Assembly (NCBI GenBank): GCA_947626435.1
Contig: CANQSB010000001.1
Span: 1-64,000, forward strand
From: an uncultured Lachnospiraceae bacterium
Lineage (GTDB): Bacteria; Bacillota; Clostridia; Lachnospirales; Lachnospiraceae
Reading direction: 5' to 3'
Length of the DNA stretch: 64,000 bases
The notes beneath the pieces were generated by a model. That model ran no database searches. It was given only the letters and a program-made list of their open reading frames with translations, and was not told the DNA's origin. A program made the position numbers and the translations under genes. The stretch's first letter is position 1, and each line of letters opens with the position of its first letter. Below are positions 1 through 64,000 of the stretch, piece by piece.

Positions 1-138
1 ACGGAGAAACGGCATAGCCCAAAAGCTACGCCGTTTCCCGAAAACAATCTTATGCTGTTTTATGAGTGCCGCTCTGAAGTCGGCTGCTTTTTCTTCGGCA
101 GTTACCGTAACAAAAAAGGCTATGGCTGTCATCGTCAT
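1..138 (-). CDS. Small unknown ORF downstream of the serine recombinase, runs off the window edge
   Basis: An ATG at 136-138 opens a frame of 46 codons that continues past the window edge. It starts 15 bases after the recombinase stop, and an AGGGAG-like ribosome site overlaps that stop, so it looks translationally linked to the recombinase. The peptide begins MTMTAIAFFVTVTAEEKAAD. I do not recognise the family. Small accessory ORFs do follow serine recombinases in Tn4451/CTn-type elements, which is the only basis for a guess. The imperfect palindrome at 7-37 lies inside the frame, which argues some caution. Confidence 0.35.
   Translation of the reverse strand, partial: MTMTAIAFFVTVTAEEKAADFRAALIKQHKIVFGKRRSFWAMPFLR
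7..37. repeat. Imperfect palindrome near the window edge
   Basis: The arms AAACGGCATAGC and GCTACGCCGTTT pair with one mismatch around a CCAAAA centre. There is no T-run on either strand, so it is not a typical terminator. It may be part of the mobile element's terminal structure, but the window ends too soon to tell. Confidence 0.4.
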
Positions 139-153
139 AACCTTTTCCGCTCC

Positions 154-1842
154 CTATGAAACTTTTTCCTTCCCTGATGGCTTGCCTGCGCTTTCCTCCT
201 GCGTGATCGGCTCGGATAAGTCAATCTGCCCGACAAAGTTAAAATAAATATCGACTTTCTGCTTTCTGTTCAGCCTGCCCCTGCTTTTGTCCGCTTCATG
301 CACGACAATCTTCTCGATAAACTCGTTGAGCATCGGCGTTGTAATTTCCCCGCAGTCCTGGTATTTCCTCACGACCTCCATGAATTTGTCGGTGCGGACA
401 GTGTTCTTCTCATACTCTGCGATGCTGTCCCTGATTTCCTCTATCCTGCCCTCAAGTGCGCCCTGCTCGCTGTCATATTCCGCCAAGAGCCTTTCAAAAT
501 GCTTGTCGGGTATCTTCCCCGATGCGTTCCCCTCATAGAGTTTTCTGATAAGCTCGTCCAGTTCCTTTACACGCCTTTCAGCGGTGGAAAGAGCCTTTTT
601 ATTCTCCTTTACGGCTGTTTCCGCTTGGAAGTCTGAAAGCGCCTCTAAACGCCTTATAAATTCTTCCTCGTTCTCTATGGCGAAGCTGCTGACGGTATGG
701 ATCGCCTTTTTTATCAGTTCCTCGACCACGGACACCTTGATATAGTGCATGGTGCAGTCACGGTGCAGACCTCGGTAGCTGCTGCAGCAGAAGCAGTTAT
801 CAGCGTCATAGGTCTTTCCGTCCTGCCTGTGCTGGGAATTGGGGCTGCGGTAGCTCAGCTTTGCCCCGCAGTCGGCGCAGTAGAGCAAGCCTGTCAAGCG
901 GTTCTTGTATGTCCCGTTCTTGACCTCCCTGCGGACAGTCCGTTTCAGCCTTTGCGCATTGTTCCATGTTTCCTCGTCAATGATGGCTTCGTGGGTGTTC
1001 CTGAATACCATCAGTTCTTCGGGTTTGGCTTTCCTGCGCTTCTTGGTCTTGAAATTGTCCGCCACCGTCTTTCCCAGAACGGTATGCCCCATGTACTCCT
1101 GCTTTTCTAGGATATAGCTTATGGCGGTGCATGACCATTCATAGGGACTGGCGTAACCGTGGCTGTGGTTGTTTTCGGGGCAGTGTTCCGCCGCATAAGC
1201 GGATGGGATGAGTACCCTGTCCGCCGTCAATGCCCTTGCGATGTCACGCTTTCCATGCCCCTCGACCGTCATGCGGTAGATCCGCCTGACTACCTCTGCG
1301 GCTTCCCTGTCAACGATCAAGTGCTGCTTATCATCTGGATCACGGAGATAGCCGTATGGGACGCTTGGGGAAACCCGCTTCCCCTCCTGCATTTTCGCCT
1401 TGAACATGGTGCGTATCTTCTTTGACGTGTCCTTTGCGTACCACTCGTTCATGATGTTGAGGAATGGGGTAAAATCATTCTCGCCCTGCGTTTCGCTGTC
1501 CACTCCGTTATTGATTGCGATAAACCGCACGCCTTTTTCGGGGAACAACATCTCTGTGTAAAAGCCTACTTTCAGATAGTTCCGTCCGAACCTGCTCATA
1601 TCTTTTACGATTACCGTATCGACATTTCCCGCTTCAACCTCGGCAATCATTTTTTGGAAGCCCTCACGCTCGAATGTTATCCCGCTTACTCCATCGTCCG
1701 TAAAGTGGCGGATATTTCGGAAACCGTTCTTTCTTGCAAAGTCCTCAAGGTATTCTTTTTGGTTTTTGATGCTGTTGCTCTCGCCCTGCATTTCATCATC
1801 TCGTGAGAGCCTTTCATAAAGCGCTGTGATTTTGATTGACAT
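154..1842 (-). CDS. Large serine recombinase (TnpX/TndX type)
   Basis: This 562-residue protein is a site-specific recombinase that would excise and integrate a mobile element through a serine-linked intermediate. The resolvase domain (about 5-150) has the catalytic Ser13 in RLSRDDE and the downstream segment IVKDMSRFGRNY. A recombinase domain (about 160-280), a zinc ribbon (CADCG at about 325, then CFCCSSY and a DC pair), a coiled coil (about 405-470) and a DUF4368-like tail follow. The length is normal for the family and the gene looks intact. The start is ATG after AAAGGAGAAAATCTCT. It reads away from a truncated virD4, with only about 70 bases between. In Tn4451-type elements the recombinase gene also sits at one element end. 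Its true substrate is not visible here. Confidence 0.93.
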   Translation of the reverse strand: MSIKITALYERLSRDDEMQGESNSIKNQKEYLEDFARKNGFRNIRHFTDDGVSGITFEREGFQKMIAEVEAGNVDTVIVKDMSRFGRNYLKVGFYTEMLFPEKGVRFIAINNGVDSETQGENDFTPFLNIMNEWYAKDTSKKIRTMFKAKMQEGKRVSPSVPYGYLRDPDDKQHLIVDREAAEVVRRIYRMTVEGHGKRDIARALTADRVLIPSAYAAEHCPENNHSHGYASPYEWSCTAISYILEKQEYMGHTVLGKTVADNFKTKKRRKAKPEELMVFRNTHEAIIDEETWNNAQRLKRTVRREVKNGTYKNRLTGLLYCADCGAKLSYRSPNSQHRQDGKTYDADNCFCCSSYRGLHRDCTMHYIKVSVVEELIKKAIHTVSSFAIENEEEFIRRLEALSDFQAETAVKENKKALSTAERRVKELDELIRKLYEGNASGKIPDKHFERLLAEYDSEQGALEGRIEEIRDSIAEYEKNTVRTDKFMEVVRKYQDCGEITTPMLNEFIEKIVVHEADKSRGRLNRKQKVDIYFNFVGQIDLSEPITQEESAGKPSGKEKVS

Positions 1843-1925
1843 AGAGATTTTCTCCTTTCCCCGAAAACGCCCTGTTTATCGGCTTTTTCAGTATTTTTAT
1901 TTTCTCTGTCCTTAACAGACTAACC
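1843..1925. other. Probable junction between the recombinase unit and the interrupted virD4 gene
   Basis: On the minus strand, virD4 codons run normally through TDPNG and then read LVC and a stop. Coupling proteins normally continue with an acidic residue and several hundred more amino acids here. The break therefore lies at about 1912-1922, and the 70-base stretch up to the recombinase start holds only its ribosome site. It could be an element boundary or the scar of an internal deletion in one conjugative element. Confidence 0.55.
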
Positions 1926-2469
1926 CATTCGGATCGGTTACAACAATACTGCTGTGTAACTGCATCATATTGGGTTTTACGATTCCGTATGTCTTGCCGG
2001 CGCCTGAACCTCCATAGACAATCACATGCTTATTTCGGTTTAGGTTAAATTCCGGCATCTTTGGCTTCATGCTCAGTCTTTCCGTATCTGACAATATTAT
2101 GTTATTAAACGGATCGGGATCAATAAATGGTTTTATGTCTTCTGCAGTTCCCCATCTTGCGGAGCCATATTCCTCTTTTTCCCTAGTGTTCTTGCTATGC
2201 ATTTTATTGTTCCATTTTATATACCAGATTATAAGGCAGCCGATTGGAACGCCTATCATCAAATCTATAAGTGCAAAACGCGGTATTGTCTTATATAAAT
2301 AACCTGCATTTTTTATCATTTTAGCCAGGCTGCCGCCACATAATCGCCACAGCTCGCAAAGCCTGCTCGTTGCAATGACCGCCATTATATATGGCAATAA
2401 GAAAAATGCCTTTTCTCTAAAAGACTTTTCCTTAAACACGCCAATCTGATTTTTAATATTTTTCAACAT
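1912..2469 (-). pseudogene. Type IV secretion coupling protein VirD4/TraG, truncated after Walker A
   Basis: The 185 residues are the N-terminal part of a conjugation coupling ATPase, which normally has about 600. Two membrane segments (about 22-42 and 68-88) and the family segment YGSARWGTAEDI precede the Walker A motif GGSGAGKT at about 154-161 and the start of the next strand, SIVVTDPNG. The frame then ends within three codons. Walker B and the all-alpha domain are missing, so it cannot work as a coupling protein. It lies downstream of the PcfB-like gene, the usual order in Tn1549/CTn elements. The rest of the transfer region is absent from the window. Confidence 0.88.
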
Positions 2470-2586
2470 CCAATCATATTCCTCCGTTTACATGTTTCTC
2501 ATCTGCTCATTTCTGATTTGTTTCTGCTTTTTTCTTTTTCAGCATTCTCATCATGTTTTTTGGCTTTCTGTTTGTATTTCCTCAGC

Positions 2587-3126
2587 TTATTCAGTACACT
2601 TTTTTTTACCCCTATCGAGGCCGCGTTCTTTTGAATCCTGTCTGCTGCGCTCATTCATGTAATCTTTATAAGATTGCTGAAGAATAGTGTTAATCGCCTC
2701 AAGCTCTTTGCTTTTAAAAAACAGATAATAGGTATCTGTGCTTGCATCTTTGAGGACAGAGTATTTAATTCCGTTTTGTTTGCAATATTTATTAAAATAT
2801 TTCATAACATCCTTAGATATAGCCTCATCCAACCGCGACACTCCACCCGACTCATACAGCTTACCCATATCAACATTGTTTTTGGAATATTCAACGCGAC
2901 CATTGTTATTAGCCATCATATCGCCAATGCTTTTCATTACCGTATTTGCTGTTAAAAATGGGCGTTTCAATATTATCACCACGCCTGACGCCGCGACATG
3001 CCCAACTTTGCCGGCGCCATGTGCCGTTCCTTTTAATGCCTGCTTTGTTTCTTTCAATGCTTTTAGTGTTTTATCAGGTGCTTCGCTAATTATTTTGTTT
3101 GTAATCTCATCAGACAAACTTGCCAC
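2587..3126 (-). CDS. PcfB-like conjugation protein (DUF3801)
   Basis: The 179-residue protein matches the PcfB/DUF3801 family, small proteins encoded just before the VirD4-type coupling protein in Gram-positive conjugative elements and thought to assist in relaxosome docking. Visible features are the amphipathic N-terminus, the segment SGVVIILKRP, a central mixed region with DTYYLFFKSKE, and a basic C-terminus (ERSRQDSKERGLDRGKKK). It ends 117 bases before the truncated virD4. The TTATGTGGCA context at the start carries GGAGG about 8 bases upstream. The gene is intact, but its partner is broken. Confidence 0.75.
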   Translation of the reverse strand: MASLSDEITNKIISEAPDKTLKALKETKQALKGTAHGAGKVGHVAASGVVIILKRPFLTANTVMKSIGDMMANNNGRVEYSKNNVDMGKLYESGGVSRLDEAISKDVMKYFNKYCKQNGIKYSVLKDASTDTYYLFFKSKELEAINTILQQSYKDYMNERSRQDSKERGLDRGKKKCTE

Positions 3127-3182
3127 ATAACCACCTCCATTTTAAGATTAATCTTATGCGGTACCGCATAAATTTTTAGTTT

Positions 3183-4082
3183 TTAATTGGCTAGTATCGT
3201 TCTTTCGATTTCTTCAATGTCATAATCCTGTTTCTGCCCGCCACTGTATTTATACTTCTTCCTGTTTTTTGAATTTGTCTGCTGCGCCAAAATATTGTCT
3301 ATGCATTTATTGATATAACTGGTCTTATTGCTGATAGTATCAGCGTATTGTATTACCCTCCCGCATATATCCAGGAACATTTCCTCATTAACCTCATCGC
3401 TGGGGTACCCGCGTATTTTTATCTGTCGGTATATCAGTTCTACAAGCTTTTTATGCTCGCCAAATAATCGCATTACAGAAGCATAATCCAGTTTTTCTTT
3501 AAGCACTTTGTCGTCATCATCTTCAGCTATGCTATTATCATTTTCGGATGATGATTTATATATATCTTTATTTAATATATCTTTACTTAATATATCTTTA
3601 TTTAATTGCGTTGGATTTTCCAACAGTGGATTTTCCAATGTTGGATTTTCCAATGTCGGATTTTCCAATGTTGGATTTTCCGATATTGGATTTTCCAATG
3701 TTGGATTTTCCGATATTGGATTTTCCAATGTTGGGTTTTCCAATGTTGGGTTTTCCAAAGGCTGGCCGTCATCATTGAAACATGGAAATTCATACACAGT
3801 ATATTCCATATCCACAAAAACTCCTCTTTCGTTCTTTATGCGTTTCCTGCTAAGATATCCCGCTCGTTCAAGCTCTTTTACCCCTTCTCGGATAGCGTCT
3901 ATGCCTTCCTTGTTTATAGCCGCCAATCCGGCAAGCGTAAAGTTCCACTCGCTTGGCAGTGACAGCATTTGTGATAAGAGCCCTTTTGCTTTCAACGATA
4001 TGGACATATCCCTAAAATGATAATTGCTCATAACAGTATAATTTGTATTTTTCTGCACCTTAAATACAGGCATCAGCATCAC
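3183..4082 (-). CDS. Replication-initiator-like HTH protein with a pentapeptide repeat linker
   Basis: The 299-residue protein has an N-terminal winged-helix region (about 10-115; SLKAKGLLSQMLSLPSEWNF) like the RepA-N/replication initiator A proteins encoded near parA in Tn1549/CTn-type elements. A DUF6017-like C-terminal domain occupies about 195-299. The two are joined by about ten tandem pentapeptides of the form ENPTL or ENPIS (about 108-160), then by repeats of the form NKDIL. A nearby in-frame alternative start is MPVFKVQ, three codons in. The likely role is DNA binding in maintenance or replication of the element. The repeat number should be slippage-prone. Confidence 0.7.
   Translation of the reverse strand: MMLMPVFKVQKNTNYTVMSNYHFRDMSISLKAKGLLSQMLSLPSEWNFTLAGLAAINKEGIDAIREGVKELERAGYLSRKRIKNERGVFVDMEYTVYEFPCFNDDGQPLENPTLENPTLENPISENPTLENPISENPTLENPTLENPTLENPLLENPTQLNKDILSKDILNKDIYKSSSENDNSIAEDDDDKVLKEKLDYASVMRLFGEHKKLVELIYRQIKIRGYPSDEVNEEMFLDICGRVIQYADTISNKTSYINKCIDNILAQQTNSKNRKKYKYSGGQKQDYDIEEIERTILAN
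3605..3765 (+). repeat. 15-bp tandem repeats inside the HTH gene
   Basis: The unit TTGGATTTTCCAATG and close variants (GATATTGG, AATGTCGG) run head to tail about ten times, each coding for one pentapeptide in the minus-strand gene. Changes are mostly codon-preserving or swap ENPTL for ENPIS. The period is an exact multiple of three, so gain or loss of units keeps the frame. Confidence 0.9.
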
Positions 4083-4106
4083 CTCTTTTTTCTGATATCA
4101 TGTATC

Positions 4107-4904
4107 TTACCGCGCTGCTTCCGGAACAGCCTTTAAAATCTTATCCTTGCTTTGTTCATCTTTTCTGTCATCTTCCATGATCTTTTGCTTATTGTTTGAT
4201 AGCTTCTGAATCACGCTTGCTTTCTCTGATATCTTTTCCAATTTGTCCAGCATTTTATCTGCTCGTTCTGACATATTAATATAGCCGCGCTTTTTAGATT
4301 CATATAATGCGCACAACATCTTAATAATTGTCTGCTGCTTGTTATTCGGTGTTTCTTGCAGCTGCCTGCCCGCTATTGCATTTCCGATATTTTTGGCATG
4401 GGTAATTGTATTATTAATTTCCTTGTTGATTACATTTAATTTGTCAATCGACTTTTGCATTTTAGCGGCTCTTTCAAGCCCCATTTCTTTTTGCTTTTGA
4501 AAATTATTTTTGAGTCCCATCTTTTCAAACGCATTATCTAATGCCACTATTCCTTTAGACTTAAAATTGTTTAAAATTTCTGATGCCTTACTGCAGACAT
4601 ATTTTTTAAAATCATCAACAAAATGTTTAAAAGATGATGTATCATTTTCCAAGTCCTTTAAAGCATTTTTGCTGAGTTCTGATTTATCCGCTTTTATGTC
4701 GGCAAGCTCTTGTTTTATTTGCTTCAATTCTGATTCCATATTCTTTACGCTAGCATCCATTTCCTGAATATATTTTTGGAGCTGCTCAACAAGTCGTGCA
4801 TCCGCGAGGCCGTTTTTACTAAGTAATTCCTGCAGCTTAGCTAAATCTGCCATTCCTGCTTCATTAGTCACTTGATTTTTTCTCTGATTTCCTTTTTTTG
4901 ACAT
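4107..4904 (-). CDS. Coiled-coil protein of the mobile element, function unknown
   Basis: The 265-residue, highly charged, mostly helical protein has no membrane segment or catalytic motif that I can see. Residues about 22-60 (LSKNGLADARLVEQLQKY and the following residues) closely match a stretch at the C-terminus of the upstream ParB-like protein (LDENGLADAQTVEQFQKY), so the two genes share a module. Long coiled coils follow at about 40-75 and 140-240. The gene is downstream of a parAB pair and separated from it by a hairpin terminator. It may be an accessory partition or structural protein, but that is inference. Confidence 0.55.
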   Translation of the reverse strand: MSKKGNQRKNQVTNEAGMADLAKLQELLSKNGLADARLVEQLQKYIQEMDASVKNMESELKQIKQELADIKADKSELSKNALKDLENDTSSFKHFVDDFKKYVCSKASEILNNFKSKGIVALDNAFEKMGLKNNFQKQKEMGLERAAKMQKSIDKLNVINKEINNTITHAKNIGNAIAGRQLQETPNNKQQTIIKMLCALYESKKRGYINMSERADKMLDKLEKISEKASVIQKLSNNKQKIMEDDRKDEQSKDKILKAVPEAAR

Positions 4905-4947
4905 ACTTTTATCTCCTCCATTAAATTAATTAAATTTCTCCTAATCA

Positions 4948-4976
4948 GAAAAGACGGCTTTTTACACCGTCTTTTC
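4948..4976 (-). terminator. Terminator after the parA/parB-like operon
   Basis: The stem GAAAAGACGG/CCGTCTTTTC closes a short loop, with U-rich sequence on the minus-strand side. It follows the ParB-like gene and precedes the coiled-coil gene. Confidence 0.75.
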
Positions 4977-5054
4977 ATTATGCCTGGCAAAGTAGGAGGC
5001 TTCATCAGGCAGTCTATATTGTGCGATTGCCCGCAATATAGCATTTGTTATATG

Positions 5055-5927
5055 TCAATGCTGTTCCCAAATTGCATTTAATCTTACCAGCATTTCATCT
5101 GCTGTTCCTGACATGTGATGTACACTGAAATTCATTTCCTGAATATACTTTTGGAACTGCTCAACAGTCTGGGCATCCGCCAAGCCGTTTTCATCAAGCG
5201 ATTCCTGTAACTTATCTAAGTTGCACATTACCTTATGCAGTTCCGTTTCAAATTGGCTAAATAAGGCTCCTAAATCATTTTCTTCAACTGGTTTTTCATC
5301 AACGCTTTCGCTTATTCCTTGATTTTCTGATGCCTCTTCTTCATCTAATATATCTTCGCTCTCGCTGTCATCAATAACATTGTCTTCAGAAGCATCATAT
5401 TCTCTGAAATCGCCATCAATAATTTTACTGCCATCTTCACCGGGTTTATCATCACCAGGCGAACTGTCAATCAATTCTATGCTCCTTTTTCTAAAATCGC
5501 GTATCTTTTGAGAACTCATATCAGGGGTAACCTGCGATAAAATATGTTCTTCTTTGATTGGCAGCATTTCCTGAAGCTGTCCTTTATTAAAATTTTTATA
5601 TTTTTCGCTCAGAAACGGACTGTCCCCGCCATCACTGAATTTTTTACAAATATTAATATATCTGGAAGCTGTTCCTTGGGTAAAACCAAATTCATTTTCA
5701 GCACATTCCCATATACTTGAATATCCGACTTCTTTATACTGTTCTGTTTCCAAAATATGTTTCAAATAAAAGCCAATTGCAACACGGTTTTCCGCTGATG
5801 AAACCATTTTTTCTTTTATTATACTTTTGGCATCCTGATAATTTATGTCCTTATACCAATCAGAGGATTTCGAAGCAACAGGAACCACAAAAGAATTTAG
5901 GGAAAATTTCGGTACTTTCTTATTCAT
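5055..5927 (-). CDS. ParB-like partition partner
   Basis: The 290-residue protein overlaps the parA stop by four bases (ATGA type), the usual sign of a ParA partner. The middle (about 45-110) resembles the HTH part of DUF3102/ParB-like proteins: AENRVAIGFYLKHILE, then GFTQGTASRYINICKKF. An acidic, disordered stretch (about 150-215) leads to a C-terminal helical segment (about 230-270), which is repeated in the next gene downstream. No ParB CTPase box is evident, so it is probably an element-specific DNA-binding adaptor rather than chromosomal ParB. Confidence 0.65.
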   Translation of the reverse strand: MNKKVPKFSLNSFVVPVASKSSDWYKDINYQDAKSIIKEKMVSSAENRVAIGFYLKHILETEQYKEVGYSSIWECAENEFGFTQGTASRYINICKKFSDGGDSPFLSEKYKNFNKGQLQEMLPIKEEHILSQVTPDMSSQKIRDFRKRSIELIDSSPGDDKPGEDGSKIIDGDFREYDASEDNVIDDSESEDILDEEEASENQGISESVDEKPVEENDLGALFSQFETELHKVMCNLDKLQESLDENGLADAQTVEQFQKYIQEMNFSVHHMSGTADEMLVRLNAIWEQH

Positions 5928-6721
5928 GCCATTCCCTCCTGTCTTAAAAACTCATCTGTAAATCTTACATACGCCTCAGATACAGTCCCTTTATCGTCAT
6001 ACCTGTATATACTCATTCCAGCCGCGGGAGCTTCCTCCGCTTTTACTGACCTCGGTATATAATTTGCATATATATGTATGTTCTGCCCATACGCTTCCCT
6101 AATAACTTCTGAAACCAACTTAAAGCTGCATGTCCTGTCATTTACAAGAGTAAACAGAATACCATCTATTTTTAGCCTGCTATTTAATCCACTGACTACT
6201 ACCTGCGTTATCGTACTCAATAGCTGTTCAAGCCCTTTGGCGCTGTAGTACTGTGCCTGAACCGGTATCAGTACACTGTCAGCAGCGGTCAATGCATTCA
6301 ATGTAATAATATCCAACGATGGCTTACAATCTATCAGAACATAATCATAGCTCTCCTTTATCATTTCCAAATATGTACTTAAAATTTTTTCTCTTCCGAT
6401 ATAAACTGATATCAGTTTCATTTCCATTGCCGACAATTCTATATTGGACGGAACAATGTCAACACCTTCAGCAAGCTTCAGGATTCCATAATCTTTGCAG
6501 ATTTTATAATCCTTATCAATTATTTTGTCCAGCACTGTGGAAATTGTGACTTCCAGCTCATCAGGATTAAATCCAAGCCCCTGCGTGGTATTTCCCTGTG
6601 GGTCTAAATCAATCAGGCATACCTTTTTTCCGGCTCTGGCCAGTCCAATGCCCAAGTTAATGGTTGTGGTAGTCTTGCCGACTCCTCCTTTTTGGTTTGC
6701 AATCGCAATAATTCTGCTCAT
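5924..6721 (-). CDS. parA: ParA-family partition ATPase
   Basis: The 265-residue protein has the deviant Walker A motif KGGVGKTTT at residues 11-19, the A' segment VLIDCKPSLDIITLNAL and the signature LIDLDPQGNTT. The full length is typical of ParA/Soj proteins on plasmids and integrative elements, where they drive segregation of a circular form. It heads the parA-parB-like pair, with AGGAGGAAAAATTT before the ATG. The upstream terminator at 6811-6840 insulates it from the neighbouring broken gene. Confidence 0.92.
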   Translation of the reverse strand: MSRIIAIANQKGGVGKTTTTINLGIGLARAGKKVCLIDLDPQGNTTQGLGFNPDELEVTISTVLDKIIDKDYKICKDYGILKLAEGVDIVPSNIELSAMEMKLISVYIGREKILSTYLEMIKESYDYVLIDCKPSLDIITLNALTAADSVLIPVQAQYYSAKGLEQLLSTITQVVVSGLNSRLKIDGILFTLVNDRTCSFKLVSEVIREAYGQNIHIYANYIPRSVKAEEAPAAGMSIYRYDDKGTVSEAYVRFTDEFLRQEGMA

Positions 6722-6810
6722 AAATTTTTCCTCCTAAAAATTTTATGATTTTGTTAATGGTTCTCTATTCAAAAGGCGCATAAGCCCTATTGATAGCATT
6801 AATAACATAT

Positions 6811-6840
6811 AAAAAAGACATTCTCTCTTGAATGCCTTTT
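6811..6840 (-). terminator. Terminator upstream of parA
   Basis: On the minus strand the stem GGCATTC/GAATGTC is followed by TTTTTT. It would stop transcripts entering from the pdaB-like fragment and lies just inside the probable edge of the mobile element. Confidence 0.65.
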
Positions 6841-6912
6841 CTAAGGGGCAGCGGATGCCTTTCTTAATCTGTTTTCTTTTCTATATTCTCTGATGCTGAT
6901 ACTATAATTGAC

Positions 6913-7230
6913 TTATCTTTCCCGCAAGTTACCGTTTCCCCAGGCCGCGTCAAATGTCAACGCAATTTTGGGTTCATCAGTCTGCACGCAGTATATCGGC
7001 AGTTCCCTGCCATTTACCGCAGAGCTTGAAGCAGTAAATACGCTCCTATCGCTATACTTCACGCCTACCAAGCCTGCAAGCGCCAAAAGCGCCGCCGCCA
7101 TTGTCACTGCTTTTCGGGATATGCTTTTTTCACACAGATACGCGCTTATATCCTCCAAATTCTGCTTCAGCCTGCCTCTTATGCCTTTGCCCATGTCAAT
7201 ATTTGTGTTCCTATTGCTTTTCCACAACAT
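6913..7230 (-). pseudogene. PdaB-like polysaccharide deacetylase, 5' fragment
   Basis: The 105 codons hold a short cytoplasmic segment, one membrane anchor (about 44-60, AVTMAAALLALAGLVGV) and a periplasm-like stretch ending in IALTFDAAWGN. That is the first motif of the NodB-type deacetylase fold as found in sporulation PdaB proteins. The next four residues (GNLR, then ER and stop) do not fit, and the catalytic domain of about 190 residues is missing. The break is at about 6935-6945, next to mobile-element DNA, so an insertion or a later deletion cut the gene. The other half is not in the window. Confidence 0.75.
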
Positions 7231-7557
7231 AAAAATTCTCTGCCTTACTGTTTTTTATAAATATATTATAAAAAACGGTAAGTATGCCTACATAATCATT
7301 GGCTTAATAATATTGCAAAATCCTGCTTCAAAGAATATAATAAAGATAAGCGCTTCGGCAACAGAAATCTTTTATCAGGCAGTTTATAGAAACTTCATAT
7401 TTTTTAGAAATAGTTTAGTATGAGTTTTTACATTTCGATTGGACAGGTTTTTAAGTTTTTGCTATAGTACTGATATGGCATGTCCGGATGGATTTATACT
7501 TGCGGATTTGTGCCCGAGATACTAAAAATGTTTAACATAATAAAAGGGAGGAAATGT

Positions 7558-7884
7558 ATGAGCGATAATGAATTATTGTCGGCAATATCGAATATGATTG
7601 AACCTATAAGAGAGGACTTACAGGGTGTCAAAGAAGACTTACAAGGTGTTAAAGAGGACTTACAGGGTGTCAAAGATAGGGTTAAAAGAATTGAACTGAA
7701 TCAGGAAAACAATATTATCCCAAGGCTACAGACTATCGAGATGTGCTATACCTCGACTTATGACAGGTACAGGGTAAGCGTTGAGGATTATGAAACGATG
7801 AAGCAGGACATATCCGTCCTAAAGAGTGTAGTTACCAATCACAGCAAGCAGATACAGATGCTCTCACAAGGCATAAATACATAA
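7558..7884 (+). CDS. Small coiled-coil protein with heptad repeats
   Basis: The start is ATG at 7558, preceded by GGGAGG at 7546-7551. An upstream in-frame start at 7480 lacks a ribosome site. The 108-residue product has three consecutive EDLQGVK heptads (about 18-38), then a helical region with IELNQENNIIPRLQTIEM and a C-terminal helix (SVLKSVVTNHSKQIQML). Such small heptad-repeat proteins are common in Lachnospiraceae, with no assigned function that I can name. It is a single gene ending at a shared convergent terminator. Confidence 0.7.
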   Translation: MSDNELLSAISNMIEPIREDLQGVKEDLQGVKEDLQGVKDRVKRIELNQENNIIPRLQTIEMCYTSTYDRYRVSVEDYETMKQDISVLKSVVTNHSKQIQMLSQGINT

Positions 7885-8009
7885 AAAGTTTTACCACATA
7901 TTTTGCAAATGATTATCGATGAGCATCAATGTGTAAATTAATCAAGAAAGGCAACCGCTATCCCTTATAAAAACTTTCTGTAATGAGTAATGATTATGAT
8001 GAAATATCT

Positions 8010-8055
8010 AAAAAGACGTCCAAGAACTCCTGCCCTTTGGACGCCTTTTTAATTT
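8010..8055. terminator. Bidirectional terminator between the heptad-repeat gene and the pilus operon
   Basis: The arms AAAAAGACGTCCAAG and CTTTGGACGCCTTTTT form a hairpin with A/T runs on both sides. It serves the plus-strand gene ending at 7884 and the minus-strand pilus operon ending at 8085. Confidence 0.85.
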
Positions 8056-8084
8056 TGTTTTACCATTAATAAGGAAATGCCATA

Positions 8085-11000
8085 TTATAGATTTTTAATG
8101 CACAAATACACATATCCCAAACCACTGTCATAATTATAAAGGCTATTATAATTAACATCTTTTATCCGCACATAACCGCTCCTCGGATTTTTAAGCCGAA
8201 TATCCTTATTATTCTCAGCCTCCTGCGTCCAACTACTCCAATCTGAATCTCCATTCTTAATATAGTCAAAGCTCATCCTGTAAGTTTCATTATCGGCAGA
8301 CGTATTTGATCCTCTATAAGTATATTTAGTCCAATATATTGATGAGTCAGCATATCCCCTGCTTATCTCAAGCAAACCTTCAAAACCACATTCAACCCAC
8401 TTCCCATTTTCATAATGTTCCAAATGCGGTTTAAATCCATCATGGAAATACGCAACATCAAAAGCCCTTCCCTCAAATTGTACATCCCCCACTTGTTTCC
8501 CATTTTCTCTTGGTATAATAAACGGATTTGCGAATGTACCATCGCCTGCGTTTTGATTATCGCTAATGACCTTGATCTGAAAATTAGCTGTTCCCAGTTG
8601 GTACACAACCCTATAGTCTTCCGGCTGTGTCACTTTGTCACTAGTCCATTCTGTTTTGTATCCTTCAAAACCTGTTCCTGCATCCGTCAATGACTTATCA
8701 TATGGCCAATAAATTATTTCAGCATCAACATCTATACATAACTGTGCCATCTCTATCTGGTACACTTTATCCGGCAGGAAAGACCTTGTTTCTTCTGAAT
8801 TTAATTTTTTATTAGTATAATCGTTCTGTATTGTACGCCTGTATTTGGACCATGGAGTGTACTGCTCTTTGCCATCAGCATCATACGTAACCTCACGTAC
8901 CCGCATATACCATTTGCGCAAATTATTCTTATTCTGATCCATATCAGACGGATAATTCACTTTCGGGTCATTTTCTACTGATACGGTAAAATCAAATTCA
9001 TCCTTCCCTCGCATCATCGAAGACGCAGAGATTGGTATTACAGAACTCTTTATCTTATAATATCCATTAATCCCATATCCGCCATACTCATCCTTTTCCC
9101 CTTTTACAGCATAATAAATCTCCGACTTATTCAGGTTTTGACTGCCATCCCTTTCATTGCTGCTATTTGGATTGCCGGCATGAAGCGAATGAGCACGTAT
9201 CAATGTGCCTCCCGGCAGCGGCTGTTTGAGGTGAAGCTCGATGCTGCGCTGATTATAATCGTCATCGCCTGATTTTACAAGCTTGACATATTCAACATAA
9301 TCATCTGACACATCATATCTGGTACCGTTTTCATAATCATATGACTTCACCGAAATCAGCGTTTTCCACTTTTGACCGTTATTTACAGAATACGCCCATT
9401 CAATCGAACATGGGTCCTTATAGTTTGACTCGCCACTGTTTTTAAAATAATACGGATAATAATTACTCTCCTTTGCCGATACGCTGGCACAGCCTTTCAC
9501 CTCGGCTGTTATGCTTATCTGACCTCCTGCCGCATTAAAATTGTCGCCAGAATTGTTTTTGGCTTTAAGCTCGATATCCTCCACACGCCTTACCGCAAAT
9601 GTTATCGTCTTTGTTTCTCCTGAATCCGCGATTACATCCATAGTAAATATGCCATCAGTTCCTCTCTCGTCACGACCGATATGCACCACTATAAACCATT
9701 TTTTTAAATCACTGGTCTTCTGAGGATTGTCCTCACTATCTATTAAGTCTGTATCACCAGACGACTTTCCTACAAATTTGACACTTACCGCATTTGCATC
9801 ATTTGTAAAATTAATAGGCACTATAAGATCTGCGGCACTGTTATCCGCACCCTGGTTTGGCTCCACAATTATAAGCTCCTCATCCCTAACGATGCTCGCC
9901 ACAGCCAAATGCGGATTTTTATCAGCATCAGAAACGCCATTATTGTATGACGCATTACCTCTGTTTTCCCCGTATGCATGAAGCGCTTTCGCCGTCACCC
10001 TAAGCTCGCCGCCCGTAGGGAATTCATCCTTTAGCATAAAGTTTATACATGGATTGTTGCCGTTTACGCCTAAATCAACTATTTTATACTTGTCGTAGCT
10101 GTCATTCGCCATACTGCCATCAGTATAACTGCCTCCTGTATTATATACCTTATCCCATTTCAGCGTGCCGCTTTCTTTTCTTACATTCTTTACATAAAAT
10201 TCCCAATAAAACTCAACCATGTACGGATTAGCTTTTACTGCTTCAGCCTTATCCGTATCGCTCATCCCAGCAAGCTCTGCCATCGGCAAATGTGTACCTG
10301 TAAGTTCCGTATAAAACTGATAATCCGCTCCTGTTTTATATGGCTCCTTTACATTATGTCCTTCTCCGTCTCCCGGCGATATTAGCTGCTTCACTTTGAG
10401 TTGAATCTCCTCAACCCGCCTGATGCCCACCAATACTCTTACAGCAATATCCTCCTTTGCATTAGACCCTTTGGCGCGCACATTTATTATGATGTTTCCT
10501 TTATCCTCGCCAAAAACAGAGGTACTTGTTTTATAGCCTTTCTCATCTTTGCCAATAGCTATTTTCAGCTTATTGCCCTCTACGCCAAATGTAGTCCCTG
10601 CAGCTATACTCCCACCGCTGCCTTCATAATCTACCGCGCAATCCCATTCACCTTTATCCAGCCCCTTAATCTCAATCTCCTCTGTCTGCCCGGGGTCAAG
10701 TATCACTTGGATATCATCCGTCTTCTTGAAGCCAACGCCCTCCAAATCTATATTGCCATAAACCGGTCCATAGTTCGAATTTGCTTTATTTTCGCCATCA
10801 GAATGTTTCGAGCTTACCTTGACATGAAACTTCATATCGCTATTTAACGACATTATCTGTTTAAATTTTATAGTCGTCTCTTTGGAAGCTTCATCATAGC
10901 TCACTATTGGGGCTTCAAAAAATTCATGTGGATCGTCACCTGTAATATTACCGCTTTTGTCCGTAATATAATAATTTGTCCCCTTTGCAATTTCCTCTGT

Positions 11001-11948
11001 TATCCTATATGGATTCTTATAATTCTCATCCCATCTTGCTCCCGGCACCTTTGCGAAATTTGTTCCCTGCGGCTTCGCATGAAAAGTATATATCTTCTTT
11101 CCATCGCTATCTGCGCTTGAGGTTATCCACATATCTATGCTTTCCACGCGTCTTACCGCTACGGTAATAGTCGCTTTCGCCCTCTGCTGTCCCTCAGCAT
11201 CCTTTCCTATAAGCGTTACTGTATACTCATCGGGAGTATCCGCAGCCTTGGCGCTTTTGTCCAAGCTAAGCTTCAAACTGACCCCGTCAACAGTGGCGCT
11301 CAAAGCAGTTGATGATGATTCTGCCTCCAATTTCTCCACATTTATCAGTTCTATATCATCAATCCCCAAATCCGACTCACCGGGAACCATTATGACGCGA
11401 GGGCTGCCCACCTTTATCAGAGAAACGGGCGTAACCGTACCATCGCCCGCGCTTATCGTGACCTCATCATTGCGCGCCGTCATTGTATACGCGACATTAT
11501 ATTTCCTTATGCCGTCATACACATCCATCTCAAGCTCGACGGTCTTTGTGTCTTTAAATTTGGTAGCGTTTACGGCAAACCTCTCTATATTTTCCGCAAG
11601 CACCTGTTCAATACCGTTGCCATTGTAAAAAAGCCTGCCCGCCCTGTCAGCGTTCGCGCTGTCGCCCAGCGTTATCGTACATGCGCCGTCTGCGTCCTCG
11701 CCTTTTTCTATAGTCATCACATTATCTTTAAATGTGACATTTGTAGCATCCTGTATAAGCCCGCCAATACGGTTTGCCGCAAACTGCGCTTCCTGCTGGA
11801 CACTCGTTTCGGATGTACTGTTTCTGTAGCTGCGCGAGGTAAATACCATCACCGCCCCCGCCGTCGTCACCACCAGCGCAAATATCGCAATAGCGCAAAG
11901 CAGCTCTACAAGTGAAAAGCCCTTATTGTTACCCTTTCCCTTACCCAT
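8085..11948 (-). CDS. Giant prepilin-like protein of the type IV pilus, possible tip subunit
   Basis: ATG at 11948 (GAGG five bases upstream) gives 1287 residues; a TTG three codons earlier is less likely. The leader MGKGKGNNKG is followed by the class III cleavage context G^FSLVELLCAIAIF with Glu at +5, then a single hydrophobic helix, so it should be processed by the prepilin peptidase. Everything after about residue 130 is extracellular. It includes at least three units that each open with RRVE(S/E/D)I, near residues 269, 509 and 791, and look like beta-rich Ig-like blocks. Ordinary minor pilins have 150-300 residues, so this is exceptionally large. It is the last gene of the operon. A tip adhesin is a reasonable inference but unproven. 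Confidence 0.85.
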   Translation of the reverse strand: MGKGKGNNKGFSLVELLCAIAIFALVVTTAGAVMVFTSRSYRNSTSETSVQQEAQFAANRIGGLIQDATNVTFKDNVMTIEKGEDADGACTITLGDSANADRAGRLFYNGNGIEQVLAENIERFAVNATKFKDTKTVELEMDVYDGIRKYNVAYTMTARNDEVTISAGDGTVTPVSLIKVGSPRVIMVPGESDLGIDDIELINVEKLEAESSSTALSATVDGVSLKLSLDKSAKAADTPDEYTVTLIGKDAEGQQRAKATITVAVRRVESIDMWITSSADSDGKKIYTFHAKPQGTNFAKVPGARWDENYKNPYRITEEIAKGTNYYITDKSGNITGDDPHEFFEAPIVSYDEASKETTIKFKQIMSLNSDMKFHVKVSSKHSDGENKANSNYGPVYGNIDLEGVGFKKTDDIQVILDPGQTEEIEIKGLDKGEWDCAVDYEGSGGSIAAGTTFGVEGNKLKIAIGKDEKGYKTSTSVFGEDKGNIIINVRAKGSNAKEDIAVRVLVGIRRVEEIQLKVKQLISPGDGEGHNVKEPYKTGADYQFYTELTGTHLPMAELAGMSDTDKAEAVKANPYMVEFYWEFYVKNVRKESGTLKWDKVYNTGGSYTDGSMANDSYDKYKIVDLGVNGNNPCINFMLKDEFPTGGELRVTAKALHAYGENRGNASYNNGVSDADKNPHLAVASIVRDEELIIVEPNQGADNSAADLIVPINFTNDANAVSVKFVGKSSGDTDLIDSEDNPQKTSDLKKWFIVVHIGRDERGTDGIFTMDVIADSGETKTITFAVRRVEDIELKAKNNSGDNFNAAGGQISITAEVKGCASVSAKESNYYPYYFKNSGESNYKDPCSIEWAYSVNNGQKWKTLISVKSYDYENGTRYDVSDDYVEYVKLVKSGDDDYNQRSIELHLKQPLPGGTLIRAHSLHAGNPNSSNERDGSQNLNKSEIYYAVKGEKDEYGGYGINGYYKIKSSVIPISASSMMRGKDEFDFTVSVENDPKVNYPSDMDQNKNNLRKWYMRVREVTYDADGKEQYTPWSKYRRTIQNDYTNKKLNSEETRSFLPDKVYQIEMAQLCIDVDAEIIYWPYDKSLTDAGTGFEGYKTEWTSDKVTQPEDYRVVYQLGTANFQIKVISDNQNAGDGTFANPFIIPRENGKQVGDVQFEGRAFDVAYFHDGFKPHLEHYENGKWVECGFEGLLEISRGYADSSIYWTKYTYRGSNTSADNETYRMSFDYIKNGDSDWSSWTQEAENNKDIRLKNPRSGYVRIKDVNYNSLYNYDSGLGYVYLCIKNL

Positions 11949-11989
11949 AATCCTCAACTCCTATCACAACGCGTCGGCGTATCTTCAAT

Positions 11990-12472
11990 TCATTCCGCCA
12001 ATAACTCCACATTACCCGTAAGACCATATATTTTAATGGTTCTCTTTGTATTTGCTTTTGAAATATATATTTCCACTATGTCCTTATTTCCCTTTAAAGC
12101 GCCGCTTGCGCGGTCAAATTCAAGTGGCAGATTGTCTTCACCTGTACTGAACGATACATTAAGCTTCTTACTGCTCACCTTTTTTTCCGTCGTCCGGGAA
12201 GTTGTGCTTCCATCGTCATTTACTATAGTCGACACTTCCTCAATCCTCACGCCGTCCTGTCCTCCATTGTCGGCATAAATGATTATCTCCGTCTTATTTC
12301 TGCCCATCGTCGCCATTCTCGCCTGCTCTATTTCACTCACAAGCCTGCGCGCACATTCCTCTGCAGGCTTGCCGCTTGAAAGCGAAAGCCCATATCCCGC
12401 TACGCCTATCAGTATGGACATAATAGCAACCACCACAATTATCTCAACAAGTGACATTCCCTTGTTCCGCAT
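11990..12472 (-). CDS. Minor prepilin, FimT/GspH-like
   Basis: The start is ATG at 12472, with AGGAGG just upstream overlapping the end of the preceding gene. The longer open frame has no such site. The 160-residue product begins MRNKG^MSLVEIIVVVAIMSIL: a short leader, Glu at +5 and one hydrophobic helix. A small C-terminal domain ends in YGLTGNVELLAE. Size and form fit the GspH/FimT minor pseudopilins that prime pilus assembly. It lies fourth among the five assembly and prepilin genes that follow pilMN. Confidence 0.85.
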   Translation of the reverse strand: MRNKGMSLVEIIVVVAIMSILIGVAGYGLSLSSGKPAEECARRLVSEIEQARMATMGRNKTEIIIYADNGGQDGVRIEEVSTIVNDDGSTTSRTTEKKVSSKKLNVSFSTGEDNLPLEFDRASGALKGNKDIVEIYISKANTKRTIKIYGLTGNVELLAE

Positions 12473-12485
12473 TGCTCCTGTCCTC

Positions 12486-13235
12486 CTAATACTTCTCCCA
12501 GTTTCTGTATACGATATAATCGCCCATGCGCAGAGTTTCATCCGTCTTATCGTCGGCTTCACCGGCCGTACTGCCCCAATTGCCCCAGTTATACGCAGGT
12601 GCGTTCAGCCCGATATCCGTCTTTATGTATGTCGCATAGCCTTTTTCGGCATAGCAGACCACCACTCCCGTTATGACAAACTGCCCTTTAGCTTCATCTT
12701 TCTCAAATCCAATGTCAGGAACCGTACCCTCGCTGCCTTCAACCGTACCGGCATCATCCGGCTTCGTATTGATTATATGCTTTTCAATCTCCGCCACATC
12801 CTTGCCGCTATACGCGCTGTACTGCTCTATAAGCGCTTTTACGCGTGTCGCGCTTCCATTTATATTGGCATGCGCATTGGAAGTCCCATCCGGCAGCTTA
12901 TCTTCCTCCCACAACGCTTCCATATAATCCACAAATGCCTTATTGTACCGTTCCGCCCTCTTGCTTGAGCTGTTGTCACCCACATAATTAACCATTGTCT
13001 CTTTGTAGGCATACATACATGCCGCTGAAATATCCTCCGCAAGCATCGCTTTCAAATCGTCAAGCGTCTGCTCCGCCTGATAAAAGGTTATCTTGTTTTG
13101 ATAGTCGTTCTGCTTGACCATGTAATTCCTACAGGTGACATACAGGACTGTCGTCGCAAGGATTGTGATAAAGGTAGTAACTACTATCACTGAAACTATC
13201 GCCGAACCCTTATTATTCAGTTTTCCCCGCCTCAT
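12486..13235 (-). CDS. PilX-like minor pilus protein
   Basis: ATG at 13235 with AGGAAGTGGG upstream gives 249 residues; the longer frame to 13352 overlaps the preceding gene and is unlikely. The N-terminus MRRGKLNNKGSAIVSVIVVT resembles PilX/GspK-type proteins, with KG before a hydrophobic helix but no Glu at +5, the known exception for GspK-like tip subunits. The soluble part starts at about residue 40 and contains three cysteines. The gene lies between two classical prepilins in the operon. Confidence 0.75.
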   Translation of the reverse strand: MRRGKLNNKGSAIVSVIVVTTFITILATTVLYVTCRNYMVKQNDYQNKITFYQAEQTLDDLKAMLAEDISAACMYAYKETMVNYVGDNSSSKRAERYNKAFVDYMEALWEEDKLPDGTSNAHANINGSATRVKALIEQYSAYSGKDVAEIEKHIINTKPDDAGTVEGSEGTVPDIGFEKDEAKGQFVITGVVVCYAEKGYATYIKTDIGLNAPAYNWGNWGSTAGEADDKTDETLRMGDYIVYRNWEKY

Positions 13236-13266
13236 AATCCCACTTCCTGTCAAATTAACATTTCTT

Positions 13267-14949
13267 TTACGGCGTATCTGCATCACCGCTCGTGCCCGCA
13301 CCGCCTGTATCGCCTCCGCTGCCCGCACCATTACCGCCGGCAGCCGCGCCATTATTTACGAGCCTCTCGTTCATAGAGCCTGTGAGCGTCGTAACCGGCT
13401 TGTCAGGCTTAGCCTTATCCCATACCTCTATTGTAAGCGAATATACAAGCACCTTTTTCTTTTTCGTCAGTTTTGCGTCGTCATACTCCTTTACGCCGTC
13501 CGCGATGAAAGTTCCCACATCTATCTGCGCATTGGGGTTCATAATTCCGCCCGCGATATTTTCATTAAGGTTGTGGTAAAGCCTGAACTTTCCGGTCGGT
13601 ACCGCCTTTACCTTTGGCTGATATTTCTCATCGCAGGTCATAAGCTCCGACTTGTAAATTCCGTTTTCCGGACCTATTACATCCGCCAGCATATTTTGCT
13701 TAATCAAATAGCAGTCTACATAATCTGCAACCGCCGAACCGCCATCCTCTATAATGATGGAATCGCCCTTATAATCGGACCAGTTCTTGTCGCCATCCAT
13801 GCCCACACGCTTGTATGCGGGATAATAATATATAAAAAGCCGCTTAAACATCCCCGTACCCGTCGATTCCACGAAATCACCCGTACCCTCGAAATAAGGC
13901 TCCGTTTTAAGCTTATCTTCATCAGCAACGCCTTCAAGCCCAAATCCGGTAATTCCCAAATCCTCTACAAGGCTTGCTTCTATTTTCTCAAACTTCTTAT
14001 CTTCCACGACATCCGTTTCTGTCTCTCTCTCTATACCCTCATCCTCCGTAGAGCTCTCAGTCTCAGATGAGCTCTCCTCCTCAATAGGTTTAAAATACTT
14101 AATCTTTTCTATTCCATAGGTATAGCTAATCTCGCACTTTACATCTGTCGCGCTGTTAATGATATACCTGATGTCCCGCGACTCAACCTTTAAATAATCG
14201 TCAATTGCATCGGCTATGTCGTTAGTCGTAAGCTTTTCCCCTCTCGCGTCCTTTTCCTGAAGCTTTTCTATAAAGGAGCTCTTATCAGGCACATTTTTAC
14301 CGTCCGCGTCCTGCCTGCAGTAATTCTCCAAAAAATCATTCTTTATGTAAGCAAGCGCCTCGTCAACTCCGGCAGGCGGACCGATGAAAACCGCGTCAGT
14401 CTCCTCTGAAAAATTGTCCAGCTCCAAAATCTCCTGCTCGCCTCCGGGCGTCGCCTTAATCTTCACATCATAGACCCTGCCATCCTCTGCTTCCATATCC
14501 GATATGGTAAACTCCGCACTCTTATCGGAACCTATGCTGCAGCCTACCGAGCCAATCTCTCGCGCCCCCAGCATTGCCGTCAGCTTTTCTTTGCCCGTCT
14601 GATTGTTCGCATCGACTTTGTCATCGCTAAACAGCCACTCCAATGTATCCAAATTTTCCTTATGAGGCGCCGCGCTGCCCTCCACAGGCGTAAGAGGATT
14701 CTCGCTGTCAAATATATCATACCCCTTAAACGCTTCCATCAGGCTCTCCGCCGCAAATGTCACATTCTGCCTGTTTCTTGCTTTTAAATTATAGTACGCC
14801 GCGCTCGTCAGTGCATGCATGACAGGGACGACCACCACCGAAAGTATGGTAATCGAGATAATGACCTCCACAAGCGACATTCCCCTGTCGTTCAGTTTGC
14901 GCTTACTCCGCGGTTCCTTCATCGCCGCTTTCGTTTTCAACCGCCTCAT
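13267..14949 (-). CDS. Large minor prepilin, PilV-like
   Basis: The 560-residue product has a prepilin N-terminus: basic leader ending LNDRG^MSLVEVIISITILSV with Glu at +5. The beginning of the soluble part (ARNRQNVTFAAESLMEAF) is typical of PilV/GspI. The rest is unusually long and acidic, with a Ser/Glu-rich linker near residue 290 and a Gly-rich tail. The first ATG (14949) has GGAAG about nine bases upstream. ATG at 14922 is an alternative. The gene overlaps the end of pilO by 20-47 bases, so the two are co-translated. Confidence 0.83.
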   Translation of the reverse strand: MRRLKTKAAMKEPRSKRKLNDRGMSLVEVIISITILSVVVVPVMHALTSAAYYNLKARNRQNVTFAAESLMEAFKGYDIFDSENPLTPVEGSAAPHKENLDTLEWLFSDDKVDANNQTGKEKLTAMLGAREIGSVGCSIGSDKSAEFTISDMEAEDGRVYDVKIKATPGGEQEILELDNFSEETDAVFIGPPAGVDEALAYIKNDFLENYCRQDADGKNVPDKSSFIEKLQEKDARGEKLTTNDIADAIDDYLKVESRDIRYIINSATDVKCEISYTYGIEKIKYFKPIEEESSSETESSTEDEGIERETETDVVEDKKFEKIEASLVEDLGITGFGLEGVADEDKLKTEPYFEGTGDFVESTGTGMFKRLFIYYYPAYKRVGMDGDKNWSDYKGDSIIIEDGGSAVADYVDCYLIKQNMLADVIGPENGIYKSELMTCDEKYQPKVKAVPTGKFRLYHNLNENIAGGIMNPNAQIDVGTFIADGVKEYDDAKLTKKKKVLVYSLTIEVWDKAKPDKPVTTLTGSMNERLVNNGAAAGGNGAGSGGDTGGAGTSGDADTP

Positions 14950-15805
14950 ATTGTTCTTCCACCCTACTCGTCTTAAACAAATCCCTCGTGCCGCTGATAT
15001 ATGCCGCTATATCCGGCGCCTCATACTCCTTGTCAGTGCCCGCCGCGCTGTAAAAATACAGGCTGATGCTCCCGTCAAGAGTGCCGTCCTCCTCGTTCTT
15101 CGTGTAAACAATATTATCAATGCCAATACGATTCTTCGACGCGTATATGTCCTCAATGCAACCCTTGAGATTGTCATAATTCGTAATATTCACATATGTA
15201 GCATGCTTCTGCATAAACGAGAGCGTATCGTTAAGCCCCTCTATCCCCGCAGGCTCTATCTGCTCCTTGGGTATCGAGTACACCACCTCAGGCTCCTCCA
15301 TATTTATAATGCTGTAATCAATCTCATTATGCTGCTGGAGCTGCACCGCGAGCATCAGTATGTCCTCCTCCTTAGCCCCCGCCGGGTACTCCGCCATAAT
15401 GTCGCTTATCGCCACCCTGTAATCCTCGATATCCGCCTTGTACTTGTTTATATTGTTGTAATATACCTCAAGTTCCTCAAGCTCATTCCTCAAAGCCGCG
15501 TTGTCAGCCTCTACCTCCTGCGTCCTCTGTGAAAAGTCAAGGTACACAAACACATATGCCAGCGCCACTACCAAAACAGCCGCCACAGCCACTACCATAA
15601 AGGTCTGCTTCGTAAAAGCGCTGTTTTTCTTCTTTTGCTTTTTGGCAGGCTTCTGCTTCTTTGCAGCTTTCTGCTTTTTAGGCGGCTTATGCTTCTTTTG
15701 CTTTTTGGCAGGCTTTTGCGCTTTCACCGTCGCAAGCTCGTTTTTTTCACCGTTCTCCTTATTTATATCTACACCCATTTCCGTTTTCTCTTTTTTCAAA
15801 TTCAT
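14903..15805 (-). CDS. pilO: PilO-like type IV pilus assembly protein
   Basis: The 300-residue protein has a long cytoplasmic N-terminus with lysine-rich repeats (AKKQKKHKPPKKQK-like, about 28-60), one membrane helix (about 66-90), a coiled coil (about 93-125) and a ferredoxin-like periplasm-type domain. This is the PilO layout, and it directly follows the fused PilM-PilN gene with 13 bases between. PilO pairs with PilN to form the alignment subcomplex that couples the cytoplasmic motor to the pilus. The lysine-rich tract is unusual and may bind membrane or nucleic acid. Confidence 0.82.
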   Translation of the reverse strand: MNLKKEKTEMGVDINKENGEKNELATVKAQKPAKKQKKHKPPKKQKAAKKQKPAKKQKKKNSAFTKQTFMVVAVAAVLVVALAYVFVYLDFSQRTQEVEADNAALRNELEELEVYYNNINKYKADIEDYRVAISDIMAEYPAGAKEEDILMLAVQLQQHNEIDYSIINMEEPEVVYSIPKEQIEPAGIEGLNDTLSFMQKHATYVNITNYDNLKGCIEDIYASKNRIGIDNIVYTKNEEDGTLDGSISLYFYSAAGTDKEYEAPDIAAYISGTRDLFKTSRVEEQYEAVENESGDEGTAE

Positions 15806-15818
15806 AACCTGCCTCCCC

Positions 15819-17465
15819 TTATTCTGCCGCCGTTGTCGCTGCCGGTGCTTCCGCCGTCGGCTCCGTCAGGGTCTTTTGGTAATAGTAGCAGCTCACGCTA
15901 AAGTAGCATACCGTATTCGCGTTGTTAATCACCGCGCTGCTCTCCTCCTGCTCCCCGTCAGCTTCCTCATTATCCTCGTCCGCGTCCTGCCCGCCGCCCT
16001 GTTCTTCCGCTTCGGGTTGAGTCTGCGCCTGCGCGCTGCCCCGGCTTTCGCCGTCATCAAGGAGCTCCTCATTAATATTCTCCACGACTACATCAGCCAC
16101 AGAATTAAACGCTCTCAGATTGTTGATGACGCCCGCCGCCGTCTCCTTGTCGGCAACACGCATTGTCATCACGCATGCTTCGTCATCAGATGTAAAATTT
16201 GTAATCTCCACATCTCTGGGCATCTTCTCCTCCAGCTCCGCAAGGAAATCAAGTATGCCGTCATTGCTATGCTCGGTCAGCGCATTGCCGTACTGTACCA
16301 TGTCATAGAGCGTCGCCATGCCCATATACTGGTCATATACTTCCTTGGCGGGCGCATAAAGCTGCTGCTTGCGCTCAAGCTCGCTCTTCTCCGTCATCGC
16401 CAGTTCATAAGGCACTACTGCAGCAGCCACCATTGCCGCGATTGCCACGATTGCAAACACCACCATCAGCGCGCTTGACGCCGCATAATTCGTCTCATGC
16501 TTCTCCAGCTCTTTCTCGTTTGCAAGCCCTATGCTCGCAATGCCCGCGCCAATCGCCGTCGTAAATATATTTATCGGGGCATGCTGCGCCTTACCACCCA
16601 TCGTTACCGCGCGCACCACATCAAACGCCGTACCATAAAACTGTGTCAGCTCGGAAATTCTCTCTATATCAATATGCTCCCGCGACAACTCGCCGGTCAC
16701 ATAAATCTGCCCAATCTTTACACCCTCATTTCTGGAAAGATAAAAGTCTGATACTCTAAGCAGGCTGTTCACCACAGACTCGATAAGGTCTCTGCGCTCC
16801 TGCGGCGTATCAAAACTGCCCACAGTGTATGGTATGCTTCTTTGCAATACAAGTGTGGAATTGCGCATAATGCTCACCACCGCGCTTTCCTCCTCGCCCT
16901 TTAGCACCATTATCGCGTCGTCGCCCTCAGTCATAAGCTTTGAAGCCTGATAAAGACTGTTGCCCGAATAATCCACATCCACGAGCTCAAAACCCAGCGC
17001 GTCGGCAAGCTTCTCATACGCGGCTATAATCTCTTTCTCAGCCGCCGCCACAAGTACCCTGTGCTTGCCCTCGTTCTCGCCCTCGCTAAAGGTCTCAAGC
17101 AGTACGGACCCCACCTTATAATCTGCAAGCTCTATAGGGAAATACTCGGAAATATTCGCCTTAACTACAGATTTTATCTGTGAGGGCTTTACTCCGGGTA
17201 TAATGACCTCTCTGTTGATTATCCTGCTTGAAAATATTGTAAAAACGACCCTTTTCGTCCTAATCTTGTTCTGTACCAGCGCATTGCGTATAGTCGTAGC
17301 CAGCGCGTCCGTCGCGTTGTCGGCAATACAGCCGTCAAATACAGCTTCATGCGGCGTATCAATCTCCACGCACTTGTAAACCTTGCCTTTCTTTGCCTGA
17401 TAGTCCATCTCCACTATCCTAGTATAAACCGCTCCAAGCTCTATACAAAGTACCTTTTTTGACAT
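15819..17465 (-). CDS. PilM-PilN fusion protein of the type IV pilus
   Basis: ATG at 17465 (GGGAGG upstream) gives 548 residues. Residues about 1-330 are a PilM-type actin-like ATPase (KKVLCIELGAVYTRIVEMD, with IIPGVKPSQIKSVVKANI and EYFPIELADY). A membrane helix follows at about 334-358 (ALMVVFAIVAIAAMVAAAVV), then a coiled coil and a PilN domain (LAELEEKMPRDVEITNFTS, about 415-475). An acidic tail ends the protein. PilM and PilN are usually separate proteins that bind each other, PilN's N-terminus docking on PilM. Here they are one chain, which fixes their ratio at 1:1. Confidence 0.85.
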   Translation of the reverse strand: MSKKVLCIELGAVYTRIVEMDYQAKKGKVYKCVEIDTPHEAVFDGCIADNATDALATTIRNALVQNKIRTKRVVFTIFSSRIINREVIIPGVKPSQIKSVVKANISEYFPIELADYKVGSVLLETFSEGENEGKHRVLVAAAEKEIIAAYEKLADALGFELVDVDYSGNSLYQASKLMTEGDDAIMVLKGEEESAVVSIMRNSTLVLQRSIPYTVGSFDTPQERRDLIESVVNSLLRVSDFYLSRNEGVKIGQIYVTGELSREHIDIERISELTQFYGTAFDVVRAVTMGGKAQHAPINIFTTAIGAGIASIGLANEKELEKHETNYAASSALMVVFAIVAIAAMVAAAVVPYELAMTEKSELERKQQLYAPAKEVYDQYMGMATLYDMVQYGNALTEHSNDGILDFLAELEEKMPRDVEITNFTSDDEACVMTMRVADKETAAGVINNLRAFNSVADVVVENINEELLDDGESRGSAQAQTQPEAEEQGGGQDADEDNEEADGEQEESSAVINNANTVCYFSVSCYYYQKTLTEPTAEAPAATTAAE

Positions 17466-17549
17466 CTCTTTCCTCCCATCTGCTTCCAAAAACAGCCATA
17501 AGGCTATTTAATTTATGCCTGAAAAACCTCAGGCGCAGATTAAATACCC

Positions 17550-18302
17550 CTAAAGCATTGCCATGTACCAGTTTATCATTTTTTCTCCCCACAACGCGCT
17601 GACAAATATGCCTATGGAAAGATAAGGTCCCAACGCGAGCACATGATCCGCCTTTGACACCTTCATTCTAATTATATGCACCACCGAACCAGCAATACAC
17701 CCTATCACAAACGCAAGCACATTACATTCCCAGCCTATCAGCAGCCCGCTCACCGCCATGAGCTTGATGTCCCCGCCGCCTATGCCCCTGCCTTTTGTCA
17801 CAATATAAATAACGAAAAGTACCGCACTAACAGAGAAAAAGCCTATTATGTAATCTTTCCAATCCGCAAGGTCTGTCGCTATCCTCACCGCGCCAAGCAG
17901 TCCTATGAAAATATTCGCCCCGACCGGTATCTCAAATGTCCTCCAATCAATGACGCTTATCACCACAAGCGAACTTGCAAGCAGACAGTACAACACAGCG
18001 CGCACGCTCACACCGCACTGCCAAAACACCACAAGATAAAGGATACCGTTCAGAGCCTCGACAATCGGGTACTGAACGGAGATTTTCGCTCCGCACTTAC
18101 GACACTTGCCACGCAGCGCAAGCCAGCTAAACAACGGCACCAAATCGTACCACTTAAGCTGATAGCCGCAGCTCATACAGTGGCTTCTCGTCGTCACAAT
18201 GTTTTCTTTAATGGGCAGACGGCAGATGCATACATTTAAAAAGCTGCCGATTACTATTCCATAGAGGAATACGACCGCCGCGAAGAATATTGTATAAAAC
18301 AT
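17550..18302 (-). CDS. pilD: Prepilin peptidase, type IV (A24 family)
   Basis: The 250-residue membrane enzyme cleaves the leader peptide of prepilins after glycine and may N-methylate the new terminus. Present are the cytoplasmic zinc-binding pairs CMSC and CRKC (about 42-45 and 68-71) and both catalytic aspartates, in SVIDWRTFEIP (about 118) and GGGDIKLMA (about 178), with about seven membrane segments. The length is normal. It heads the minus-strand pilus operon, 84 bases before the PilM-PilN gene. Confidence 0.95.
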   Translation of the reverse strand: MFYTIFFAAVVFLYGIVIGSFLNVCICRLPIKENIVTTRSHCMSCGYQLKWYDLVPLFSWLALRGKCRKCGAKISVQYPIVEALNGILYLVVFWQCGVSVRAVLYCLLASSLVVISVIDWRTFEIPVGANIFIGLLGAVRIATDLADWKDYIIGFFSVSAVLFVIYIVTKGRGIGGGDIKLMAVSGLLIGWECNVLAFVIGCIAGSVVHIIRMKVSKADHVLALGPYLSIGIFVSALWGEKMINWYMAML

Positions 18303-18439
18303 ACCCGCCGTTTCCCTTCGTTTTAGTCCATTTTACATACCTGTTTTATATAATTTTACACCCTAATATGGCGTTTTGCAATAACATAATCGTTATTTCA
18401 TACTATATTTGAGCCAATCTGACATAATTCACATCCTAA

Positions 18440-20350
18440 TCAAGGCAGCCACACTTTTTCCCTGTATGCGCTGTTACCATATAAAATGTCATAATCCAAA
18501 ACTTTAAAGTGGCGCGCCGCCTCATTCTGTTTATCACTATAATTTTCTATCAGACCGCCATCGCCGTCCTGGATAAAGCGCCTTGTGTCGGCTTTAAAAA
18601 CACTGCGCTCACAATTCAAAATCCGCGTCATCTCCGTTTCGGGCAGTCCGGCGTATTCAAGGAGCATCTGCGGCAGATAGTTGATATTTTCGCCCGTAAA
18701 TTCCACCTTTTCATCATTAAAATTGCTCCACATGATTACCGGCACAGAATACTGGCGTTTCAGGGCCTCATAATCTGTACCGCTTATCCCTATAGCCTCC
18801 ATAATCTCACTTGAAAAAGAGGGACAGTGGTCGCCATACATCGCAATGACTACAGGTCTATCCTGTTTTTCAAAATAGGACACAATCTGCGAAAAGGCTT
18901 CATTTGCCAGATAAATACCGTTAATATAGTTGACAAAATCATCATAGTATTCGGGGCGAAAAGAGCTTTTGTCAAGCGTCACTGAAATCGGATAATCGTA
19001 ATCATTCACACTCTCCGTCTTATATCCAAGCCTTCGTATATGATTAGCTATGGAAACGGCGAATATAAAGCTCGACGAATCACCACTTTCCTCATATTCT
19101 TTAATAATCTGTTTTACCAGGCTTTCATCAGATATATATTTTGTATAAATGTCCGTATAGTCCATATCGTCATCAAAAATGACTTTGTCAAAATCCATTA
19201 TGGAATAGATTTTATCCCTGTCATAATATTCCCCATAATACGGATGGATGAATGTAGCCTTATAATCCAACGCATGGAAGTAATCCACAATCGATGGCAC
19301 TTTCCGCTCTGCCAGCTCAGAATATATCCCAATGTCCGAAGTCAGGTGCTTTGTATTTATCCCCGTGAGGAATTCCGCCTCGGAGCTGATTGTCCCGCCT
19401 CCAAATATATTTGTCGAGAGATATCCCGTCGAGCATTTTTGCGACAATTCCTTGTATATCCGCATAGGGTCGGATGAAAATATATCAGCAGCCCTGACAT
19501 TATCCGTGTTCCACCACGACTCATTCATAATCACAATGATGTCGGGATGTTGGCTGTCATTTGCCCGTCCGGACGAGGTTTGAATATTGTCAGCAATATA
19601 CCTGTAAGAATCGCTCACATTGTCGGCAGTAATGGCGGCATATTTATCATTTTTCAGAAAATTGTAAAGCACATACCTGTCATTTCCCATGCCAAAGACA
19701 TCGCCGGAATCTATTTCCAAGATAGTGTTTTTTGATTCTATGTATTGATATGCATAACAAACCATGACACCCAGACATGCCACGCCCGCAAGCACCCTTA
19801 ACCTGGCTGTTATTGGCTTTTGCCATATTTTACGCAGACATTCTACGGGATAGCGTTTTCTAAGCCTGTCAAGTATTCCTCCCGCAATGCAAAGAGACAA
19901 TACCATAGCAATGGCTGACAGCTGCTTTACGGTAAATTTAAAATCAAGATAATGGACCGCCATTTCCGCCGCTTCCGTGAGCTTTAAATCATCGAACCTA
20001 AAAAGTTCATTCCGCGCGGCATATTTTATGCTGCTTACATATGCCAATACCATCACAGGCAACGCCGCGGCAAACATAGCCACACCAGTATGTCCGGTAA
20101 AGCATAAAACAGCAAACATAAATAAATTTATCAGCAATGCCTCAAAATCATAATATTGATCGAGTGCATGCTGATTATAGTATTCAAATATGTTAATATC
20201 AGGCTGGAGCAGATAATAGTCCGCCAGATAAGGCATAAAAATCATGAACAGTAGTAATGTTCCCAGAGAAAGTATTACAAAGTAAACTGGATAGCGTACA
20301 TTGGCGTCTGACTTTATTTGGGGATTAAATTTCTGCTTCTTAGCGCGCAT
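18440..20350 (-). CDS. LTA-synthase-like membrane phosphoglycerol transferase
   Basis: ATG at 20350 is chosen over an upstream TTG, giving 636 residues. About five N-terminal membrane segments (within about 20-205) are followed by an extracellular sulfatase-fold domain. The motifs are NESWWNT (metal-binding Glu/nucleophile region, tryptophan-rich as in LtaS-like enzymes), GGGTISSEAEFLTG with the presumed nucleophile Thr, and MYGDHCPSF with metal-binding Asp and His. Enzymes of this family polymerise or decorate glycerophosphate polymers on the cell surface. The gene is downstream of nothing obviously related and lies between the pilin island and pilD. Confidence 0.88.
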   Translation of the reverse strand: MRAKKQKFNPQIKSDANVRYPVYFVILSLGTLLLFMIFMPYLADYYLLQPDINIFEYYNQHALDQYYDFEALLINLFMFAVLCFTGHTGVAMFAAALPVMVLAYVSSIKYAARNELFRFDDLKLTEAAEMAVHYLDFKFTVKQLSAIAMVLSLCIAGGILDRLRKRYPVECLRKIWQKPITARLRVLAGVACLGVMVCYAYQYIESKNTILEIDSGDVFGMGNDRYVLYNFLKNDKYAAITADNVSDSYRYIADNIQTSSGRANDSQHPDIIVIMNESWWNTDNVRAADIFSSDPMRIYKELSQKCSTGYLSTNIFGGGTISSEAEFLTGINTKHLTSDIGIYSELAERKVPSIVDYFHALDYKATFIHPYYGEYYDRDKIYSIMDFDKVIFDDDMDYTDIYTKYISDESLVKQIIKEYEESGDSSSFIFAVSIANHIRRLGYKTESVNDYDYPISVTLDKSSFRPEYYDDFVNYINGIYLANEAFSQIVSYFEKQDRPVVIAMYGDHCPSFSSEIMEAIGISGTDYEALKRQYSVPVIMWSNFNDEKVEFTGENINYLPQMLLEYAGLPETEMTRILNCERSVFKADTRRFIQDGDGGLIENYSDKQNEAARHFKVLDYDILYGNSAYREKVWLP

Positions 20351-20465
20351 TTTCAAACCGCACCTTTCTATGTCTAAATATGTATAATTATAGCACTTTT
20401 GCCCAAAAATAAAAACTCCTAAAGAAACTTTAGCTCTCAGAATTTTTCATGTTCGTATACGCCTT

Positions 20466-20494
20466 TTCTCAATTAACCGCCCCTTAAGTATAAT
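20466..20494 (+). promoter_or_regulatory. Promoter of the first pilin cassette
   Basis: TATAAT at 20489-20494 with a weak -35 (TTCTCA, 20466-20471) at 17 bases. The stretch from 20474 through the -10 is nearly the same in all three pilin cassettes. Confidence 0.7.
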
Positions 20495-20791
20495 ATATGT
20501 ATAAAAACAAACGGCTGCGGCGGGAGGGTTTGTTGTCTTATGTGGCATATTTTACGAAATATGCGGCGCGGCCGGTACATATGAGTTGTCCGCTGAGTAC
20601 AGTCATGAGGGCATTTGCCAGAGGATGGGAAGTGATGTATGTATATGCAGCATGGCTGAAGGGTGCTGTTCATGAGGCAGGGTGGATAAGGTTTTAGTGT
20701 AACTGTCAACCAAATATTATGATTAAGCAGATGTTGTATCTTTTGGATGCGGCAATTGCTTAGTCAGAAAAATTAACAATGGAAAGGACAT
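20472..20791 (+). promoter_or_regulatory. Conserved structured leader of pilin cassette 1
   Basis: About 300 nt between the promoter and the pilin start are conserved in three cassettes (here, 26201-26517 minus, 29376-29700 plus). The hairpin at 20545-20564 has 8 bp and a UACG loop. A long-range stem pairs 20721-20729 with 20757-20765, ending 15 bases before the ribosome site. In cassette 3 the same stems keep pairing through paired or wobble changes. A 66-codon ORF inside is not conserved in frame between copies, so this reads as RNA or DNA signal, not protein. It does not show the cyclic-di-GMP (GEMM) riboswitch core. Confidence 0.7.
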
Positions 20792-21271
20792 GTGAATCCA
20801 ATGAACAAATTAAGTGAACTGAAAGAAAAGAAACTTGATAACAAAGGTTTCTCCCTTGTGGAGTTGATTATTGTTATCGCTATTATGGCTGTATTGATTG
20901 GTGTGTTGGCACCTACATACCTTAGATATGTGGAGAAGTCAAGGAGATCCGCTGACCTTGACAGCATTGAGTCGATGGTTAGTGCAGTTGAGATTTATTT
21001 ATCTGATCCTGACACGCAAACGGCTATAGGTACCAACGCTACGGCAACAATTACAGCTGGTGGAACCAATACTGCTGTTACTCCTGATGCTAATGTTGCT
21101 AAGAAAGCTTTGGAATATGCTGGTATCAACAATAATCCAATAATGAAAAGTCAGGAATTTGGTAAGTATACACTCACTTGGACCAGAACTTCTGCTACTG
21201 GTGCTAATGCTGGTCAGTGGACTTTGGCAATTACGGATAATACTACATTAGCAGCCGCTTTAGGGCGCTAA
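20792..21271 (+). CDS. Major type IV prepilin, cassette 1
   Basis: The 159-residue protein has a 19-residue charged leader (MNKLSELKEKKLDNKG) cut before FSLVELIIVIAIMAVL, with Glu at +5. The start is GTG at 20792 or ATG at 20801; GGAAAGG lies at 20781. After YLRYVEKSR the sequence diverges fully from the other two pilins. The mature domain is Thr/Ala/Asn-rich (NATATITAGGTNTAVTPD) and has no cysteine, so no disulphide D-region. It should form the pilus fibre after processing by the peptidase at 17550. It has its own promoter, leader and terminator. Confidence 0.92.
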   Translation: MNPMNKLSELKEKKLDNKGFSLVELIIVIAIMAVLIGVLAPTYLRYVEKSRRSADLDSIESMVSAVEIYLSDPDTQTAIGTNATATITAGGTNTAVTPDANVAKKALEYAGINNNPIMKSQEFGKYTLTWTRTSATGANAGQWTLAITDNTTLAAALGR

Positions 21272-21301
21272 TCTGTTAATTTAAATAACAATACGAATCA
21301 C

Positions 21302-21341
21302 AAAACCGCCAAAGGAAAATTTGCCTTTGGCGGTTTTGCGG
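21302..21341 (+). terminator. Terminator of pilin cassette 1
   Basis: The perfect stem AAAACCGCCAAAGG/CCTTTGGCGGTTTT lies about 30 bases after the pilin stop and ends in a U-run. Confidence 0.9.
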
Positions 21342-21528
21342 TTAATATCATTATAAGGGACAAATAAAAGAAAAAGAGGTTATGAACGGACTGTTCTTTT
21401 CTATGTATTAGGCAAAACCAGAGGCGCAATTATTTCAAATAAAGTATACTTTCCAAAGCAATGTATGCTATACTATTAGCAGATATAAAGCATATACATC
21501 ATAGCACATTCAGAAAGCGAGGCATTGT

Positions 21529-23226
21529 ATGGCAAAAAAAGTAAAGCTTCCCGTAGGAATTGAAGACTTTGAAGAAATGCGTACCATGGGATATTATTAT
21601 GTTGACAAAACCGGAATAATCCGTGACCTTATAGATAATCTTGGGAAAGTGAACCTTTTCACCCGCCCAAGGCGATTCGGTAAAACCTTAAATATGAGTA
21701 TGCTCAAATTTTTCTTTGAAATCGGCAACGATGGCTCACTCTTTGACGGACTGGAAATTTCCAGTGAAAAAGAACTCTGCAGCGAATATATGGGAAAATT
21801 TCCGGTTATTTCAATCAGCTTGAAAAACGCCTCCAGCGCTACTTTCGATGAAGCAAAACAGCAATTGCGCAGTATTATAGGTAAAGAAGCGTTAAGATTT
21901 TCTTTCCTTGCGGAGAGTGACCGTCTGTCAGAAACAGAGCGCAAACAATACAAGGCACTGATTCATGTTGATGATGATGGAATATTTACAATGGCAGACG
22001 AACTTTTAGAGGGAAGTCTTCTGTTGCTTTCAAGCTGTCTTCAAAAACATTATGGACAAAAGGCAATTTTGCTGATTGACGAATATGATGTCCCGCTTGA
22101 TAAGGCATACCAGTCAGGGTACTATGATACCATGGTAGATTTCATCAAAGCCCTGTTTGGGCAGGTACTCAAGACAAACAGCAGCCTGTATTTCGCCGTG
22201 CTTACGGGTTGTCTTAGGATTTCAAAGGAAAGTATCTTTACCGGTCTCAATAACTTTAAAGTATATACCATAAAAGATGTGCAATATAATGAATATTTCG
22301 GGTTTACGGATGCAGAAGTCAGAGAAATGCTTATATACTATGGATTGATGGGAAAGTACGAAGTCATGAAAGAGTGGTATGACGGCTACCGTTTTGGTAA
22401 TTTGGAAGTTTACTGCCCATGGGATGTGGTGAATTACTGTCATGCACTAAAAATGAATCCGGAGGAGACCCCGCAAAACTACTGGGCGAACACGAGCAGC
22501 AACGATATCATAAGAAACTTTATAAGCAGAGCCGATGCGTCTACAAGGGATGAGATTGAATCGCTGGTGAACGGCGGCAACATAAAAAAAGAAATTCATC
22601 AGGAACTGACCTACCGAGATTTGGATTCGGAAATTGATAACTTGTGGAGTATCCTGTTTACGACCGGATATCTGACGCAGGATGGGAATGATGAAGATGG
22701 CATATCAAGGCTAATCATTCCAAACCGTGAAATTTACCGGATATATGTCCGACAGATACGCAAATGGTTTCAAGATGAAACTAAGAAAGACCTGCATAAA
22801 TTAGATGATTTTCGCACTGCATTTGAGGAAAACGATACAGCTGCAATAGAAAAAATTTTTACATCCTATCTTAGAAAAACCATCAGTATACGCGATACCA
22901 ATATCAGGAGAGAAATGAAAGAGAATTTTTATCACGGAATTTTGCTGGGATTATTTACAAGCGTGGATGGCTGGAAAGTTATATCAAACGCAGAGTCCGG
23001 CGAGGGCTACAGTGACATCAGCGTGGAGATTGAGGACAAGGAAATCGGTATTATCATTGAATTAAAATATGCTGAGAATGCAGCATTGGAAAACGGCTGC
23101 AATGAGGCGCTGAAACAGATTAAAGACAGAAACTATGAGGAGGCATTGATTGACGACGGAATGAAAGCCATACGCCGATATGGGATTGCCTGCTACAAGA
23201 AACGCTGCATGGTAATATCAGGGTGA
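21529..23226 (+). CDS. AAA-ATPase-like/PD-(D/E)XK protein, copy 1
   Basis: The 565-residue protein has the AAA-ATPase-like domain (PF09820 type; Walker A in RPRRFGKT, about 47-53; Walker B in LLIDEYDVPLD, about 185). The C-terminal PD-(D/E)XK_9 (DUF1703) nuclease-like domain has GYSDISVEI and IIELKYAEN. These proteins are abundant multicopy genes in gut Firmicutes and Bacteroidetes, and their role is not established. A mirrored copy at 23494-25191 is about four-fifths identical by eye, with differences concentrated at about 100-200 and the last 80 residues. The upstream region (about 21460-21528) is also shared with that copy. Confidence 0.88.
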   Translation: MAKKVKLPVGIEDFEEMRTMGYYYVDKTGIIRDLIDNLGKVNLFTRPRRFGKTLNMSMLKFFFEIGNDGSLFDGLEISSEKELCSEYMGKFPVISISLKNASSATFDEAKQQLRSIIGKEALRFSFLAESDRLSETERKQYKALIHVDDDGIFTMADELLEGSLLLLSSCLQKHYGQKAILLIDEYDVPLDKAYQSGYYDTMVDFIKALFGQVLKTNSSLYFAVLTGCLRISKESIFTGLNNFKVYTIKDVQYNEYFGFTDAEVREMLIYYGLMGKYEVMKEWYDGYRFGNLEVYCPWDVVNYCHALKMNPEETPQNYWANTSSNDIIRNFISRADASTRDEIESLVNGGNIKKEIHQELTYRDLDSEIDNLWSILFTTGYLTQDGNDEDGISRLIIPNREIYRIYVRQIRKWFQDETKKDLHKLDDFRTAFEENDTAAIEKIFTSYLRKTISIRDTNIRREMKENFYHGILLGLFTSVDGWKVISNAESGEGYSDISVEIEDKEIGIIIELKYAENAALENGCNEALKQIKDRNYEEALIDDGMKAIRRYGIACYKKRCMVISG

Positions 23227-23493
23227 ATTTATTTATCTTCAAAGGTTATAGTCATGAAATCAGAAAGTCTGGCAATGCAGATGGCATAAATGGTCTTATC
23301 ATTTAAAAATCAATGTATTAACATCATTAAGGCGTGTAGGTATCTATGCTTAGATTATGCTCATACTGAGCGTATCAAAAAAGGCTGTCACAAAAAGGAA
23401 TGCAAACGCAAGATATAGTATAATTTGGCTTAATTTTATACTGTATCTTGTATGCATAATCCTTGTTACGCCAGTCTCTTTTTGGAACTAAAA
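23227..23493. other. Centre of the inverted duplication
   Basis: This 267-base gap separates the two convergent ATPase genes. It holds an AT-rich inverted repeat at about 23408-23455 (CAAGATATAGTATAA against TTATACTGTATCTTG), which could end transcription from both sides. No gene is visible. Confidence 0.6.
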
Positions 23494-25191
23494 TTATTCT
23501 GATATTACTTTGCAGCGTTTTTTGTAGCAGGCGATGCCGTACTTGTATATGATGTTCATTCCATTGTCAGCCAGTATCTCCTCATATCTTTTGTCATGAA
23601 TTTGTTTCAATGCTTCTTTGCAGCCGTTATCCAGCGTCGCATTCTCGGCGTATTTTAATTCGATTATTATACCGATTTCCTTATCTGCAATCTCTATGCT
23701 GATATCACTGTAGCCGTCGCCGGCTTCTGCGTTTGACTTGATATTCCAGCCCTCCATACCTGCAAATAATCCCAACAATACTCCGTGATAAAAATTCTCT
23801 TTCATTTCCTGCCTGACATTTGTGTCTCGTATGCTGATGGTTTTTCGCAGATATGATGTAAAAATTTTCTCTATTGCAGCCGTATCGTTTTCCTCGAATG
23901 CCCTGCGAAAATCGTTTAATTTATTAGGGTCTTTTTTGGTTTCATCTTGAAACCATCCGCGGATTTGTCGGACATATATCCAGAGAATTTCCTTGTTTGG
24001 AATGACAAGCTTTGACACGCCGGCTTCGTCATTCCCGTCCTGTGTCAGATATCCGGTAGTAAAGAGCAGGCTCCAAAGGTTGTCAATATAGGAATCCAAA
24101 TCTCTGTAGGTCAGTTCCTGATGAATTTCCTTTTTTATGTTTCCGCCGTTTACCAGCGATTCAATCTCATCCTTTGTTGACGCATCAGCTTTGTTTATTA
24201 GATTTCTGATGATATCATTACTGCTTGTATTTACCCAGTAGTTCTGCGGGGTTTCCGCCGGATTCATCTTCAATGCATGGCAATAGTTTACCACATCCCA
24301 TGGACAGTAAACTTCCAAACTGCCAAAGCGGTAGCCGTCATACCATTCTTTCATGACCTCATATTTTTCCATAAATCCGTAGTATGCAAGCATTTTCCTG
24401 ACTTCGTCATTCGTAAAACCGAAATATTCATTGTACTGGACATCCTTTATCGTATATATTTTAAAATTGTTAAGTCCGGTAAAGATGCTTTCCTTTGAAA
24501 TTCTAAGGCAGCCTGTAAGCACCGCAAAATATAAGCTGCTGTTTGTCTTGAGCGCCTGTCCAAACAGCGACCTAAGCAATTGAACCATGACATCATAGTA
24601 CCCTGACTGGTATGCCTTATCAAGCGGGACATCGTATTCATCAATCAGCAGGATTGTTTTTCGCCCGTAATGTTTTTGCAAAAAAACGGACAGAAGAAAC
24701 AGACTGTTTTCCAGCATATCATCCGACATTGCAAACTCGCCGCTGTCATTCAATTCAATCAGCTTTGCATATTGTTGGCGTTCGGTTTCTGTCAGGTTAT
24801 TACAGTCTGAAAGGAATGAAAATCTGATTGCCTCTGTTCCTATAACGGTTCGAAGTCTGTTTTTCGCCTTATCAAAGGAAGCGCCTTCTACATTTTTCAG
24901 GCTGATTGAAATAACCGGAAATTTCCCCATATATTCGCTACAGAGTTCTTTTTCATTGGAAATTTCCAGTCCGTCAAAGAGTGAGCCGTCATTGCCGATT
25001 TCAAAGAAAAATTTAAGCATGCTCATATTTAAGGTTTTACCAAATCGCCTTGGGCGGGTAAAAAGGTTTACTTTCCCTAAATTGTCTATAAGGTCAAGGA
25101 TTATTTTGGTTTTGTCAACATAATAATATCCCATGGTACGCATTTCTTCAAAGTCTTCAATTCCTACGGGAAGTTTTACTTTTTTTGCCAT
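23494..25191 (-). CDS. AAA-ATPase-like/PD-(D/E)XK protein, copy 2
   Basis: The 565 residues are collinear with copy 1 at 21529-23226. Walker A (RPRRFGKT), Walker B (LLIDEYDVPLD) and the C-terminal GYSDISIEI and IIELKYAEN are intact. Both copies are full length, so neither is under obvious decay. Divergence at about 100-200 (for example NVEGASFDKAKNRLRTV against NASSATFDEAKQQLRSI) shows that the duplication is old or that the segment varies. It is transcribed toward copy 1 and away from pilin cassette 2. Confidence 0.88.
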   Translation of the reverse strand: MAKKVKLPVGIEDFEEMRTMGYYYVDKTKIILDLIDNLGKVNLFTRPRRFGKTLNMSMLKFFFEIGNDGSLFDGLEISNEKELCSEYMGKFPVISISLKNVEGASFDKAKNRLRTVIGTEAIRFSFLSDCNNLTETERQQYAKLIELNDSGEFAMSDDMLENSLFLLSVFLQKHYGRKTILLIDEYDVPLDKAYQSGYYDVMVQLLRSLFGQALKTNSSLYFAVLTGCLRISKESIFTGLNNFKIYTIKDVQYNEYFGFTNDEVRKMLAYYGFMEKYEVMKEWYDGYRFGSLEVYCPWDVVNYCHALKMNPAETPQNYWVNTSSNDIIRNLINKADASTKDEIESLVNGGNIKKEIHQELTYRDLDSYIDNLWSLLFTTGYLTQDGNDEAGVSKLVIPNKEILWIYVRQIRGWFQDETKKDPNKLNDFRRAFEENDTAAIEKIFTSYLRKTISIRDTNVRQEMKENFYHGVLLGLFAGMEGWNIKSNAEAGDGYSDISIEIADKEIGIIIELKYAENATLDNGCKEALKQIHDKRYEEILADNGMNIIYKYGIACYKKRCKVISE

Positions 25192-25347
25192 ACAATGCCT
25201 CGCTTTCTGAATGTACTATGATGTATATCTGCTAATAGTATAGCATACATTGAGAGGAAAAGTATATGTTGTTTCGGTAAGTAATTATACTGATTTGTGA
25301 AAAAACATATTGTTCGCATACTGCAAATGTATCACAATAATATTAGG

Positions 25348-25480
25348 TAATTGTGAAATGTGTTCTAAACTGTCCGAATTTAGGCAAAATATATAAAAAC
25401 GCGGCTAGGCGCTCCGCGAGACGCCGCTTATTTTATATATTTTGCCTAAATTCTATGTTGTCTAATAGAGTTTCGTAAAT
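25348..25480 (-). repeat. AT-stem palindromic repeat, copy A
   Basis: The core at 25376-25453 is a near-perfect palindrome: GAATTTAGGCAAAATATA pairs with TATATTTTGCCTAAATTC around a GC-rich centre. The flanks (AATTGTGAAATGTGTTCTAA on one side, TCTATGTTGTCTAATAGAG on the other) match those of copies B-D in reverse orientation and of the core-less sites at 49441 and 53281. Confidence 0.85.
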
Positions 25481-25557
25481 GTCTAAACACAATAATATAG
25501 CTAGGAGAAAGCAGAGTATCAGGAAGTGGGGAATATATTATGTAGTGGTGGCATAAT

Positions 25558-25592
25558 TGAAAAACCGCCAAGGGAAAGAGTTCCTTGACGGT
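25558..25592 (-). terminator. Terminator of pilin cassette 2
   Basis: On the minus strand CCGTCAAGGAA/CCCTTGGCGG forms a stem followed by a U-run. It lies about 140 bases past the pilin 2 stop. The sequence resembles the cassette 1 terminator, as expected for an inverted duplicate. Confidence 0.75.
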
Positions 25593-25732
25593 CCTGTAGA
25601 GCTACCAAAATTTTTATAATCTACTTTTCAGCTTTTGACACTGTTTAGCAAGATAGTATTTACTAGCAAATAGAGTGTAGGTTATAAGTATTGATAAATA
25701 AAACTAATCAATAATAAAGCAAATCCTATATG

Positions 25733-26200
25733 TTAAGGAGTGCCAGATGTGTCAAAATCATCCTCAACTGTCACAGTGGAAGAACTAACAGTAACGGTTA
25801 TTGTTACTTTATCACCTGATGTCTGCTGATTTTGAAGATTCGGTAATTTATCCTTATCATTAGGTAAACCTGCTGCTGCTAACGCTTCTGCTATGCCACC
25901 ACCAGTAATATCAGCATCAACACCAGTTTTTCCCTTTCGGACAAGAACTACTGTACCACTCTCCAATGGAGTCGTTGCATCAGGATCGGCACCATATACT
26001 TGAATAGCGTCTTTAATTGCCGTTATATTATCCCTATCACTGGCTGCCCTCGATTTTTCAACATACCTCAAATACTGCGGTGCCAACACACCAATCAATA
26101 CAGCCATAATAGCGATAACAATAATCAACTCCACCAGGGAGAAACCTTTGTTATCAAGTTTCTTTTCTTTTAGTTCATTTAATTTGTTCATTGGATTCAC
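25733..26200 (-). CDS. Major type IV prepilin, cassette 2
   Basis: The 155-residue protein has the same leader and helix as cassettes 1 and 3 (MNKLNELKEKKLDNKG^FSLVELII, then APQYLRYVEKSR). After about residue 52 it has its own domain, ending TVTVEDDFDTSGTP, with no cysteine. The start is GTG or the ATG three codons later, as in cassette 1. It is transcribed opposite to cassettes 1 and 3. The sharp border between the shared N-terminus and the unrelated C-terminal domain is what recombination or diversifying selection would leave. Confidence 0.92.
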   Translation of the reverse strand: MNPMNKLNELKEKKLDNKGFSLVELIIVIAIMAVLIGVLAPQYLRYVEKSRAASDRDNITAIKDAIQVYGADPDATTPLESGTVVLVRKGKTGVDADITGGGIAEALAAAGLPNDKDKLPNLQNQQTSGDKVTITVTVSSSTVTVEDDFDTSGTP

Positions 26201-26517
26201 CTATCCTTTCCATTGTTAATTTTTTCTGACTAAGCAATTGCCACATCCAAAAGATACAGCACACCCTTAATCATAATATTGGTTGACAGTTACACTAAAA
26301 CCTTATCCACCCTGCCTCATGAACAGCAGTCCCCAGCCATGGTGTACATGCATCACTTCCCATCCTCCAGCGAATGCCCTCATGACTGTACTCAGCGGAC
26401 AACTCATATGTACCGGCCGCGCCGCATATTTCGTAAAATATGCCACATAAGACAACAAACCCTCCCGCCGCAGCCGCTTGTTTTTTATACATATATTATA
26501 CTTAAGGGGCGGTTAAA
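26201..26517 (-). promoter_or_regulatory. Conserved structured leader of pilin cassette 2
   Basis: This copy is very close to the cassette 1 leader, including the UACG-loop hairpin. A one-base difference near the 5' end (TATAAAAAACAAG against TATAAAAACAAAC) shifts the reading frame of the internal ORF, although the nucleotides on both sides are almost the same. That is good evidence that the leader is non-coding. The long-range stem near the ribosome site keeps 7 of 9 pairs. Confidence 0.7.
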
Positions 26518-26523
26518 ATGCAA
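26495..26523 (-). promoter_or_regulatory. Promoter of pilin cassette 2
   Basis: On the minus strand TTGCAT (26518-26523) and TATAAT (26495-26500) are spaced by 17 bases. This is the best -35 of the three cassettes. Confidence 0.75.
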
Positions 26524-26645
26524 TACTTTTACTAAAATTTCTAAATATTTTCTAAATATTTTTATCAATATATCCAATAAGGCTTGTTCAGCGTGTCAAC
26601 ACATTCATTCAAACTGGCTACTGCGTGATAATTTTTTATATCAAA

Positions 26646-26945
26646 TTATTCGCAATCTTCACAAATTCCATACTCAATCATGAGGTGCTGTTGATATTCC
26701 TCGTCATGTACTGCTCGCTTTAAGTCGTCTATCCGATTCTCCTCCAACAAAATAGCGACAAGTCTGTTGATTTCGTTGCGACCATGTTTTTCCCCGCGTC
26801 TTTCCCCAATAGCAATACCACGCTTTTCACCGATAACAATGCCGCGCTTTTCACCGCGTTCTTCCCCGATAGCAATCCCCCTATTTTCAATTTTATCCAA
26901 AATCTCACACATTTTAATCCCCTCCCGCTTTTCTGTTTCCTGCAA
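26646..26945 (-). pseudogene. 3' duplicate of the Rpn-like nuclease gene
   Basis: The frame opens only at a TTG without a ribosome site and encodes the last 99 residues of the gene just upstream (QETEKREGIKMCEILDKIENR, a GIAIGE-type repeat tract, then RNEINRLVAILLEENRIDD). It is a tandem duplicate of the 3' end of 26983-27960, with a changed repeat count and a few substitutions (YGICEDCE against YGICKDCE). The catalytic domain is missing. It might still be translated from the internal ATG of MCEILDK. Confidence 0.7.
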
Positions 26946-26982
26946 TGATTAACAAAAATCTTAAAATGCAGTTAGTGACAGA

Positions 26983-27960
26983 TTACTCACAATCTTTGCA
27001 AATTCCATACTTAATCATAAGTTGCTGCTGATATTCTGTATCATGCACTGCTCGCTTTAAGTCATCTATCCGATTCTCCTCCAACAAAATAGCGACAAGT
27101 CTGTTGATTTCGTTGCGACCATGTTCTTCCCCAATAGCAATTCCGCGTTTTTCCCCGATAGCGATTCCATGTTCTTTACCTATGGCAATGCCACGCTTTT
27201 CCCCAATAGCAATTCCGCGTTCTTCCCCGATAGCAATCCCCCTATTTTCAATTTTATCCAAAATCTCACACATTTTAATCCCCTCCCGCTTTTCTGTTTC
27301 CTGCAATGATTCCAAAACTTCATAATATCTCTTATCGCCAGTCAATGCCTGCAGCAATTTCAAAAATTCATCTATGTGTTTAATCGTTTGTGCGTTCGGA
27401 ATATAGTCCGAGCCTTTGCGCTTGTTGACAAAATATTCGGCAATAATGCGGAAATCACTATGGAAATTGTCGAGCTTATCGTCTAAAAAAGCGACTTCCA
27501 CAAGATTTATTTTATAGTCATTTACATATGGTTTCAGCCTTTCAGGGATTGTCAGACATTCATGCAGGCTGCGCGGCTGATTCCAGTGTTTTGTGCCGAA
27601 ATACAGTACAATGGTGACAACCGGATATTTTATCTTGCCCTTATTGTGGCTTAGCAACTGCCCTCGATATGACGCGCCGTCATATCCAATAATTCGCATT
27701 GGCATATATGGTTCTGCCTCTGTTTCATGTTCAAAACCGTAGAGCGCGAAACAAACCCCAGATGGAATCCAGCTTTTGGATACGTCGCGTTCTTGTTCAT
27801 GGATTTTGCTGTTAAATTTGTACTGGCTTTTATCCTTGACGTTTTCCAGCGCATTTTCGGATACGATTTGTTCGCCGTCAAACAATACACCATTTATAAT
27901 GTCAGCAAACACATCATTATAATCAGCCAATATTTTCTCAGTAATATCTTTTGCGCCCAT
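26983..27960 (-). CDS. Rpn-family recombination-promoting nuclease/transposase-like protein
   Basis: The 325-residue protein starts at ATG after AAAAGGAG. The N-terminal PD-(D/E)XK region (about 1-215) has the typical start YNDVFADIINGVLFDGEQIV, plus VVTIVLYFGTKHW and VEVAFLDD. A tract of GIAIGE(E/K)(R/H) repeats (about 243-283) leads to a helical tail. Rpn (YhgA-like) proteins are DNA endonucleases that promote recA-independent recombination in E. coli. Their C-terminal repeats vary in number between copies, as here. It lies beside a partial tandem duplicate and within the pilin island. Confidence 0.82.
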   Translation of the reverse strand: MGAKDITEKILADYNDVFADIINGVLFDGEQIVSENALENVKDKSQYKFNSKIHEQERDVSKSWIPSGVCFALYGFEHETEAEPYMPMRIIGYDGASYRGQLLSHNKGKIKYPVVTIVLYFGTKHWNQPRSLHECLTIPERLKPYVNDYKINLVEVAFLDDKLDNFHSDFRIIAEYFVNKRKGSDYIPNAQTIKHIDEFLKLLQALTGDKRYYEVLESLQETEKREGIKMCEILDKIENRGIAIGEERGIAIGEKRGIAIGKEHGIAIGEKRGIAIGEEHGRNEINRLVAILLEENRIDDLKRAVHDTEYQQQLMIKYGICKDCE

Positions 27961-28123
27961 TCACAAACTCCTTTTATTATATAGTAACATAACTTGTGCC
28001 TTTCTGCCATAATTTAATGCAGTGAACTTATGTTCTTGTGTATTTTACCAAACTATTGTTCTAAAGTCAATATAAAATTAGAACATATATTCTTTTTGTG
28101 AAATGATTATGCAAAATTGCAAC

Positions 28124-29155
28124 TTATACCAAATCAGGCGATTGGATTTTGTTGATTTCCGTTTTCAGTTCATCGAAAGTTCTATGACCGTATACCGACT
28201 TTTCAATATCTTTTCCAAGGGAATGTCCCATCAACATTCGTTTGGAAAGGTCGTCTACTCCATATTTGTCGCAAAGCCATGAAAATGTATGTCGGCAGTC
28301 GTGCGGCGTGTGCTTTGTGCCCGAATTGGATGTCGCCAAGCCGAGAGAGTTAAGCGTTTTATAAAAGTTTTTACGGAATTTATTTACTGCAAAAACTTCA
28401 TTCCCCGATAAATATTTTGCAGCGAAGTCTTTTGCAAAAGCTTGTACTGCGGGATGTAGCGGGACGATTCTGTTTTTGCTTACGGCAGTTTTCACGCCTC
28501 CTTTAAAATATTGTTCCGTTTCATTATATTGTATTGTCCGATAGGCTGAAATGCGAAAACCTGTATATATCATCAAAAGAATAATTTTGACAATTTCTTT
28601 GTCGCGATTTTTCCAAAGAATTTTCAGCGCTCTTGATGAAAAAGGCACGCCGTTTTCGTCATCGTCGGGAATGTTTATGCGGACGAACTGTGAATAGTCC
28701 TTTTCGACAATATCATTTTGAATGGCATAGGCATACATTCCCCTGAAAAGTGAAACAATCAGCTCAAGGCTTGAATGTTTCAAAGGACATGTGTCGATGA
28801 TTTCCTGCAAATCATTTTTTCTTAAATCTGCAAATCTCATTTCGTGAAGTTTTTGACAGTTTTTAAACGCCGCGTGGGCGGAATACCCTGCTGATGTTGA
28901 CAATTTTCTTTTAGAATTTGTGTACTTGCTTTCAAAATACTGTTCGTACAACTCTGCAAAAGTGATATTCATGTATTGGGCGGCTGGAGCACTATGATGG
29001 TTCGAAAGTATGGTATAGCAAAGCTGCGCAAGATTCGGAAACAGCTTATCCGTCGCGGATATTTCTGCCGGGTGCACCGGATATCCGCATAGTGGGCACA
29101 AAATAGCCTTGTCAGAAATAGATTTCCCACATTCGGGACATGGAAATAATGCCAT
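28124..29155 (-). CDS. Tyrosine recombinase with an N-terminal zinc ribbon
   Basis: The 343-residue integrase-fold protein has all catalytic residues: Arg201 (YTGFRISA), Lys223, His285 and Arg288 (HDCRHTF), His311 (LMGHSL) and Tyr322 (VYGHRTF). The first 25 residues are a zinc ribbon with CPEC and CPLC pairs (Cys6, 9, 20, 23), an uncommon addition. A core-binding SAM-like domain lies at about 65-155. A clear AGGAGG precedes the ATG. It lies between pilin cassettes 2 and 3, with no other phage or ICE genes close by. It may act on the pilin island, but no target sites are proven. Confidence 0.9.
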   Translation of the reverse strand: MALFPCPECGKSISDKAILCPLCGYPVHPAEISATDKLFPNLAQLCYTILSNHHSAPAAQYMNITFAELYEQYFESKYTNSKRKLSTSAGYSAHAAFKNCQKLHEMRFADLRKNDLQEIIDTCPLKHSSLELIVSLFRGMYAYAIQNDIVEKDYSQFVRINIPDDDENGVPFSSRALKILWKNRDKEIVKIILLMIYTGFRISAYRTIQYNETEQYFKGGVKTAVSKNRIVPLHPAVQAFAKDFAAKYLSGNEVFAVNKFRKNFYKTLNSLGLATSNSGTKHTPHDCRHTFSWLCDKYGVDDLSKRMLMGHSLGKDIEKSVYGHRTFDELKTEINKIQSPDLV

Positions 29156-29375
29156 ATAAAATGACCTCCTTAATAAAATTATCTTATAAAATCAAGTAGG
29201 GCTATCGCTTTAACGAATGGAATTTCGTGAAGCGTCAGCCCCTTGATTTTTACTTGTTTTTTCAAATTTACACTGTTGGTTTGGGTGTTTTTATTGCTTT
29301 TGTTTATATTATACGGTTGGTGAATTGCTTTAGCAATATTGAGCCGGGAATACCGTTTATTTTGATAAAAGGCGA

Positions 29376-29700
29376 TTTAACCGCCCCCTAAGTATAATAT
29401 ATGTATAAGAAATAAGCGGCTGCAACAGGAGGATTTTTTACTTTATATGGTGTATTTTTATGGAATATACTATGCAGTCAGCGGTACATATGAATTATCC
29501 ACTGGGTACAGGCATTAGATTTTTGCCAGATAACGGGGGAAGTTGTGTGCGTGTACAGTATGATTGGAAACTGTTGTTTATCGGTCAGTGTGGATAAAAT
29601 TTTAATGTAACTGTCAACCAAGTATCATGATTGAGCAAATGTTGCGTACATGGATTATAGCAGTTGCTTAGTCAAAAAAAATTAACAATGGAAAGGATAT
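29376..29700 (+). promoter_or_regulatory. Promoter and structured leader of pilin cassette 3
   Basis: The -10 TATAAT is at 29393-29398, with the conserved TTTAACCGCCCCCTAAG just before it. The leader is the most diverged of the three, yet the hairpin at 29450-29470 still forms 8 pairs. Relative to cassette 1 it has a C-G to U-A double change and wobble changes. The stem 29629-29637 with 29665-29673 also keeps pairing. Conserved single-stranded blocks include GTAACTGTCAACCAA and GGTACATATGA. Confidence 0.7.
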
Positions 29701-30171
29701 GTGAATCCAATGAACAAATTAAATGAACTAAAAGAAAAGAAACTTGATAACAAAGGTTTCTCTCTTGTGGAGTTAATCATTGTTATCGCAATTATGGCAA
29801 TTCTGATTGGCGTGTTAGCGCCTCAGTACATGAGGTATGTAGAACGGTCAAGAGAGGCAACAGATGTTGATGCTATTGATTCTGTAGTTTCGGCAGTGGC
29901 AACTATTTTAGCAGATCCAATGAATAAGTCTGATACGGCTACTATAACGCCGAATACAAATGGTGTAGTAACGGCAGTTCTTAAGGCCGGTGATGCTGCA
30001 TCGACTGATGGTGATACAGCACTAAAGGAGATTATTCCTCAGATGCCTACGCTGAAAAGCAGCGCGTATAAAAAAGACTGGGAAATTACTTTTAAATCAA
30101 ATGGTGAAGTGAATGTCACTCCTAAGGAGTTAGCAGATGCATTAGGATATAGTTCTCCATCTGGTTCCTGA
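29701..30171 (+). CDS. Major type IV prepilin, cassette 3
   Basis: The 156-residue protein has the shared leader and helix (FSLVELIIVIAIMAIL) with minor changes (YMRYVERSR). Its C-terminal domain is unrelated in detail to the other two (TITPNTNGVVTAVLKAG, then KKDWEITFKSNGEVNVTPKE). No cysteines are present. It stands just before the pilC-pilB operon, facing it convergently. Together with the other two it gives the organism three alternative fibre subunits. Confidence 0.92.
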   Translation: MNPMNKLNELKEKKLDNKGFSLVELIIVIAIMAILIGVLAPQYMRYVERSREATDVDAIDSVVSAVATILADPMNKSDTATITPNTNGVVTAVLKAGDAASTDGDTALKEIIPQMPTLKSSAYKKDWEITFKSNGEVNVTPKELADALGYSSPSGS

Positions 30172-30474
30172 ATAAAACAAAAATTTTATATTTATCAAAC
30201 AATTTGAAAGCAAGTTACTGGAAAAAGAAACTTCTTTTTCCAGTAACTTTTATTTTGAAAATAAAAATGCTATACCCATACATAATTAAATACTGCAATA
30301 CAGAAAAGCACAATACGGAAAATGCACACTCCCAAGCACATCCAAAAACATAAGAATTTGTACGAAACACATAAAATACGAAACAATTTAAGTATGCATA
30401 ACCAAACGCCGAATTTGTACTGCTTCGCACAAATTCGGCGCTCACTCACCTTCACACTAAAGCTCTCTACTTCC
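30172..30474. other. Convergent gap between pilin 3 and pilC, with two hairpins
   Basis: The strong hairpin AGTTACTGGAAAAAG/CTTTTTCCAGTAACT at 30212-30252 ends pilin 3. A second hairpin, GCCGAATTTGT/ACAAATTCGGC at 30411-30442, lies beyond the pilC stop on the minus strand but has no clean U-run. The rest is AT-rich with no gene. Confidence 0.8.
30212..30254 (+). terminator. Terminator of pilin cassette 3
   Basis: A perfect 15-bp stem with a short loop is followed by a T-rich run. Confidence 0.9.
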
Positions 30475-31689
30475 CTACATAGTATCCAGTGCCTGATACA
30501 TCGTCAACATCGGCGCCATACAAGCCGCCACAAGTCCTCCGACAACAACCGCCAGCACCACAATAATCATCGGCTCCATCGCCGCCATTAGCGACTGTAC
30601 CGCCATCTCCACTTCCTCATCATAATAATCGGCAAGCTTATCCAGCATCTCCTCCGTATTGCCGGACTCCTCTCCAATCCTCAGCATATGATAAACCATC
30701 GGCGGGAACATCCCGCAATCCTCCAGCGGCCGCGACAGCGGCATGCCAATCGACACCTGCTCCGCCGCTTCCTTCAAAGCCTCCTTAAAATACACATTTC
30801 CCATAATATCCGCCACAATATTAGTAGCCTCCACCAGAGAAACGCCGGACCCCATCAAAGTTCCCATAGTCCTAGCCATCTGCGACGATGCCGACTTAAC
30901 CACCAGATTTTTAATAATCGGCATCTGCAGCGCAATCTTTCCAAAGAAATGCTTGCCCAAATCAGTCTTGGCAAACGCGCTAATCCCCACAACGGCAGCA
31001 ATCACCGCAATCACCACCAACAGCCAATGCGCAATCAGCGAATCACTCAAAAACACATAAAATTTCGTAATCCAAGGCAAATCCGTCCCCAACTGCGAGA
31101 ACATATCCTCATACGACGGAATGACCTTCACAAGCATAACAATCGAAATAATAATCGCAATAATCAACACCGCAATCGGATAAATCATCGCCTTTTTGAC
31201 AAGCGACCGCGTATGGCTTGAGCGTTCAAGCTGCGTGGAAACTCTCTCCATGGCAATGTGCAGCGTACCGGACGCCTCGCCTGCCGCCACCATATTAATC
31301 ATGATACTCGGAAATACCTTGGGATGCGCCGACAAAGCCTGCGCCAGCGTGTCGCCCTTTTCAATGCTAAGCCTGACCTCGCGCAGCGCCTCTTTCAGAC
31401 GCTTATTCTCCGTCTGCTCATATAGCATCCTCAGCGTTTCAATAATCGTAACGCCCGCCTTGTTCATGCTCACGAACTGCCGGCACATAACGCTAAGGTC
31501 ACGCGGACTCGGCCACCCGCCAATCTCTATATTTATGTCCTGCGTCAAAAGATTCTGCTGCTTAACCTCTATAACAGTCAAACCCTGGCTCTTGATATTG
31601 ACAATAGCCTCATCCTCAGTATCCGCCTCAATAACGCCATTAATCACCTTTCCAAGCTTGTTTATAGCCTGATAACCGTACTTTGTCAT
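30475..31689 (-). CDS. pilC: PilC/GspF platform protein of the type IV pilus
   Basis: The 404-residue inner-membrane protein has two repeated GspF domains (about 60-190 and 265-390), each with hydrophobic helices. The duplicated segments are MCRQFVSMNKAGVTIIETLR and ARTMGTLMGSGVSLVEATN. It begins with the pilus-specific N-terminal strand region KYGYQAINKLGKVINGVIEA. PilC is the platform on which the PilB ATPase drives pilin extrusion. It starts 18 bases after pilB, so the two form one operon. Confidence 0.95.
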   Translation of the reverse strand: MTKYGYQAINKLGKVINGVIEADTEDEAIVNIKSQGLTVIEVKQQNLLTQDINIEIGGWPSPRDLSVMCRQFVSMNKAGVTIIETLRMLYEQTENKRLKEALREVRLSIEKGDTLAQALSAHPKVFPSIMINMVAAGEASGTLHIAMERVSTQLERSSHTRSLVKKAMIYPIAVLIIAIIISIVMLVKVIPSYEDMFSQLGTDLPWITKFYVFLSDSLIAHWLLVVIAVIAAVVGISAFAKTDLGKHFFGKIALQMPIIKNLVVKSASSQMARTMGTLMGSGVSLVEATNIVADIMGNVYFKEALKEAAEQVSIGMPLSRPLEDCGMFPPMVYHMLRIGEESGNTEEMLDKLADYYDEEVEMAVQSLMAAMEPMIIVVLAVVVGGLVAACMAPMLTMYQALDTM

Positions 31690-31707
31690 CTCAATCTCTC
31701 CATGCTC

Positions 31708-33414
31708 TTATATGTCAAACGAAATCCTCACAACCTCCGCCATAGAGGTAGTGCCATCAAGGACATACTCCGAACCGCTCATCCTAAGCGTCCTCATGCC
31801 CTCTTTCATAGCCTGCTCTTTCAATACTTCCGCGCCCTCGCGCTTGCTGATAATCCTCTTGAGCGTCGGCGTCATCTTCATAATCTCATATACGCCGATA
31901 CGCCCCTTGTAGCCTGTACCGTCGCACTTAGGGCAGCCGCAAGGCTCATATATCGTGATGTCCTTGCTCGTGTCCTGCTGCATAAACTCTTTTTCCTCAG
32001 TCGTCGCAAGACGCGGCTTTCTGCACACAGGGCAGAGGCGGCGCACAAGTCGCTGCGCGATAACGCCTATGACGGAATCCGCTATCAGATATGACTCTAT
32101 GCCCATATCCTCCAGTCGCGTGATAGAACTTGCCGCGGAATTGGTATGCAGCGTGCTTACCACCAAATGCCCCGTAATAGACGCCTGCACCGCTATCGCC
32201 GCCGTCTCGGTATCACGAATCTCGCCTATCATGATAATGTCCGGGTCTTGTCGCAGTATCGAACGCAGCGCGCTTGCAAATGTAAGCTCCGCCTTGGGAT
32301 TGACCTGCACCTGATTGATACCGTCTATATTCGCCTCGACAGGATCCTCTACCGTAATGATGTTTACATCGCTTGTGTTCAGCTCACTAAGCGCCGTATA
32401 AAGCGTCGTAGACTTACCGCTTCCGGTAGGTCCTGTAACAAGCAGTATTCCATGAGGATTTTTGATGATGTAGTCAAACTGTTCCAGCTCATAGGGCTTT
32501 AATCCCAGCTGGCTCTTTTCCTTTGTGAGCGCCATCTTCGCCGTAAGTCGCATAACGACCTTCTCCCCAAATACTGTGGGAAGTATCGACACACGAATAT
32601 CATACTCCACATGGTCTACCACCTGCGTGATACGCCCGTCCTGCGGCTTTCTCTTTTCGGAAATGTCCATGCCGCCGATTATCTTGATACGCGCGATAAT
32701 TGACGGGAGGACTGATACATTGTACTTTGCCTTGTTTTGGAGGACACCGTCTATACGGTAGCGGACGCGGATATATTCCTCCATAGGCTCTATATGTATA
32801 TCGGACGCTCTCTGGCGCACCGCGAGGTCTATCATCTCCTTGACGAGCTTTACTATCGGAGAACTGTTTAAATCCTCCTCCTCGCGCTCGTCTTTTTCCA
32901 CATCAAGCTTTTTCTCCTTGGCATAGCGGTCAAGGGCAGTCCTCGTCTCGTCCTGTCCATAGTATCTGTCTATCGCAAGCATGATGCTTCGCGTAGTGGC
33001 TACGACAGGCTCCACCTGATAACCCGTAACTATGGAAATATCCTCCTGCGCATAAGTGTCAAGCGGATTTTCCATCGCAACCCTGAGCGTGTTTTTGTTG
33101 TCCTCGCTGAACGCGAAAGGCATCATTATGTACTTTTTGAGAAGTCCGACCGGAATAAGCGCCGTCACCGCTCTATCTATGTTGATGTTCTGCAGGTCTA
33201 TCCGCTCAAGCCCAAGCTGCTTGCATAGGGCTGCCGCGATATCGTCCTCGGTGATAACACCCTCATCTACAAGAACCTCACCGAGCTTCATGTTGCGCTG
33301 CTTCTGCTTGGCAAGCGCTATCTCAAGCTGCTCCGCCGTAATGGAACCGCTCTGTACAAGCAAGTCCCCCAATCTTATTTTGCTTACTCTTTTTGGTTGA
33401 ATAGTTAAACGCAT
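31708..33414 (-). CDS. pilB: PilB/GspE pilus assembly ATPase with an MshEN domain
   Basis: The 568-residue hexameric extension motor has the Walker A GPTGSGKST (328-336), Walker B IIMIGEIRD (about 393-401), Asp/His boxes and a zinc site of four cysteines (461, 464, 494, 497). The N-terminus is an MshEN-type domain with two repeats, KIRLGDLLVQSGSITAEQL and MKLGEVLVDEGVITEDDI. In MshE this motif binds cyclic di-GMP, so pilus extension may be tied to that messenger, an inference from the family. No PilT retraction ATPase is in the window. Confidence 0.95.
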   Translation of the reverse strand: MRLTIQPKRVSKIRLGDLLVQSGSITAEQLEIALAKQKQRNMKLGEVLVDEGVITEDDIAAALCKQLGLERIDLQNINIDRAVTALIPVGLLKKYIMMPFAFSEDNKNTLRVAMENPLDTYAQEDISIVTGYQVEPVVATTRSIMLAIDRYYGQDETRTALDRYAKEKKLDVEKDEREEEDLNSSPIVKLVKEMIDLAVRQRASDIHIEPMEEYIRVRYRIDGVLQNKAKYNVSVLPSIIARIKIIGGMDISEKRKPQDGRITQVVDHVEYDIRVSILPTVFGEKVVMRLTAKMALTKEKSQLGLKPYELEQFDYIIKNPHGILLVTGPTGSGKSTTLYTALSELNTSDVNIITVEDPVEANIDGINQVQVNPKAELTFASALRSILRQDPDIIMIGEIRDTETAAIAVQASITGHLVVSTLHTNSAASSITRLEDMGIESYLIADSVIGVIAQRLVRRLCPVCRKPRLATTEEKEFMQQDTSKDITIYEPCGCPKCDGTGYKGRIGVYEIMKMTPTLKRIISKREGAEVLKEQAMKEGMRTLRMSGSEYVLDGTTSMAEVVRISFDI

Positions 33415-33692
33415 ATCTTGTCACTCCGAACTTTTAATTTGTATACTGTGCGTGTACCTCTAATACATCCTATCGGTTATCGGTCTGTAAATGCACTTGC
33501 CCATTTTTGTCAAATTTTCGCCTGATTTTGAAACATTTCACAATATCTCAAGTAACAGCCACTAATTAACATATGCCATGCACACTCCGCACATTTTTGT
33601 GCAATTTGCCACAAAAAACTTATTTTCCATACACTTTTCCTGTTAATTATCATAACACCAACAAACGAGAATTTCAATCGTTTATATTTATT

Positions 33693-35858
33693 TTATCTGC
33701 CATTTTCTTGAAAAACCCCACTATTCATCACAGAAACAGCGGCTTTACTATCTTTGACCATAACTGTGATTTCTCCTGTATCCTTAGTAATCAGGATTTT
33801 GCTGCCTATGTCATTCAACGCCTCTATGACCTCCGCGTGGGGATGTCCATAGCTGTTGTCCTCCGCGCAGGAAATTACCGACAGCTTGGGACTTGCGGCT
33901 TCAAGCAGAGCCTGCGTGTTTGAATACCTCGAGCCATGATGCGTAACCTTATATATGTCCACGCCTTTCCCCGACTGCGCCAGATACTCGGCAGCCCTTT
34001 GCTCCCCGTCAGCCTCCGCATCGCCCGTAAATAATGCCGAAAAGTCCTGATATTCAAGCCTCATAATAAGCGAATACGCATTCCTCGACTGCGTTTCATA
34101 GTCCGCGGACGGGTGCAGTACCTCAAGCCTCGTTTCATTGCCAAGCGCATACATATCCCCCGCCTTTGCCGCCATCAACGGTACACCTTCCGTCCGACAC
34201 AGCTCCAAAAGCTCGTAATAAGCCTCATCCCTTATCGCCGCCCCCGCAATCACAAGCCGCTCTATCTCTATGCCCCCGCTCTCCTCCAAAAGCCCGATAA
34301 CTCCCGATGTATGATCACTGTCAAGATGAGTGACAAACACCGCATCCAAGCTTGACACGCCCTCATATTTCAAAAACGGCTCAAGCGTATACTGCGCAAT
34401 CCCGTTCTCCGACGAACTGCCCGCGTCTATCAGATAATGCCGCCTGTCAGATGTTTCTATATAGATACAGTCCCCCTGCCCCACATCCAAAAAGGATATC
34501 CTTAAAGCTCCCGCCGTATTTGAAGCCAGCAACACCACCGCGGCAATCACCAACGGCGCCTTAACCGACGCAACAAGCCTCTTTCCCGCAGTCGCAATAA
34601 AAATCAGCACCGCACAATAGCACACGACCCGCCAGCCATCAGGTCTGCCCGTTACCCACTGCGCAAATGGCAGCTTCAGCGAAAAAACGCTCAAAAGTTC
34701 AAACGCCTTCAATATAATATGGCACACCCCTCCAAAAAAGTACGCCAATAACATCCCCACTCTTCCTATAGGCAATATAGCACAAAACATGCAAAATATA
34801 CCCGAACACATCAAAACAGGCATTACCGGTATTATAACCAGGTTTATCAAATAACTGTATATCGGAAATTCATAATAAACACACAAAAATATCGGCAAAT
34901 GCACCAAAACAGTATTAGAGAAAAAGCAAATACCCACTATCGCCGAAAACGACAGCAAAAATCCCGTATGCAGGATATACAAAGGCTGCTCCATAAGTAT
35001 CAGCACAGCCGCCAACGCCAATGCCGTAAGCATATCATAGCTCCTATGGAAAAATCCCGCCAACAGCTTCACCGCAAACATAATCACCGCCCTCACAGCC
35101 GAAGCGCTCATCCCCGTCATCCTGCCATACGAAAACATCACAAAAACCGATAAACCAATCGCCACCCCTACCGGCAGACGCGCCTTCCTCAAAAACCGGT
35201 AAAGCGACATCCCAATTATAGTAATATGTAGCCCCGATATAGCAAAAATATGATAAATACCACTCCTCCGATAAAGCTCCTTTGCCTCCGCCGCCATTCC
35301 CGACTTGTTTCCCAGCAAAATCGCCTTCATAATACCCGCGTCCTCCTCATCCAGAGCCATCTCCAAAGCCCCCTCCAGACGCCGCTTTATCCCATACAAA
35401 AACTCCCCATAACGCGAATAAACGCCACTCTCCGCCAGAACCTCAGCGCTATACAAAGCCAAATCATACCCCAGCGTCTTATAATAAAGCCTCGCATCAA
35501 ACTCGCCATGATTCCTCGGCACATCAAAACACGCCGCAACACCCCTCACAGCTATCACCGCACCCAGCTTAGGCTCTCTTTCAAATAAAGGATTTTTCAC
35601 ATAACAGATTATTCCCGAAATTTTCCGCACAGAATTTGTTTCAAAGACATTTTGACCAGATACACCAGATTGAATTTTGACATCCTTCAAGTAAATCATC
35701 AACTTGCCATTCTTACATTCCTTTTGACAAACCTCCCCAATATAAACCGCCTCCCCGCCATCCACCACATCCTCATCCAAAGACAGCGAACCAAGCCTCA
35801 AACATACAAAAATCACCGCCACAAACGCCACACAGACCACACACAGCGGCCTCCTCAT
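33693..35858 (-). CDS. comEC: ComEC/Rec2 DNA-uptake channel
   Basis: The 721-residue protein has an N-terminal DUF4131/OB-like region (about 25-160), a multi-span competence membrane domain (about 175-440, with IFAISGLHITIIGMSLY) and a C-terminal metallo-beta-lactamase-like domain (about 455-710, with FVTHLDSDHTSG and VTHHGS). This is the full ComEC layout; the protein carries one DNA strand across the membrane in natural transformation. It starts with GGGAGG upstream. With the ComEA-like protein at 39686 and the T4P genes it suggests a competence pathway. Confidence 0.93.
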   Translation of the reverse strand: MRRPLCVVCVAFVAVIFVCLRLGSLSLDEDVVDGGEAVYIGEVCQKECKNGKLMIYLKDVKIQSGVSGQNVFETNSVRKISGIICYVKNPLFEREPKLGAVIAVRGVAACFDVPRNHGEFDARLYYKTLGYDLALYSAEVLAESGVYSRYGEFLYGIKRRLEGALEMALDEEDAGIMKAILLGNKSGMAAEAKELYRRSGIYHIFAISGLHITIIGMSLYRFLRKARLPVGVAIGLSVFVMFSYGRMTGMSASAVRAVIMFAVKLLAGFFHRSYDMLTALALAAVLILMEQPLYILHTGFLLSFSAIVGICFFSNTVLVHLPIFLCVYYEFPIYSYLINLVIIPVMPVLMCSGIFCMFCAILPIGRVGMLLAYFFGGVCHIILKAFELLSVFSLKLPFAQWVTGRPDGWRVVCYCAVLIFIATAGKRLVASVKAPLVIAAVVLLASNTAGALRISFLDVGQGDCIYIETSDRRHYLIDAGSSSENGIAQYTLEPFLKYEGVSSLDAVFVTHLDSDHTSGVIGLLEESGGIEIERLVIAGAAIRDEAYYELLELCRTEGVPLMAAKAGDMYALGNETRLEVLHPSADYETQSRNAYSLIMRLEYQDFSALFTGDAEADGEQRAAEYLAQSGKGVDIYKVTHHGSRYSNTQALLEAASPKLSVISCAEDNSYGHPHAEVIEALNDIGSKILITKDTGEITVMVKDSKAAVSVMNSGVFQENGR

Positions 35859-36197
35859 AAATCACATCCCTCCCCTCTAATCACATCCACCTCAACCAAT
35901 AAACACCCACCATCCCCATCCACTTCCTCTCCAATACTACCCAGTCCCACCCCACATCCAAACCAACACCAACCAACCAGTCCCAGCAACCAAACATAGC
36001 CCGAGCGGGGTCAGATATCCCATGAAGACCATTGTGGGCGTCGGCACTTAGCGAAATAAGCTGTAAAAGCGTAGCTCCTTTTACAGCGCAATTGAGCTTA
36101 GTGTCCGCTACGCCCACACTAAGCGCAAGCGGGTCTGAATGGGATATCTGACCCCGCTCGGGCGGACAGTCTTCCAATCTATCAGCCCGTCACACCC
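35859..36197. other. Gap holding 165-bp palindromic repeat, copy 1
   Basis: Between the comEC start and the GerMN stop. Apart from the repeat at 35999-36163 it is CA-rich, simple-looking sequence with no supported gene. Confidence 0.7.
35999..36163. repeat. 165-bp palindromic repeat, copy 1
   Basis: The ends are 24-bp perfect inverted repeats (from GCCCGAGCGGGG inward). The interior folds further: GTGGGCG with CGCCCAC, and GCTGTAAAAG with CTTTTACAGC. The same 165 bases occur again at 37246-37410 in the same orientation, apparently without a single difference. ORFs through it are by-products of the repeat. It looks like a non-autonomous mobile (MITE-like) or structured RNA repeat. Confidence 0.92.
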
Positions 36198-37133
36198 TTA
36201 CTCCACAATCTCCAAATTCCTCTCAAACACCGTCGTCAAATCATACTTATCCCTAAACTTCCCCCCAGTACTCCCATCAATCGAAATCTGCACCTTATTA
36301 ACATTACTCAACTCCACCAAAGAATTAACAATCGAATAAATCGTCACATCACTAGACACATTGTTAATCGGCGTCATAAATGTCCCATCAAAATCAACAT
36401 GACACACCCCATCCCTTACAGTAACCCCCAAAATCTTAGTATCAGGATTAACAGTAGGATAAGACTCCCCATTCACAGGACCACTAATAATCTGCTCAAT
36501 CACCAGCCTCTCCATCGGCACATTGGAAACATCCGCATCATGCGCAAGCTCCCTGTTAATCTCAATAAGCCCGTCCCCATCCTCATTCGCAAAATAAAGC
36601 TTCAAAGTAACCTTGCTAACCGACTCCACCATCTGCGTCCCCGCATTGTCCACAAACATATCCGCCGTCATGACGCCCACCGGCGCCCCGCTCCCGTCCG
36701 TCAGCGGCTCGCCGTTTATCGTAATCAAAACATAATTCACCTCCGGAATCGCCGTAAGACTCCTCACAATCGCCGCCCTGGTAAGCACCTCCGTCGTCCT
36801 CGACAAATCCCTGTACTTCTCCCCCAACGAAACCGTCACCTGCTCACCATCAAACGAATAATTGACAACATTTATACCACTTGCAATCGTCGCCTTAAGC
36901 TCCCTGTTTTCAGGCACACAGCAAAGCAATGTCAAAACCTCAACAATCATCTCCTTCACATCCGACCCCTGCAAATAATGCGTCTCCTTCACAAGCTTAG
37001 TCTCATCATTATTCAAATAAGAAATCTCCACCGGCGTCCCGCTCTCATCCACTTCCCCGCAAGCCGCCAACCCCACAACACAAACCACCGCCAATATAAA
37101 AATCATACACCTTTTAAACAATTTCACATCCAT
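36198..37133 (-). CDS. GerMN-domain lipoprotein
   Basis: ATG at 37133 with GGGGTGT before it gives 311 residues. The signal peptide ends at a lipobox, LAACG. Two GerMN domains follow (about 55-165 and 180-300); each holds an alternation of LTRAAIVRSLTAIPEVNYVLI- and YSIVNSLVELSNVNKVQIS-like segments. GerMN proteins include sporulation GerM and lipoproteins co-encoded with two-component systems. It lies downstream of a sensor kinase and response regulator, probably in their operon, although a 165-bp repeat sits on each side. Confidence 0.85.
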   Translation of the reverse strand: MDVKLFKRCMIFILAVVCVVGLAACGEVDESGTPVEISYLNNDETKLVKETHYLQGSDVKEMIVEVLTLLCCVPENRELKATIASGINVVNYSFDGEQVTVSLGEKYRDLSRTTEVLTRAAIVRSLTAIPEVNYVLITINGEPLTDGSGAPVGVMTADMFVDNAGTQMVESVSKVTLKLYFANEDGDGLIEINRELAHDADVSNVPMERLVIEQIISGPVNGESYPTVNPDTKILGVTVRDGVCHVDFDGTFMTPINNVSSDVTIYSIVNSLVELSNVNKVQISIDGSTGGKFRDKYDLTTVFERNLEIVE

Positions 37134-37145
37134 ACACCCCAACAA

Positions 37146-37465
37146 AAATCAACATTAGTTAGCCTCAAAAACTCCTTTTTCATCAACGAAAAATAACCCC
37201 AATAAAAACCAGCAAAACCAACATCAGTCCAGCACCAACAAACCAGCCCGAGCGGGGTCAGATATCCCATGAAGACCATTGTGGGCGTCGGCACTTAGCG
37301 AAATAAGCTGTAAAAGCGTAGCTCCTTTTACAGCGCAATTGAGCTTAGTGTCCGCTACGCCCACACTAAGCGCAAGCGGGTCTGAATGGGATATCTGACC
37401 CCGCTCGGGCGGACGGCGGACAGTCCGCATCACACACATTCAGGTGCCCAGTCCACAATCCCATT
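37146..37465. other. Gap between the sensor kinase and GerMN gene, holding repeat copy 2
   Basis: The gap contains the 165-bp palindromic repeat (37246-37410) and the sequence GGACGGCGGACAGTCCG next to it. No gene is visible. Confidence 0.7.
37246..37410. repeat. 165-bp palindromic repeat, copy 2
   Basis: Same sequence, length and orientation as 35999-36163. The two copies bracket the GerMN gene as direct repeats, so recombination between them would delete it. Confidence 0.92.
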
Positions 37466-38914
37466 TCACCCCGCAATATAAGTCAACGGAATCTTCACCA
37501 CAAACACAGTCCCCTTCCCTTCCTCACTCTCCACCACAATAGACCCCCGATGCATAAGTATCGCACTCCTAGTAATCGCAAGCCCAAGTCCCGTCCCGCC
37601 AATCTCCCTCGAATGCGACTTATCCACCCGGTAAAACCTCTCATATATATGCTCCAGCGCCTCCTGCGGAATCCCAATCCCGCTATCCGACACCTCCACG
37701 CTAAAATACTGGTGGTCCGCATCCAGCACCACCTTCACCCATCCATTCTCCGTATTATACTTAATCCCATTCTCAACCAGATTAGACAACGCCAAAGTCA
37801 GCTTAACCTCATCCACTTCCGCATTCACCTGCCTGCGGCTCTCAAATATAAGCTTTACATCCGCCCTCGCCGCAATCGGTCCCAACCGCTTCAGCATAAG
37901 CTCCAGCAGCGCATTCACATCCACCATTTCCACATTCATGTCAGCAGATGTCCGCGTCAGCTTCACCAGCGAAAGCAAATCCGTAATAATCTTATTCTCC
38001 CTGTCTATCTCGGTAGTAATATCCCCCATAAACTCACGATAAAGCTCCACTGGCGCATCCTCCTGCGCAAGCAGCGAATCAGCCAGCACCTTCATCGACG
38101 CAAGCGGCGTCTTAAGCTCATGCGACACATTAGAAACAAACTCCTGCCTTGACGCGTCAAGCGCCCTCATCCTGCCCATAAGCTGATTAAACGCGTCGCC
38201 TATGCGTTCCGTCTCCAAGCAGTCCGTAACCTTTATATCTTCATCCGTAAAGCCGTTCTTCACCTCATTTATCGCATCCGTAACCTTGTCAAACGGACGC
38301 AGTACGAAAGGGCTCATAAACATGGCAATCCCGAATATAATGACAAGCACAAGTATCTCTATAAGCAATGCCCTGCTCTGCAGATACTCATAGCTCGAAA
38401 GTATGCCCTCCATCGACACGCTCGTAAGCATCACGCCGATTATTCGCGATGTATTCTCCAGCTTTTCCTCAATCGGGACGATTATCTCTATATAACGCTC
38501 GTCACGCATCCTGCTCGAAATGCCGCCGCCATTCAGACACTTTATAATATCCTCGGATATGAGCGTCTTGCCCTCGCTTATGGCATATGTATCCTTTATA
38601 ATGCGCAGGCTTCCATTGACAATGAGCACCCTGCCGTCGTACAGATTGGAAAGCTGAGAAAGCTCCGCATTGACCACCTCGCTGCTGTTGTCAAGCAGAT
38701 AATTATAAGTGGTCAAATGGTCTGCAATAATCCTGACCTGCGTCTGCACATCGTTCGTCCTCACCGTAACCGCATTATCCATATACCGCCCCAATATACC
38801 ATAGTGAAGTATGACGCAGGGAATGAGCCCTGATATCATTATTATCAGGAAAATTCTTATTCTAAGGCTTCTTATGCCTTTAAATTTTTTGATTTTCAAT
38901 AACGGATTGTCCAC
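37466..38914 (-). CDS. Membrane sensor histidine kinase
   Basis: The 482-residue protein has two membrane helices (about 18-40 and 183-205) around an extracellular sensor of about 140 residues, then HAMP (about 206-255), HisKA with the phospho-acceptor His265 (SNVSHELKTP) and a HATPase domain with N, G1 (VSDSGIGIP), F and G2 (GGTGLGL) boxes. It matches PhoR/ResE-type kinases. The start is GTG at 38914, 18 bases after the response regulator, so it is its partner. Confidence 0.94.
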   Translation of the reverse strand: MDNPLLKIKKFKGIRSLRIRIFLIIMISGLIPCVILHYGILGRYMDNAVTVRTNDVQTQVRIIADHLTTYNYLLDNSSEVVNAELSQLSNLYDGRVLIVNGSLRIIKDTYAISEGKTLISEDIIKCLNGGGISSRMRDERYIEIIVPIEEKLENTSRIIGVMLTSVSMEGILSSYEYLQSRALLIEILVLVIIFGIAMFMSPFVLRPFDKVTDAINEVKNGFTDEDIKVTDCLETERIGDAFNQLMGRMRALDASRQEFVSNVSHELKTPLASMKVLADSLLAQEDAPVELYREFMGDITTEIDRENKIITDLLSLVKLTRTSADMNVEMVDVNALLELMLKRLGPIAARADVKLIFESRRQVNAEVDEVKLTLALSNLVENGIKYNTENGWVKVVLDADHQYFSVEVSDSGIGIPQEALEHIYERFYRVDKSHSREIGGTGLGLAITRSAILMHRGSIVVESEEGKGTVFVVKIPLTYIAG

Positions 38915-38932
38915 GCCGCGCCCATGCCTTTC

Positions 38933-39619
38933 TTACTTATAGTAATAGCCCACGCCCCACTTTGTATGGACATATTTCGGCTCGCTCGGGCTGTCCTCCA
39001 CTTTTTCGCGCAGCCGCCTGATATGTACATCAACAGTGCGGACATCACCCGGATAATCCGCTCCCCATACCAGCTTCAACAGATTTTCGCGGCTGTAAAC
39101 CTTGTTTGGATTTAGTACCAGCAGCTCCAAAAGGTCAAATTCCTTGGCTGTAAGATTTATTTCCTCTCCCTTTATGTACAGGCGCCTGCCTTCGCAGTCA
39201 AGCTTCAAATCGCCCGCCTCTATTATCTGTGATTTCTTGGGCGGCTCGCTCTTAGCGGATGTGCGCCGCATTATCGCCTTTATGCGCGCCTTTACCTCCA
39301 ATATGTTAAACGGCTTCGTAATATAGTCGTCCGCCCCGTATTCAAGCCCCATTATCTTGTCCATATCCTCGCCCTTGGCAGTAAGCATCACTATCGGCAC
39401 ATCCGAAAACTCGCGTATCTGCTGGCACACCTCAAGCCCCGTAAACTTAGGCAGCATTATGTCAAGCAGCACAAGGTCGTACTTGTTTTTTTTTGCCATT
39501 TCAAGCGCTTCCTCACCGTCATAAGCGCAGTCAACCTCCATGTCGTCCTGCTCCAAGCTGAAGCGTATGCCCTTTACGATAAGCTTCTCGTCGTCAACTA
39601 CCAATACCCTCTTTGCCAT
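38933..39619 (-). CDS. OmpR-family response regulator
   Basis: The 228-residue protein has a receiver domain with Asp9-Asp10, phospho-acceptor Asp53, Thr80 and Lys102, and a C-terminal winged-helix DNA-binding domain (about 130-228; EFDLLELLVLNPNKVYSREN, then VRTVDVHIRRLREKVE). It resembles the PhoP/WalR/ResD group. It is the first gene of a likely operon with the kinase and GerMN lipoprotein. GAGGGAAAA precedes the ATG. Confidence 0.94.
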   Translation of the reverse strand: MAKRVLVVDDEKLIVKGIRFSLEQDDMEVDCAYDGEEALEMAKKNKYDLVLLDIMLPKFTGLEVCQQIREFSDVPIVMLTAKGEDMDKIMGLEYGADDYITKPFNILEVKARIKAIMRRTSAKSEPPKKSQIIEAGDLKLDCEGRRLYIKGEEINLTAKEFDLLELLVLNPNKVYSRENLLKLVWGADYPGDVRTVDVHIRRLREKVEDSPSEPKYVHTKWGVGYYYK

Positions 39620-39685
39620 TTTTCCCTCTCATTCTGCCGTCTGCCATACGGCGGCCGCCTATAATTTTTATTTTTGAATTTTATC

Positions 39686-40369
39686 TCACACAGTAATCTT
39701 GTCCTTGATTTTGGAAAAAAGCCCGTCCTTTATGCCGTCCACCTTTTTTATATCGTCTATCGCTTTAAAACCGCCGTTTTTTTCGCGGTATTCAATTATC
39801 GCCTGTGCCCTCGACGCGCCTATGCCGGATATTGATGTGAGCTCCGCGGCAGTCGCCGTATTGATGTTTACAAGTCCGCCAGCAGCCGCGCCATTTGCTT
39901 CCGCGCCCTGCCCCGTCTGCACCGGCAGCATCGCCCGCTCCTCCTTTGTAAGCACAATGAGCTGCTCACCGTCCTGCGCCTCTCTGGCAAGGTTAAGACA
40001 GGTTTCATCCGCATCATCAGTAAAGCCTCCCGCAAGCTCCACCACATCACAGAGCCTGCTGCCCCGCTCCACCTCATACACGCCTGCGCTTTTCACCGCT
40101 CCGCACACATACACATATATCCGCGAGTCATCCTCCGGATTTGATATCGGTTCTAAATCTACCGCCGAATCAGGCACTTCCTCCGCACCGATATCCGTCT
40201 CCGCGTCATCCGCAGCCTCGGATGCAAAACCTCCATCGTCCTCGCCAAGCTGCATAAGCACCTCGTTTTCACCGCCGCCAAACACATTTTGACCGCACGC
40301 GCAAAGCGCCAGCGCAGCTGAAAGCATGACGGGTGCATATTTTACCATTTTAATTGTTATTTTTTTCAC
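39686..40369 (-). CDS. ComEA-like DNA-binding lipoprotein
   Basis: The 227-residue product has a signal peptide with a lipobox-like LCACG (Cys at about 24), an acidic linker, an SLBB domain (about 80-140; IYVYVCGAVKSAGVYEVERG) and a helix-hairpin-helix domain (about 168-227; VNINTATAAELTSISGIGAS). That is the ComEA layout except that typical ComEA has a membrane anchor rather than lipidation. It would bind incoming DNA for ComEC. The start is GTG at 40369, eight bases after GGGGAG. Confidence 0.85.
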   Translation of the reverse strand: MKKITIKMVKYAPVMLSAALALCACGQNVFGGGENEVLMQLGEDDGGFASEAADDAETDIGAEEVPDSAVDLEPISNPEDDSRIYVYVCGAVKSAGVYEVERGSRLCDVVELAGGFTDDADETCLNLAREAQDGEQLIVLTKEERAMLPVQTGQGAEANGAAAGGLVNINTATAAELTSISGIGASRAQAIIEYREKNGGFKAIDDIKKVDGIKDGLFSKIKDKITV

Positions 40370-40486
40370 CTTAACAGCTCCCCTACCCTTTCTATGGATA
40401 AAGGTTCCTCTATGCCGTCTCTCTATTTATTCTATTCTATATCACAAATTATTACAAGAATTAATTTTTACATTTCGCCATGCATT

Positions 40487-40915
40487 TCACCATTTAAACA
40501 GCACAAATCCCGCAATCGCCACAGCCGCGCCGATAAGCTTTCTCCAGCTAAACGGCTGCTTCTCCACTCCGAACATTCCAAACAGCTCAATCACATAAGC
40601 CACAATAAGCTGCGCAATGACAATCAGCATTACCGCCTTGGCGGGTCCCAGCGCATCCATGCTCTTAATGACAGTAAGCGTGATAAACGCCCCAATCACC
40701 CCGCCCAAAAGGGCATACTTAGGCTCTACCGACAAAATCTCCTTAAACGAGGTCCTGTCTGTAAATGCCCACGCCGCAACGCATACGAGAAGCGCCGTAA
40801 GCTGCACGAACGAATTCGCCACCCAAAGGCTTGTTGCCTCCGTAACCTTGGTGTTAAACACTCCCTGAATGCTCATCAGCGTTCCCGAAATAAGCGCAAT
40901 AAAAAATCCAACCAT
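40487..40915 (-). CDS. Small DMT-superfamily membrane protein (YdcZ/DUF606 type)
   Basis: The 142 residues form about five hydrophobic helices, in the layout of YdcZ-like half-transporters. The ATG at 40915 follows GGGGGAA. The one at 40927 is an alternative. The substrate is unknown. It stands alone between comEA and the solute-binding gene. Confidence 0.7.
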   Translation of the reverse strand: MVGFFIALISGTLMSIQGVFNTKVTEATSLWVANSFVQLTALLVCVAAWAFTDRTSFKEILSVEPKYALLGGVIGAFITLTVIKSMDALGPAKAVMLIVIAQLIVAYVIELFGMFGVEKQPFSWRKLIGAAVAIAGFVLFKW

Positions 40916-40994
40916 AATTTCCCCCATTTCCGCGCCGCCCGCAGGCAGCGCATTTTAAATGCTTTTCCATTATGATTGGACTTTTTCGTTAAAA

Positions 40995-42467
40995 TTATTC
41001 AGTTGTAGCCGCCGTTTCTCCGCTGTCCTCGTACTCAACAGCATTTATAAGCCTTACATCGGGCGAGGCAATCGCTTCCTCCGTCACCTGCTCGCCCGCA
41101 AGCTGTGACTTTAGCTTTTCCGAAAGCGCCTTAAGCTGCTCGTTTGGGTCCTCGCCGTTCCACACGCGGGCAAGGCATGTTTCAAGCTCCATCCAGAAAT
41201 TGCTCGTCTCCACAAGCTTCGGGATAGGCACTGACATCGCGTAATTGCTCACAAACGCCTCTATATGGCTGTCATCATACTCCGCCTGCCGCAGCGCGGA
41301 AATCTTGCCCGTCATGGCATAAAGGTCATTCCCCGAATTTTTTGACAGGTATTCGACAAGCCGCTTTGCCGATTCCTTGTGCGTACAGTATCCGTTTACC
41401 ACCAGCGCGTCCGTCACCGACATTCCTCTTGTCGCAAGCTCGCCGTTGATGTCGGGCAGCTTCGCGACACCGTACTCATACGGAAACTCCCCATCCTGCG
41501 CCGCCTTATTCAGCCTTGCTATGCAGTCGCTCGTCGCTATAGTATATATAATCTTCCCATCAAGGAACTCCTGCATAATTTTGTCGTAGCTTGTCTCCTT
41601 TATATCTATGGAAAAGAACTGGCTAAGCTCCTGATATACCTCCATGCAGCCTATCGAATCCGCGTTGTAAATGTCAAAGCTGCCCTTGTCGTCGCCCGCT
41701 TCTCCGCCTGCCGTAATATAGTTTCCTATTATAAAATAGTTGTAAAAAATATCGGAAACATCCCAACGGAAAAAGTATTCGACATTTTCAGGCGTCGAGT
41801 AATTGTCGGCTATATTCAGTATGTCCGCTATCGTGGACGGCACCAAATCATCCGCCGAAATCACATTTTCCGCATTGCCCGTATCCGTATTATCGGCATT
41901 TTCTGAATTTTCTGATGCCTGCGCCGCGTAAGCTTCATTCGTCTGCGCGGCTATCTGCTCCAGATATGTCTTATTGTAAAGCAGCGCGCTTGTCTCAAAA
42001 TAAAGCGGGCAGCCCAGAATCTTGCCTTTGTACGATACGGCATTGACCGCCGCTTCGCCGAAGCTGTCGCTCGTGACCAAGCCCACATCGGAAAGGTCGA
42101 CGGCAAGCCCCGCAAGGTACGCCTTTTCCAATGATTCGTTCGTCAGTATATACACATCAGGAAACTCCTCACCGTCCGATATGCTTGCGCCGTTTATGCT
42201 TTCAAGGTACTCGAGCCCTGATACAAGCCTTGTCTCCACGCGGATATCCGTCTCATCATAAAAAGCCAGCGCACGATTATTGAGAAATTCCGTAAGCGCG
42301 TCGTCAGTGTACCATATGACAAGCGTTTCCTTCTGCTGCCCGAGAGTACTCGCAGCGGCGCCATCCGCACGCGAATCCGCAAAATAGACATACGCAAACA
42401 AAAGAGCCGCTATAATAAATAAAATCGCAAGCACACACGCAAGATGCCTTTTATACTTATTATTCAT
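40995..42467 (-). CDS. Extracellular solute-binding protein, family 1 type
   Basis: The 490-residue protein has one N-terminal hydrophobic segment (about 9-29), a signal anchor without a lipobox Cys. The mature part fits the family 1 (sugar-type) periplasmic-binding fold: ETLVIWYTDDALTEFLNN, then DVYILTNESLEKAYLAG and AVNAVSYKGKILGCPLYFET. No permease or ATPase gene is adjacent. It overlaps the argD stop by eight bases, so it is co-transcribed with the arginine genes. Its ligand is unknown. Confidence 0.78.
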   Translation of the reverse strand: MNNKYKRHLACVLAILFIIAALLFAYVYFADSRADGAAASTLGQQKETLVIWYTDDALTEFLNNRALAFYDETDIRVETRLVSGLEYLESINGASISDGEEFPDVYILTNESLEKAYLAGLAVDLSDVGLVTSDSFGEAAVNAVSYKGKILGCPLYFETSALLYNKTYLEQIAAQTNEAYAAQASENSENADNTDTGNAENVISADDLVPSTIADILNIADNYSTPENVEYFFRWDVSDIFYNYFIIGNYITAGGEAGDDKGSFDIYNADSIGCMEVYQELSQFFSIDIKETSYDKIMQEFLDGKIIYTIATSDCIARLNKAAQDGEFPYEYGVAKLPDINGELATRGMSVTDALVVNGYCTHKESAKRLVEYLSKNSGNDLYAMTGKISALRQAEYDDSHIEAFVSNYAMSVPIPKLVETSNFWMELETCLARVWNGEDPNEQLKALSEKLKSQLAGEQVTEEAIASPDVRLINAVEYEDSGETAATTE

Positions 42468-43656
42468 GAATACTTTCCTCTAAAATGGCAAGCATATCGT
42501 CCACATCCTGCTTTGTGGCGATAAGGGGCGGGATAAAGCGGATTATGTTCGTGCCCGCGTTTATCAGCAAAAGCCCCTTGTCCAACGCGCGCAGTATTAT
42601 GTCACCGACAGGCACATCAAACTCCAGACCCTGAATGAGCCCTATGCCTCTGTGCGCCTTGATTGAAGGACATTTGCCTGCAAGCGCGTCAAGCCTCTCA
42701 TAAAGGTAGTCGCCTGTCTGTCTTACATTGCTTAGTATGTCCATTTCTTCAAACAAGTCTATGACTTTGGAAATTGCCGCGCACGCAAGCGGGTTGCCGC
42801 CGTAGGTCGTGCCATGGTCGCCGCTTGTAAGCGAATGTGCCGCCACCTTTTCGGTCAGCATGAACGCTCCGACAGGCACACCGCAGCCCACCGCCTTAGC
42901 CGTAGTCATAATATCAGGCTTTACGCCGTACTTCTGCCATGCATACATATATCCCGTCCTGCCCATGCCGCACTGTATTTCGTCGAGGATAAGCAGGATG
43001 TCGTTTTGGTCGCAGAGCGCACGAATGTCTTTGAGAAACGCCTCGTCCGCGGGGTATATGCCCCCCTCGCCTTGTACGGTTTCCATTATTATGGCGCAGG
43101 TTTTATCAGTGACTTGAGCCTTCACGCTGTCAAAATCGTTGAAATCGGCAAATTTCACGCCGCCAATCAGCGGTTCAAACGCCTCGCGGTAGTGCGGGTT
43201 GCCTGTGACGGAAAGCGCGCCCAGAGTTCTTCCATGAAACGAATGGTTCATCGCTATTATCTCGTGGTCTGTGCTGCCGTCACGAAGATACGCGTATTTT
43301 TTCGCCGCCTTTATCGCGCCCTCGATTGCTTCCGCGCCGCTGTTTGTGAAAAATACCCTGTCCATCTGCGATATTTTTTTCAGCTTTTTCGCTGCCTCTA
43401 TCGCGGGAATATTGTAGTAATAGTTTGATGTGTGGATTACCTTGTCTATCTGGGCTTTCAGCGCGTCATTGTAAGCCTTGTTGTTGTAGCCGAGCGCAAA
43501 TACCGCGATACCTGCCACGAAGTCAAGGTACTTTTTGCCCTCGATATCATACATATACATGCCGTCGCCCTTGTCCCACACTATCTGATAGCGGTTGTAG
43601 GTATGCAAAAGCGCAGCCTCCGCCTCGTCAATATATTCCTTCATCGTTTCCATCAT
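42460..43656 (-). CDS. argD: Acetylornithine aminotransferase
   Basis: The 398-residue class III PLP aminotransferase converts N-acetylglutamate semialdehyde to N-acetylornithine. Motifs visible are FTNSGAEAIEGAIKAAKKYA, the aspartate in ILILDEIQCGMGRTG and the PLP lysine in MTTAKAVGCGVPVGAF. The start is ATG after GGAGGG. It is third in the argJ-argB-argD operon, 53 bases after argB. The length is normal. Confidence 0.95.
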   Translation of the reverse strand: MMETMKEYIDEAEAALLHTYNRYQIVWDKGDGMYMYDIEGKKYLDFVAGIAVFALGYNNKAYNDALKAQIDKVIHTSNYYYNIPAIEAAKKLKKISQMDRVFFTNSGAEAIEGAIKAAKKYAYLRDGSTDHEIIAMNHSFHGRTLGALSVTGNPHYREAFEPLIGGVKFADFNDFDSVKAQVTDKTCAIIMETVQGEGGIYPADEAFLKDIRALCDQNDILLILDEIQCGMGRTGYMYAWQKYGVKPDIMTTAKAVGCGVPVGAFMLTEKVAAHSLTSGDHGTTYGGNPLACAAISKVIDLFEEMDILSNVRQTGDYLYERLDALAGKCPSIKAHRGIGLIQGLEFDVPVGDIILRALDKGLLLINAGTNIIRFIPPLIATKQDVDDMLAILEESIHE

Positions 43657-43709
43657 TTTCCCTCCATTCCGCCTGTTTTATTCATTCTGTGAAAAAACTC
43701 CAAGAAGCT

Positions 43710-44603
43710 TTACATATTTCCTACATCCTCATCGCGTATTATCGCCGTACCGATGCCTTTTCTCGTGAATACTTCAAGCAGCAGGCAATGCGGAATGCGT
43801 CCGTCCAATATATGCACCCTTTTTACGCCGTTTCTTATCGCGTCAGTGCAGTTATTCAGCTTGGGCAGCATGCCGCCGCCGATAAAGCCCTCCTCTATCA
43901 GTTTGTCCGCCTGTGTCGCTGACAGCCTTGATATAAACGAAGCCTTATCATTGATATCCTTGTAAAGTCCCTCAATATCAGTGAGGAAGGCGAGCTTTTC
44001 CGCGCCGACCGCCTTAGCCACCGCGCAGGCCGCGTCATCGGCGTTGATGTTGTAGGTCTGGAAATTGTCGTCGAAGCCTATCGGCGCTACGATAGGCAGG
44101 AAGTCCTTCTCTATCAAATCAAACAGCACCTTGGGATTTACCTCCTTGATGTCGCCCACGAAGCCTATGTCCTGACCATCCGAATACTTCTTTTCCACCT
44201 TAAGCAATCCGCCGTCCTTGCCGCTTACGCCTACCGCCTTTACGCCAAGCTCCTGCACCATCGTGACAAGGCTCTTGTTTACCTTGTTCAATACCATCTC
44301 CGCGATTTCCATTGTTTCATCATCGGTGACGCGCAGACCGTTTATGAACTTTGGCTCTTTGCCGACTTTTTCCACCCAGCGGCTGATTTCCTTGCCGCCG
44401 CCATGGACGATAATGGGTTTGAAGCCTACGAGCTTCAAAAGGGTGACATCCTTGATGACATTTTTCTGCAGCTCCTCATTGCTCATGGCGCTGCCGCCGT
44501 ACTTTACCACTATGTATTTTCTGTTGAATTGCTGTATATAAGGAAGCGCTTCGATTAGCACTTCTGCCTTTGCTAAGATTTTGTTCATGTCCTGTTCGTT
44601 CAT
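43710..44603 (-). CDS. argB: Acetylglutamate kinase
   Basis: The 297-residue amino-acid kinase phosphorylates N-acetylglutamate. The KYGGSAM and HGGGKEI motifs bind ATP and substrate, and [14 protein letters not shown] and the [12 protein letters not shown] segment fit the family. The length suggests the arginine-sensitive, hexameric type, which carries an N-terminal helix (here about 1-25). It is second in the arg operon. Confidence 0.95.
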
Positions 44604-44661
44604 TTTCCTGATACCTCTTTTCGGTTGGATTTAGTTTTCACGCCATGGAAAACGCGGCGCA

Positions 44662-45885
44662 CTAGCTTCTGTAGTCCGCGTTTATTTTTACATAGTCATA
44701 GGTCAAATCGCATCCCCATGCCGTAGCTTCGGCTGTGCCGCTTTTCATGTCGACAAGGACTGTGACTTCGGGCTCGGAAAGGATTTTTGTCGCCTGCTCC
44801 TCGCTGTAGTCCGCCTCCACGCCGTCTTTGCAGAGCTGTAGCTTGCCCGCTTTGCTTTCCACGAATACATCGACCTTTTCAGGCGCGAACTGTACGCCCG
44901 AATAGCCCAAGGCGCACAATATTCTGCCCCAGTTGGCGTCATGCCCGTAGATTGCCGCTTTTGTGAGATTCGAGCCGATTACGGATTTCGCAAGCGTTTT
45001 CGCGTCCTGCTTCGTGGGTGCGTTGTATACCTTTGTCGCAAACAGAGCAGTCGCGCCTTCGCCGTCTCCCGCCATTTTTTTAGCAAGGCAGGTGTTTACA
45101 TAATTCAGCGCCTCGCAGAACTTATCATACGCCTCGCCTTTCTGCGTAATTTCGTCATTTCCAGCGAGGGCATTCGCAAGTATCAGACATGTATCGTTTG
45201 TAGAAGTATCGCCGTCCACCGATATCATATTGTAGGTGTCCGCAACGCTCGCGCTCAACGCCTCCTGCAAAAGCTCCTTGCTGATTGCCGCGTCTGTGGT
45301 GATGTAGGCGAGCATTGTGCACATATTGGGGTGTATCATGCCCGACCCCTTTGACATGCCGCCAAGCGTGACCTTTTTGCCGTTTATGTCAAAGCTTACG
45401 GCTATTTCCTTGCTTACCGTATCTGTGGTCATAATGCCTTTCGCCGCCATAGCGCCCGCCTCTACGGTATCGGCTTTTGCCTTTACAAGCTTCTCAATGC
45501 CCGTCTTTATGCGGTCTATCGGAAGCTGCTTGCCGATGACGCCCGTAGAGCCTACAAGCACCGCGTTTTCGGGAATATTCAAAAGCGCCGCCGCCGTCTG
45601 CGCTTCCTGCCTGCAGTAATCCAAGCCCTGCTGCCCTGTACACGCATTCGCAATCCCCGTATTTACTACCACCGCCTGCGCATATGGACTGTTCCGCACT
45701 ATATCCCTGTCCCAAATAACAGGTCCCGCCTTTACCACATTCGTAGTGAAAGTGCCCGCCACCTTGCAAGGCGCCGTACTGTATACCAATGCCATGTCCA
45801 CTCTATCCTGATACTTTATCTGCGCCTCCGCGCCCGCCGCCTCAAATCCTTTAGCAGCCGTCACGCCGCCCCTTATTACTTCCAT
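44662..45885 (-). CDS. argJ: Ornithine acetyltransferase/N-acetylglutamate synthase
   Basis: The 407-residue enzyme recycles the acetyl group from acetylornithine to glutamate. It self-cleaves before the Thr of MIHPNMCTMLAY (usually ATML; the preceding residue is Cys here), giving alpha and beta chains. KGSGMIHP and WGRILCALGYS are typical. It is the first gene of argJ-argB-argD. argC is not in the window. Confidence 0.95.
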   Translation of the reverse strand: MEVIRGGVTAAKGFEAAGAEAQIKYQDRVDMALVYSTAPCKVAGTFTTNVVKAGPVIWDRDIVRNSPYAQAVVVNTGIANACTGQQGLDYCRQEAQTAAALLNIPENAVLVGSTGVIGKQLPIDRIKTGIEKLVKAKADTVEAGAMAAKGIMTTDTVSKEIAVSFDINGKKVTLGGMSKGSGMIHPNMCTMLAYITTDAAISKELLQEALSASVADTYNMISVDGDTSTNDTCLILANALAGNDEITQKGEAYDKFCEALNYVNTCLAKKMAGDGEGATALFATKVYNAPTKQDAKTLAKSVIGSNLTKAAIYGHDANWGRILCALGYSGVQFAPEKVDVFVESKAGKLQLCKDGVEADYSEEQATKILSEPEVTVLVDMKSGTAEATAWGCDLTYDYVKINADYRS

Positions 45886-45982
45886 AACATCAATACCCCT
45901 TTCATTTTATTTTAATCTTATATAAGTCCTATATCTCTGCAATTAAATTCTATATCCCTACAATGGTTCATTCGATAACATA

Positions 45983-46060
45983 GAATTTGGGCGAAATATA
46001 CAAAATAAGGGGTGCCTTGCGAAGCACCGCACCACGTTTTTGTATATTTCGACCAAATTC
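45983..46060 (+). repeat. AT-stem palindromic repeat, copy B
   Basis: GAATTTGGGCGAAATATA pairs with TATATTTCGACCAAATTC around a GC-rich core (GGTGCCTTGCGAAGCACC). The left flank TTCGATAACATA matches that of copies C and D. It lies between argJ and the GNAT gene, at the start side of argJ. Confidence 0.85.
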
Positions 46061-46103
46061 GGCCTCACTAAAACACTCTCATAAGCACCAACAAACCCTT
46101 CCC

Positions 46104-46547
46104 CTAATTATTAAACGCCTCAATGTTCTCCCTATTCAAAACAAAATCATAATAATTCAAGTCTTCCCTCTGCACCCATCCGACATTATGCCAAAACGCA
46201 TTTCCGATATCATTCTTGGTAAACGCAATAAGGCTGACCTTATTTATCCCCTCTTTTTTAAGCGCGTCCATGCAGAACACCACCATAGACTTGCCTATAC
46301 CGCGCCTGCGATAATCAGGATCCACACACACATGATAAAGACAACCCCTCCTGCCGTCATGCCCGCACAATATCGCCCCGACGATCCTGCCATCCTCGAC
46401 CGCCACCACGCTGGTGCTCGGATTCCTCTTTATAAATTTTTCTACGCCCGCTTTCGAATCGTCTATGCTCCGTATCGCAAACCCCTTTATCCGCATCCAA
46501 AGCGCATGTACCTGTTCATAATCGGATATAGTCATTAACCTTACCAT
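46104..46547 (-). CDS. GNAT-family acetyltransferase
   Basis: The 147-residue protein has the GNAT fold: N-terminal RLMTISDYEQVHALW, the acetyl-CoA loop in YRRRGIGKSMV (about 91-101) and the C-terminal IAFTKNDIGNAFWHNVGW. The substrate cannot be told. It is a single gene with its own start region. Confidence 0.85.
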   Translation of the reverse strand: MVRLMTISDYEQVHALWMRIKGFAIRSIDDSKAGVEKFIKRNPSTSVVAVEDGRIVGAILCGHDGRRGCLYHVCVDPDYRRRGIGKSMVVFCMDALKKEGINKVSLIAFTKNDIGNAFWHNVGWVQREDLNYYDFVLNRENIEAFNN

Positions 46548-46993
46548 TTTTTGCGTTACCTCGTTTCTGTGTACCTTATTTATATATCAATTTAACTGTT
46601 CCTGTGTTTCGCTTTTTAATTTTTATTCTTCAAATTTCAGATTAACCGCAATATTTATATAATAGTATATTATCAATGGAAAAACAACTGTTTTTGCGTA
46701 AAGTTTTTTGCGTAAAATTAATAACGAATAATGACAATTAAACGCAATCCATTCGCAAGACCGCGTCGATGTTGACGCAGGTATCGCGTGGTTTGTATTT
46801 TTATTCATTATTCGTGTATATTATTCAGTTATGTGTTTATTTTACACTTTCAGACGAATTTGTCAAGCTGTAAATCGGCAAGAAAAAGCAAATAATGAAA
46901 TGTAAAAATTATTACTTGCCAAACGCCAAAATATCTGCTATAGTCTACTCATTATATTTTACTGCTTAATATATTAACTCAAACTGGTGTAAG
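46548..46993. other. AT-rich gap with a palindrome at 46724-46815
   Basis: The arms ACGAATAATGA and TCATTATTCGT enclose a GC-rich core with partial self-pairing (ACCGCG with CGCGTGGT). It has the form of the AT-stem repeats but not their sequence. A 61-codon minus-strand ORF across it has no support. The right end holds a TATAGT-like -10 for the gene at 46994. Confidence 0.6.
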
Positions 46994-47389
46994 ATGAATT
47001 TTGATAAAACAGATAACATATATTTACTTGGAAAAATAAATTTGGAATATTTTAAAACAGAATTTAGTGAGCTTCAAACAGATGAAATCATAATAACGAA
47101 TGAACGAATTAGCCACATATTGCAGCGGCACGAAAATGATTACGGCTTATTTTTACAATACATAATTCCAACAGTATCTAATCCGGATATAATCGTCAAT
47201 GACAATAAAAATTTCGGTACTGTATTCATGATAAAAAAATTAGACGAGGTAAACATAAATGTTGTTGTAAGAGTCGCTTTAAATACCGATAAAAAAGGAT
47301 TTAAAAATTCCGTTATAACTTTCTACCGACTACGCGACAAAAATTTAGAAAAATTAATCAAGAAAAATAAAATCATTTACAACCACTAA
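46994..47389 (+). CDS. PBECR-like (barnase/EndoU/colicin/RelE fold) nuclease
   Basis: The 131-residue protein has the segment ITNERISHILQRHENDY, followed by NPDIIVNDN, VFMIKKL and VVVRVAL. That is the pattern of phage-type PBECR2 nuclease-fold proteins, with the conserved His/Arg in RHENDY. Such domains occur as toxins and in phage-encoded polymorphic systems. No immunity or antitoxin partner is seen next to it. It is AT-rich compared with its neighbours and flanked by palindromic repeats, which hints at horizontal origin. The family call is by pattern only. Confidence 0.55.
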   Translation: MNFDKTDNIYLLGKINLEYFKTEFSELQTDEIIITNERISHILQRHENDYGLFLQYIIPTVSNPDIIVNDNKNFGTVFMIKKLDEVNINVVVRVALNTDKKGFKNSVITFYRLRDKNLEKLIKKNKIIYNH

Positions 47390-47816
47390 TAGTTAGTGTA
47401 ATATATACATATAATAACAATTACCAAAAAATTATTGAAGTAGAGATTGTGCTGCTACGCACCTTCGTGGTCAAAAGAAATGCGGGAAGGGGCACACCCG
47501 CCAATAATTTTTTGGTATTTTTTATGCCGTATTGTATTTTTATACTTTTATTGCGCATAATATTCACTATTTCAGTTTGATTTCATATTGTGTTCACTTT
47601 AGTTTTATTTATTTTCATTGATTTTTGTCAAAATCAGTCTTAATATTTTCGTATAATTAATGCATAAATTTTCACTTGATTTATATTGGATAATGATGTA
47701 TATTTGTTTTAAGTCCGAAAATTACCGTCGCTGCGCGGGGGCGGAAATAAATATGAATAAATATAAAAAATTTAAAACGCGCAATGAAAATTTTAGTAAA
47801 CGGAGGATTGGTTTTT
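47390..47816. other. Gap before argG with a palindromic element at 47422-47517
   Basis: TACCAAAAAATTATTG and CAATAATTTTTTGGTA enclose a core of about 64 bases with a GC-rich centre. TATAAT at 47652-47657 is a likely -10 for argG, with no good -35. I see no T-box stem or other known riboswitch. Confidence 0.6.
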
Positions 47817-49040
47817 ATGAAGGAAAAGGTTGTACTTGCTTATTCAGGCGGGCTGGACACTACCGCCATTATTCCATGGCTCAAGGAAAATTTTGATTAC
47901 GAGGTAATCTGCGTGTGCGTTGACTGTGGGCAGGAGGAGGAGCTTGACGGGCTCGAGGAGAGGGCAAAATCCTGCGGCGCTGAAAAGCTTTACATTGAAA
48001 ATGTAGTTGACGAGTTCTGCGACGAATATATCATGCCCTGCGTGCAGGCAAACGCTATATACGAGAACAAATATCTTCTCGGCACCTCTATGGCAAGACC
48101 GCTTATCGCAAAGAAGCTTGTGGAGATTGCAAGGAAAGAGGGCGCGTCAGCAATCTGCCATGGGGCTACAGGAAAGGGCAACGACCAGATACGCTTCGAG
48201 CTTGGCATAAAGGCGCTCGCTCCCGACATCAAGATTATCGCCGCTTGGAGAAATGACAAATGGACTATGGATTCGCGCGAGTCCGAGATTGAGTACTGCA
48301 AAGCGCATGGCATACATCTGCCTTTCTCTGCGGATTCATCATACAGCCGCGACAGGAACATCTGGCACATAAGCCATGAAGGCTTGGAGCTTGAAGACCC
48401 TGCAAACGAGCCTAATTACGACCATCTTCTCGTACTTGGCACTACGCCTGAAAAAGCTCCAGATGAGGGTGAATATGTCACCATGACTTTTGAAAAAGGT
48501 GTGCCGACATCAGTAAACGGCAAAAAGATGAAGGTTTCCGACATTATCAGGGAGCTTAACAGGCTCGGCGGCAAGCATGGAATAGGCATTGTGGACATTG
48601 TCGAAAACCGCGTCGTAGGCATGAAATCGCGCGGCGTATATGAAACTCCTGGCGGCACTATCCTCATGGAGGCACACCAGCAGCTTGAGGAGCTTATCCT
48701 CGACCGCGATACATACACGCTGAAAAAAGAGATGGGCAACAAGCTTGCCGACACGGTATATGAGGGCAAATGGTTCACTCCCAAGCGCGAGGCTATTCAG
48801 GCGTTTATCGAAAAGACACAGGAATATGTCACTGGCGAGGTTAAGTTCAAGCTTTACAAGGGCAATATCATCAAGGCAGGCGAAACAAGCCCTTACAGCT
48901 TATATAATGAGAGCATTGCGTCGTTTACAACTGGCGATTTGTACGACCATCATGACGCTGAAGGCTTTATTAACCTGTTTGGACTTTCATGCAAGGTCCG
49001 CGCTATGAAGATGCAGCAGAACAAAGAGGGTAAAAATTAA
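47817..49040 (+). CDS. argG: Argininosuccinate synthase
   Basis: ATG at 47817 (GGAGG at 47802-47806) gives 407 residues; an earlier in-frame start is not supported. The N-terminal ATP-pyrophosphatase motif AYSGGLDTT and the family signature [13 protein letters not shown] are present. It joins citrulline and aspartate in arginine synthesis. It is transcribed opposite to the argJBD operon. argH is not in the window. Confidence 0.96.
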
Positions 49041-49139
49041 CGACATTATTTCTTGTGCTTAGATGTTTAATTCACAGAATGCTTATGTACAAAAAGAATT
49101 GCCGTTTGCTATCGATATAAAAGGGTGAAATACTGACAG

Positions 49140-49436
49140 ATGGTTGTGATTGGGATTATTGCGGCTTATTTATTGATTATGAATATCATTGGATTTGCGC
49201 TTATGGGGATTGACAAGCATAGGGCGATGAAAAGACTCTGGAGGATTTCAGAATCTACCCTTTTTGTCGTCGCGATTATCGGCGGCAGCCTTGGCTCAAT
49301 TATAGGCATGAGATTTTTCCACCATAAGACGAAGCACTGGTATTTTGTGTATGGCATGCCCGCTATTCTCATATTGGAAGTGGCGGCGATTGTGGCTTTC
49401 GTTTATTTTGCACCGATACAGTTTTCTATTATGTAA
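49140..49436 (+). CDS. DUF1294 membrane protein
   Basis: The 98-residue protein has three hydrophobic helices with the DUF1294 signature GIDKHRAMKRLWRISESTL and GGSLGSIIGMRFFHHKTKHWYF. The function of the family is unknown. AGGGTG lies upstream of the ATG. Confidence 0.85.
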   Translation: MVVIGIIAAYLLIMNIIGFALMGIDKHRAMKRLWRISESTLFVVAIIGGSLGSIIGMRFFHHKTKHWYFVYGMPAILILEVAAIVAFVYFAPIQFSIM

Positions 49437-49440
49437 TAAT

Positions 49441-49505
49441 TATACAAGTAATTGCGAGTGTGTTCTAAATTCTATGTTGTCGAATAAAATTTCGCAAATG
49501 CTTAT
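49441..49505 (-). repeat. Core-less site of the AT-stem repeat family (E)
   Basis: In reverse complement it reads as the left flank (TTCGACAACATAGAATTTAG) joined straight to the right flank (GAACACACTCGCAATTACT). The palindromic core found between the same flanks in copies A-D is absent. It may be an empty or excised site, or a degenerate relative. Confidence 0.6.
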
Positions 49506-49601
49506 TTTAAATTATGATATTTAAGTGAAAAATAAATTTTTCACACGCAATTTGTGCTTAGACACAAATTCACAGATACATCAAGAATGGAGGATTAGTA
49601 T

Positions 49602-50321
49602 ATGCATGTCGCGGTTTGTGATGACAATGTAGCTGACAGGAAGCATTTAGAGAGGCTGCTCTCAAGGGAATCGGACAAGCGTGCAGGTACTCCTAATATT
49701 TTGTATATCGAATCTTTTGGCAACAAGGAGCACTTTTTGAAAAATCCGCTTAAATACAATATTGTCTTTATGGATATGTGTTCACGCGCAGGGCTGGTTG
49801 AGGAGATTATCGAAAGGCTTGAAGAGATGAGCTTTAATGCGCCGCTGGTGCTGTATTCGTCAAAGTATGACTATACCGCGATTAAAAATCTGCCCGCATA
49901 TGTCGTACACGCAAAAAAGCCATATATTCCCGAGCCACTGCCTGAGCTTTTGGCTTTGGGCGACAAAAATGCGGCAGGAAGCGTCGTAACCTTGACCGTA
50001 CACATCAAAGGCGCCGTACAGCACATACCTAAAAACCAGCTTATGTATGCTATGCCAACGGACAACGCGGACAGCGGCTATAAGCTGTTCCTTTCAGATG
50101 GCGCTTCTTTTGATGTCGATGAAGACATTTCTTTGGTTAGACAACTTCTCGACCCGCATGATGAATTTAGGCTTATAAATAAGTCCTGTTTTGTAAATTT
50201 TAAATATGTGGCTTCGGTGATGCCTCTCACGATAATGATGCAGGATTACCGCGAGTTTCGCATCTCTTTATTTCATTATAAGGAATTTAAATATCTCAAG
50301 GAAGCGATTGGCAATATATGA
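49602..50321 (+). CDS. LytTR-type response regulator
   Basis: The 239-residue protein has an N-terminal receiver-like domain (Asp7-Asp8, Asp58 in VFMDM, Lys105) and a C-terminal LytTR DNA-binding domain (about 125-235; VTLTVHIKGAVQHIPKN, then FRLINKSCFVNFKYV). LytTR regulators usually pair with a membrane kinase, but none is next to it. The receiver is short, so the switch may be altered. GGAGG lies before the ATG. Confidence 0.82.
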   Translation: MHVAVCDDNVADRKHLERLLSRESDKRAGTPNILYIESFGNKEHFLKNPLKYNIVFMDMCSRAGLVEEIIERLEEMSFNAPLVLYSSKYDYTAIKNLPAYVVHAKKPYIPEPLPELLALGDKNAAGSVVTLTVHIKGAVQHIPKNQLMYAMPTDNADSGYKLFLSDGASFDVDEDISLVRQLLDPHDEFRLINKSCFVNFKYVASVMPLTIMMQDYREFRISLFHYKEFKYLKEAIGNI

Positions 50322-50389
50322 GCAAATTGCAGCGCATACGGCGATGTAGCAATAATATGAGCAAATTGGCTGCGCATACGGCGGTGTGA

Positions 50390-51229
50390 CTATATCGTAA
50401 GAATCACTCCGCCGTCATTTGCGTACATGCTGCTTATGCCGCCTGTGTCCATAATCTGAATCCGCGCAAATTTTGCTTTTTCTTCAAGCTGCTCTTTGAC
50501 GCTCTCGGCTGCCTGCGGATTGTTACAGTGTGAAATCATTGCCGCCTTTTTTTCAGTGTCCACCGCGTCTTTAATGGCGTATTCCACCATTTTGGCAAGC
50601 GCCTTTTTCATTCCTAAGCCCTGTCCGAGCTGTATTATTGTGCCTTGGTCTGCGCCCATTACGGGCTTGATGTTGAGCGTTGACGCAACAAGTGCCTTTA
50701 CTGCTGAAAGGCGTCCGTTCTTTCTCAAGGTTTCGAGGTTTTCGAGGACAAAGTAAGTGTGCAGTCCTTTTACATAATCCTCGATTTTTTTTGTGATTTC
50801 ATCAAATGAGAAGCCTGCCTCCTCCCACTCGACTATCTTGTATAAAATCTGTGTCTGTCCGCAGGAGGCTGATTTTGAGTCTACTACGCAGATGTCTTTT
50901 GCGCCGAATTTTTCGTGGTAAAGTTTTTTGCCGAGGACGGCGCTGTTGTAGCTGCCGCTGAGCTGTGAGGACAGCGCTACCGCATATACATGGTCTGCAT
51001 CTGTCTGGTATGACTGCATGTAACGCTCTGGCGAGGGGCATGCCGATTTTGGGCATGTGGGGCATGCTGCTACGGCGTCAAGAAATTCTCTTTGGTCAAA
51101 GTTTTCGTCGTCAAGCTTTTCGTATATGTCGCCCACTATGAGCGTGAGTGGTACGCGCTCGAAGCGTGGGTCGTTTTTTAAGTCTCTTGGCAGTTCTCCG
51201 CAACTGTCCAGTATTATTTTATAGCTCAT
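50390..51229 (-). CDS. DegV-family fatty-acid-binding protein
   Basis: The 279-residue protein has the DegV fold: IILDSCGELPRDL at the start, SSQLSGSYNSAVLG (lipid carboxylate-binding Ser) and the C-terminal EKAKFARIQIMDTGGISSMY. Such proteins bind fatty acids; some (FakB) feed them to a kinase for phospholipid synthesis. AGGTG lies before the ATG. Confidence 0.9.
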   Translation of the reverse strand: MSYKIILDSCGELPRDLKNDPRFERVPLTLIVGDIYEKLDDENFDQREFLDAVAACPTCPKSACPSPERYMQSYQTDADHVYAVALSSQLSGSYNSAVLGKKLYHEKFGAKDICVVDSKSASCGQTQILYKIVEWEEAGFSFDEITKKIEDYVKGLHTYFVLENLETLRKNGRLSAVKALVASTLNIKPVMGADQGTIIQLGQGLGMKKALAKMVEYAIKDAVDTEKKAAMISHCNNPQAAESVKEQLEEKAKFARIQIMDTGGISSMYANDGGVILTI

Positions 51230-51394
51230 ATGATTACACCTTTCATTTTTATTAACTATTTTATGTAGTTTTCATTACCATATTACATAGTAGCACATTA
51301 TACAAGATTTGAAAAGAGGTATTTTACAGATTGTTGTATTTGTGTTAGAATTAAGGTGTTTTCGGTTTTTATTTGTGATGTATTGGAGGATTTT

Positions 51395-51901
51395 ATGACT
51401 GCGCTGCAAATTAAGAATACAAAGAATTTTATGAATATGCTTTTGGTTAATGGTGAATTTGATGATTTTGAGGTGGAGGAGGTCGTGGTGACTACCTTTA
51501 ACACATTTCATATTGATGGGCGTATTGTGAGGGAATTTTTTAGTGAAGACGAGGTTAGGGAATTGGAAGAGAAAGGTGAGCTTGCTGAGTTTTCCAAATG
51601 GCGTGATATCCGGCCTGTGTGTTTTCAGCTTATAAAGGGGAAAAAGACGCCTGTGTCGTTTCATGTGGTGCTCAGGGCGAAACGGGCGCTTATTGAAAAG
51701 CTTGCGGCGAGCGAGGAATGCGAGGTGCAGGCTAATCTGATACGCTCCTTCGCGCTCAATATACGATATGACAATGCCAGAGTAAGCTGTGTGACGGGCA
51801 GCGCGTTCAGTACATTTATAATGGACAAAAGCGCTGAGCGTGTGTGGGATTCGTATGTCCGCAGGCTTTTCACTGATATGGGGCTTGATTTTGAGGAGTA
51901 G
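51395..51901 (+). CDS. DUF5721-like conserved protein
   Basis: ATG at 51395 with GGAGG eight bases upstream gives 168 residues. It has no membrane segment; the pattern TTFNTFHIDGRIVREFF and the C-terminal VWDSYVRRLFTDMGL occur in a conserved Lachnospiraceae family whose function I do not know. It is convergent with spoVAE, with the two ends 10 bases apart. Confidence 0.65.
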   Translation: MTALQIKNTKNFMNMLLVNGEFDDFEVEEVVVTTFNTFHIDGRIVREFFSEDEVRELEEKGELAEFSKWRDIRPVCFQLIKGKKTPVSFHVVLRAKRALIEKLAASEECEVQANLIRSFALNIRYDNARVSCVTGSAFSTFIMDKSAERVWDSYVRRLFTDMGLDFEE

Positions 51902-51911
51902 CGCGCCCCTG

Positions 51912-52286
51912 TTACGCCTTTTTTACCTTGGATTTGAATACAAGGCTTGCAAGATAACCGAAAATGAGCGCGGCGCTGCAGCCTACTGCGCCGTTTGTAA
52001 AGCCACCTTTGAAAAGTCCTATAAAGCCGTCTTTATCGACTGCTTCCTTGATGCCCTTCATCAGTATATTGCCGTAGCCTAAGAGCGGCACGTTTGCGCC
52101 CGCTCCCGCATACTCGGAGAACGGCTCATAAAGCCCGAAAAAGCTTATGACTGCGCCGAGGCACACTAACAGCACCATTACGCGGCCGGGCAGCATTTTA
52201 GTACGGTCGAGAAATATCTGTGCGAGGGCGCAGATGACGCCGCCTACCCAGAAAGCGTTTATATAATCCATCATAGCAAAAACCAC
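51912..52286 (-). CDS. spoVAE: Stage V sporulation protein AE
   Basis: The 124-residue membrane protein has about four hydrophobic helices and family segments FWVGGVICALAQIFLDRTKM, GAGANVPLLGYGN and GGFTNGAVGCSAALIFGYL. SpoVAE works with SpoVAC and SpoVAD in moving dipicolinic acid into the spore. The start may be GTG at 52286 or ATG at 52274. spoVAD is 1.5 kb away, with three unrelated genes between, and spoVAC is not present in the window. Confidence 0.9.
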   Translation of the reverse strand: MVFAMMDYINAFWVGGVICALAQIFLDRTKMLPGRVMVLLVCLGAVISFFGLYEPFSEYAGAGANVPLLGYGNILMKGIKEAVDKDGFIGLFKGGFTNGAVGCSAALIFGYLASLVFKSKVKKA

Positions 52287-52364
52287 ATGCCTTTCCTAAA
52301 TATTGCGGCATATGCCGCCTATAAGAAAAGTATGTGGAATTTTCTGTTTTTTATTCAGTTTAAA

Positions 52365-52874
52365 TTATCTTAGCCTTTCTATCCATTTTGAGAGCTCGAC
52401 TACTATTTCGCGTATGTTCTTGTTTTCACATTCAAGCGTGATATTCGCATATTTTTCATACAGGGGCACGCGCTCGTCGTACAAGTTTCTTAATGTGCGG
52501 CCTTTGCCGAGTATGACGCCGCGCTCTGCCAGGTCGCCAAGGCGCTCTGCTATGCTTTCATATGAAAGCTTTAAGTAGCATATCAGTCCAAGCTGTTCAA
52601 AATGCTCCATGGCGTTTGGGCTGTAGATTACGCTGCCGCCTGTGGCGATTACCGCAGTCTTGGGATTAAGCGATGCATTTACGCGGCCTTCTATCTCTAT
52701 AAAGCCGTTTTCGCCGCGCTCCTCTATGATGTCGTGCAGCTTTTTTCCCTCCCGCTCCTGAATGACCAGGTCCGCGTCGATGAAGGACATCCCGAGGTTT
52801 TTGGCGAGCACCACGCCTATCGTGCTTTTGCCTGCGCCGGGCATTCCTATAAGTATTATGTTTTTAATTCTCAC
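52365..52874 (-). CDS. aroK: Shikimate kinase
   Basis: The 169-residue P-loop kinase has GMPGAGKSTIG (about 10-20), the shikimate-binding DADLVIQE and ATGGSVIYS, and the lid Arg in RTLRNLY. It phosphorylates shikimate in aromatic amino-acid synthesis. GTG start at 52874 overlaps the ridA stop by 11 bases. Confidence 0.93.
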   Translation of the reverse strand: MRIKNIILIGMPGAGKSTIGVVLAKNLGMSFIDADLVIQEREGKKLHDIIEERGENGFIEIEGRVNASLNPKTAVIATGGSVIYSPNAMEHFEQLGLICYLKLSYESIAERLGDLAERGVILGKGRTLRNLYDERVPLYEKYANITLECENKNIREIVVELSKWIERLR

Positions 52875-53241
52875 GGTATGCTGTTACCTCTACCTCGCAG
52901 AGTACACCCTTGGGCAAATCCTTTACGGCTACGCAGCTGCGCGCGGGGTTTTGCGTGAAATATTTGGCATATACTTCGTTGAATGCGGCAAAATCTGCGA
53001 TTTCCGCAAGATAACAGGTGGTTTTTACCACATTGTCGTAGGTTAAGCCTGCTGCCTTTAATATTTCGCCTACGTTTTTCATTGACTGCTCCGCCTGCGC
53101 TGTGATGCCCTGCGCCTCGACATTACCTGTCGCGGGATTAATGGGTATCTGCCCTGACGCGAACAGGAAGTTTCCTGCCTCAATTGCCTGTGAATACGGT
53201 CCTATTGCCGCGGGCGCTTTGTCTGTGCTGATTTTTTTCAT
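52864..53241 (-). CDS. ridA: RidA/YjgF-family enamine/imine deaminase
   Basis: The 125-residue protein carries the RidA pattern: APAAIGPYSQAIEAG, FASGQIPINPATG and the catalytic Arg in NPARSCVAVKDLPKG. It hydrolyses reactive enamines made by PLP enzymes. It overlaps aroK and is transcribed with it. Confidence 0.95.
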   Translation of the reverse strand: MKKISTDKAPAAIGPYSQAIEAGNFLFASGQIPINPATGNVEAQGITAQAEQSMKNVGEILKAAGLTYDNVVKTTCYLAEIADFAAFNEVYAKYFTQNPARSCVAVKDLPKGVLCEVEVTAYREN

Positions 53242-53280
53242 TTTGTGATTACCTCTTTTCTTTTTATATTATCAATTAGA

Positions 53281-53336
53281 AATTTGAAAAACTCTATTTG
53301 ACAGAATAGAAATTAGAACACGTTTTTCAATTACAT
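53281..53336 (+). repeat. Core-less site of the AT-stem repeat family (F)
   Basis: It reads CTATTTGACAGAATAGAAATT, then AGAACACGTTTTTCAATTAC, matching the two flanks of the repeat family, joined without a core, as at 49441. More diverged than that site. Confidence 0.5.
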
Positions 53337-53371
53337 ATCAATGCCTGCTAAGTAACGGCAAAAAACGCAAG

Positions 53372-53602
53372 CTATTCGTCAAACTCTACTGTGACGTAAT
53401 AGCCGCGCGTGTTTTCCTCTATTGATGTTACCTTTCCTGTCCGCGACAGCAGGCGCTCCCTGAAGGGAATGTTGCCCGACATCGCCACGGCAGGATCTAT
53501 CGTATAATAATAGCTGCTGGGAAGATTGCTCTCCGTGACTGTGACGGTATCGCCCTCCTTCACAAGCCCCGGCCGCTCCATCTTAAACTCCATCTGACGC
53601 AT
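53372..53602 (-). CDS. Small conserved-looking protein, function unknown
   Basis: The 76-residue protein has a good GGAGG before its ATG. It looks like one small beta-barrel-type domain ([16 protein letters not shown], then [20 protein letters not shown]). It is a single gene between ridA and spoVAD. Confidence 0.6.
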
Positions 53603-53751
53603 ATTAATCCTCCATGCCGCTATCCGCGGCTCAAAACATATGCAGAATCGCTGCCGCCATTTTTTGTTTTCCCTGCAAATATGGCAGCAGCCTTTAATGG
53701 ATTAATTATATCATATTTTCACCAGCTTTTAAATGTCTAATATAAAAAAGT

Positions 53752-54822
53752 TTACATTTCTATCTTTTCAATCACCACGCCATGCGCTATCCCCGGCACA
53801 TTCTGGCCTTCGTTGAAGGAGGTTTTGTTCAGCAGCGCGCCTGTGGGGACAAAGAGTATGCGCCGCCATTCGCCCTGCTCGATTTTGTGCAGGATATGGG
53901 CTGAAAGCACTACTGCGGAGCAGCCGCAGCCGCTTCCTCCCGCGTGTACGTCTTGTGAGTTCAGGTCGTAGATAAGCATGCCGCAATCATAGTGCTTTGA
54001 GCGGATATCAATTTTCTGCTCGTCCAAAAGCGTGTAAAGCGCATCGCTGCCGACGCTGCCTAAATCGCCTGTAAAAATTGCATCGTAGTCGTCTGTTGTC
54101 CTGCCAAAGTCCTTTAGATTCGTGGAAATAGTCCATGCGGCGGCGGGAGCCATCGCGCAGCCCATATTGAAAGAGTCCTTTATGCCAAAATCCTCAATCT
54201 TGCCAACCGTAACACCTGTTATTGCAATTTTGCAGCTGTAGTTGTTTTTTGCCGCTTTATTGGCGCTTTGGCTTATTGCCTGTGACTGCAGCAGAAAGCC
54301 CGCGCTGCCTGTGACTGTCCATGATGCGTAAAGCGGTCTCTGCCCGCCGTATTCGAGCGGATAGCGAAATTCCTTCTGCGCGCTTGCAAAGTGACTTGAC
54401 GTAAGACACATAACCGTGTCCGCGTAGCCTGCCGCCACTGTCATAGCGCCCGCGCACAGCGCTTCGCCGCAGGTGGAGCAGGCGCCGTACAAGCCCATAA
54501 ATGGAATATTGTAGTCAAGCACGCCAAATGAGCTTGCTATCGTCTGCCCGAGCAAATCCCCCGCGAACAAATATCGCACTTCGTTTGCGTCAAGCCCTGT
54601 CTTTTCAAGCGTTATGGCGATTGCCTCCTTTTGCAGCGCGCTCTCCGCCTTTTCCCATGAATCCTCGCCAAACATGTCGTTTTTGTCATCGCTTACCTTG
54701 TCAAAACAGCCTGCAAGCGGTCCCTCGTTTTCCATCTGCCCTACGATTGAGCCGCTGCCCATTATAAGCACAGGCTCTCCAAAGCTTATGCTTGATTTGC
54801 CAAGCGCTTTATTTTCTGCCAT
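53752..54822 (-). CDS. spoVAD: Stage V sporulation protein AD
   Basis: ATG at 54822 (GGAGG upstream) gives 356 residues; the longer frame is not supported. The thiolase-like fold is evident from SISFGEPVLIMGSGSIVG, GACSTCGEALCAGA and the C-terminal VHAGGSGCGCSAVVLSAHIL. SpoVAD binds dipicolinic acid for uptake into the forespore. In most spore formers it lies next to spoVAC and spoVAE, but here it stands apart. Confidence 0.93.
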   Translation of the reverse strand: MAENKALGKSSISFGEPVLIMGSGSIVGQMENEGPLAGCFDKVSDDKNDMFGEDSWEKAESALQKEAIAITLEKTGLDANEVRYLFAGDLLGQTIASSFGVLDYNIPFMGLYGACSTCGEALCAGAMTVAAGYADTVMCLTSSHFASAQKEFRYPLEYGGQRPLYASWTVTGSAGFLLQSQAISQSANKAAKNNYSCKIAITGVTVGKIEDFGIKDSFNMGCAMAPAAAWTISTNLKDFGRTTDDYDAIFTGDLGSVGSDALYTLLDEQKIDIRSKHYDCGMLIYDLNSQDVHAGGSGCGCSAVVLSAHILHKIEQGEWRRILFVPTGALLNKTSFNEGQNVPGIAHGVVIEKIEM

Positions 54823-54919
54823 AGTAAAATACCTCCGTTTTCTTGAACAGGGCATTAACGCCCTGCCTTTATGCAATTAATGTTTCCAAAATCAAGGATT
54901 TTATTATATACACAGAAAA

Positions 54920-54972
54920 CCCGCCTTATGAAACAATTTTATGTCTGTTGGGGGTATGTTTCATAAAGCGGG
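54920..54972 (-). terminator. Terminator of the AMP-ligase operon
   Basis: The stem CCCGC-CTTATGAAAC/GTTTCATAAAGCGGG with a loop of about 23 bases is followed on the minus strand by TTTTCTG. It lies just past the AMP-ligase stop and before spoVAD. Confidence 0.75.
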
Positions 54973-55002
54973 AAGGAAATATGTTAGATTGAAAAATCTC
55001 GC

Positions 55003-56535
55003 TTAAAATCTCTTAATCTTTTTAGTAGTGTTTTTTTCAAACTCTACCTCGCGCACTTTAAGCCTGAATACACGCTTATAAAGCGGCGCGGTCTTGTTGT
55101 AGTCGTCGATTATTTTCTGCAGCTCTGCCTGTATGTCCTTTATTTTTTTCTTTTTGGCATACTCGTAGTCGGGGAATATCTCTGCCTCGATAGCGCCGTC
55201 GCTTTCGCGCACGAGCACCTCCTGCACGAGCCTGTTTTCGCCAAGCTTGTTTTCAATCTCCTCAGGCGACACATTCTCGCCGTTGGGCGTGATGATGAGG
55301 TTTTTCTTGCGGCCTGTGAGAAATACATAACCTTCCTTGTCCACATAGCCCAAATCGCCCGTCTTTAGCCAGCCGTCTTCAAGCGTCTGCGCCGTCTCCT
55401 CGGGCATCTTATAGTAGCCCTGCATTACGCTTGTACCCTTAACCCAGATTTCCTCGTCAACCACCTTTGCCTCGCAATTCGGCATAAGCTTTCCTACAGA
55501 GCCTGCCTTCGTGTTGCCTGTATAGTTCGTGCTGATAACAGGCGAGCATTCTGTCATGCCGTAGCCCTGCTTGATTTCAATATCATACTTTGCAAACAAA
55601 TCAATATATGCAGGATTTAAGTACGCTCCGCCGCTGCATATCGTATGGAACTGTTTCCCAAAAACCGCCGCCTTCACTACCGCCGCAGGCAGCGGACCTG
55701 CCTCCTCAAGCTTTTTGGCAAGCGTTTCTATCATAAGCGGCACCATAAGCATCATATTAGGCTTGAAAAGCTTTATATTCTTTGACACCCTAAGCAGAGA
55801 ATCATTTATACAGATAGTGCTGCCAAGCGACAGCGCCTTTAAAATATCCATACTCAGACAATACGCGTGATGTATCGGAAGCACCGACAAAAGCACCTGA
55901 TTAGGCTCAAAACCCATATCAAGACAAGTCGCGTTCTCCGCAAGATTTTGATGCGTAAGCATTACGCCCTTGCTCTTGCCCGTCGTGCCCGACGTAAACA
56001 TAATCGTCGCAAGCTGCTGCGGCTCTATCTCACGCTCAAAGCCCTCACCCTGCTCATCAAGCAGCTTCCAAAGAGAAAGCTGACTGTCATTAAACGCCTC
56101 ACCCATACATATAATATGCTTCAAATTGCCGCACCTCTCAGCAGCAAGCTCCGCAAGCTGCTCCTTACCCTCGTCAAAAATAAGCGTAGTGACATCAGCA
56201 CGTTCAATCAACTCACACAAATCCTCCGCCGGCAGATTTGCGTCAATCGGCACCGCGACACTCGCACTGTTCACCGTACCCAGATACGACACCACCCACG
56301 AATACGAAGTCGCGCCCACTATCGCAATATGCTTCCCCAACTCGCCAAGCGCCTTCAAAGCAGCCGACATCTTTTCACTGTCACACTTTAACTGCGTGTA
56401 ACTCTTGCTCTCTATACTTATCTCCTTTTTACCGCCGCCCGAGCCCTTTACTTTATATCTAAACGCATCTCGCACATTAAATTCATCCTCCGCCGCCACA
56501 AGCAGCTCCCTCAAATTTTTGCAAAGACCAACCAT
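55003..56535 (-). CDS. AMP-dependent acyl/aminoacyl ligase
   Basis: The 510-residue adenylate-forming enzyme has the A3 loop TSGTTGKSKG (181-190), the A5-like YGMTECSPV, the A7/A8 GDLGYVDKEGYVFLTGRKKN and the catalytic Lys near the end (NTTKKIKRF). It resembles long-chain acyl-CoA/acyl-ACP ligases as well as free-standing adenylation domains. The carrier protein and condensation genes upstream suggest it loads that carrier. The substrate cannot be read from the sequence. It is last in the cluster. Confidence 0.85.
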   Translation of the reverse strand: MVGLCKNLRELLVAAEDEFNVRDAFRYKVKGSGGGKKEISIESKSYTQLKCDSEKMSAALKALGELGKHIAIVGATSYSWVVSYLGTVNSASVAVPIDANLPAEDLCELIERADVTTLIFDEGKEQLAELAAERCGNLKHIICMGEAFNDSQLSLWKLLDEQGEGFEREIEPQQLATIMFTSGTTGKSKGVMLTHQNLAENATCLDMGFEPNQVLLSVLPIHHAYCLSMDILKALSLGSTICINDSLLRVSKNIKLFKPNMMLMVPLMIETLAKKLEEAGPLPAAVVKAAVFGKQFHTICSGGAYLNPAYIDLFAKYDIEIKQGYGMTECSPVISTNYTGNTKAGSVGKLMPNCEAKVVDEEIWVKGTSVMQGYYKMPEETAQTLEDGWLKTGDLGYVDKEGYVFLTGRKKNLIITPNGENVSPEEIENKLGENRLVQEVLVRESDGAIEAEIFPDYEYAKKKKIKDIQAELQKIIDDYNKTAPLYKRVFRLKVREVEFEKNTTKKIKRF

Positions 56536-56611
56536 ACTAACTCCTCCTCATCTGCCTATAACAATTACCAGCCATGAACCTAAATACCTACAAAGTTCTA
56601 TTCATAACGTA

Positions 56612-56690
56612 GAATTTGGGTGAAATATACAAAATAAGCGACGATTCGCCCCGCGCACTAGTCGCGTTTTTGTATATTTCACACAAATTC
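56612..56690 (+). repeat. AT-stem palindromic repeat, copy C
   Basis: GAATTTGGGTGAAATATAC pairs with GTATATTTCACACAAATTC around a core containing GCGAC and GTCGC. The right flank GGACGGCATAGAAAACATTC fits the family. Confidence 0.85.
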
Positions 56691-56761
56691 GGACGGCATA
56701 GAAAACATTCCGCAATTACCTATGTACTAGATACTACACCAAGTCAATATTCGATAACGTA

Positions 56762-56841
56762 GAATTTAGGCAAAATATATAAAATCAGCGACGCTTCGCA
56801 TCGCGCACCAAGTCGCGTTTTTATATATTTTGACTAAATTC
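56762..56841 (+). repeat. AT-stem palindromic repeat, copy D
   Basis: GAATTTAGGCAAAATATATA pairs with TATATATTTTGACTAAATTC around a core like that of copy C. It lies 71 bases after copy C in direct orientation. Confidence 0.85.
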
Positions 56842-56888
56842 GGACGGTTGAAAACACCTTATACAAATATCAACTCCAAAAACACCTT

Positions 56889-57113
56889 TTAGGATATCTT
56901 CTCCAAATACTCAACCGCCTCCTGCACAGTGCGAATATTCGCCGCCTCCTCCTGATTTATCTCCACATCAAGCTCATCCTCAATCTCCCCAAGCATACTC
57001 ATAAAGTCAAACGACGTAAACCCCAAATCCTCCATAAACCTAGACTCAGGCTTAATATCCTCCCTATTTACCTCCACATAATTAACAATAATATCCGCTA
57101 ACTTATCAAACAT
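56889..57113 (-). CDS. Acyl/peptidyl carrier protein
   Basis: The 74-residue protein has the four-helix carrier pattern. The phosphopantetheine Ser is Ser34 in DLGFTSFDFM, where Thr stands in place of the usual Asp of DSL. It is acidic, and it lies between the condensation-domain gene and the AMP ligase, so it is likely their dedicated carrier rather than the fatty-acid ACP. Confidence 0.88.
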   Translation of the reverse strand: MFDKLADIIVNYVEVNREDIKPESRFMEDLGFTSFDFMSMLGEIEDELDVEINQEEAANIRTVQEAVEYLEKIS

Positions 57114-57255
57114 TTTATTATCCGCCTTTCATTATATTTTGCAGCACCCAGACATTTCAAATATTACCCCAAAACGCTATGACCGCATTTTTGATACCGC
57201 TATTTTACCAGACTAAAACCACTTCTGACAGTAAAAATTTCTCTCCAAAGCTTCA

Positions 57256-58653
57256 CTATACCAGCTTGATTATCTCCCCAATAGACAAATCAGGATTTTC
57301 TATCCCCTTAAACATAATCTTGCACATATAATAGTAAAAATACTCCAGCTTCTCCTTCGTAATCGCCTCCACCTGATGCTCAAAGTTAAAGTCAAGCCCG
57401 TTATCATCAGGTCTGTGCATTACAGTCAAATACATCGCCTGCGTAGTCGCCCCGTTCGGATACCACTTCGTCTTATACTTGACATCGCCAAGCTGCGTAA
57501 GCCCTCTCTCCTTCAAAGTCGCAGGCTGATAAGTCAGCGACATAGGCTCATAAGCCGCGCCATCCGGCACAGGGAAAACCTCACTTCTGTGCGCAAAATA
57601 CTCTACAGGATCAAAATTCGTATGCCTAAACACCTCATTCTGCCCGTCGCGGATAGCGTAAATCCCCTCCATAAAAGTCTTATCCTGCGAAATTATCGTC
57701 CTAAACGGGAACGAATGTATTCTCGTGCCGCCAGACTTCTTCTCCAAAAGCGTAGCGCGCCTTGCATATGCCACATTTATCGAAACATCATCATTTCCAT
57801 TCATCTTCTGCAGATATGTGCGTATTCCCATTATAAGCAGGCACTGCAGCGAAATATGCTTCTCCTCGCAGAATTTCATCAGGCGCTGCGTCGGCTCCTC
57901 CTCCAGATGAAAAATGTCAAGCGCCGACTTCATATTTGCCGTAGCCGAATACGCCGCCCTCGCATTAGGATTTGTCTTGCGCATAGCCTCCAGAGCTCCA
58001 GGCCCGTCTATGCCGTTGAAAATCGGCTCCGACTCCTCTATTTTTTTGTAAAAATACTCTCTGTCGCGCTGCTGCGCCTTGCTGCCCGCCTCATATTCCA
58101 AATCCTTCTGCAACTGCTCAAAATAAGAGCGCATTTCCGAAGGGTATGGTATTCCCTCAAATTTAACATTACAGTAAATCTGTATCACATCACTCAAAAA
58201 GCAGATGAGCGACTGGGCATCAAGCAGCATATGGTCGCCAAGCAAATAGACACCCTGACACCCGTCGGAAGTTTTTATGATAACGATTCTGTTCATAGGC
58301 GAATCCTCGCGCTCAAACGGCACTCTTGTCCACGCGGTCATTATCTCCTCAGCTTCCTCCATGGTCTTGTCGGAGAAGTCCACATACTCTATCTCGCGCT
58401 CTTCCTTTTCAACCAGATACTGATACCACTTGTCTTCTTTCTTGTCATAGCAAAAGCGAACCCTCATAGACTCACAGCGCTCATACGCCTTGTAAATGGC
58501 GCGCCTCAGCTCGTCTATGTCAAGCTCGTACTCGATTGTCAGGCTCGTGCCTACATTTACAACCTCCTTGTACGGGCAGAAGTTCATATAGTAAAAGTGA
58601 AATTTCTGCGCTACTGTAAGCGGATAGGTCTTGTGTCCGTTTCTAGTCTTCAT
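57256..58653 (-). CDS. Free-standing condensation-domain protein
   Basis: The 465-residue protein has the NRPS condensation-type acyltransferase fold. The active-site motif HHxxxD is DHMLLD here (140-145): the catalytic second His141 and Asp145 are kept, the first His is Asp. It would join a carrier-bound acyl group to an amine or alcohol. It lies upstream of the carrier and ligase genes, in a minimal NRPS-like set. The product is unknown. Confidence 0.75.
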   Translation of the reverse strand: MKTRNGHKTYPLTVAQKFHFYYMNFCPYKEVVNVGTSLTIEYELDIDELRRAIYKAYERCESMRVRFCYDKKEDKWYQYLVEKEEREIEYVDFSDKTMEEAEEIMTAWTRVPFEREDSPMNRIVIIKTSDGCQGVYLLGDHMLLDAQSLICFLSDVIQIYCNVKFEGIPYPSEMRSYFEQLQKDLEYEAGSKAQQRDREYFYKKIEESEPIFNGIDGPGALEAMRKTNPNARAAYSATANMKSALDIFHLEEEPTQRLMKFCEEKHISLQCLLIMGIRTYLQKMNGNDDVSINVAYARRATLLEKKSGGTRIHSFPFRTIISQDKTFMEGIYAIRDGQNEVFRHTNFDPVEYFAHRSEVFPVPDGAAYEPMSLTYQPATLKERGLTQLGDVKYKTKWYPNGATTQAMYLTVMHRPDDNGLDFNFEHQVEAITKEKLEYFYYYMCKIMFKGIENPDLSIGEIIKLV

Positions 58654-58678
58654 TGATTAATACCATACCTTTCCCGAA

Positions 58679-59650
58679 CTAGCCCTTAAAAACCAATTCG
58701 TCAAAAAACCCGTTTAATGCATTTTCATATTCGTCTGTCGCCTTATAGTAGCTCTCGGCGTGCGACGCGCCCTCGACGATAAGCTTCCTCTTTGGCGCGC
58801 TGCAGCACTCATACAGCTCGTCGCACATTGCGGCAGGCACAAAGTTGTCGTTTGAGCCATGTATAAAGAGAATGGGCACTTTTGCGTTTTTAACCTCGCG
58901 CTTTGCGTTGCACTCGTCCATGCCGTAGCCTGCAAGCCGCCTGTTCAAAATATCCGCCCCTGGAATTACAGGGAAAGCGGGAAGATGGTACATATTTTTG
59001 AGCACATGCGTAAATACCTCCTTGGGGGAAGTAAAGCCGCAGTCGGAAACTATGCCCTTCACCTGCGAAGGCAAATCAAGCCCGCTTGCCATAAGCACCG
59101 TCGCGCCTCCCATCGAAGTGCCGTGGAGCACTATCTCAACGTCCTCGCCGCATTGACCGATAATCCAGTTAATCCATACAAGCGCGTCTTTTCTGTCAAG
59201 ACAGCCAAAACCTACATACTCCCCCTCGCTTGAGCCGTGCGCGCGCGCGTCAGGCAGGAGCATAGCGTAGCCGTTCTTTAAATAATAGTCCGAAAGCCCT
59301 ATATAATCCGCTATTCCCTCGCTGGTGTAGCCGTGAAAACAGATTACCACCCTTTTTCTGCCCTGCTTGTCATTTATCGGCGCAAAATATGTGGCGTGCA
59401 GCTTTAAGCCGTCATACGATATCTGCTGTATGTCGCTGTGGGGCTGCGCCAGCATAAAGCTTTTGCGCTCCTCCATAATCGGCGCGTATTGCGACCAGTC
59501 CGTTCCCGACATCTTGATTGCCCGCTCTACGTCGGTTTTGTTGCGTTTCATAGTCCTGCGGTAAAAATAAGCCGTCTCCCCAACTCCCGCGCCGACTCCC
59601 GCCGCCGCGATAATTCCTGTAGCTGCTGCCGCCTTCTTCCAAAATTTCAT
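58679..59650 (-). CDS. Membrane-anchored alpha/beta hydrolase
   Basis: The 323-residue protein has an N-terminal hydrophobic segment (about 6-26), then an alpha/beta hydrolase with the oxyanion segment CFHGYTSEG, nucleophile Ser179 in GTSMGG, an Asp in IHGSNDNFVP and His in EGASHAESY. It is close to BAAT/YqkD-like hydrolases. It is upstream of the condensation gene with 25 bases between, so it is probably in the same operon. It could release or trim the product, but that is inference. Confidence 0.85.
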   Translation of the reverse strand: MKFWKKAAAATGIIAAAGVGAGVGETAYFYRRTMKRNKTDVERAIKMSGTDWSQYAPIMEERKSFMLAQPHSDIQQISYDGLKLHATYFAPINDKQGRKRVVICFHGYTSEGIADYIGLSDYYLKNGYAMLLPDARAHGSSEGEYVGFGCLDRKDALVWINWIIGQCGEDVEIVLHGTSMGGATVLMASGLDLPSQVKGIVSDCGFTSPKEVFTHVLKNMYHLPAFPVIPGADILNRRLAGYGMDECNAKREVKNAKVPILFIHGSNDNFVPAAMCDELYECCSAPKRKLIVEGASHAESYYKATDEYENALNGFFDELVFKG

Positions 59651-59730
59651 GATTGTGCCCTCCGTTTATGTGACTTTTAAAAACTATATGCTGCTTTTAT
59701 ATGATGCCTTTATGATGCTTTTACAGTACC

Positions 59731-60162
59731 TTACTTTTTTGCGGATTTTTTATCCTTTGCCTGCTGCTTCTCCGCCTTTTTTTCCGCTTTCTCAGCAGCC
59801 TTTGCCGCTTTTCTCTCTTCTTTAAGCTGCTCCTGCTTTTTCTCTATGATGTCCTTGAGCTTGAGCGCCTTGTCGATATTGCCCTCCACTCTAAGCTTCT
59901 GCATTGTAAACGCCAGTACGGGGTCAAGTTTTCCGTCCGCTATCTTGAAAAGCGTATCGGGCGAGCAGATAAACATAGCGTCCCTATCATAGTATTCATA
60001 CGGCTCGACAAAAAGCTGCCCGTCCTTTACCTCCACGTAAAACGCACCGCCAGCCTCCTCGTCCTCAATGCTGAACTGATATGCAAGGTGCTCCTTAATG
60101 TCACTCACATCAGCTCCCATAAATTTTCCTTTGATTTCATAAAATAAATCTGCGTAGGTCAT
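59731..60162 (-). CDS. SCP2-like lipid-binding protein
   Basis: ATG at 60162 is chosen because the five codons before it (AGGAGGAGAAAA) are its ribosome site, giving 143 residues. Residues about 1-105 resemble an SCP2 sterol-carrier fold. The last 40 are an Ala/Lys-rich helical tail. It is the first gene after the TetR operators, so it leads the minus-strand cluster. A hydrophobic ligand fits a lipid-like product or substrate. Confidence 0.7.
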   Translation of the reverse strand: MTYADLFYEIKGKFMGADVSDIKEHLAYQFSIEDEEAGGAFYVEVKDGQLFVEPYEYYDRDAMFICSPDTLFKIADGKLDPVLAFTMQKLRVEGNIDKALKLKDIIEKKQEQLKEERKAAKAAEKAEKKAEKQQAKDKKSAKK

Positions 60163-60182
60163 TTTTCTCCTCCTCATGTTTT

Positions 60183-60240
60183 TCGACCGTCGGTCGATTT
60201 AAATCTAATTAACAATAACACATTTTTCGACCGTCGGTCA
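60183..60240. promoter_or_regulatory. Twin operators for the TetR regulator
   Basis: CGACCGTCGGTCG (60184-60196) and CGACCGTCGGTCA (60228-60240) are near-identical palindromes with a centre-to-centre distance of 44 bases. They lie in the divergent region between the SCP2-like gene and tetR, the standard place for TetR operators. The TGACCGNCGGTCA form is typical of such sites. Confidence 0.88.
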
Positions 60241-60370
60241 AGTATATTTTTTCCAAAATTCCACTAAAAATAAAATTTTTTTCCGTTTATATTCACAATT
60301 GTATGCAATGTTACAATGTGCTATAATAAATCACTCTTAAAATATGAATTTGTGAAATGGGGAAGCATTT

Positions 60371-60991
60371 ATGCCAGATTCAAAAAAATATGATATCATT
60401 CTCGACGCCCTCCAGCAGCTTTTGGAGGACAGGACTATCCAAAGCATTTCCGTAAGCGAAATCGCCCAAAAGGCGGGCATGGGAAAGGGGAGCCTTTATT
60501 ATTATTTTCCTTCAAAGGAGGCTATGCTCGACGCGCTTATAGAGCGCAGCTATGAAAAGACACTGCAGACAGCAAAAAATCTCGCCTCGCAGACAGACAT
60601 AGCGCCGTTTACGCGCATGGCTATGCTGTTTCAGGCGTGCCAAAATTCATCGACGGCATTCCTTATGCAGCCTGAAACTCCAATATCAAGCGCGCAGGAC
60701 ATCGCTTTCCTGCACCAGAAATACCTCACGCGCCTTGTGTCGGAATTAAAGCCCGACCTGACCGAAATCATAAAGCAGGGAATAGAAAACGGGGAGATCC
60801 ACTTTGACCACCCCGCGGCGCTTGCCGAAATAGTTCTTATCGTGATTGCAGTAAAGCTTGACAACTCGCTTTTCCCGACATCGCCGGAGGAAACAACAGA
60901 AACACTAAAGGGGCTTATCGCGCTCCTCGAAAAAGGAACGGACATCGCCCCCGGCACTCTCAATTATCTTACCTTTACGACTGGCAAATGA
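60371..60991 (+). CDS. TetR-family regulator
   Basis: The 206-residue protein has an N-terminal TetR HTH (about 8-55; ISVSEIAQKAGMGKGSLYYY) and a helical ligand-binding domain. It is divergent from the SCP2-like/hydrolase/condensation/carrier/ligase cluster and likely represses it from the operators at 60183-60240. The last 17 bases overlap the end of the convergent DUF4832 gene. Confidence 0.92.
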   Translation: MPDSKKYDIILDALQQLLEDRTIQSISVSEIAQKAGMGKGSLYYYFPSKEAMLDALIERSYEKTLQTAKNLASQTDIAPFTRMAMLFQACQNSSTAFLMQPETPISSAQDIAFLHQKYLTRLVSELKPDLTEIIKQGIENGEIHFDHPAALAEIVLIVIAVKLDNSLFPTSPEETTETLKGLIALLEKGTDIAPGTLNYLTFTTGK

Positions 60992-62429
60992 CTATCTCCA
61001 AGCCGTCTTTTACAGAACCCTTTGAATTATTCAGATGTATTGCGGGCTGCCCGGTGTATGGATCCTCTATGCCGATTGTGACATAGGCTATATCCCCGGG
61101 CTCCGCGTCAGGCATTACAAGCGTCCGCACAGACATACTCTCATCAGGCATAAGCTGCGTGATATTTACAGGCAGGCGCACCCTTTGCAATACTGCGCCG
61201 TCATTATCATAAAAATATAGGCAGCAGTCCCAGTCGTAGCTTATTGGCGCCACGCCTTTATTGTTTAGCGTTATGTCAAAGAACCAACTGTTTGTAAGGT
61301 CATAATAGCCCGCCACGACGCTCTCTATGCCGATTTTATAACCTAAAAGCTGCCGCACCTCGTCAGCCTGCTCCTGAAATCCCTCTGCCGAGTTTATATG
61401 CGGCGACTTAGGACCTATAAATGTCATATGCGACTTTTGTATCAGTTCCTTCGTCCTGTCAAGCTTGTCCCCAAGCATCTCACCCCAGCTGAGACGGCTT
61501 GTAAACTCGCCGCCTACGGGCGCTATCTTGTAAAGATCAGGGACGGCGTAAAGCGTGTGCGTATCGGCAGGCTCGGTATATTTCCCGCCATTGTTAAGCC
61601 AGTCAAGCCACTCCTGCGTCGATTCAGGCTCGCCCACCATGTCATTGTAAACTCCAAGACCGTATTCCTTCACACCCTTAAACGGACGGCGCATCAAAAG
61701 CCGCGTATTGGGAAAGGCATCAACATATTGCTTTACATATTCCATGCAGACCGCCTCTGTCGGCATACGCACTATGCCGTCATCATACTTTACATGCCAC
61801 TCGCCCCAGTGACCAAGGCTCCCCAGCTCTACATACGCCAAAAAGTTGTCCCCGCCAAACTCCTCCGCTATGGCGTTTAAAAGCCTGCCGTGCGCTTCGA
61901 TAAATACAGGATTGGAATAGTCAGGCGAATACCCTTTGCCATACGAGGTGTCATAAAAAGAACCGTCCCGCGTTTCCTCATAGAGCCAGTCGGGAATATC
62001 CATGTGCTCATTTTCCGCAGGACAGTCGCACACAAGCCTGAAAACAGCCTTTTTCCCCTCCGACTTGTACTCCTCTATATGGTTTTCCGCGTAAAGCTTT
62101 TCAAATGTATACCCGCCCTTCTGCGGTTCGATATCACGCCAATAAGCGTCTATGTACACCAGCGTGTTGCCGCCTACAGCCGTACGGCTTTCAGCGCCCG
62201 GCGCATAGCCGATAAGGGGATTATAGAGTATCTCCATGTCATTTGCGTCCGAGTATTCCCCGATAGTTTTTATCGAATAATCCTCCAAAACACCGTTCAG
62301 CTTTAAGCCCTGCAACGCGCTCTTCTCCCCCATGGACAAAGAATATTTAGTCTTGAAAAGCATACCGCAGGACATAAGCGCAAACGCCGCGATTGCAACG
62401 CATAAAACCACATCAAGGCATTTATCCAT
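60975..62429 (-). CDS. DUF4832 protein with glycosidase-like barrel
   Basis: ATG at 62429 with GGTGAG upstream gives 484 residues; GTG at 62438 is the alternative. One N-terminal hydrophobic segment (about 5-25) precedes an extracellular region with a TIM-barrel glycosidase-like pattern (NPLIGYAPG, then YIDAYWRDIEPQKGGYTFE, GSLGHWGEWHVKY) and a C-terminal beta domain. The family is linked to extracellular polysaccharide or envelope genes. Its neighbour DUF4956 overlaps it by a few bases, so it is in that operon. Confidence 0.8.
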   Translation of the reverse strand: MDKCLDVVLCVAIAAFALMSCGMLFKTKYSLSMGEKSALQGLKLNGVLEDYSIKTIGEYSDANDMEILYNPLIGYAPGAESRTAVGGNTLVYIDAYWRDIEPQKGGYTFEKLYAENHIEEYKSEGKKAVFRLVCDCPAENEHMDIPDWLYEETRDGSFYDTSYGKGYSPDYSNPVFIEAHGRLLNAIAEEFGGDNFLAYVELGSLGHWGEWHVKYDDGIVRMPTEAVCMEYVKQYVDAFPNTRLLMRRPFKGVKEYGLGVYNDMVGEPESTQEWLDWLNNGGKYTEPADTHTLYAVPDLYKIAPVGGEFTSRLSWGEMLGDKLDRTKELIQKSHMTFIGPKSPHINSAEGFQEQADEVRQLLGYKIGIESVVAGYYDLTNSWFFDITLNNKGVAPISYDWDCCLYFYDNDGAVLQRVRLPVNITQLMPDESMSVRTLVMPDAEPGDIAYVTIGIEDPYTGQPAIHLNNSKGSVKDGLEIVICQS

Positions 62430-63108
62430 GGTACTCACCGTTATACTTTACAAAGCTTACCTGCGTCACGCCCATAACGCGCTCCACGCGCTCTACAAAG
62501 CTAAGCTGCGCCTCCCTGCAGGTAACCTCGACCGTAAGCTCGTAGGTGCCGTTTCTGTACAGCTTCGATTTGACGGTGTGCTTCATGCTGTTAAATTCCC
62601 TCATTATATTATCGCTCACGTTCTCGTCGCCCTCATAGCGCACCATCAAAATATAGGCGCTTGCCACAGCCTTTTTGCCAAAGGTCAGCGAGATAAAAAT
62701 ATACATCACCAAAAATCCTATGCCGACAAGCACGTACATGTTTGCCCCGACTGTTATTCCCGACGTGATTGCCCAGAACATATACAGCAAGTCAAGCGGC
62801 TCCTTTATCGCCGTCCTGTAACGCACGATGGAAAGCGCGCCCACCATACCGAGCGATATTACTATGTTGGTCGAAATCGCAAGCGTAACCATACAGGTGA
62901 GTATCGTCATGCCGACAAGCGTAAGCCCGTACGTCCTGCTGTAGATGACGCCGTTGTAATACTTGCGGTATATCCTGAAAATCAGATAGCCGATAAGCAC
63001 CGCCACAGACATATTTAAAATTATTGTGATAAATGTGCCGAAATTAATCGCACTGCTGAAATTGTCCGCCTCCAGCACCGACTTTTTAATCATATCCTGA
63101 ACACTCAT
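62422..63108 (-). CDS. DUF4956 membrane protein
   Basis: ATG at 63108, six bases after GAGGT, gives 228 residues (63114 is possible). About four membrane helices (about 22-150) with SLGMVGALSIVRYRTAIKEP are followed by a cytoplasmic ferredoxin-like domain. DUF4956 proteins are usually encoded beside VTC-domain and CotH-type genes, as suggested here, but their function is not known. Confidence 0.85.
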   Translation of the reverse strand: MSVQDMIKKSVLEADNFSSAINFGTFITIILNMSVAVLIGYLIFRIYRKYYNGVIYSRTYGLTLVGMTILTCMVTLAISTNIVISLGMVGALSIVRYRTAIKEPLDLLYMFWAITSGITVGANMYVLVGIGFLVMYIFISLTFGKKAVASAYILMVRYEGDENVSDNIMREFNSMKHTVKSKLYRNGTYELTVEVTCREAQLSFVERVERVMGVTQVSFVKYNGEYHG

Positions 63109-63186
63109 TTTCATACCTCATTTCCGCGCCGCCTTTCGCGTAAGCCTTATACGGCGCATATTAACCTATAATCTTTCCCCGCCGCC

Positions 63187-63906
63187 TTACAGCAGAAGCC
63201 CGTTGCGCCTTATGATGCTGTCGCAGCACATTACGTATTTTGACGCCGCCACATACACCGCCTCCTGCGTCGTGAGCACGTCGCTTATAAACTCAGGCAG
63301 AAGCGCCGTATATTTCACCTCAAGAATAAGCTCGTCAGGGTTCATCACGTCAAAGTAGGGCAGGCTTTCGTCAAACAGACTGCCGGTAAGCGCCGACTCG
63401 CGTATATTGCTGTCAAACGTAATGCGCACAGTCCCCAAGTCATACACAAACGGAATACGCTCATAATCCACAATCACCCGGGGTCTCAATTCATTTACCA
63501 TGCACTGATAATAAAAAGTCCTGCACACGTCCTCTTCCCTGTCCATAAGGAAATCATAATCGCCCGCAATTATTTTTTCCGTCTCGTCACGCGTGAGCGG
63601 CGCGCCCTCCTTAAAAATATAATTTCCCTGCTTATTTTTGCACTCCAAGCTGATTTTTTTATCGCTGTAATTATAAAGGCGTATCCTGTATTTTTTGCGC
63701 TCCGCCGTACCCATGAGCTTTTCCTCATAGGCTGAGTTTATCCTGTCGTCAAAATACAGGCTCCTAATCGTATAAATGCCGTTTTTAACATGTGAGTCCT
63801 TTTCAAGGAAGCACCCCAGCTTTGCCGCTATTATCTCCTGCTGGCTGCTTGTGATGAGATATTTAAGCTCGTGGCGGAAAGTATAGCCTTTATTATCACT
63901 CAACAT
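63187..63906 (-). CDS. VTC-domain protein (polyphosphate polymerase-like)
   Basis: The 239-residue tunnel-fold protein has RHELKYLI, RSLYFD, KYRIRLYNYSDKKISLECKN and the C-terminal EVKYTALLP, matching VTC domains, which make polyphosphate in yeast. Bacterial members lie in DUF4956/CotH clusters of unclear role. Its ATG overlaps the end of the gene upstream by 11 bases. Confidence 0.88.
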   Translation of the reverse strand: MLSDNKGYTFRHELKYLITSSQQEIIAAKLGCFLEKDSHVKNGIYTIRSLYFDDRINSAYEEKLMGTAERKKYRIRLYNYSDKKISLECKNKQGNYIFKEGAPLTRDETEKIIAGDYDFLMDREEDVCRTFYYQCMVNELRPRVIVDYERIPFVYDLGTVRITFDSNIRESALTGSLFDESLPYFDVMNPDELILEVKYTALLPEFISDVLTTQEAVYVAASKYVMCCDSIIRRNGLLL

Positions 63907-64000
63907 ATATGTCCTCCGCTATAGCGCCGTCGATAAGGATATAGAAGCACTTCGTACCATATATCTTGCCGTTATCGCTCATATACGAGTCAAACGCATA
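63896..64000 (-). CDS. 3' end of an upstream gene in the VTC/DUF4956 operon
   Basis: The last 34 codons (ending FYILIDGAIAEDIYVE) read open to the window edge and overlap the VTC gene start. The fragment is too short to identify. A CotH-like kinase would be expected from the context, but nothing here proves it. Confidence 0.6.
   Translation of the reverse strand, partial: YAFDSYMSDNGKIYGTKCFYILIDGAIAEDIYVE

Follow-up and report, generated by a model that had tools for sequence, protein, structure and literature searches.

The c-di-GMP-I riboswitch (GEMM, RF01051) also occurs before clostridial pilin genes, and this placement is what it shares with the leaders analysed here. The earlier note on this DNA had described the leaders as lacking the GEMM core, which was borne out: the window, by which we mean the whole stretch of 64,000 nucleotides analysed, contains no GEMM match, and the whole genome yielded only a sub-threshold match of 18.5 bits, below the gathering cut-off.

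In Clostridium perfringens, RNase Y cuts the pilD-pilB2-pilC2-pilA2 message within the pilA2 5′ UTR and the product is longer-lived, as the excerpted text of PMC7395162 describes. Like this 5′ UTR, the Lachnospiraceae element reported below often follows pilC and leads into a type IV pilin gene, and its matured message would carry a 5′ stem-loop, for which the same purpose is proposed. However, the window pilins, unlike pilA2, do not lie behind pilC, and the likeness is one of arrangement.

A further comparison comes from the sites at which RNase Y acts on gapR/cggR and glnR in S. aureus and B. subtilis. In the excerpts of PMC11321564, a G precedes the cut at these model sites and an AU-rich hairpin lies two or three nucleotides beyond it, an arrangement like that of the Lachnospiraceae element; the enzyme was found to be indifferent to the hairpin loop, and cleavage fell strongly when the stem was extended by three pairs. 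In contrast, the loop is conserved in the Lachnospiraceae family, helix P1 of the window is much longer, and cleavage here is only putative.

Three pilin leaders in the window

The existence of three shared leaders before type IV pilin genes, one of them inverted, had been claimed from the sequence and was confirmed by alignment and by BLAST against the own genome, which matched 20472-20830 (+), 26162-26516 (-) and 29377-29739 (+). From promoter-like block to ATG, the leaders measure 328, 325 and 333 nt in copies 1, 2 and 3, respectively (Table 1). The promoter-like block is present in all three copies and in four further members of the genus (G017, G032, G034, G022), and a search for its pattern (up to three mismatches) in 38 genus genomes found two, the window genome and G017. 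A -35-like TTCTCA accompanies copy 1 only, and such sites are no commoner than in shuffles (36 observed versus 32.3). Some pilins of the window's genus carry other leaders.

Table 1. Leaders, pilin genes and neighbouring features in the window
Feature	Position	Strand	Remarks
Leader 1	20473..20800	+	promoter-like block to the base preceding ATG
Promoter-like block TTAA-N7-TTAAG-TATAAT	20473..20499	+	TATAAT at 20489-20494
5′ helix P0, leader 1	20512..20574	+	arms 20512-20518 / 20568-20574; surrounds hairpin 20545-20564
Helix P1, leader 1	20586..20689	+	base arms 20586-20593 / 20682-20689
3′ hairpin P2, leader 1	20720..20766	+	arms 20720-20728 / 20758-20766; ahead of ribosome site
Ribosome-binding site GGAAAGGA, pilin 1	20781..20788	+	
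Pilin 1 (N_methyl)	20792..21271	+	ATG at 20801; GTG at 20792 is a possible start
Pilin 2 (N_methyl)	25733..26200	-	
Leader 2, inverted	26192..26516	-	P1 base arms 26395-26402 / 26303-26310; P2 arms 26266-26273 / 26227-26234
Leader 3, diverged copy	29377..29709	+	from alignment and BLAST
P1 base arms, leader 3	29495-29502 / 29590-29597	+	GAATTATCCAC / GTGGATAA
P2 arms, leader 3	29628-29636 / 29666-29674	+	
Pilin 3 (N_methyl)	29701..30171	+	convergent with pilC
pilC	30475-31689	-	

The leaders are probably folded as RNA. Folding z-scores were -2.9, -1.5 and -3.4 for copies 1 to 3; the fold of copy 2, taken alone, is unremarkable, since 9 of 100 shuffles fold equally well or better. Two helices had been put forward as conserved between the copies. 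The hairpin at 20545-20564 indeed keeps its eight pairs in copy 3 through C-G to U-A, A-U to G-U and U-A to U-G changes (judged by eye from the alignment), and the P2 stem retains nine pairs in copy 3 and eight in copy 2. Within the genus (8 and 10 sequences), neither the 5′ helix P0, which surrounds that hairpin, nor the 3′ helix displayed clear excess covariation, the observed value being reached by 39 of 500 shuffles for the 5′ helix and 86 of 500 for the 3′ helix, and folds of G032, G034 and G022 did not include the 20545 hairpin in its window form. These helices are weaker than the note suggests, and covariation within the genus is too thin to serve as proof.

No Rfam 15 family exceeded its gathering cut-off in the window, in 20 genus loci or in 10 family loci, and with E raised to 5 over 20300-29900 no family passed the cut-off at any leader. 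A sub-threshold miRNA-type match lies inside leader 1 (20718-20770, E 0.46).

A covarying hairpin before Lachnospiraceae pilin genes

Upstream of pilin genes in other Lachnospiraceae we identified a hairpin of about 40 nt with the form GAAUUA-stem-RUAGGG-stem-UAAGAUA, comprising an AU-rich stem base and a RUAGGG apical loop. A covariance model matched 42 of 78 Lachnospiraceae-type pilin loci, always just before the pilin and with 39-136 nt between hairpin end and the pilin GF codon; as these 78 are the best of at least 389 loci by pilin similarity, this proportion is not a family-wide rate. The other 36 loci had no clear match, and two of the 78 (L094, L123) have almost no upstream DNA present. 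Among the matches, 36 had built the model and six were new; two near copies of L091 (L095, L137) were excluded from the alignment.

The aligned stem covaries well beyond its controls. Across the 36 sequences, 93.3% of 421 stem cells are paired versus 73.2% after shuffling, 77 cells changed on both sides versus 24.0, and the covariation score is 0.484 versus 0.160 for shuffled and 0.068-0.130 for slid alignments. A less favourable measure is the number of pairs with changes on both sides, nine, which 28 of 500 shuffles reached. The excess covariation expected of a genuine RNA element in a wider alignment is thus present, but for this central hairpin of the relatives. The idea of an RNA regulator is supported in kind, through a family-wide covarying hairpin before pilins, but not for the helices that the note had named, which are weakly supported within the genus.

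The GAA before and the UAAGAUA after the stem are invariant in the alignment, and their conservation is inflated because its rows were selected by a clean GAATTA (at most one mismatch) plus TAAGATA. The loop is kept while the surrounding stem varies, with R preceding UAGGG in 42 of 43 strict hairpins, and a pilC-like end lies upstream in 31 of the 43 loci with a UAGGG hairpin. UAGGG also recurs in 11 of 11 further loci from whole-genome searches, which were selected by the structural model, so that their pairing is biased upward, and from which L163, without an exact GAATTA, was left out.

In whole-genome searches, matches inside the family differed from those outside it. Within the family, all 16 distinct matches lie before pilins; four (L159, L160, L162, L171) fall on contigs already in the pilin-locus set. 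By comparison, none of ten matches outside it lies at a pilin or has a pilin-like N-terminus within 700 nt. These comprise seven matches from the order search (E 0.003-0.008) and three from the class search (E 2e-5 to 4e-4), the latter taken as chance because over about 390 genomes their E values become about 0.01, 0.01 and 0.16. With 14 first-look candidates per genome scored under strict filters, genomes with a match numbered at least 12 of 392, at least 12 of 397 and at least 4 of 391. Four order-search matches from one genus precede a gene that by eye resembles dnaA, and one class-search match precedes a gene resembling a microcompartment shell gene.

Relation of the window leaders to the family hairpin

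The window leaders look like an enlarged, drifted local form of the family hairpin that lacks its loop. The model did not match them with filters off and E up to 10 (the best window match, E 0.86, lies elsewhere), and the UAGGG loop is absent from all three. Their GAAUUA...UAAGAUA base is paired but drifted, and alone it is reached by 34 (copy 3), 109 and 129 of 200 shuffles. Membership therefore rests on intermediates, namely G032, G034, G022, G023, G011 and L161.

All three leaders sit directly upstream of type IV pilin genes and align to G032, G034, G023 and G011, in which the paired base is clear. The pair GAATTATCCG...CGNATAAGATA occurs in G023, G011, two G032 copies and G034, and in each of these five was reached by 0 of 200 shuffles. 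In the same test of 25 upstream regions, G028 gave 1 of 200, two G022 regions 13 and 20, and the 16 regions other than these and window copy 3 gave 55-199. L161, from another genus, combines the same base with a GUAGGG loop. Within the window's genus, G023 and G011 carry a short hairpin with this base 1-2 nt behind pilC, and in other members, including that of the window, the element stands before stand-alone pilins, behind the promoter-like block and with extra helices. P1 of leader 1 appears to be the drifted counterpart of the family base GAAUUAU...AUAAGAUA. A hairpin-like base in G028 lies 377 nt behind pilC.

A putative RNase Y maturation element

We give about even credence to the reading, the best available, that the leaders are a genus-specific, enlarged form of a cis-acting RNA element that is widespread in Lachnospiraceae, belongs to the mRNA of the major type IV pilin and is matured by RNase Y. 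Through RNA maturation, such an element would uncouple pilin output from assembly-gene output. The cut by RNase Y would fall behind an invariant G that lies two nucleotides ahead of the stem, and the downstream RNA would then start with a protective hairpin and be long-lived. The loop, which the window's genus has lost and other lineages keep, may be the point at which a protein or small RNA adjusts the maturation step.

An RNase Y gene is present in the genome, its product scoring 750.7 bits against TIGR03319 (cut-off 454.35). The G (G5) is present in 36 of 36 family copies, and its counterpart in leader 1 is position 20583, with counterparts also in copies 2 and 3. A G shortly before a hairpin is a weak criterion for RNase Y, and the match of G plus hairpin is weak evidence because the enzyme's consensus in B. 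subtilis is itself weak, according to the excerpts of PMC11780869. The long P1 of the window and the family-conserved loop both count against RNase Y cutting.

A possible trans-acting partner and its implications

The conservation of the loop is a pointer to a partner acting in trans. Such a partner, either protein or small RNA, could read the RUAGGG loop together with the GAA/GAUA base and so govern how the pilin mRNA is translated or how stable it is, with RNase Y cutting secondary; we regard this as possible but doubtful. The loop stays fixed amid a varying stem, where an RNase Y hairpin would need no fixed loop, as judged from the excerpted PMC11321564. However, the window's genus has lost the loop and retained the base. 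CsrA sites require GGA; UAGGGA occurs in just 18 of 36 aligned copies, and this candidate was rejected. We likewise dropped the idea, considered by eye, that the loop pairs with UCUCCCU codons of the pilin itself, as these codons vary.

We tentatively propose that the RUAGGG hairpin may be a new cis-regulatory RNA family that, read by a protein or small RNA partner, sets pilin output across Lachnospiraceae, and that the window's genus swapped the loop for large lineage-specific helices while keeping the base, rewiring the control point. No such pilin leader was found in the published literature searched, which also held little on type IV pili of Lachnospiraceae; the main texts of PMC8040213 and PMC2864571 contain no word beginning with pili- or pilus, and their supplements may hold an earlier, unnamed prediction. 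The hairpin bears on how one operon yields few pilus machines yet very many pilins. As a mark of the major pilin gene it predicts a processed pilin message and a loop-binding partner, and its sequence could serve to tag major pilins in genome data.

Other readings of the leaders

Alternatively, recombination or gene conversion at the DNA level could use the leaders as part of a module in which pilin tails are swapped and the heads stay similar; the note had also raised a recombination target, and we consider this improbable. Leaders 1 and 2 are 94.1% identical (1-3, 76.1%; 2-3, 75.9%) against 43.6% for their C-terminal coding parts (44-46% among all copies), and the 400 nt upstream of the leaders are 39-44% identical. 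G017 repeats this pattern, its three copies being 95.7-96.3% identical among themselves, and the copy 3 pilin tails of G000 and G017 are unrelated (49.1%). Between copies 1 and 2 the leader is more alike than the N-terminal codons (86.9%), as gene conversion would give; copy 3 shows the opposite (76% versus 80-83%). Genes for an integrase and for a Transposase_31 protein are found nearby. However, recombination leaves unexplained both the fixed position before pilins and the compensatory changes seen where other genera have the hairpin as a single copy.

A small metabolite riboswitch is very unlikely: conserved loop and base flanks, a covarying stem and a 5′ location would suit one, but the element is a single short hairpin in which neither an expression platform nor an alternative pairing is apparent, has no Rfam match and is often intercistronic behind pilC. 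A small upstream ORF starting from ATGAATTATCC, which opens short frames in several genus members, is extremely improbable, given that just 12 of the 36 aligned copies carry an ATG before AATTA, that G022 has AAGAATTATCC and that frames and lengths vary between copies.

Pilin leaders of the window

A type IV pilus cluster lies in the window (see the table), and each of its three pilins has an N_methyl segment and is preceded by a leader of 325–333 nt. Pilins 1 and 2 are oriented towards each other, and pilin 3 is convergent with pilC. Window sequence and an alignment of the copies bore out what the earlier note had proposed, namely the leader coordinates, the drift of copy 3 and the hairpin at 20545-20564. 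Leaders 1 and 2 are 94.1% identical and each shares about 76% with leader 3, while the N-terminal coding parts of the pilins share 80–87%. Because the leaders are 76–94% identical, against 44–46% for the C-terminal coding parts and 39–44% for the upstream flanks, the leader is, on sequence comparison, a unit of its own.

Features in and around the pilus cluster of the window
Feature	Position	Strand	Remark
PilM gene	15819-17489		
Peptidase A24 gene	17550-18302		
Inverted pair of units	20472-26517		
Plus unit: leader, pilin, AAA-ATPase_like/PDDEXK_9 gene	ATPase gene 21529-23226	+	Pfam scan
Minus unit: near copy of AAA-ATPase_like/PDDEXK_9 gene; leader and pilin	23494-25191; 25733-26516	-	Pfam scan covered the plus-unit ATPase gene only
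Transposase_31 (YhgA-like) gene and phage-integrase-type gene with zinc ribbon, between pilins 2 and 3	26983-29155	- (both)	
TTAA repeat and TATAAT, leaders 1, 2, 3	20473-20499; 26490-26516; 29377-29403		
Pilin at third place	29701-30171		
PilC-type gene	30475-31689		T2SSF
PilB-type gene	31708-33414		T2SSE
Skipping-rope RNA (RF02924)	47430-47509	+	57.5 bits (cut-off 36.7)

A hairpin upstream of pilin genes in Lachnospiraceae

Among the best 80 of at least 389 pilin-like loci, kept as 78 loci, a hairpin of about 40 nt (GAAUUA-stem-RUAGGG-stem-UAAGAUA, the family hairpin) recurs upstream of the ribosome site. Across 36 clean aligned copies, the 5′-side G, A, A, U and U, two loop G residues and UAAGAUA are invariant, and 93.3% of 421 stem cells are paired. 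Two-sided changes affect 9 of 13 pairs, a level that 28 of 500 shuffles attain. The stem's covariation score is 0.484, compared with 0.160 for shuffled sequences and 0.068–0.130 for pairing slid along the alignment; the excess covariation sought by the earlier note in a wider alignment was thus found for this stem. RNAalifold, unaided, predicted eight of its pairs, five of them compensated. A strict search for UAGGG-centred hairpins succeeded in 43 of the 76 upstream regions searched and in 8 of 1,520 shuffles. In 42 of these 43 regions the base before UAGGG is R, and 31 have a pilC-like end upstream.

The covariance model of the hairpin, R1, was searched against 79 loci (847 kb): the 78 pilin loci from those best 80 and one viral contig. 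It gave 42 matches at E up to 3.7e-6, six of them outside the model-building set, and all 42 end 39–136 nt upstream of the pilin GF codon. Weaker matches (E 0.001–0.52) stand before pilins at L106, L086 and L134 and elsewhere at L144 and L138. In whole genomes, R1 matches within the family precede pilins in 5/5 cases (order search) and 13/13 rows (family search), together 16 distinct loci, all before pilins, four being on contigs already in the locus set; outside the family, 0/10 matches do. Of 110 stem cells at 11 loci that the alignment does not include, 108 are paired, against 35–65 when slid, and all 11 loci carry UAGGG. Locus L183 (genome G1027) has a hairpin with the motif's base, GAATTAAAACGC...GCGTTTTAAGATA, and no UAGGG loop; the gene downstream resembles a microcompartment shell gene, and this occurrence is probably chance.

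At cut-off level, Rfam returned no family for the window leaders, 20 genus loci or 10 family loci. Among the papers listed, a literature search found no report of such a pilin leader, and an unnamed earlier prediction is possible. We regard the hairpin as a new RNA motif whose mode of action is probably that of known RNase Y-matured leaders.

Relation of the window leaders to the family hairpin

A pilin N-terminus resembling the window's (E up to 1e-6) is encoded in 17 of 38 genomes of its genus. Window-type leaders occur in G017, the nearest relative among the genomes compared (three copies, order and orientation as in the window), and in G032, G034 and G022. Their elements are a block that resembles a promoter (TTAA-N7-TTAAG-TATAAT, with near variants), the 5′ helix P0, the long helix P1, a GUAACUUUAUUAACC-like stretch and, before the ribosome site, the 3′ hairpin P2. 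The base of P1 is GAAUUAUCCG...CGNAUAAGAUA, in drifted form in the window and in G017. P0 (95.7% of 46 cells paired, 8 genus sequences) and P2 (88.9% of 90 cells, 10 sequences) fit a structure; their covariation gives no proof, its score being reached by 39 and 86 of 500 shuffles, respectively.

R1 does not match the window leaders, and UAGGG is absent from all three. Intermediates exist. Two genomes of the window's genus, G023 and G011, have short hairpins with the base GAATTATCCG...CGTATAAGATA lying 1–2 nt 3′ of a pilC-like end; G032 (two copies) and G034 keep this base around an enlarged inside, and in each of these five regions the score was reached by 0/200 shuffles. Locus L161, from another genus, combines the base with the family loop (GAATTATCCGCTCGGGTAGGGACGGGCGAATAAGATA). 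In their 3′ part, the window leaders align with those of G032, G034 and G022; with the leaders of G032 and G034 they also align in P0 and on the base's 5′ side. The window base reads GAATTATCCAC/GTGGATAA in copy 3 and GAGTTGTCCGC/GTGGATAA in copies 1 and 2; taken alone, it is not above shuffles in the six copies of the window's genome and G017 (34–145 of 200). Because these genomes and L161 bridge the two, we read the window leaders as a drifted, enlarged version of the family hairpin. Retention of the base and loss of the loop suggest that the essential work in this genus is done by the base.

A candidate role in mRNA maturation

In the accounts drawn on here, the closest experimentally tested case is pilA2 of C. 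perfringens, transcribed as pilD-pilB2-pilC2-pilA2, where RNase Y cuts the 5′ UTR to yield a pilA2 message that lives longer and is predicted to carry a stem-loop at its 5′ end; UTR deletion strongly lowered the monocistronic message and PilA2 protein only slightly (PMC7395162). As described for model sites, a G precedes the cut and a hairpin follows two or three nucleotides downstream, its pairing mattering and its loop not (PMC11321564); a guanosine preference is reported (PMC4608709), and the consensus in B. subtilis is described as weak (PMC11780869). In the family motif, a G that stands two nucleotides 5′ of an AU-rich stem is invariant, and, compared with pilA2 as described, the motif has a matching place in a matching kind of gene order. 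Since RNase Y is also encoded in the window's genome, maturation and stabilisation of pilin mRNA, with RNase Y cutting by the G before the stem, would be the most likely role, at roughly an even chance. The conserved loop has no explanation under maturation, and it speaks for the main rival, a trans-acting partner of the hairpin, which we regard as possible and distinctly less probable; such a partner may also act together with maturation.

Promoter-like block, other leaders and a possible pilin replacement

In the window and its relatives, a TTAA repeat with 11-base spacing stands immediately 5′ of TATAAT. This block is conserved, no −35 hexamer is common to the copies, and the repeat is a possible activator site.

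Other pilins of the genus have different leader types. A GTATACGGGTGGCAG-type conserved leader occurs at L050, L052 and L054 (G031, G010, G012) and a second conserved type at L055 and L057 (G027, G004); no Rfam match was found at these five loci, and both types are possibly further structured RNAs.

At the third pilin place, the tails of the window and G017 pilins are unrelated (49.1% identity, chance level) and the leaders only 75.5% identical, which suggests that this pilin was replaced between the two genomes.
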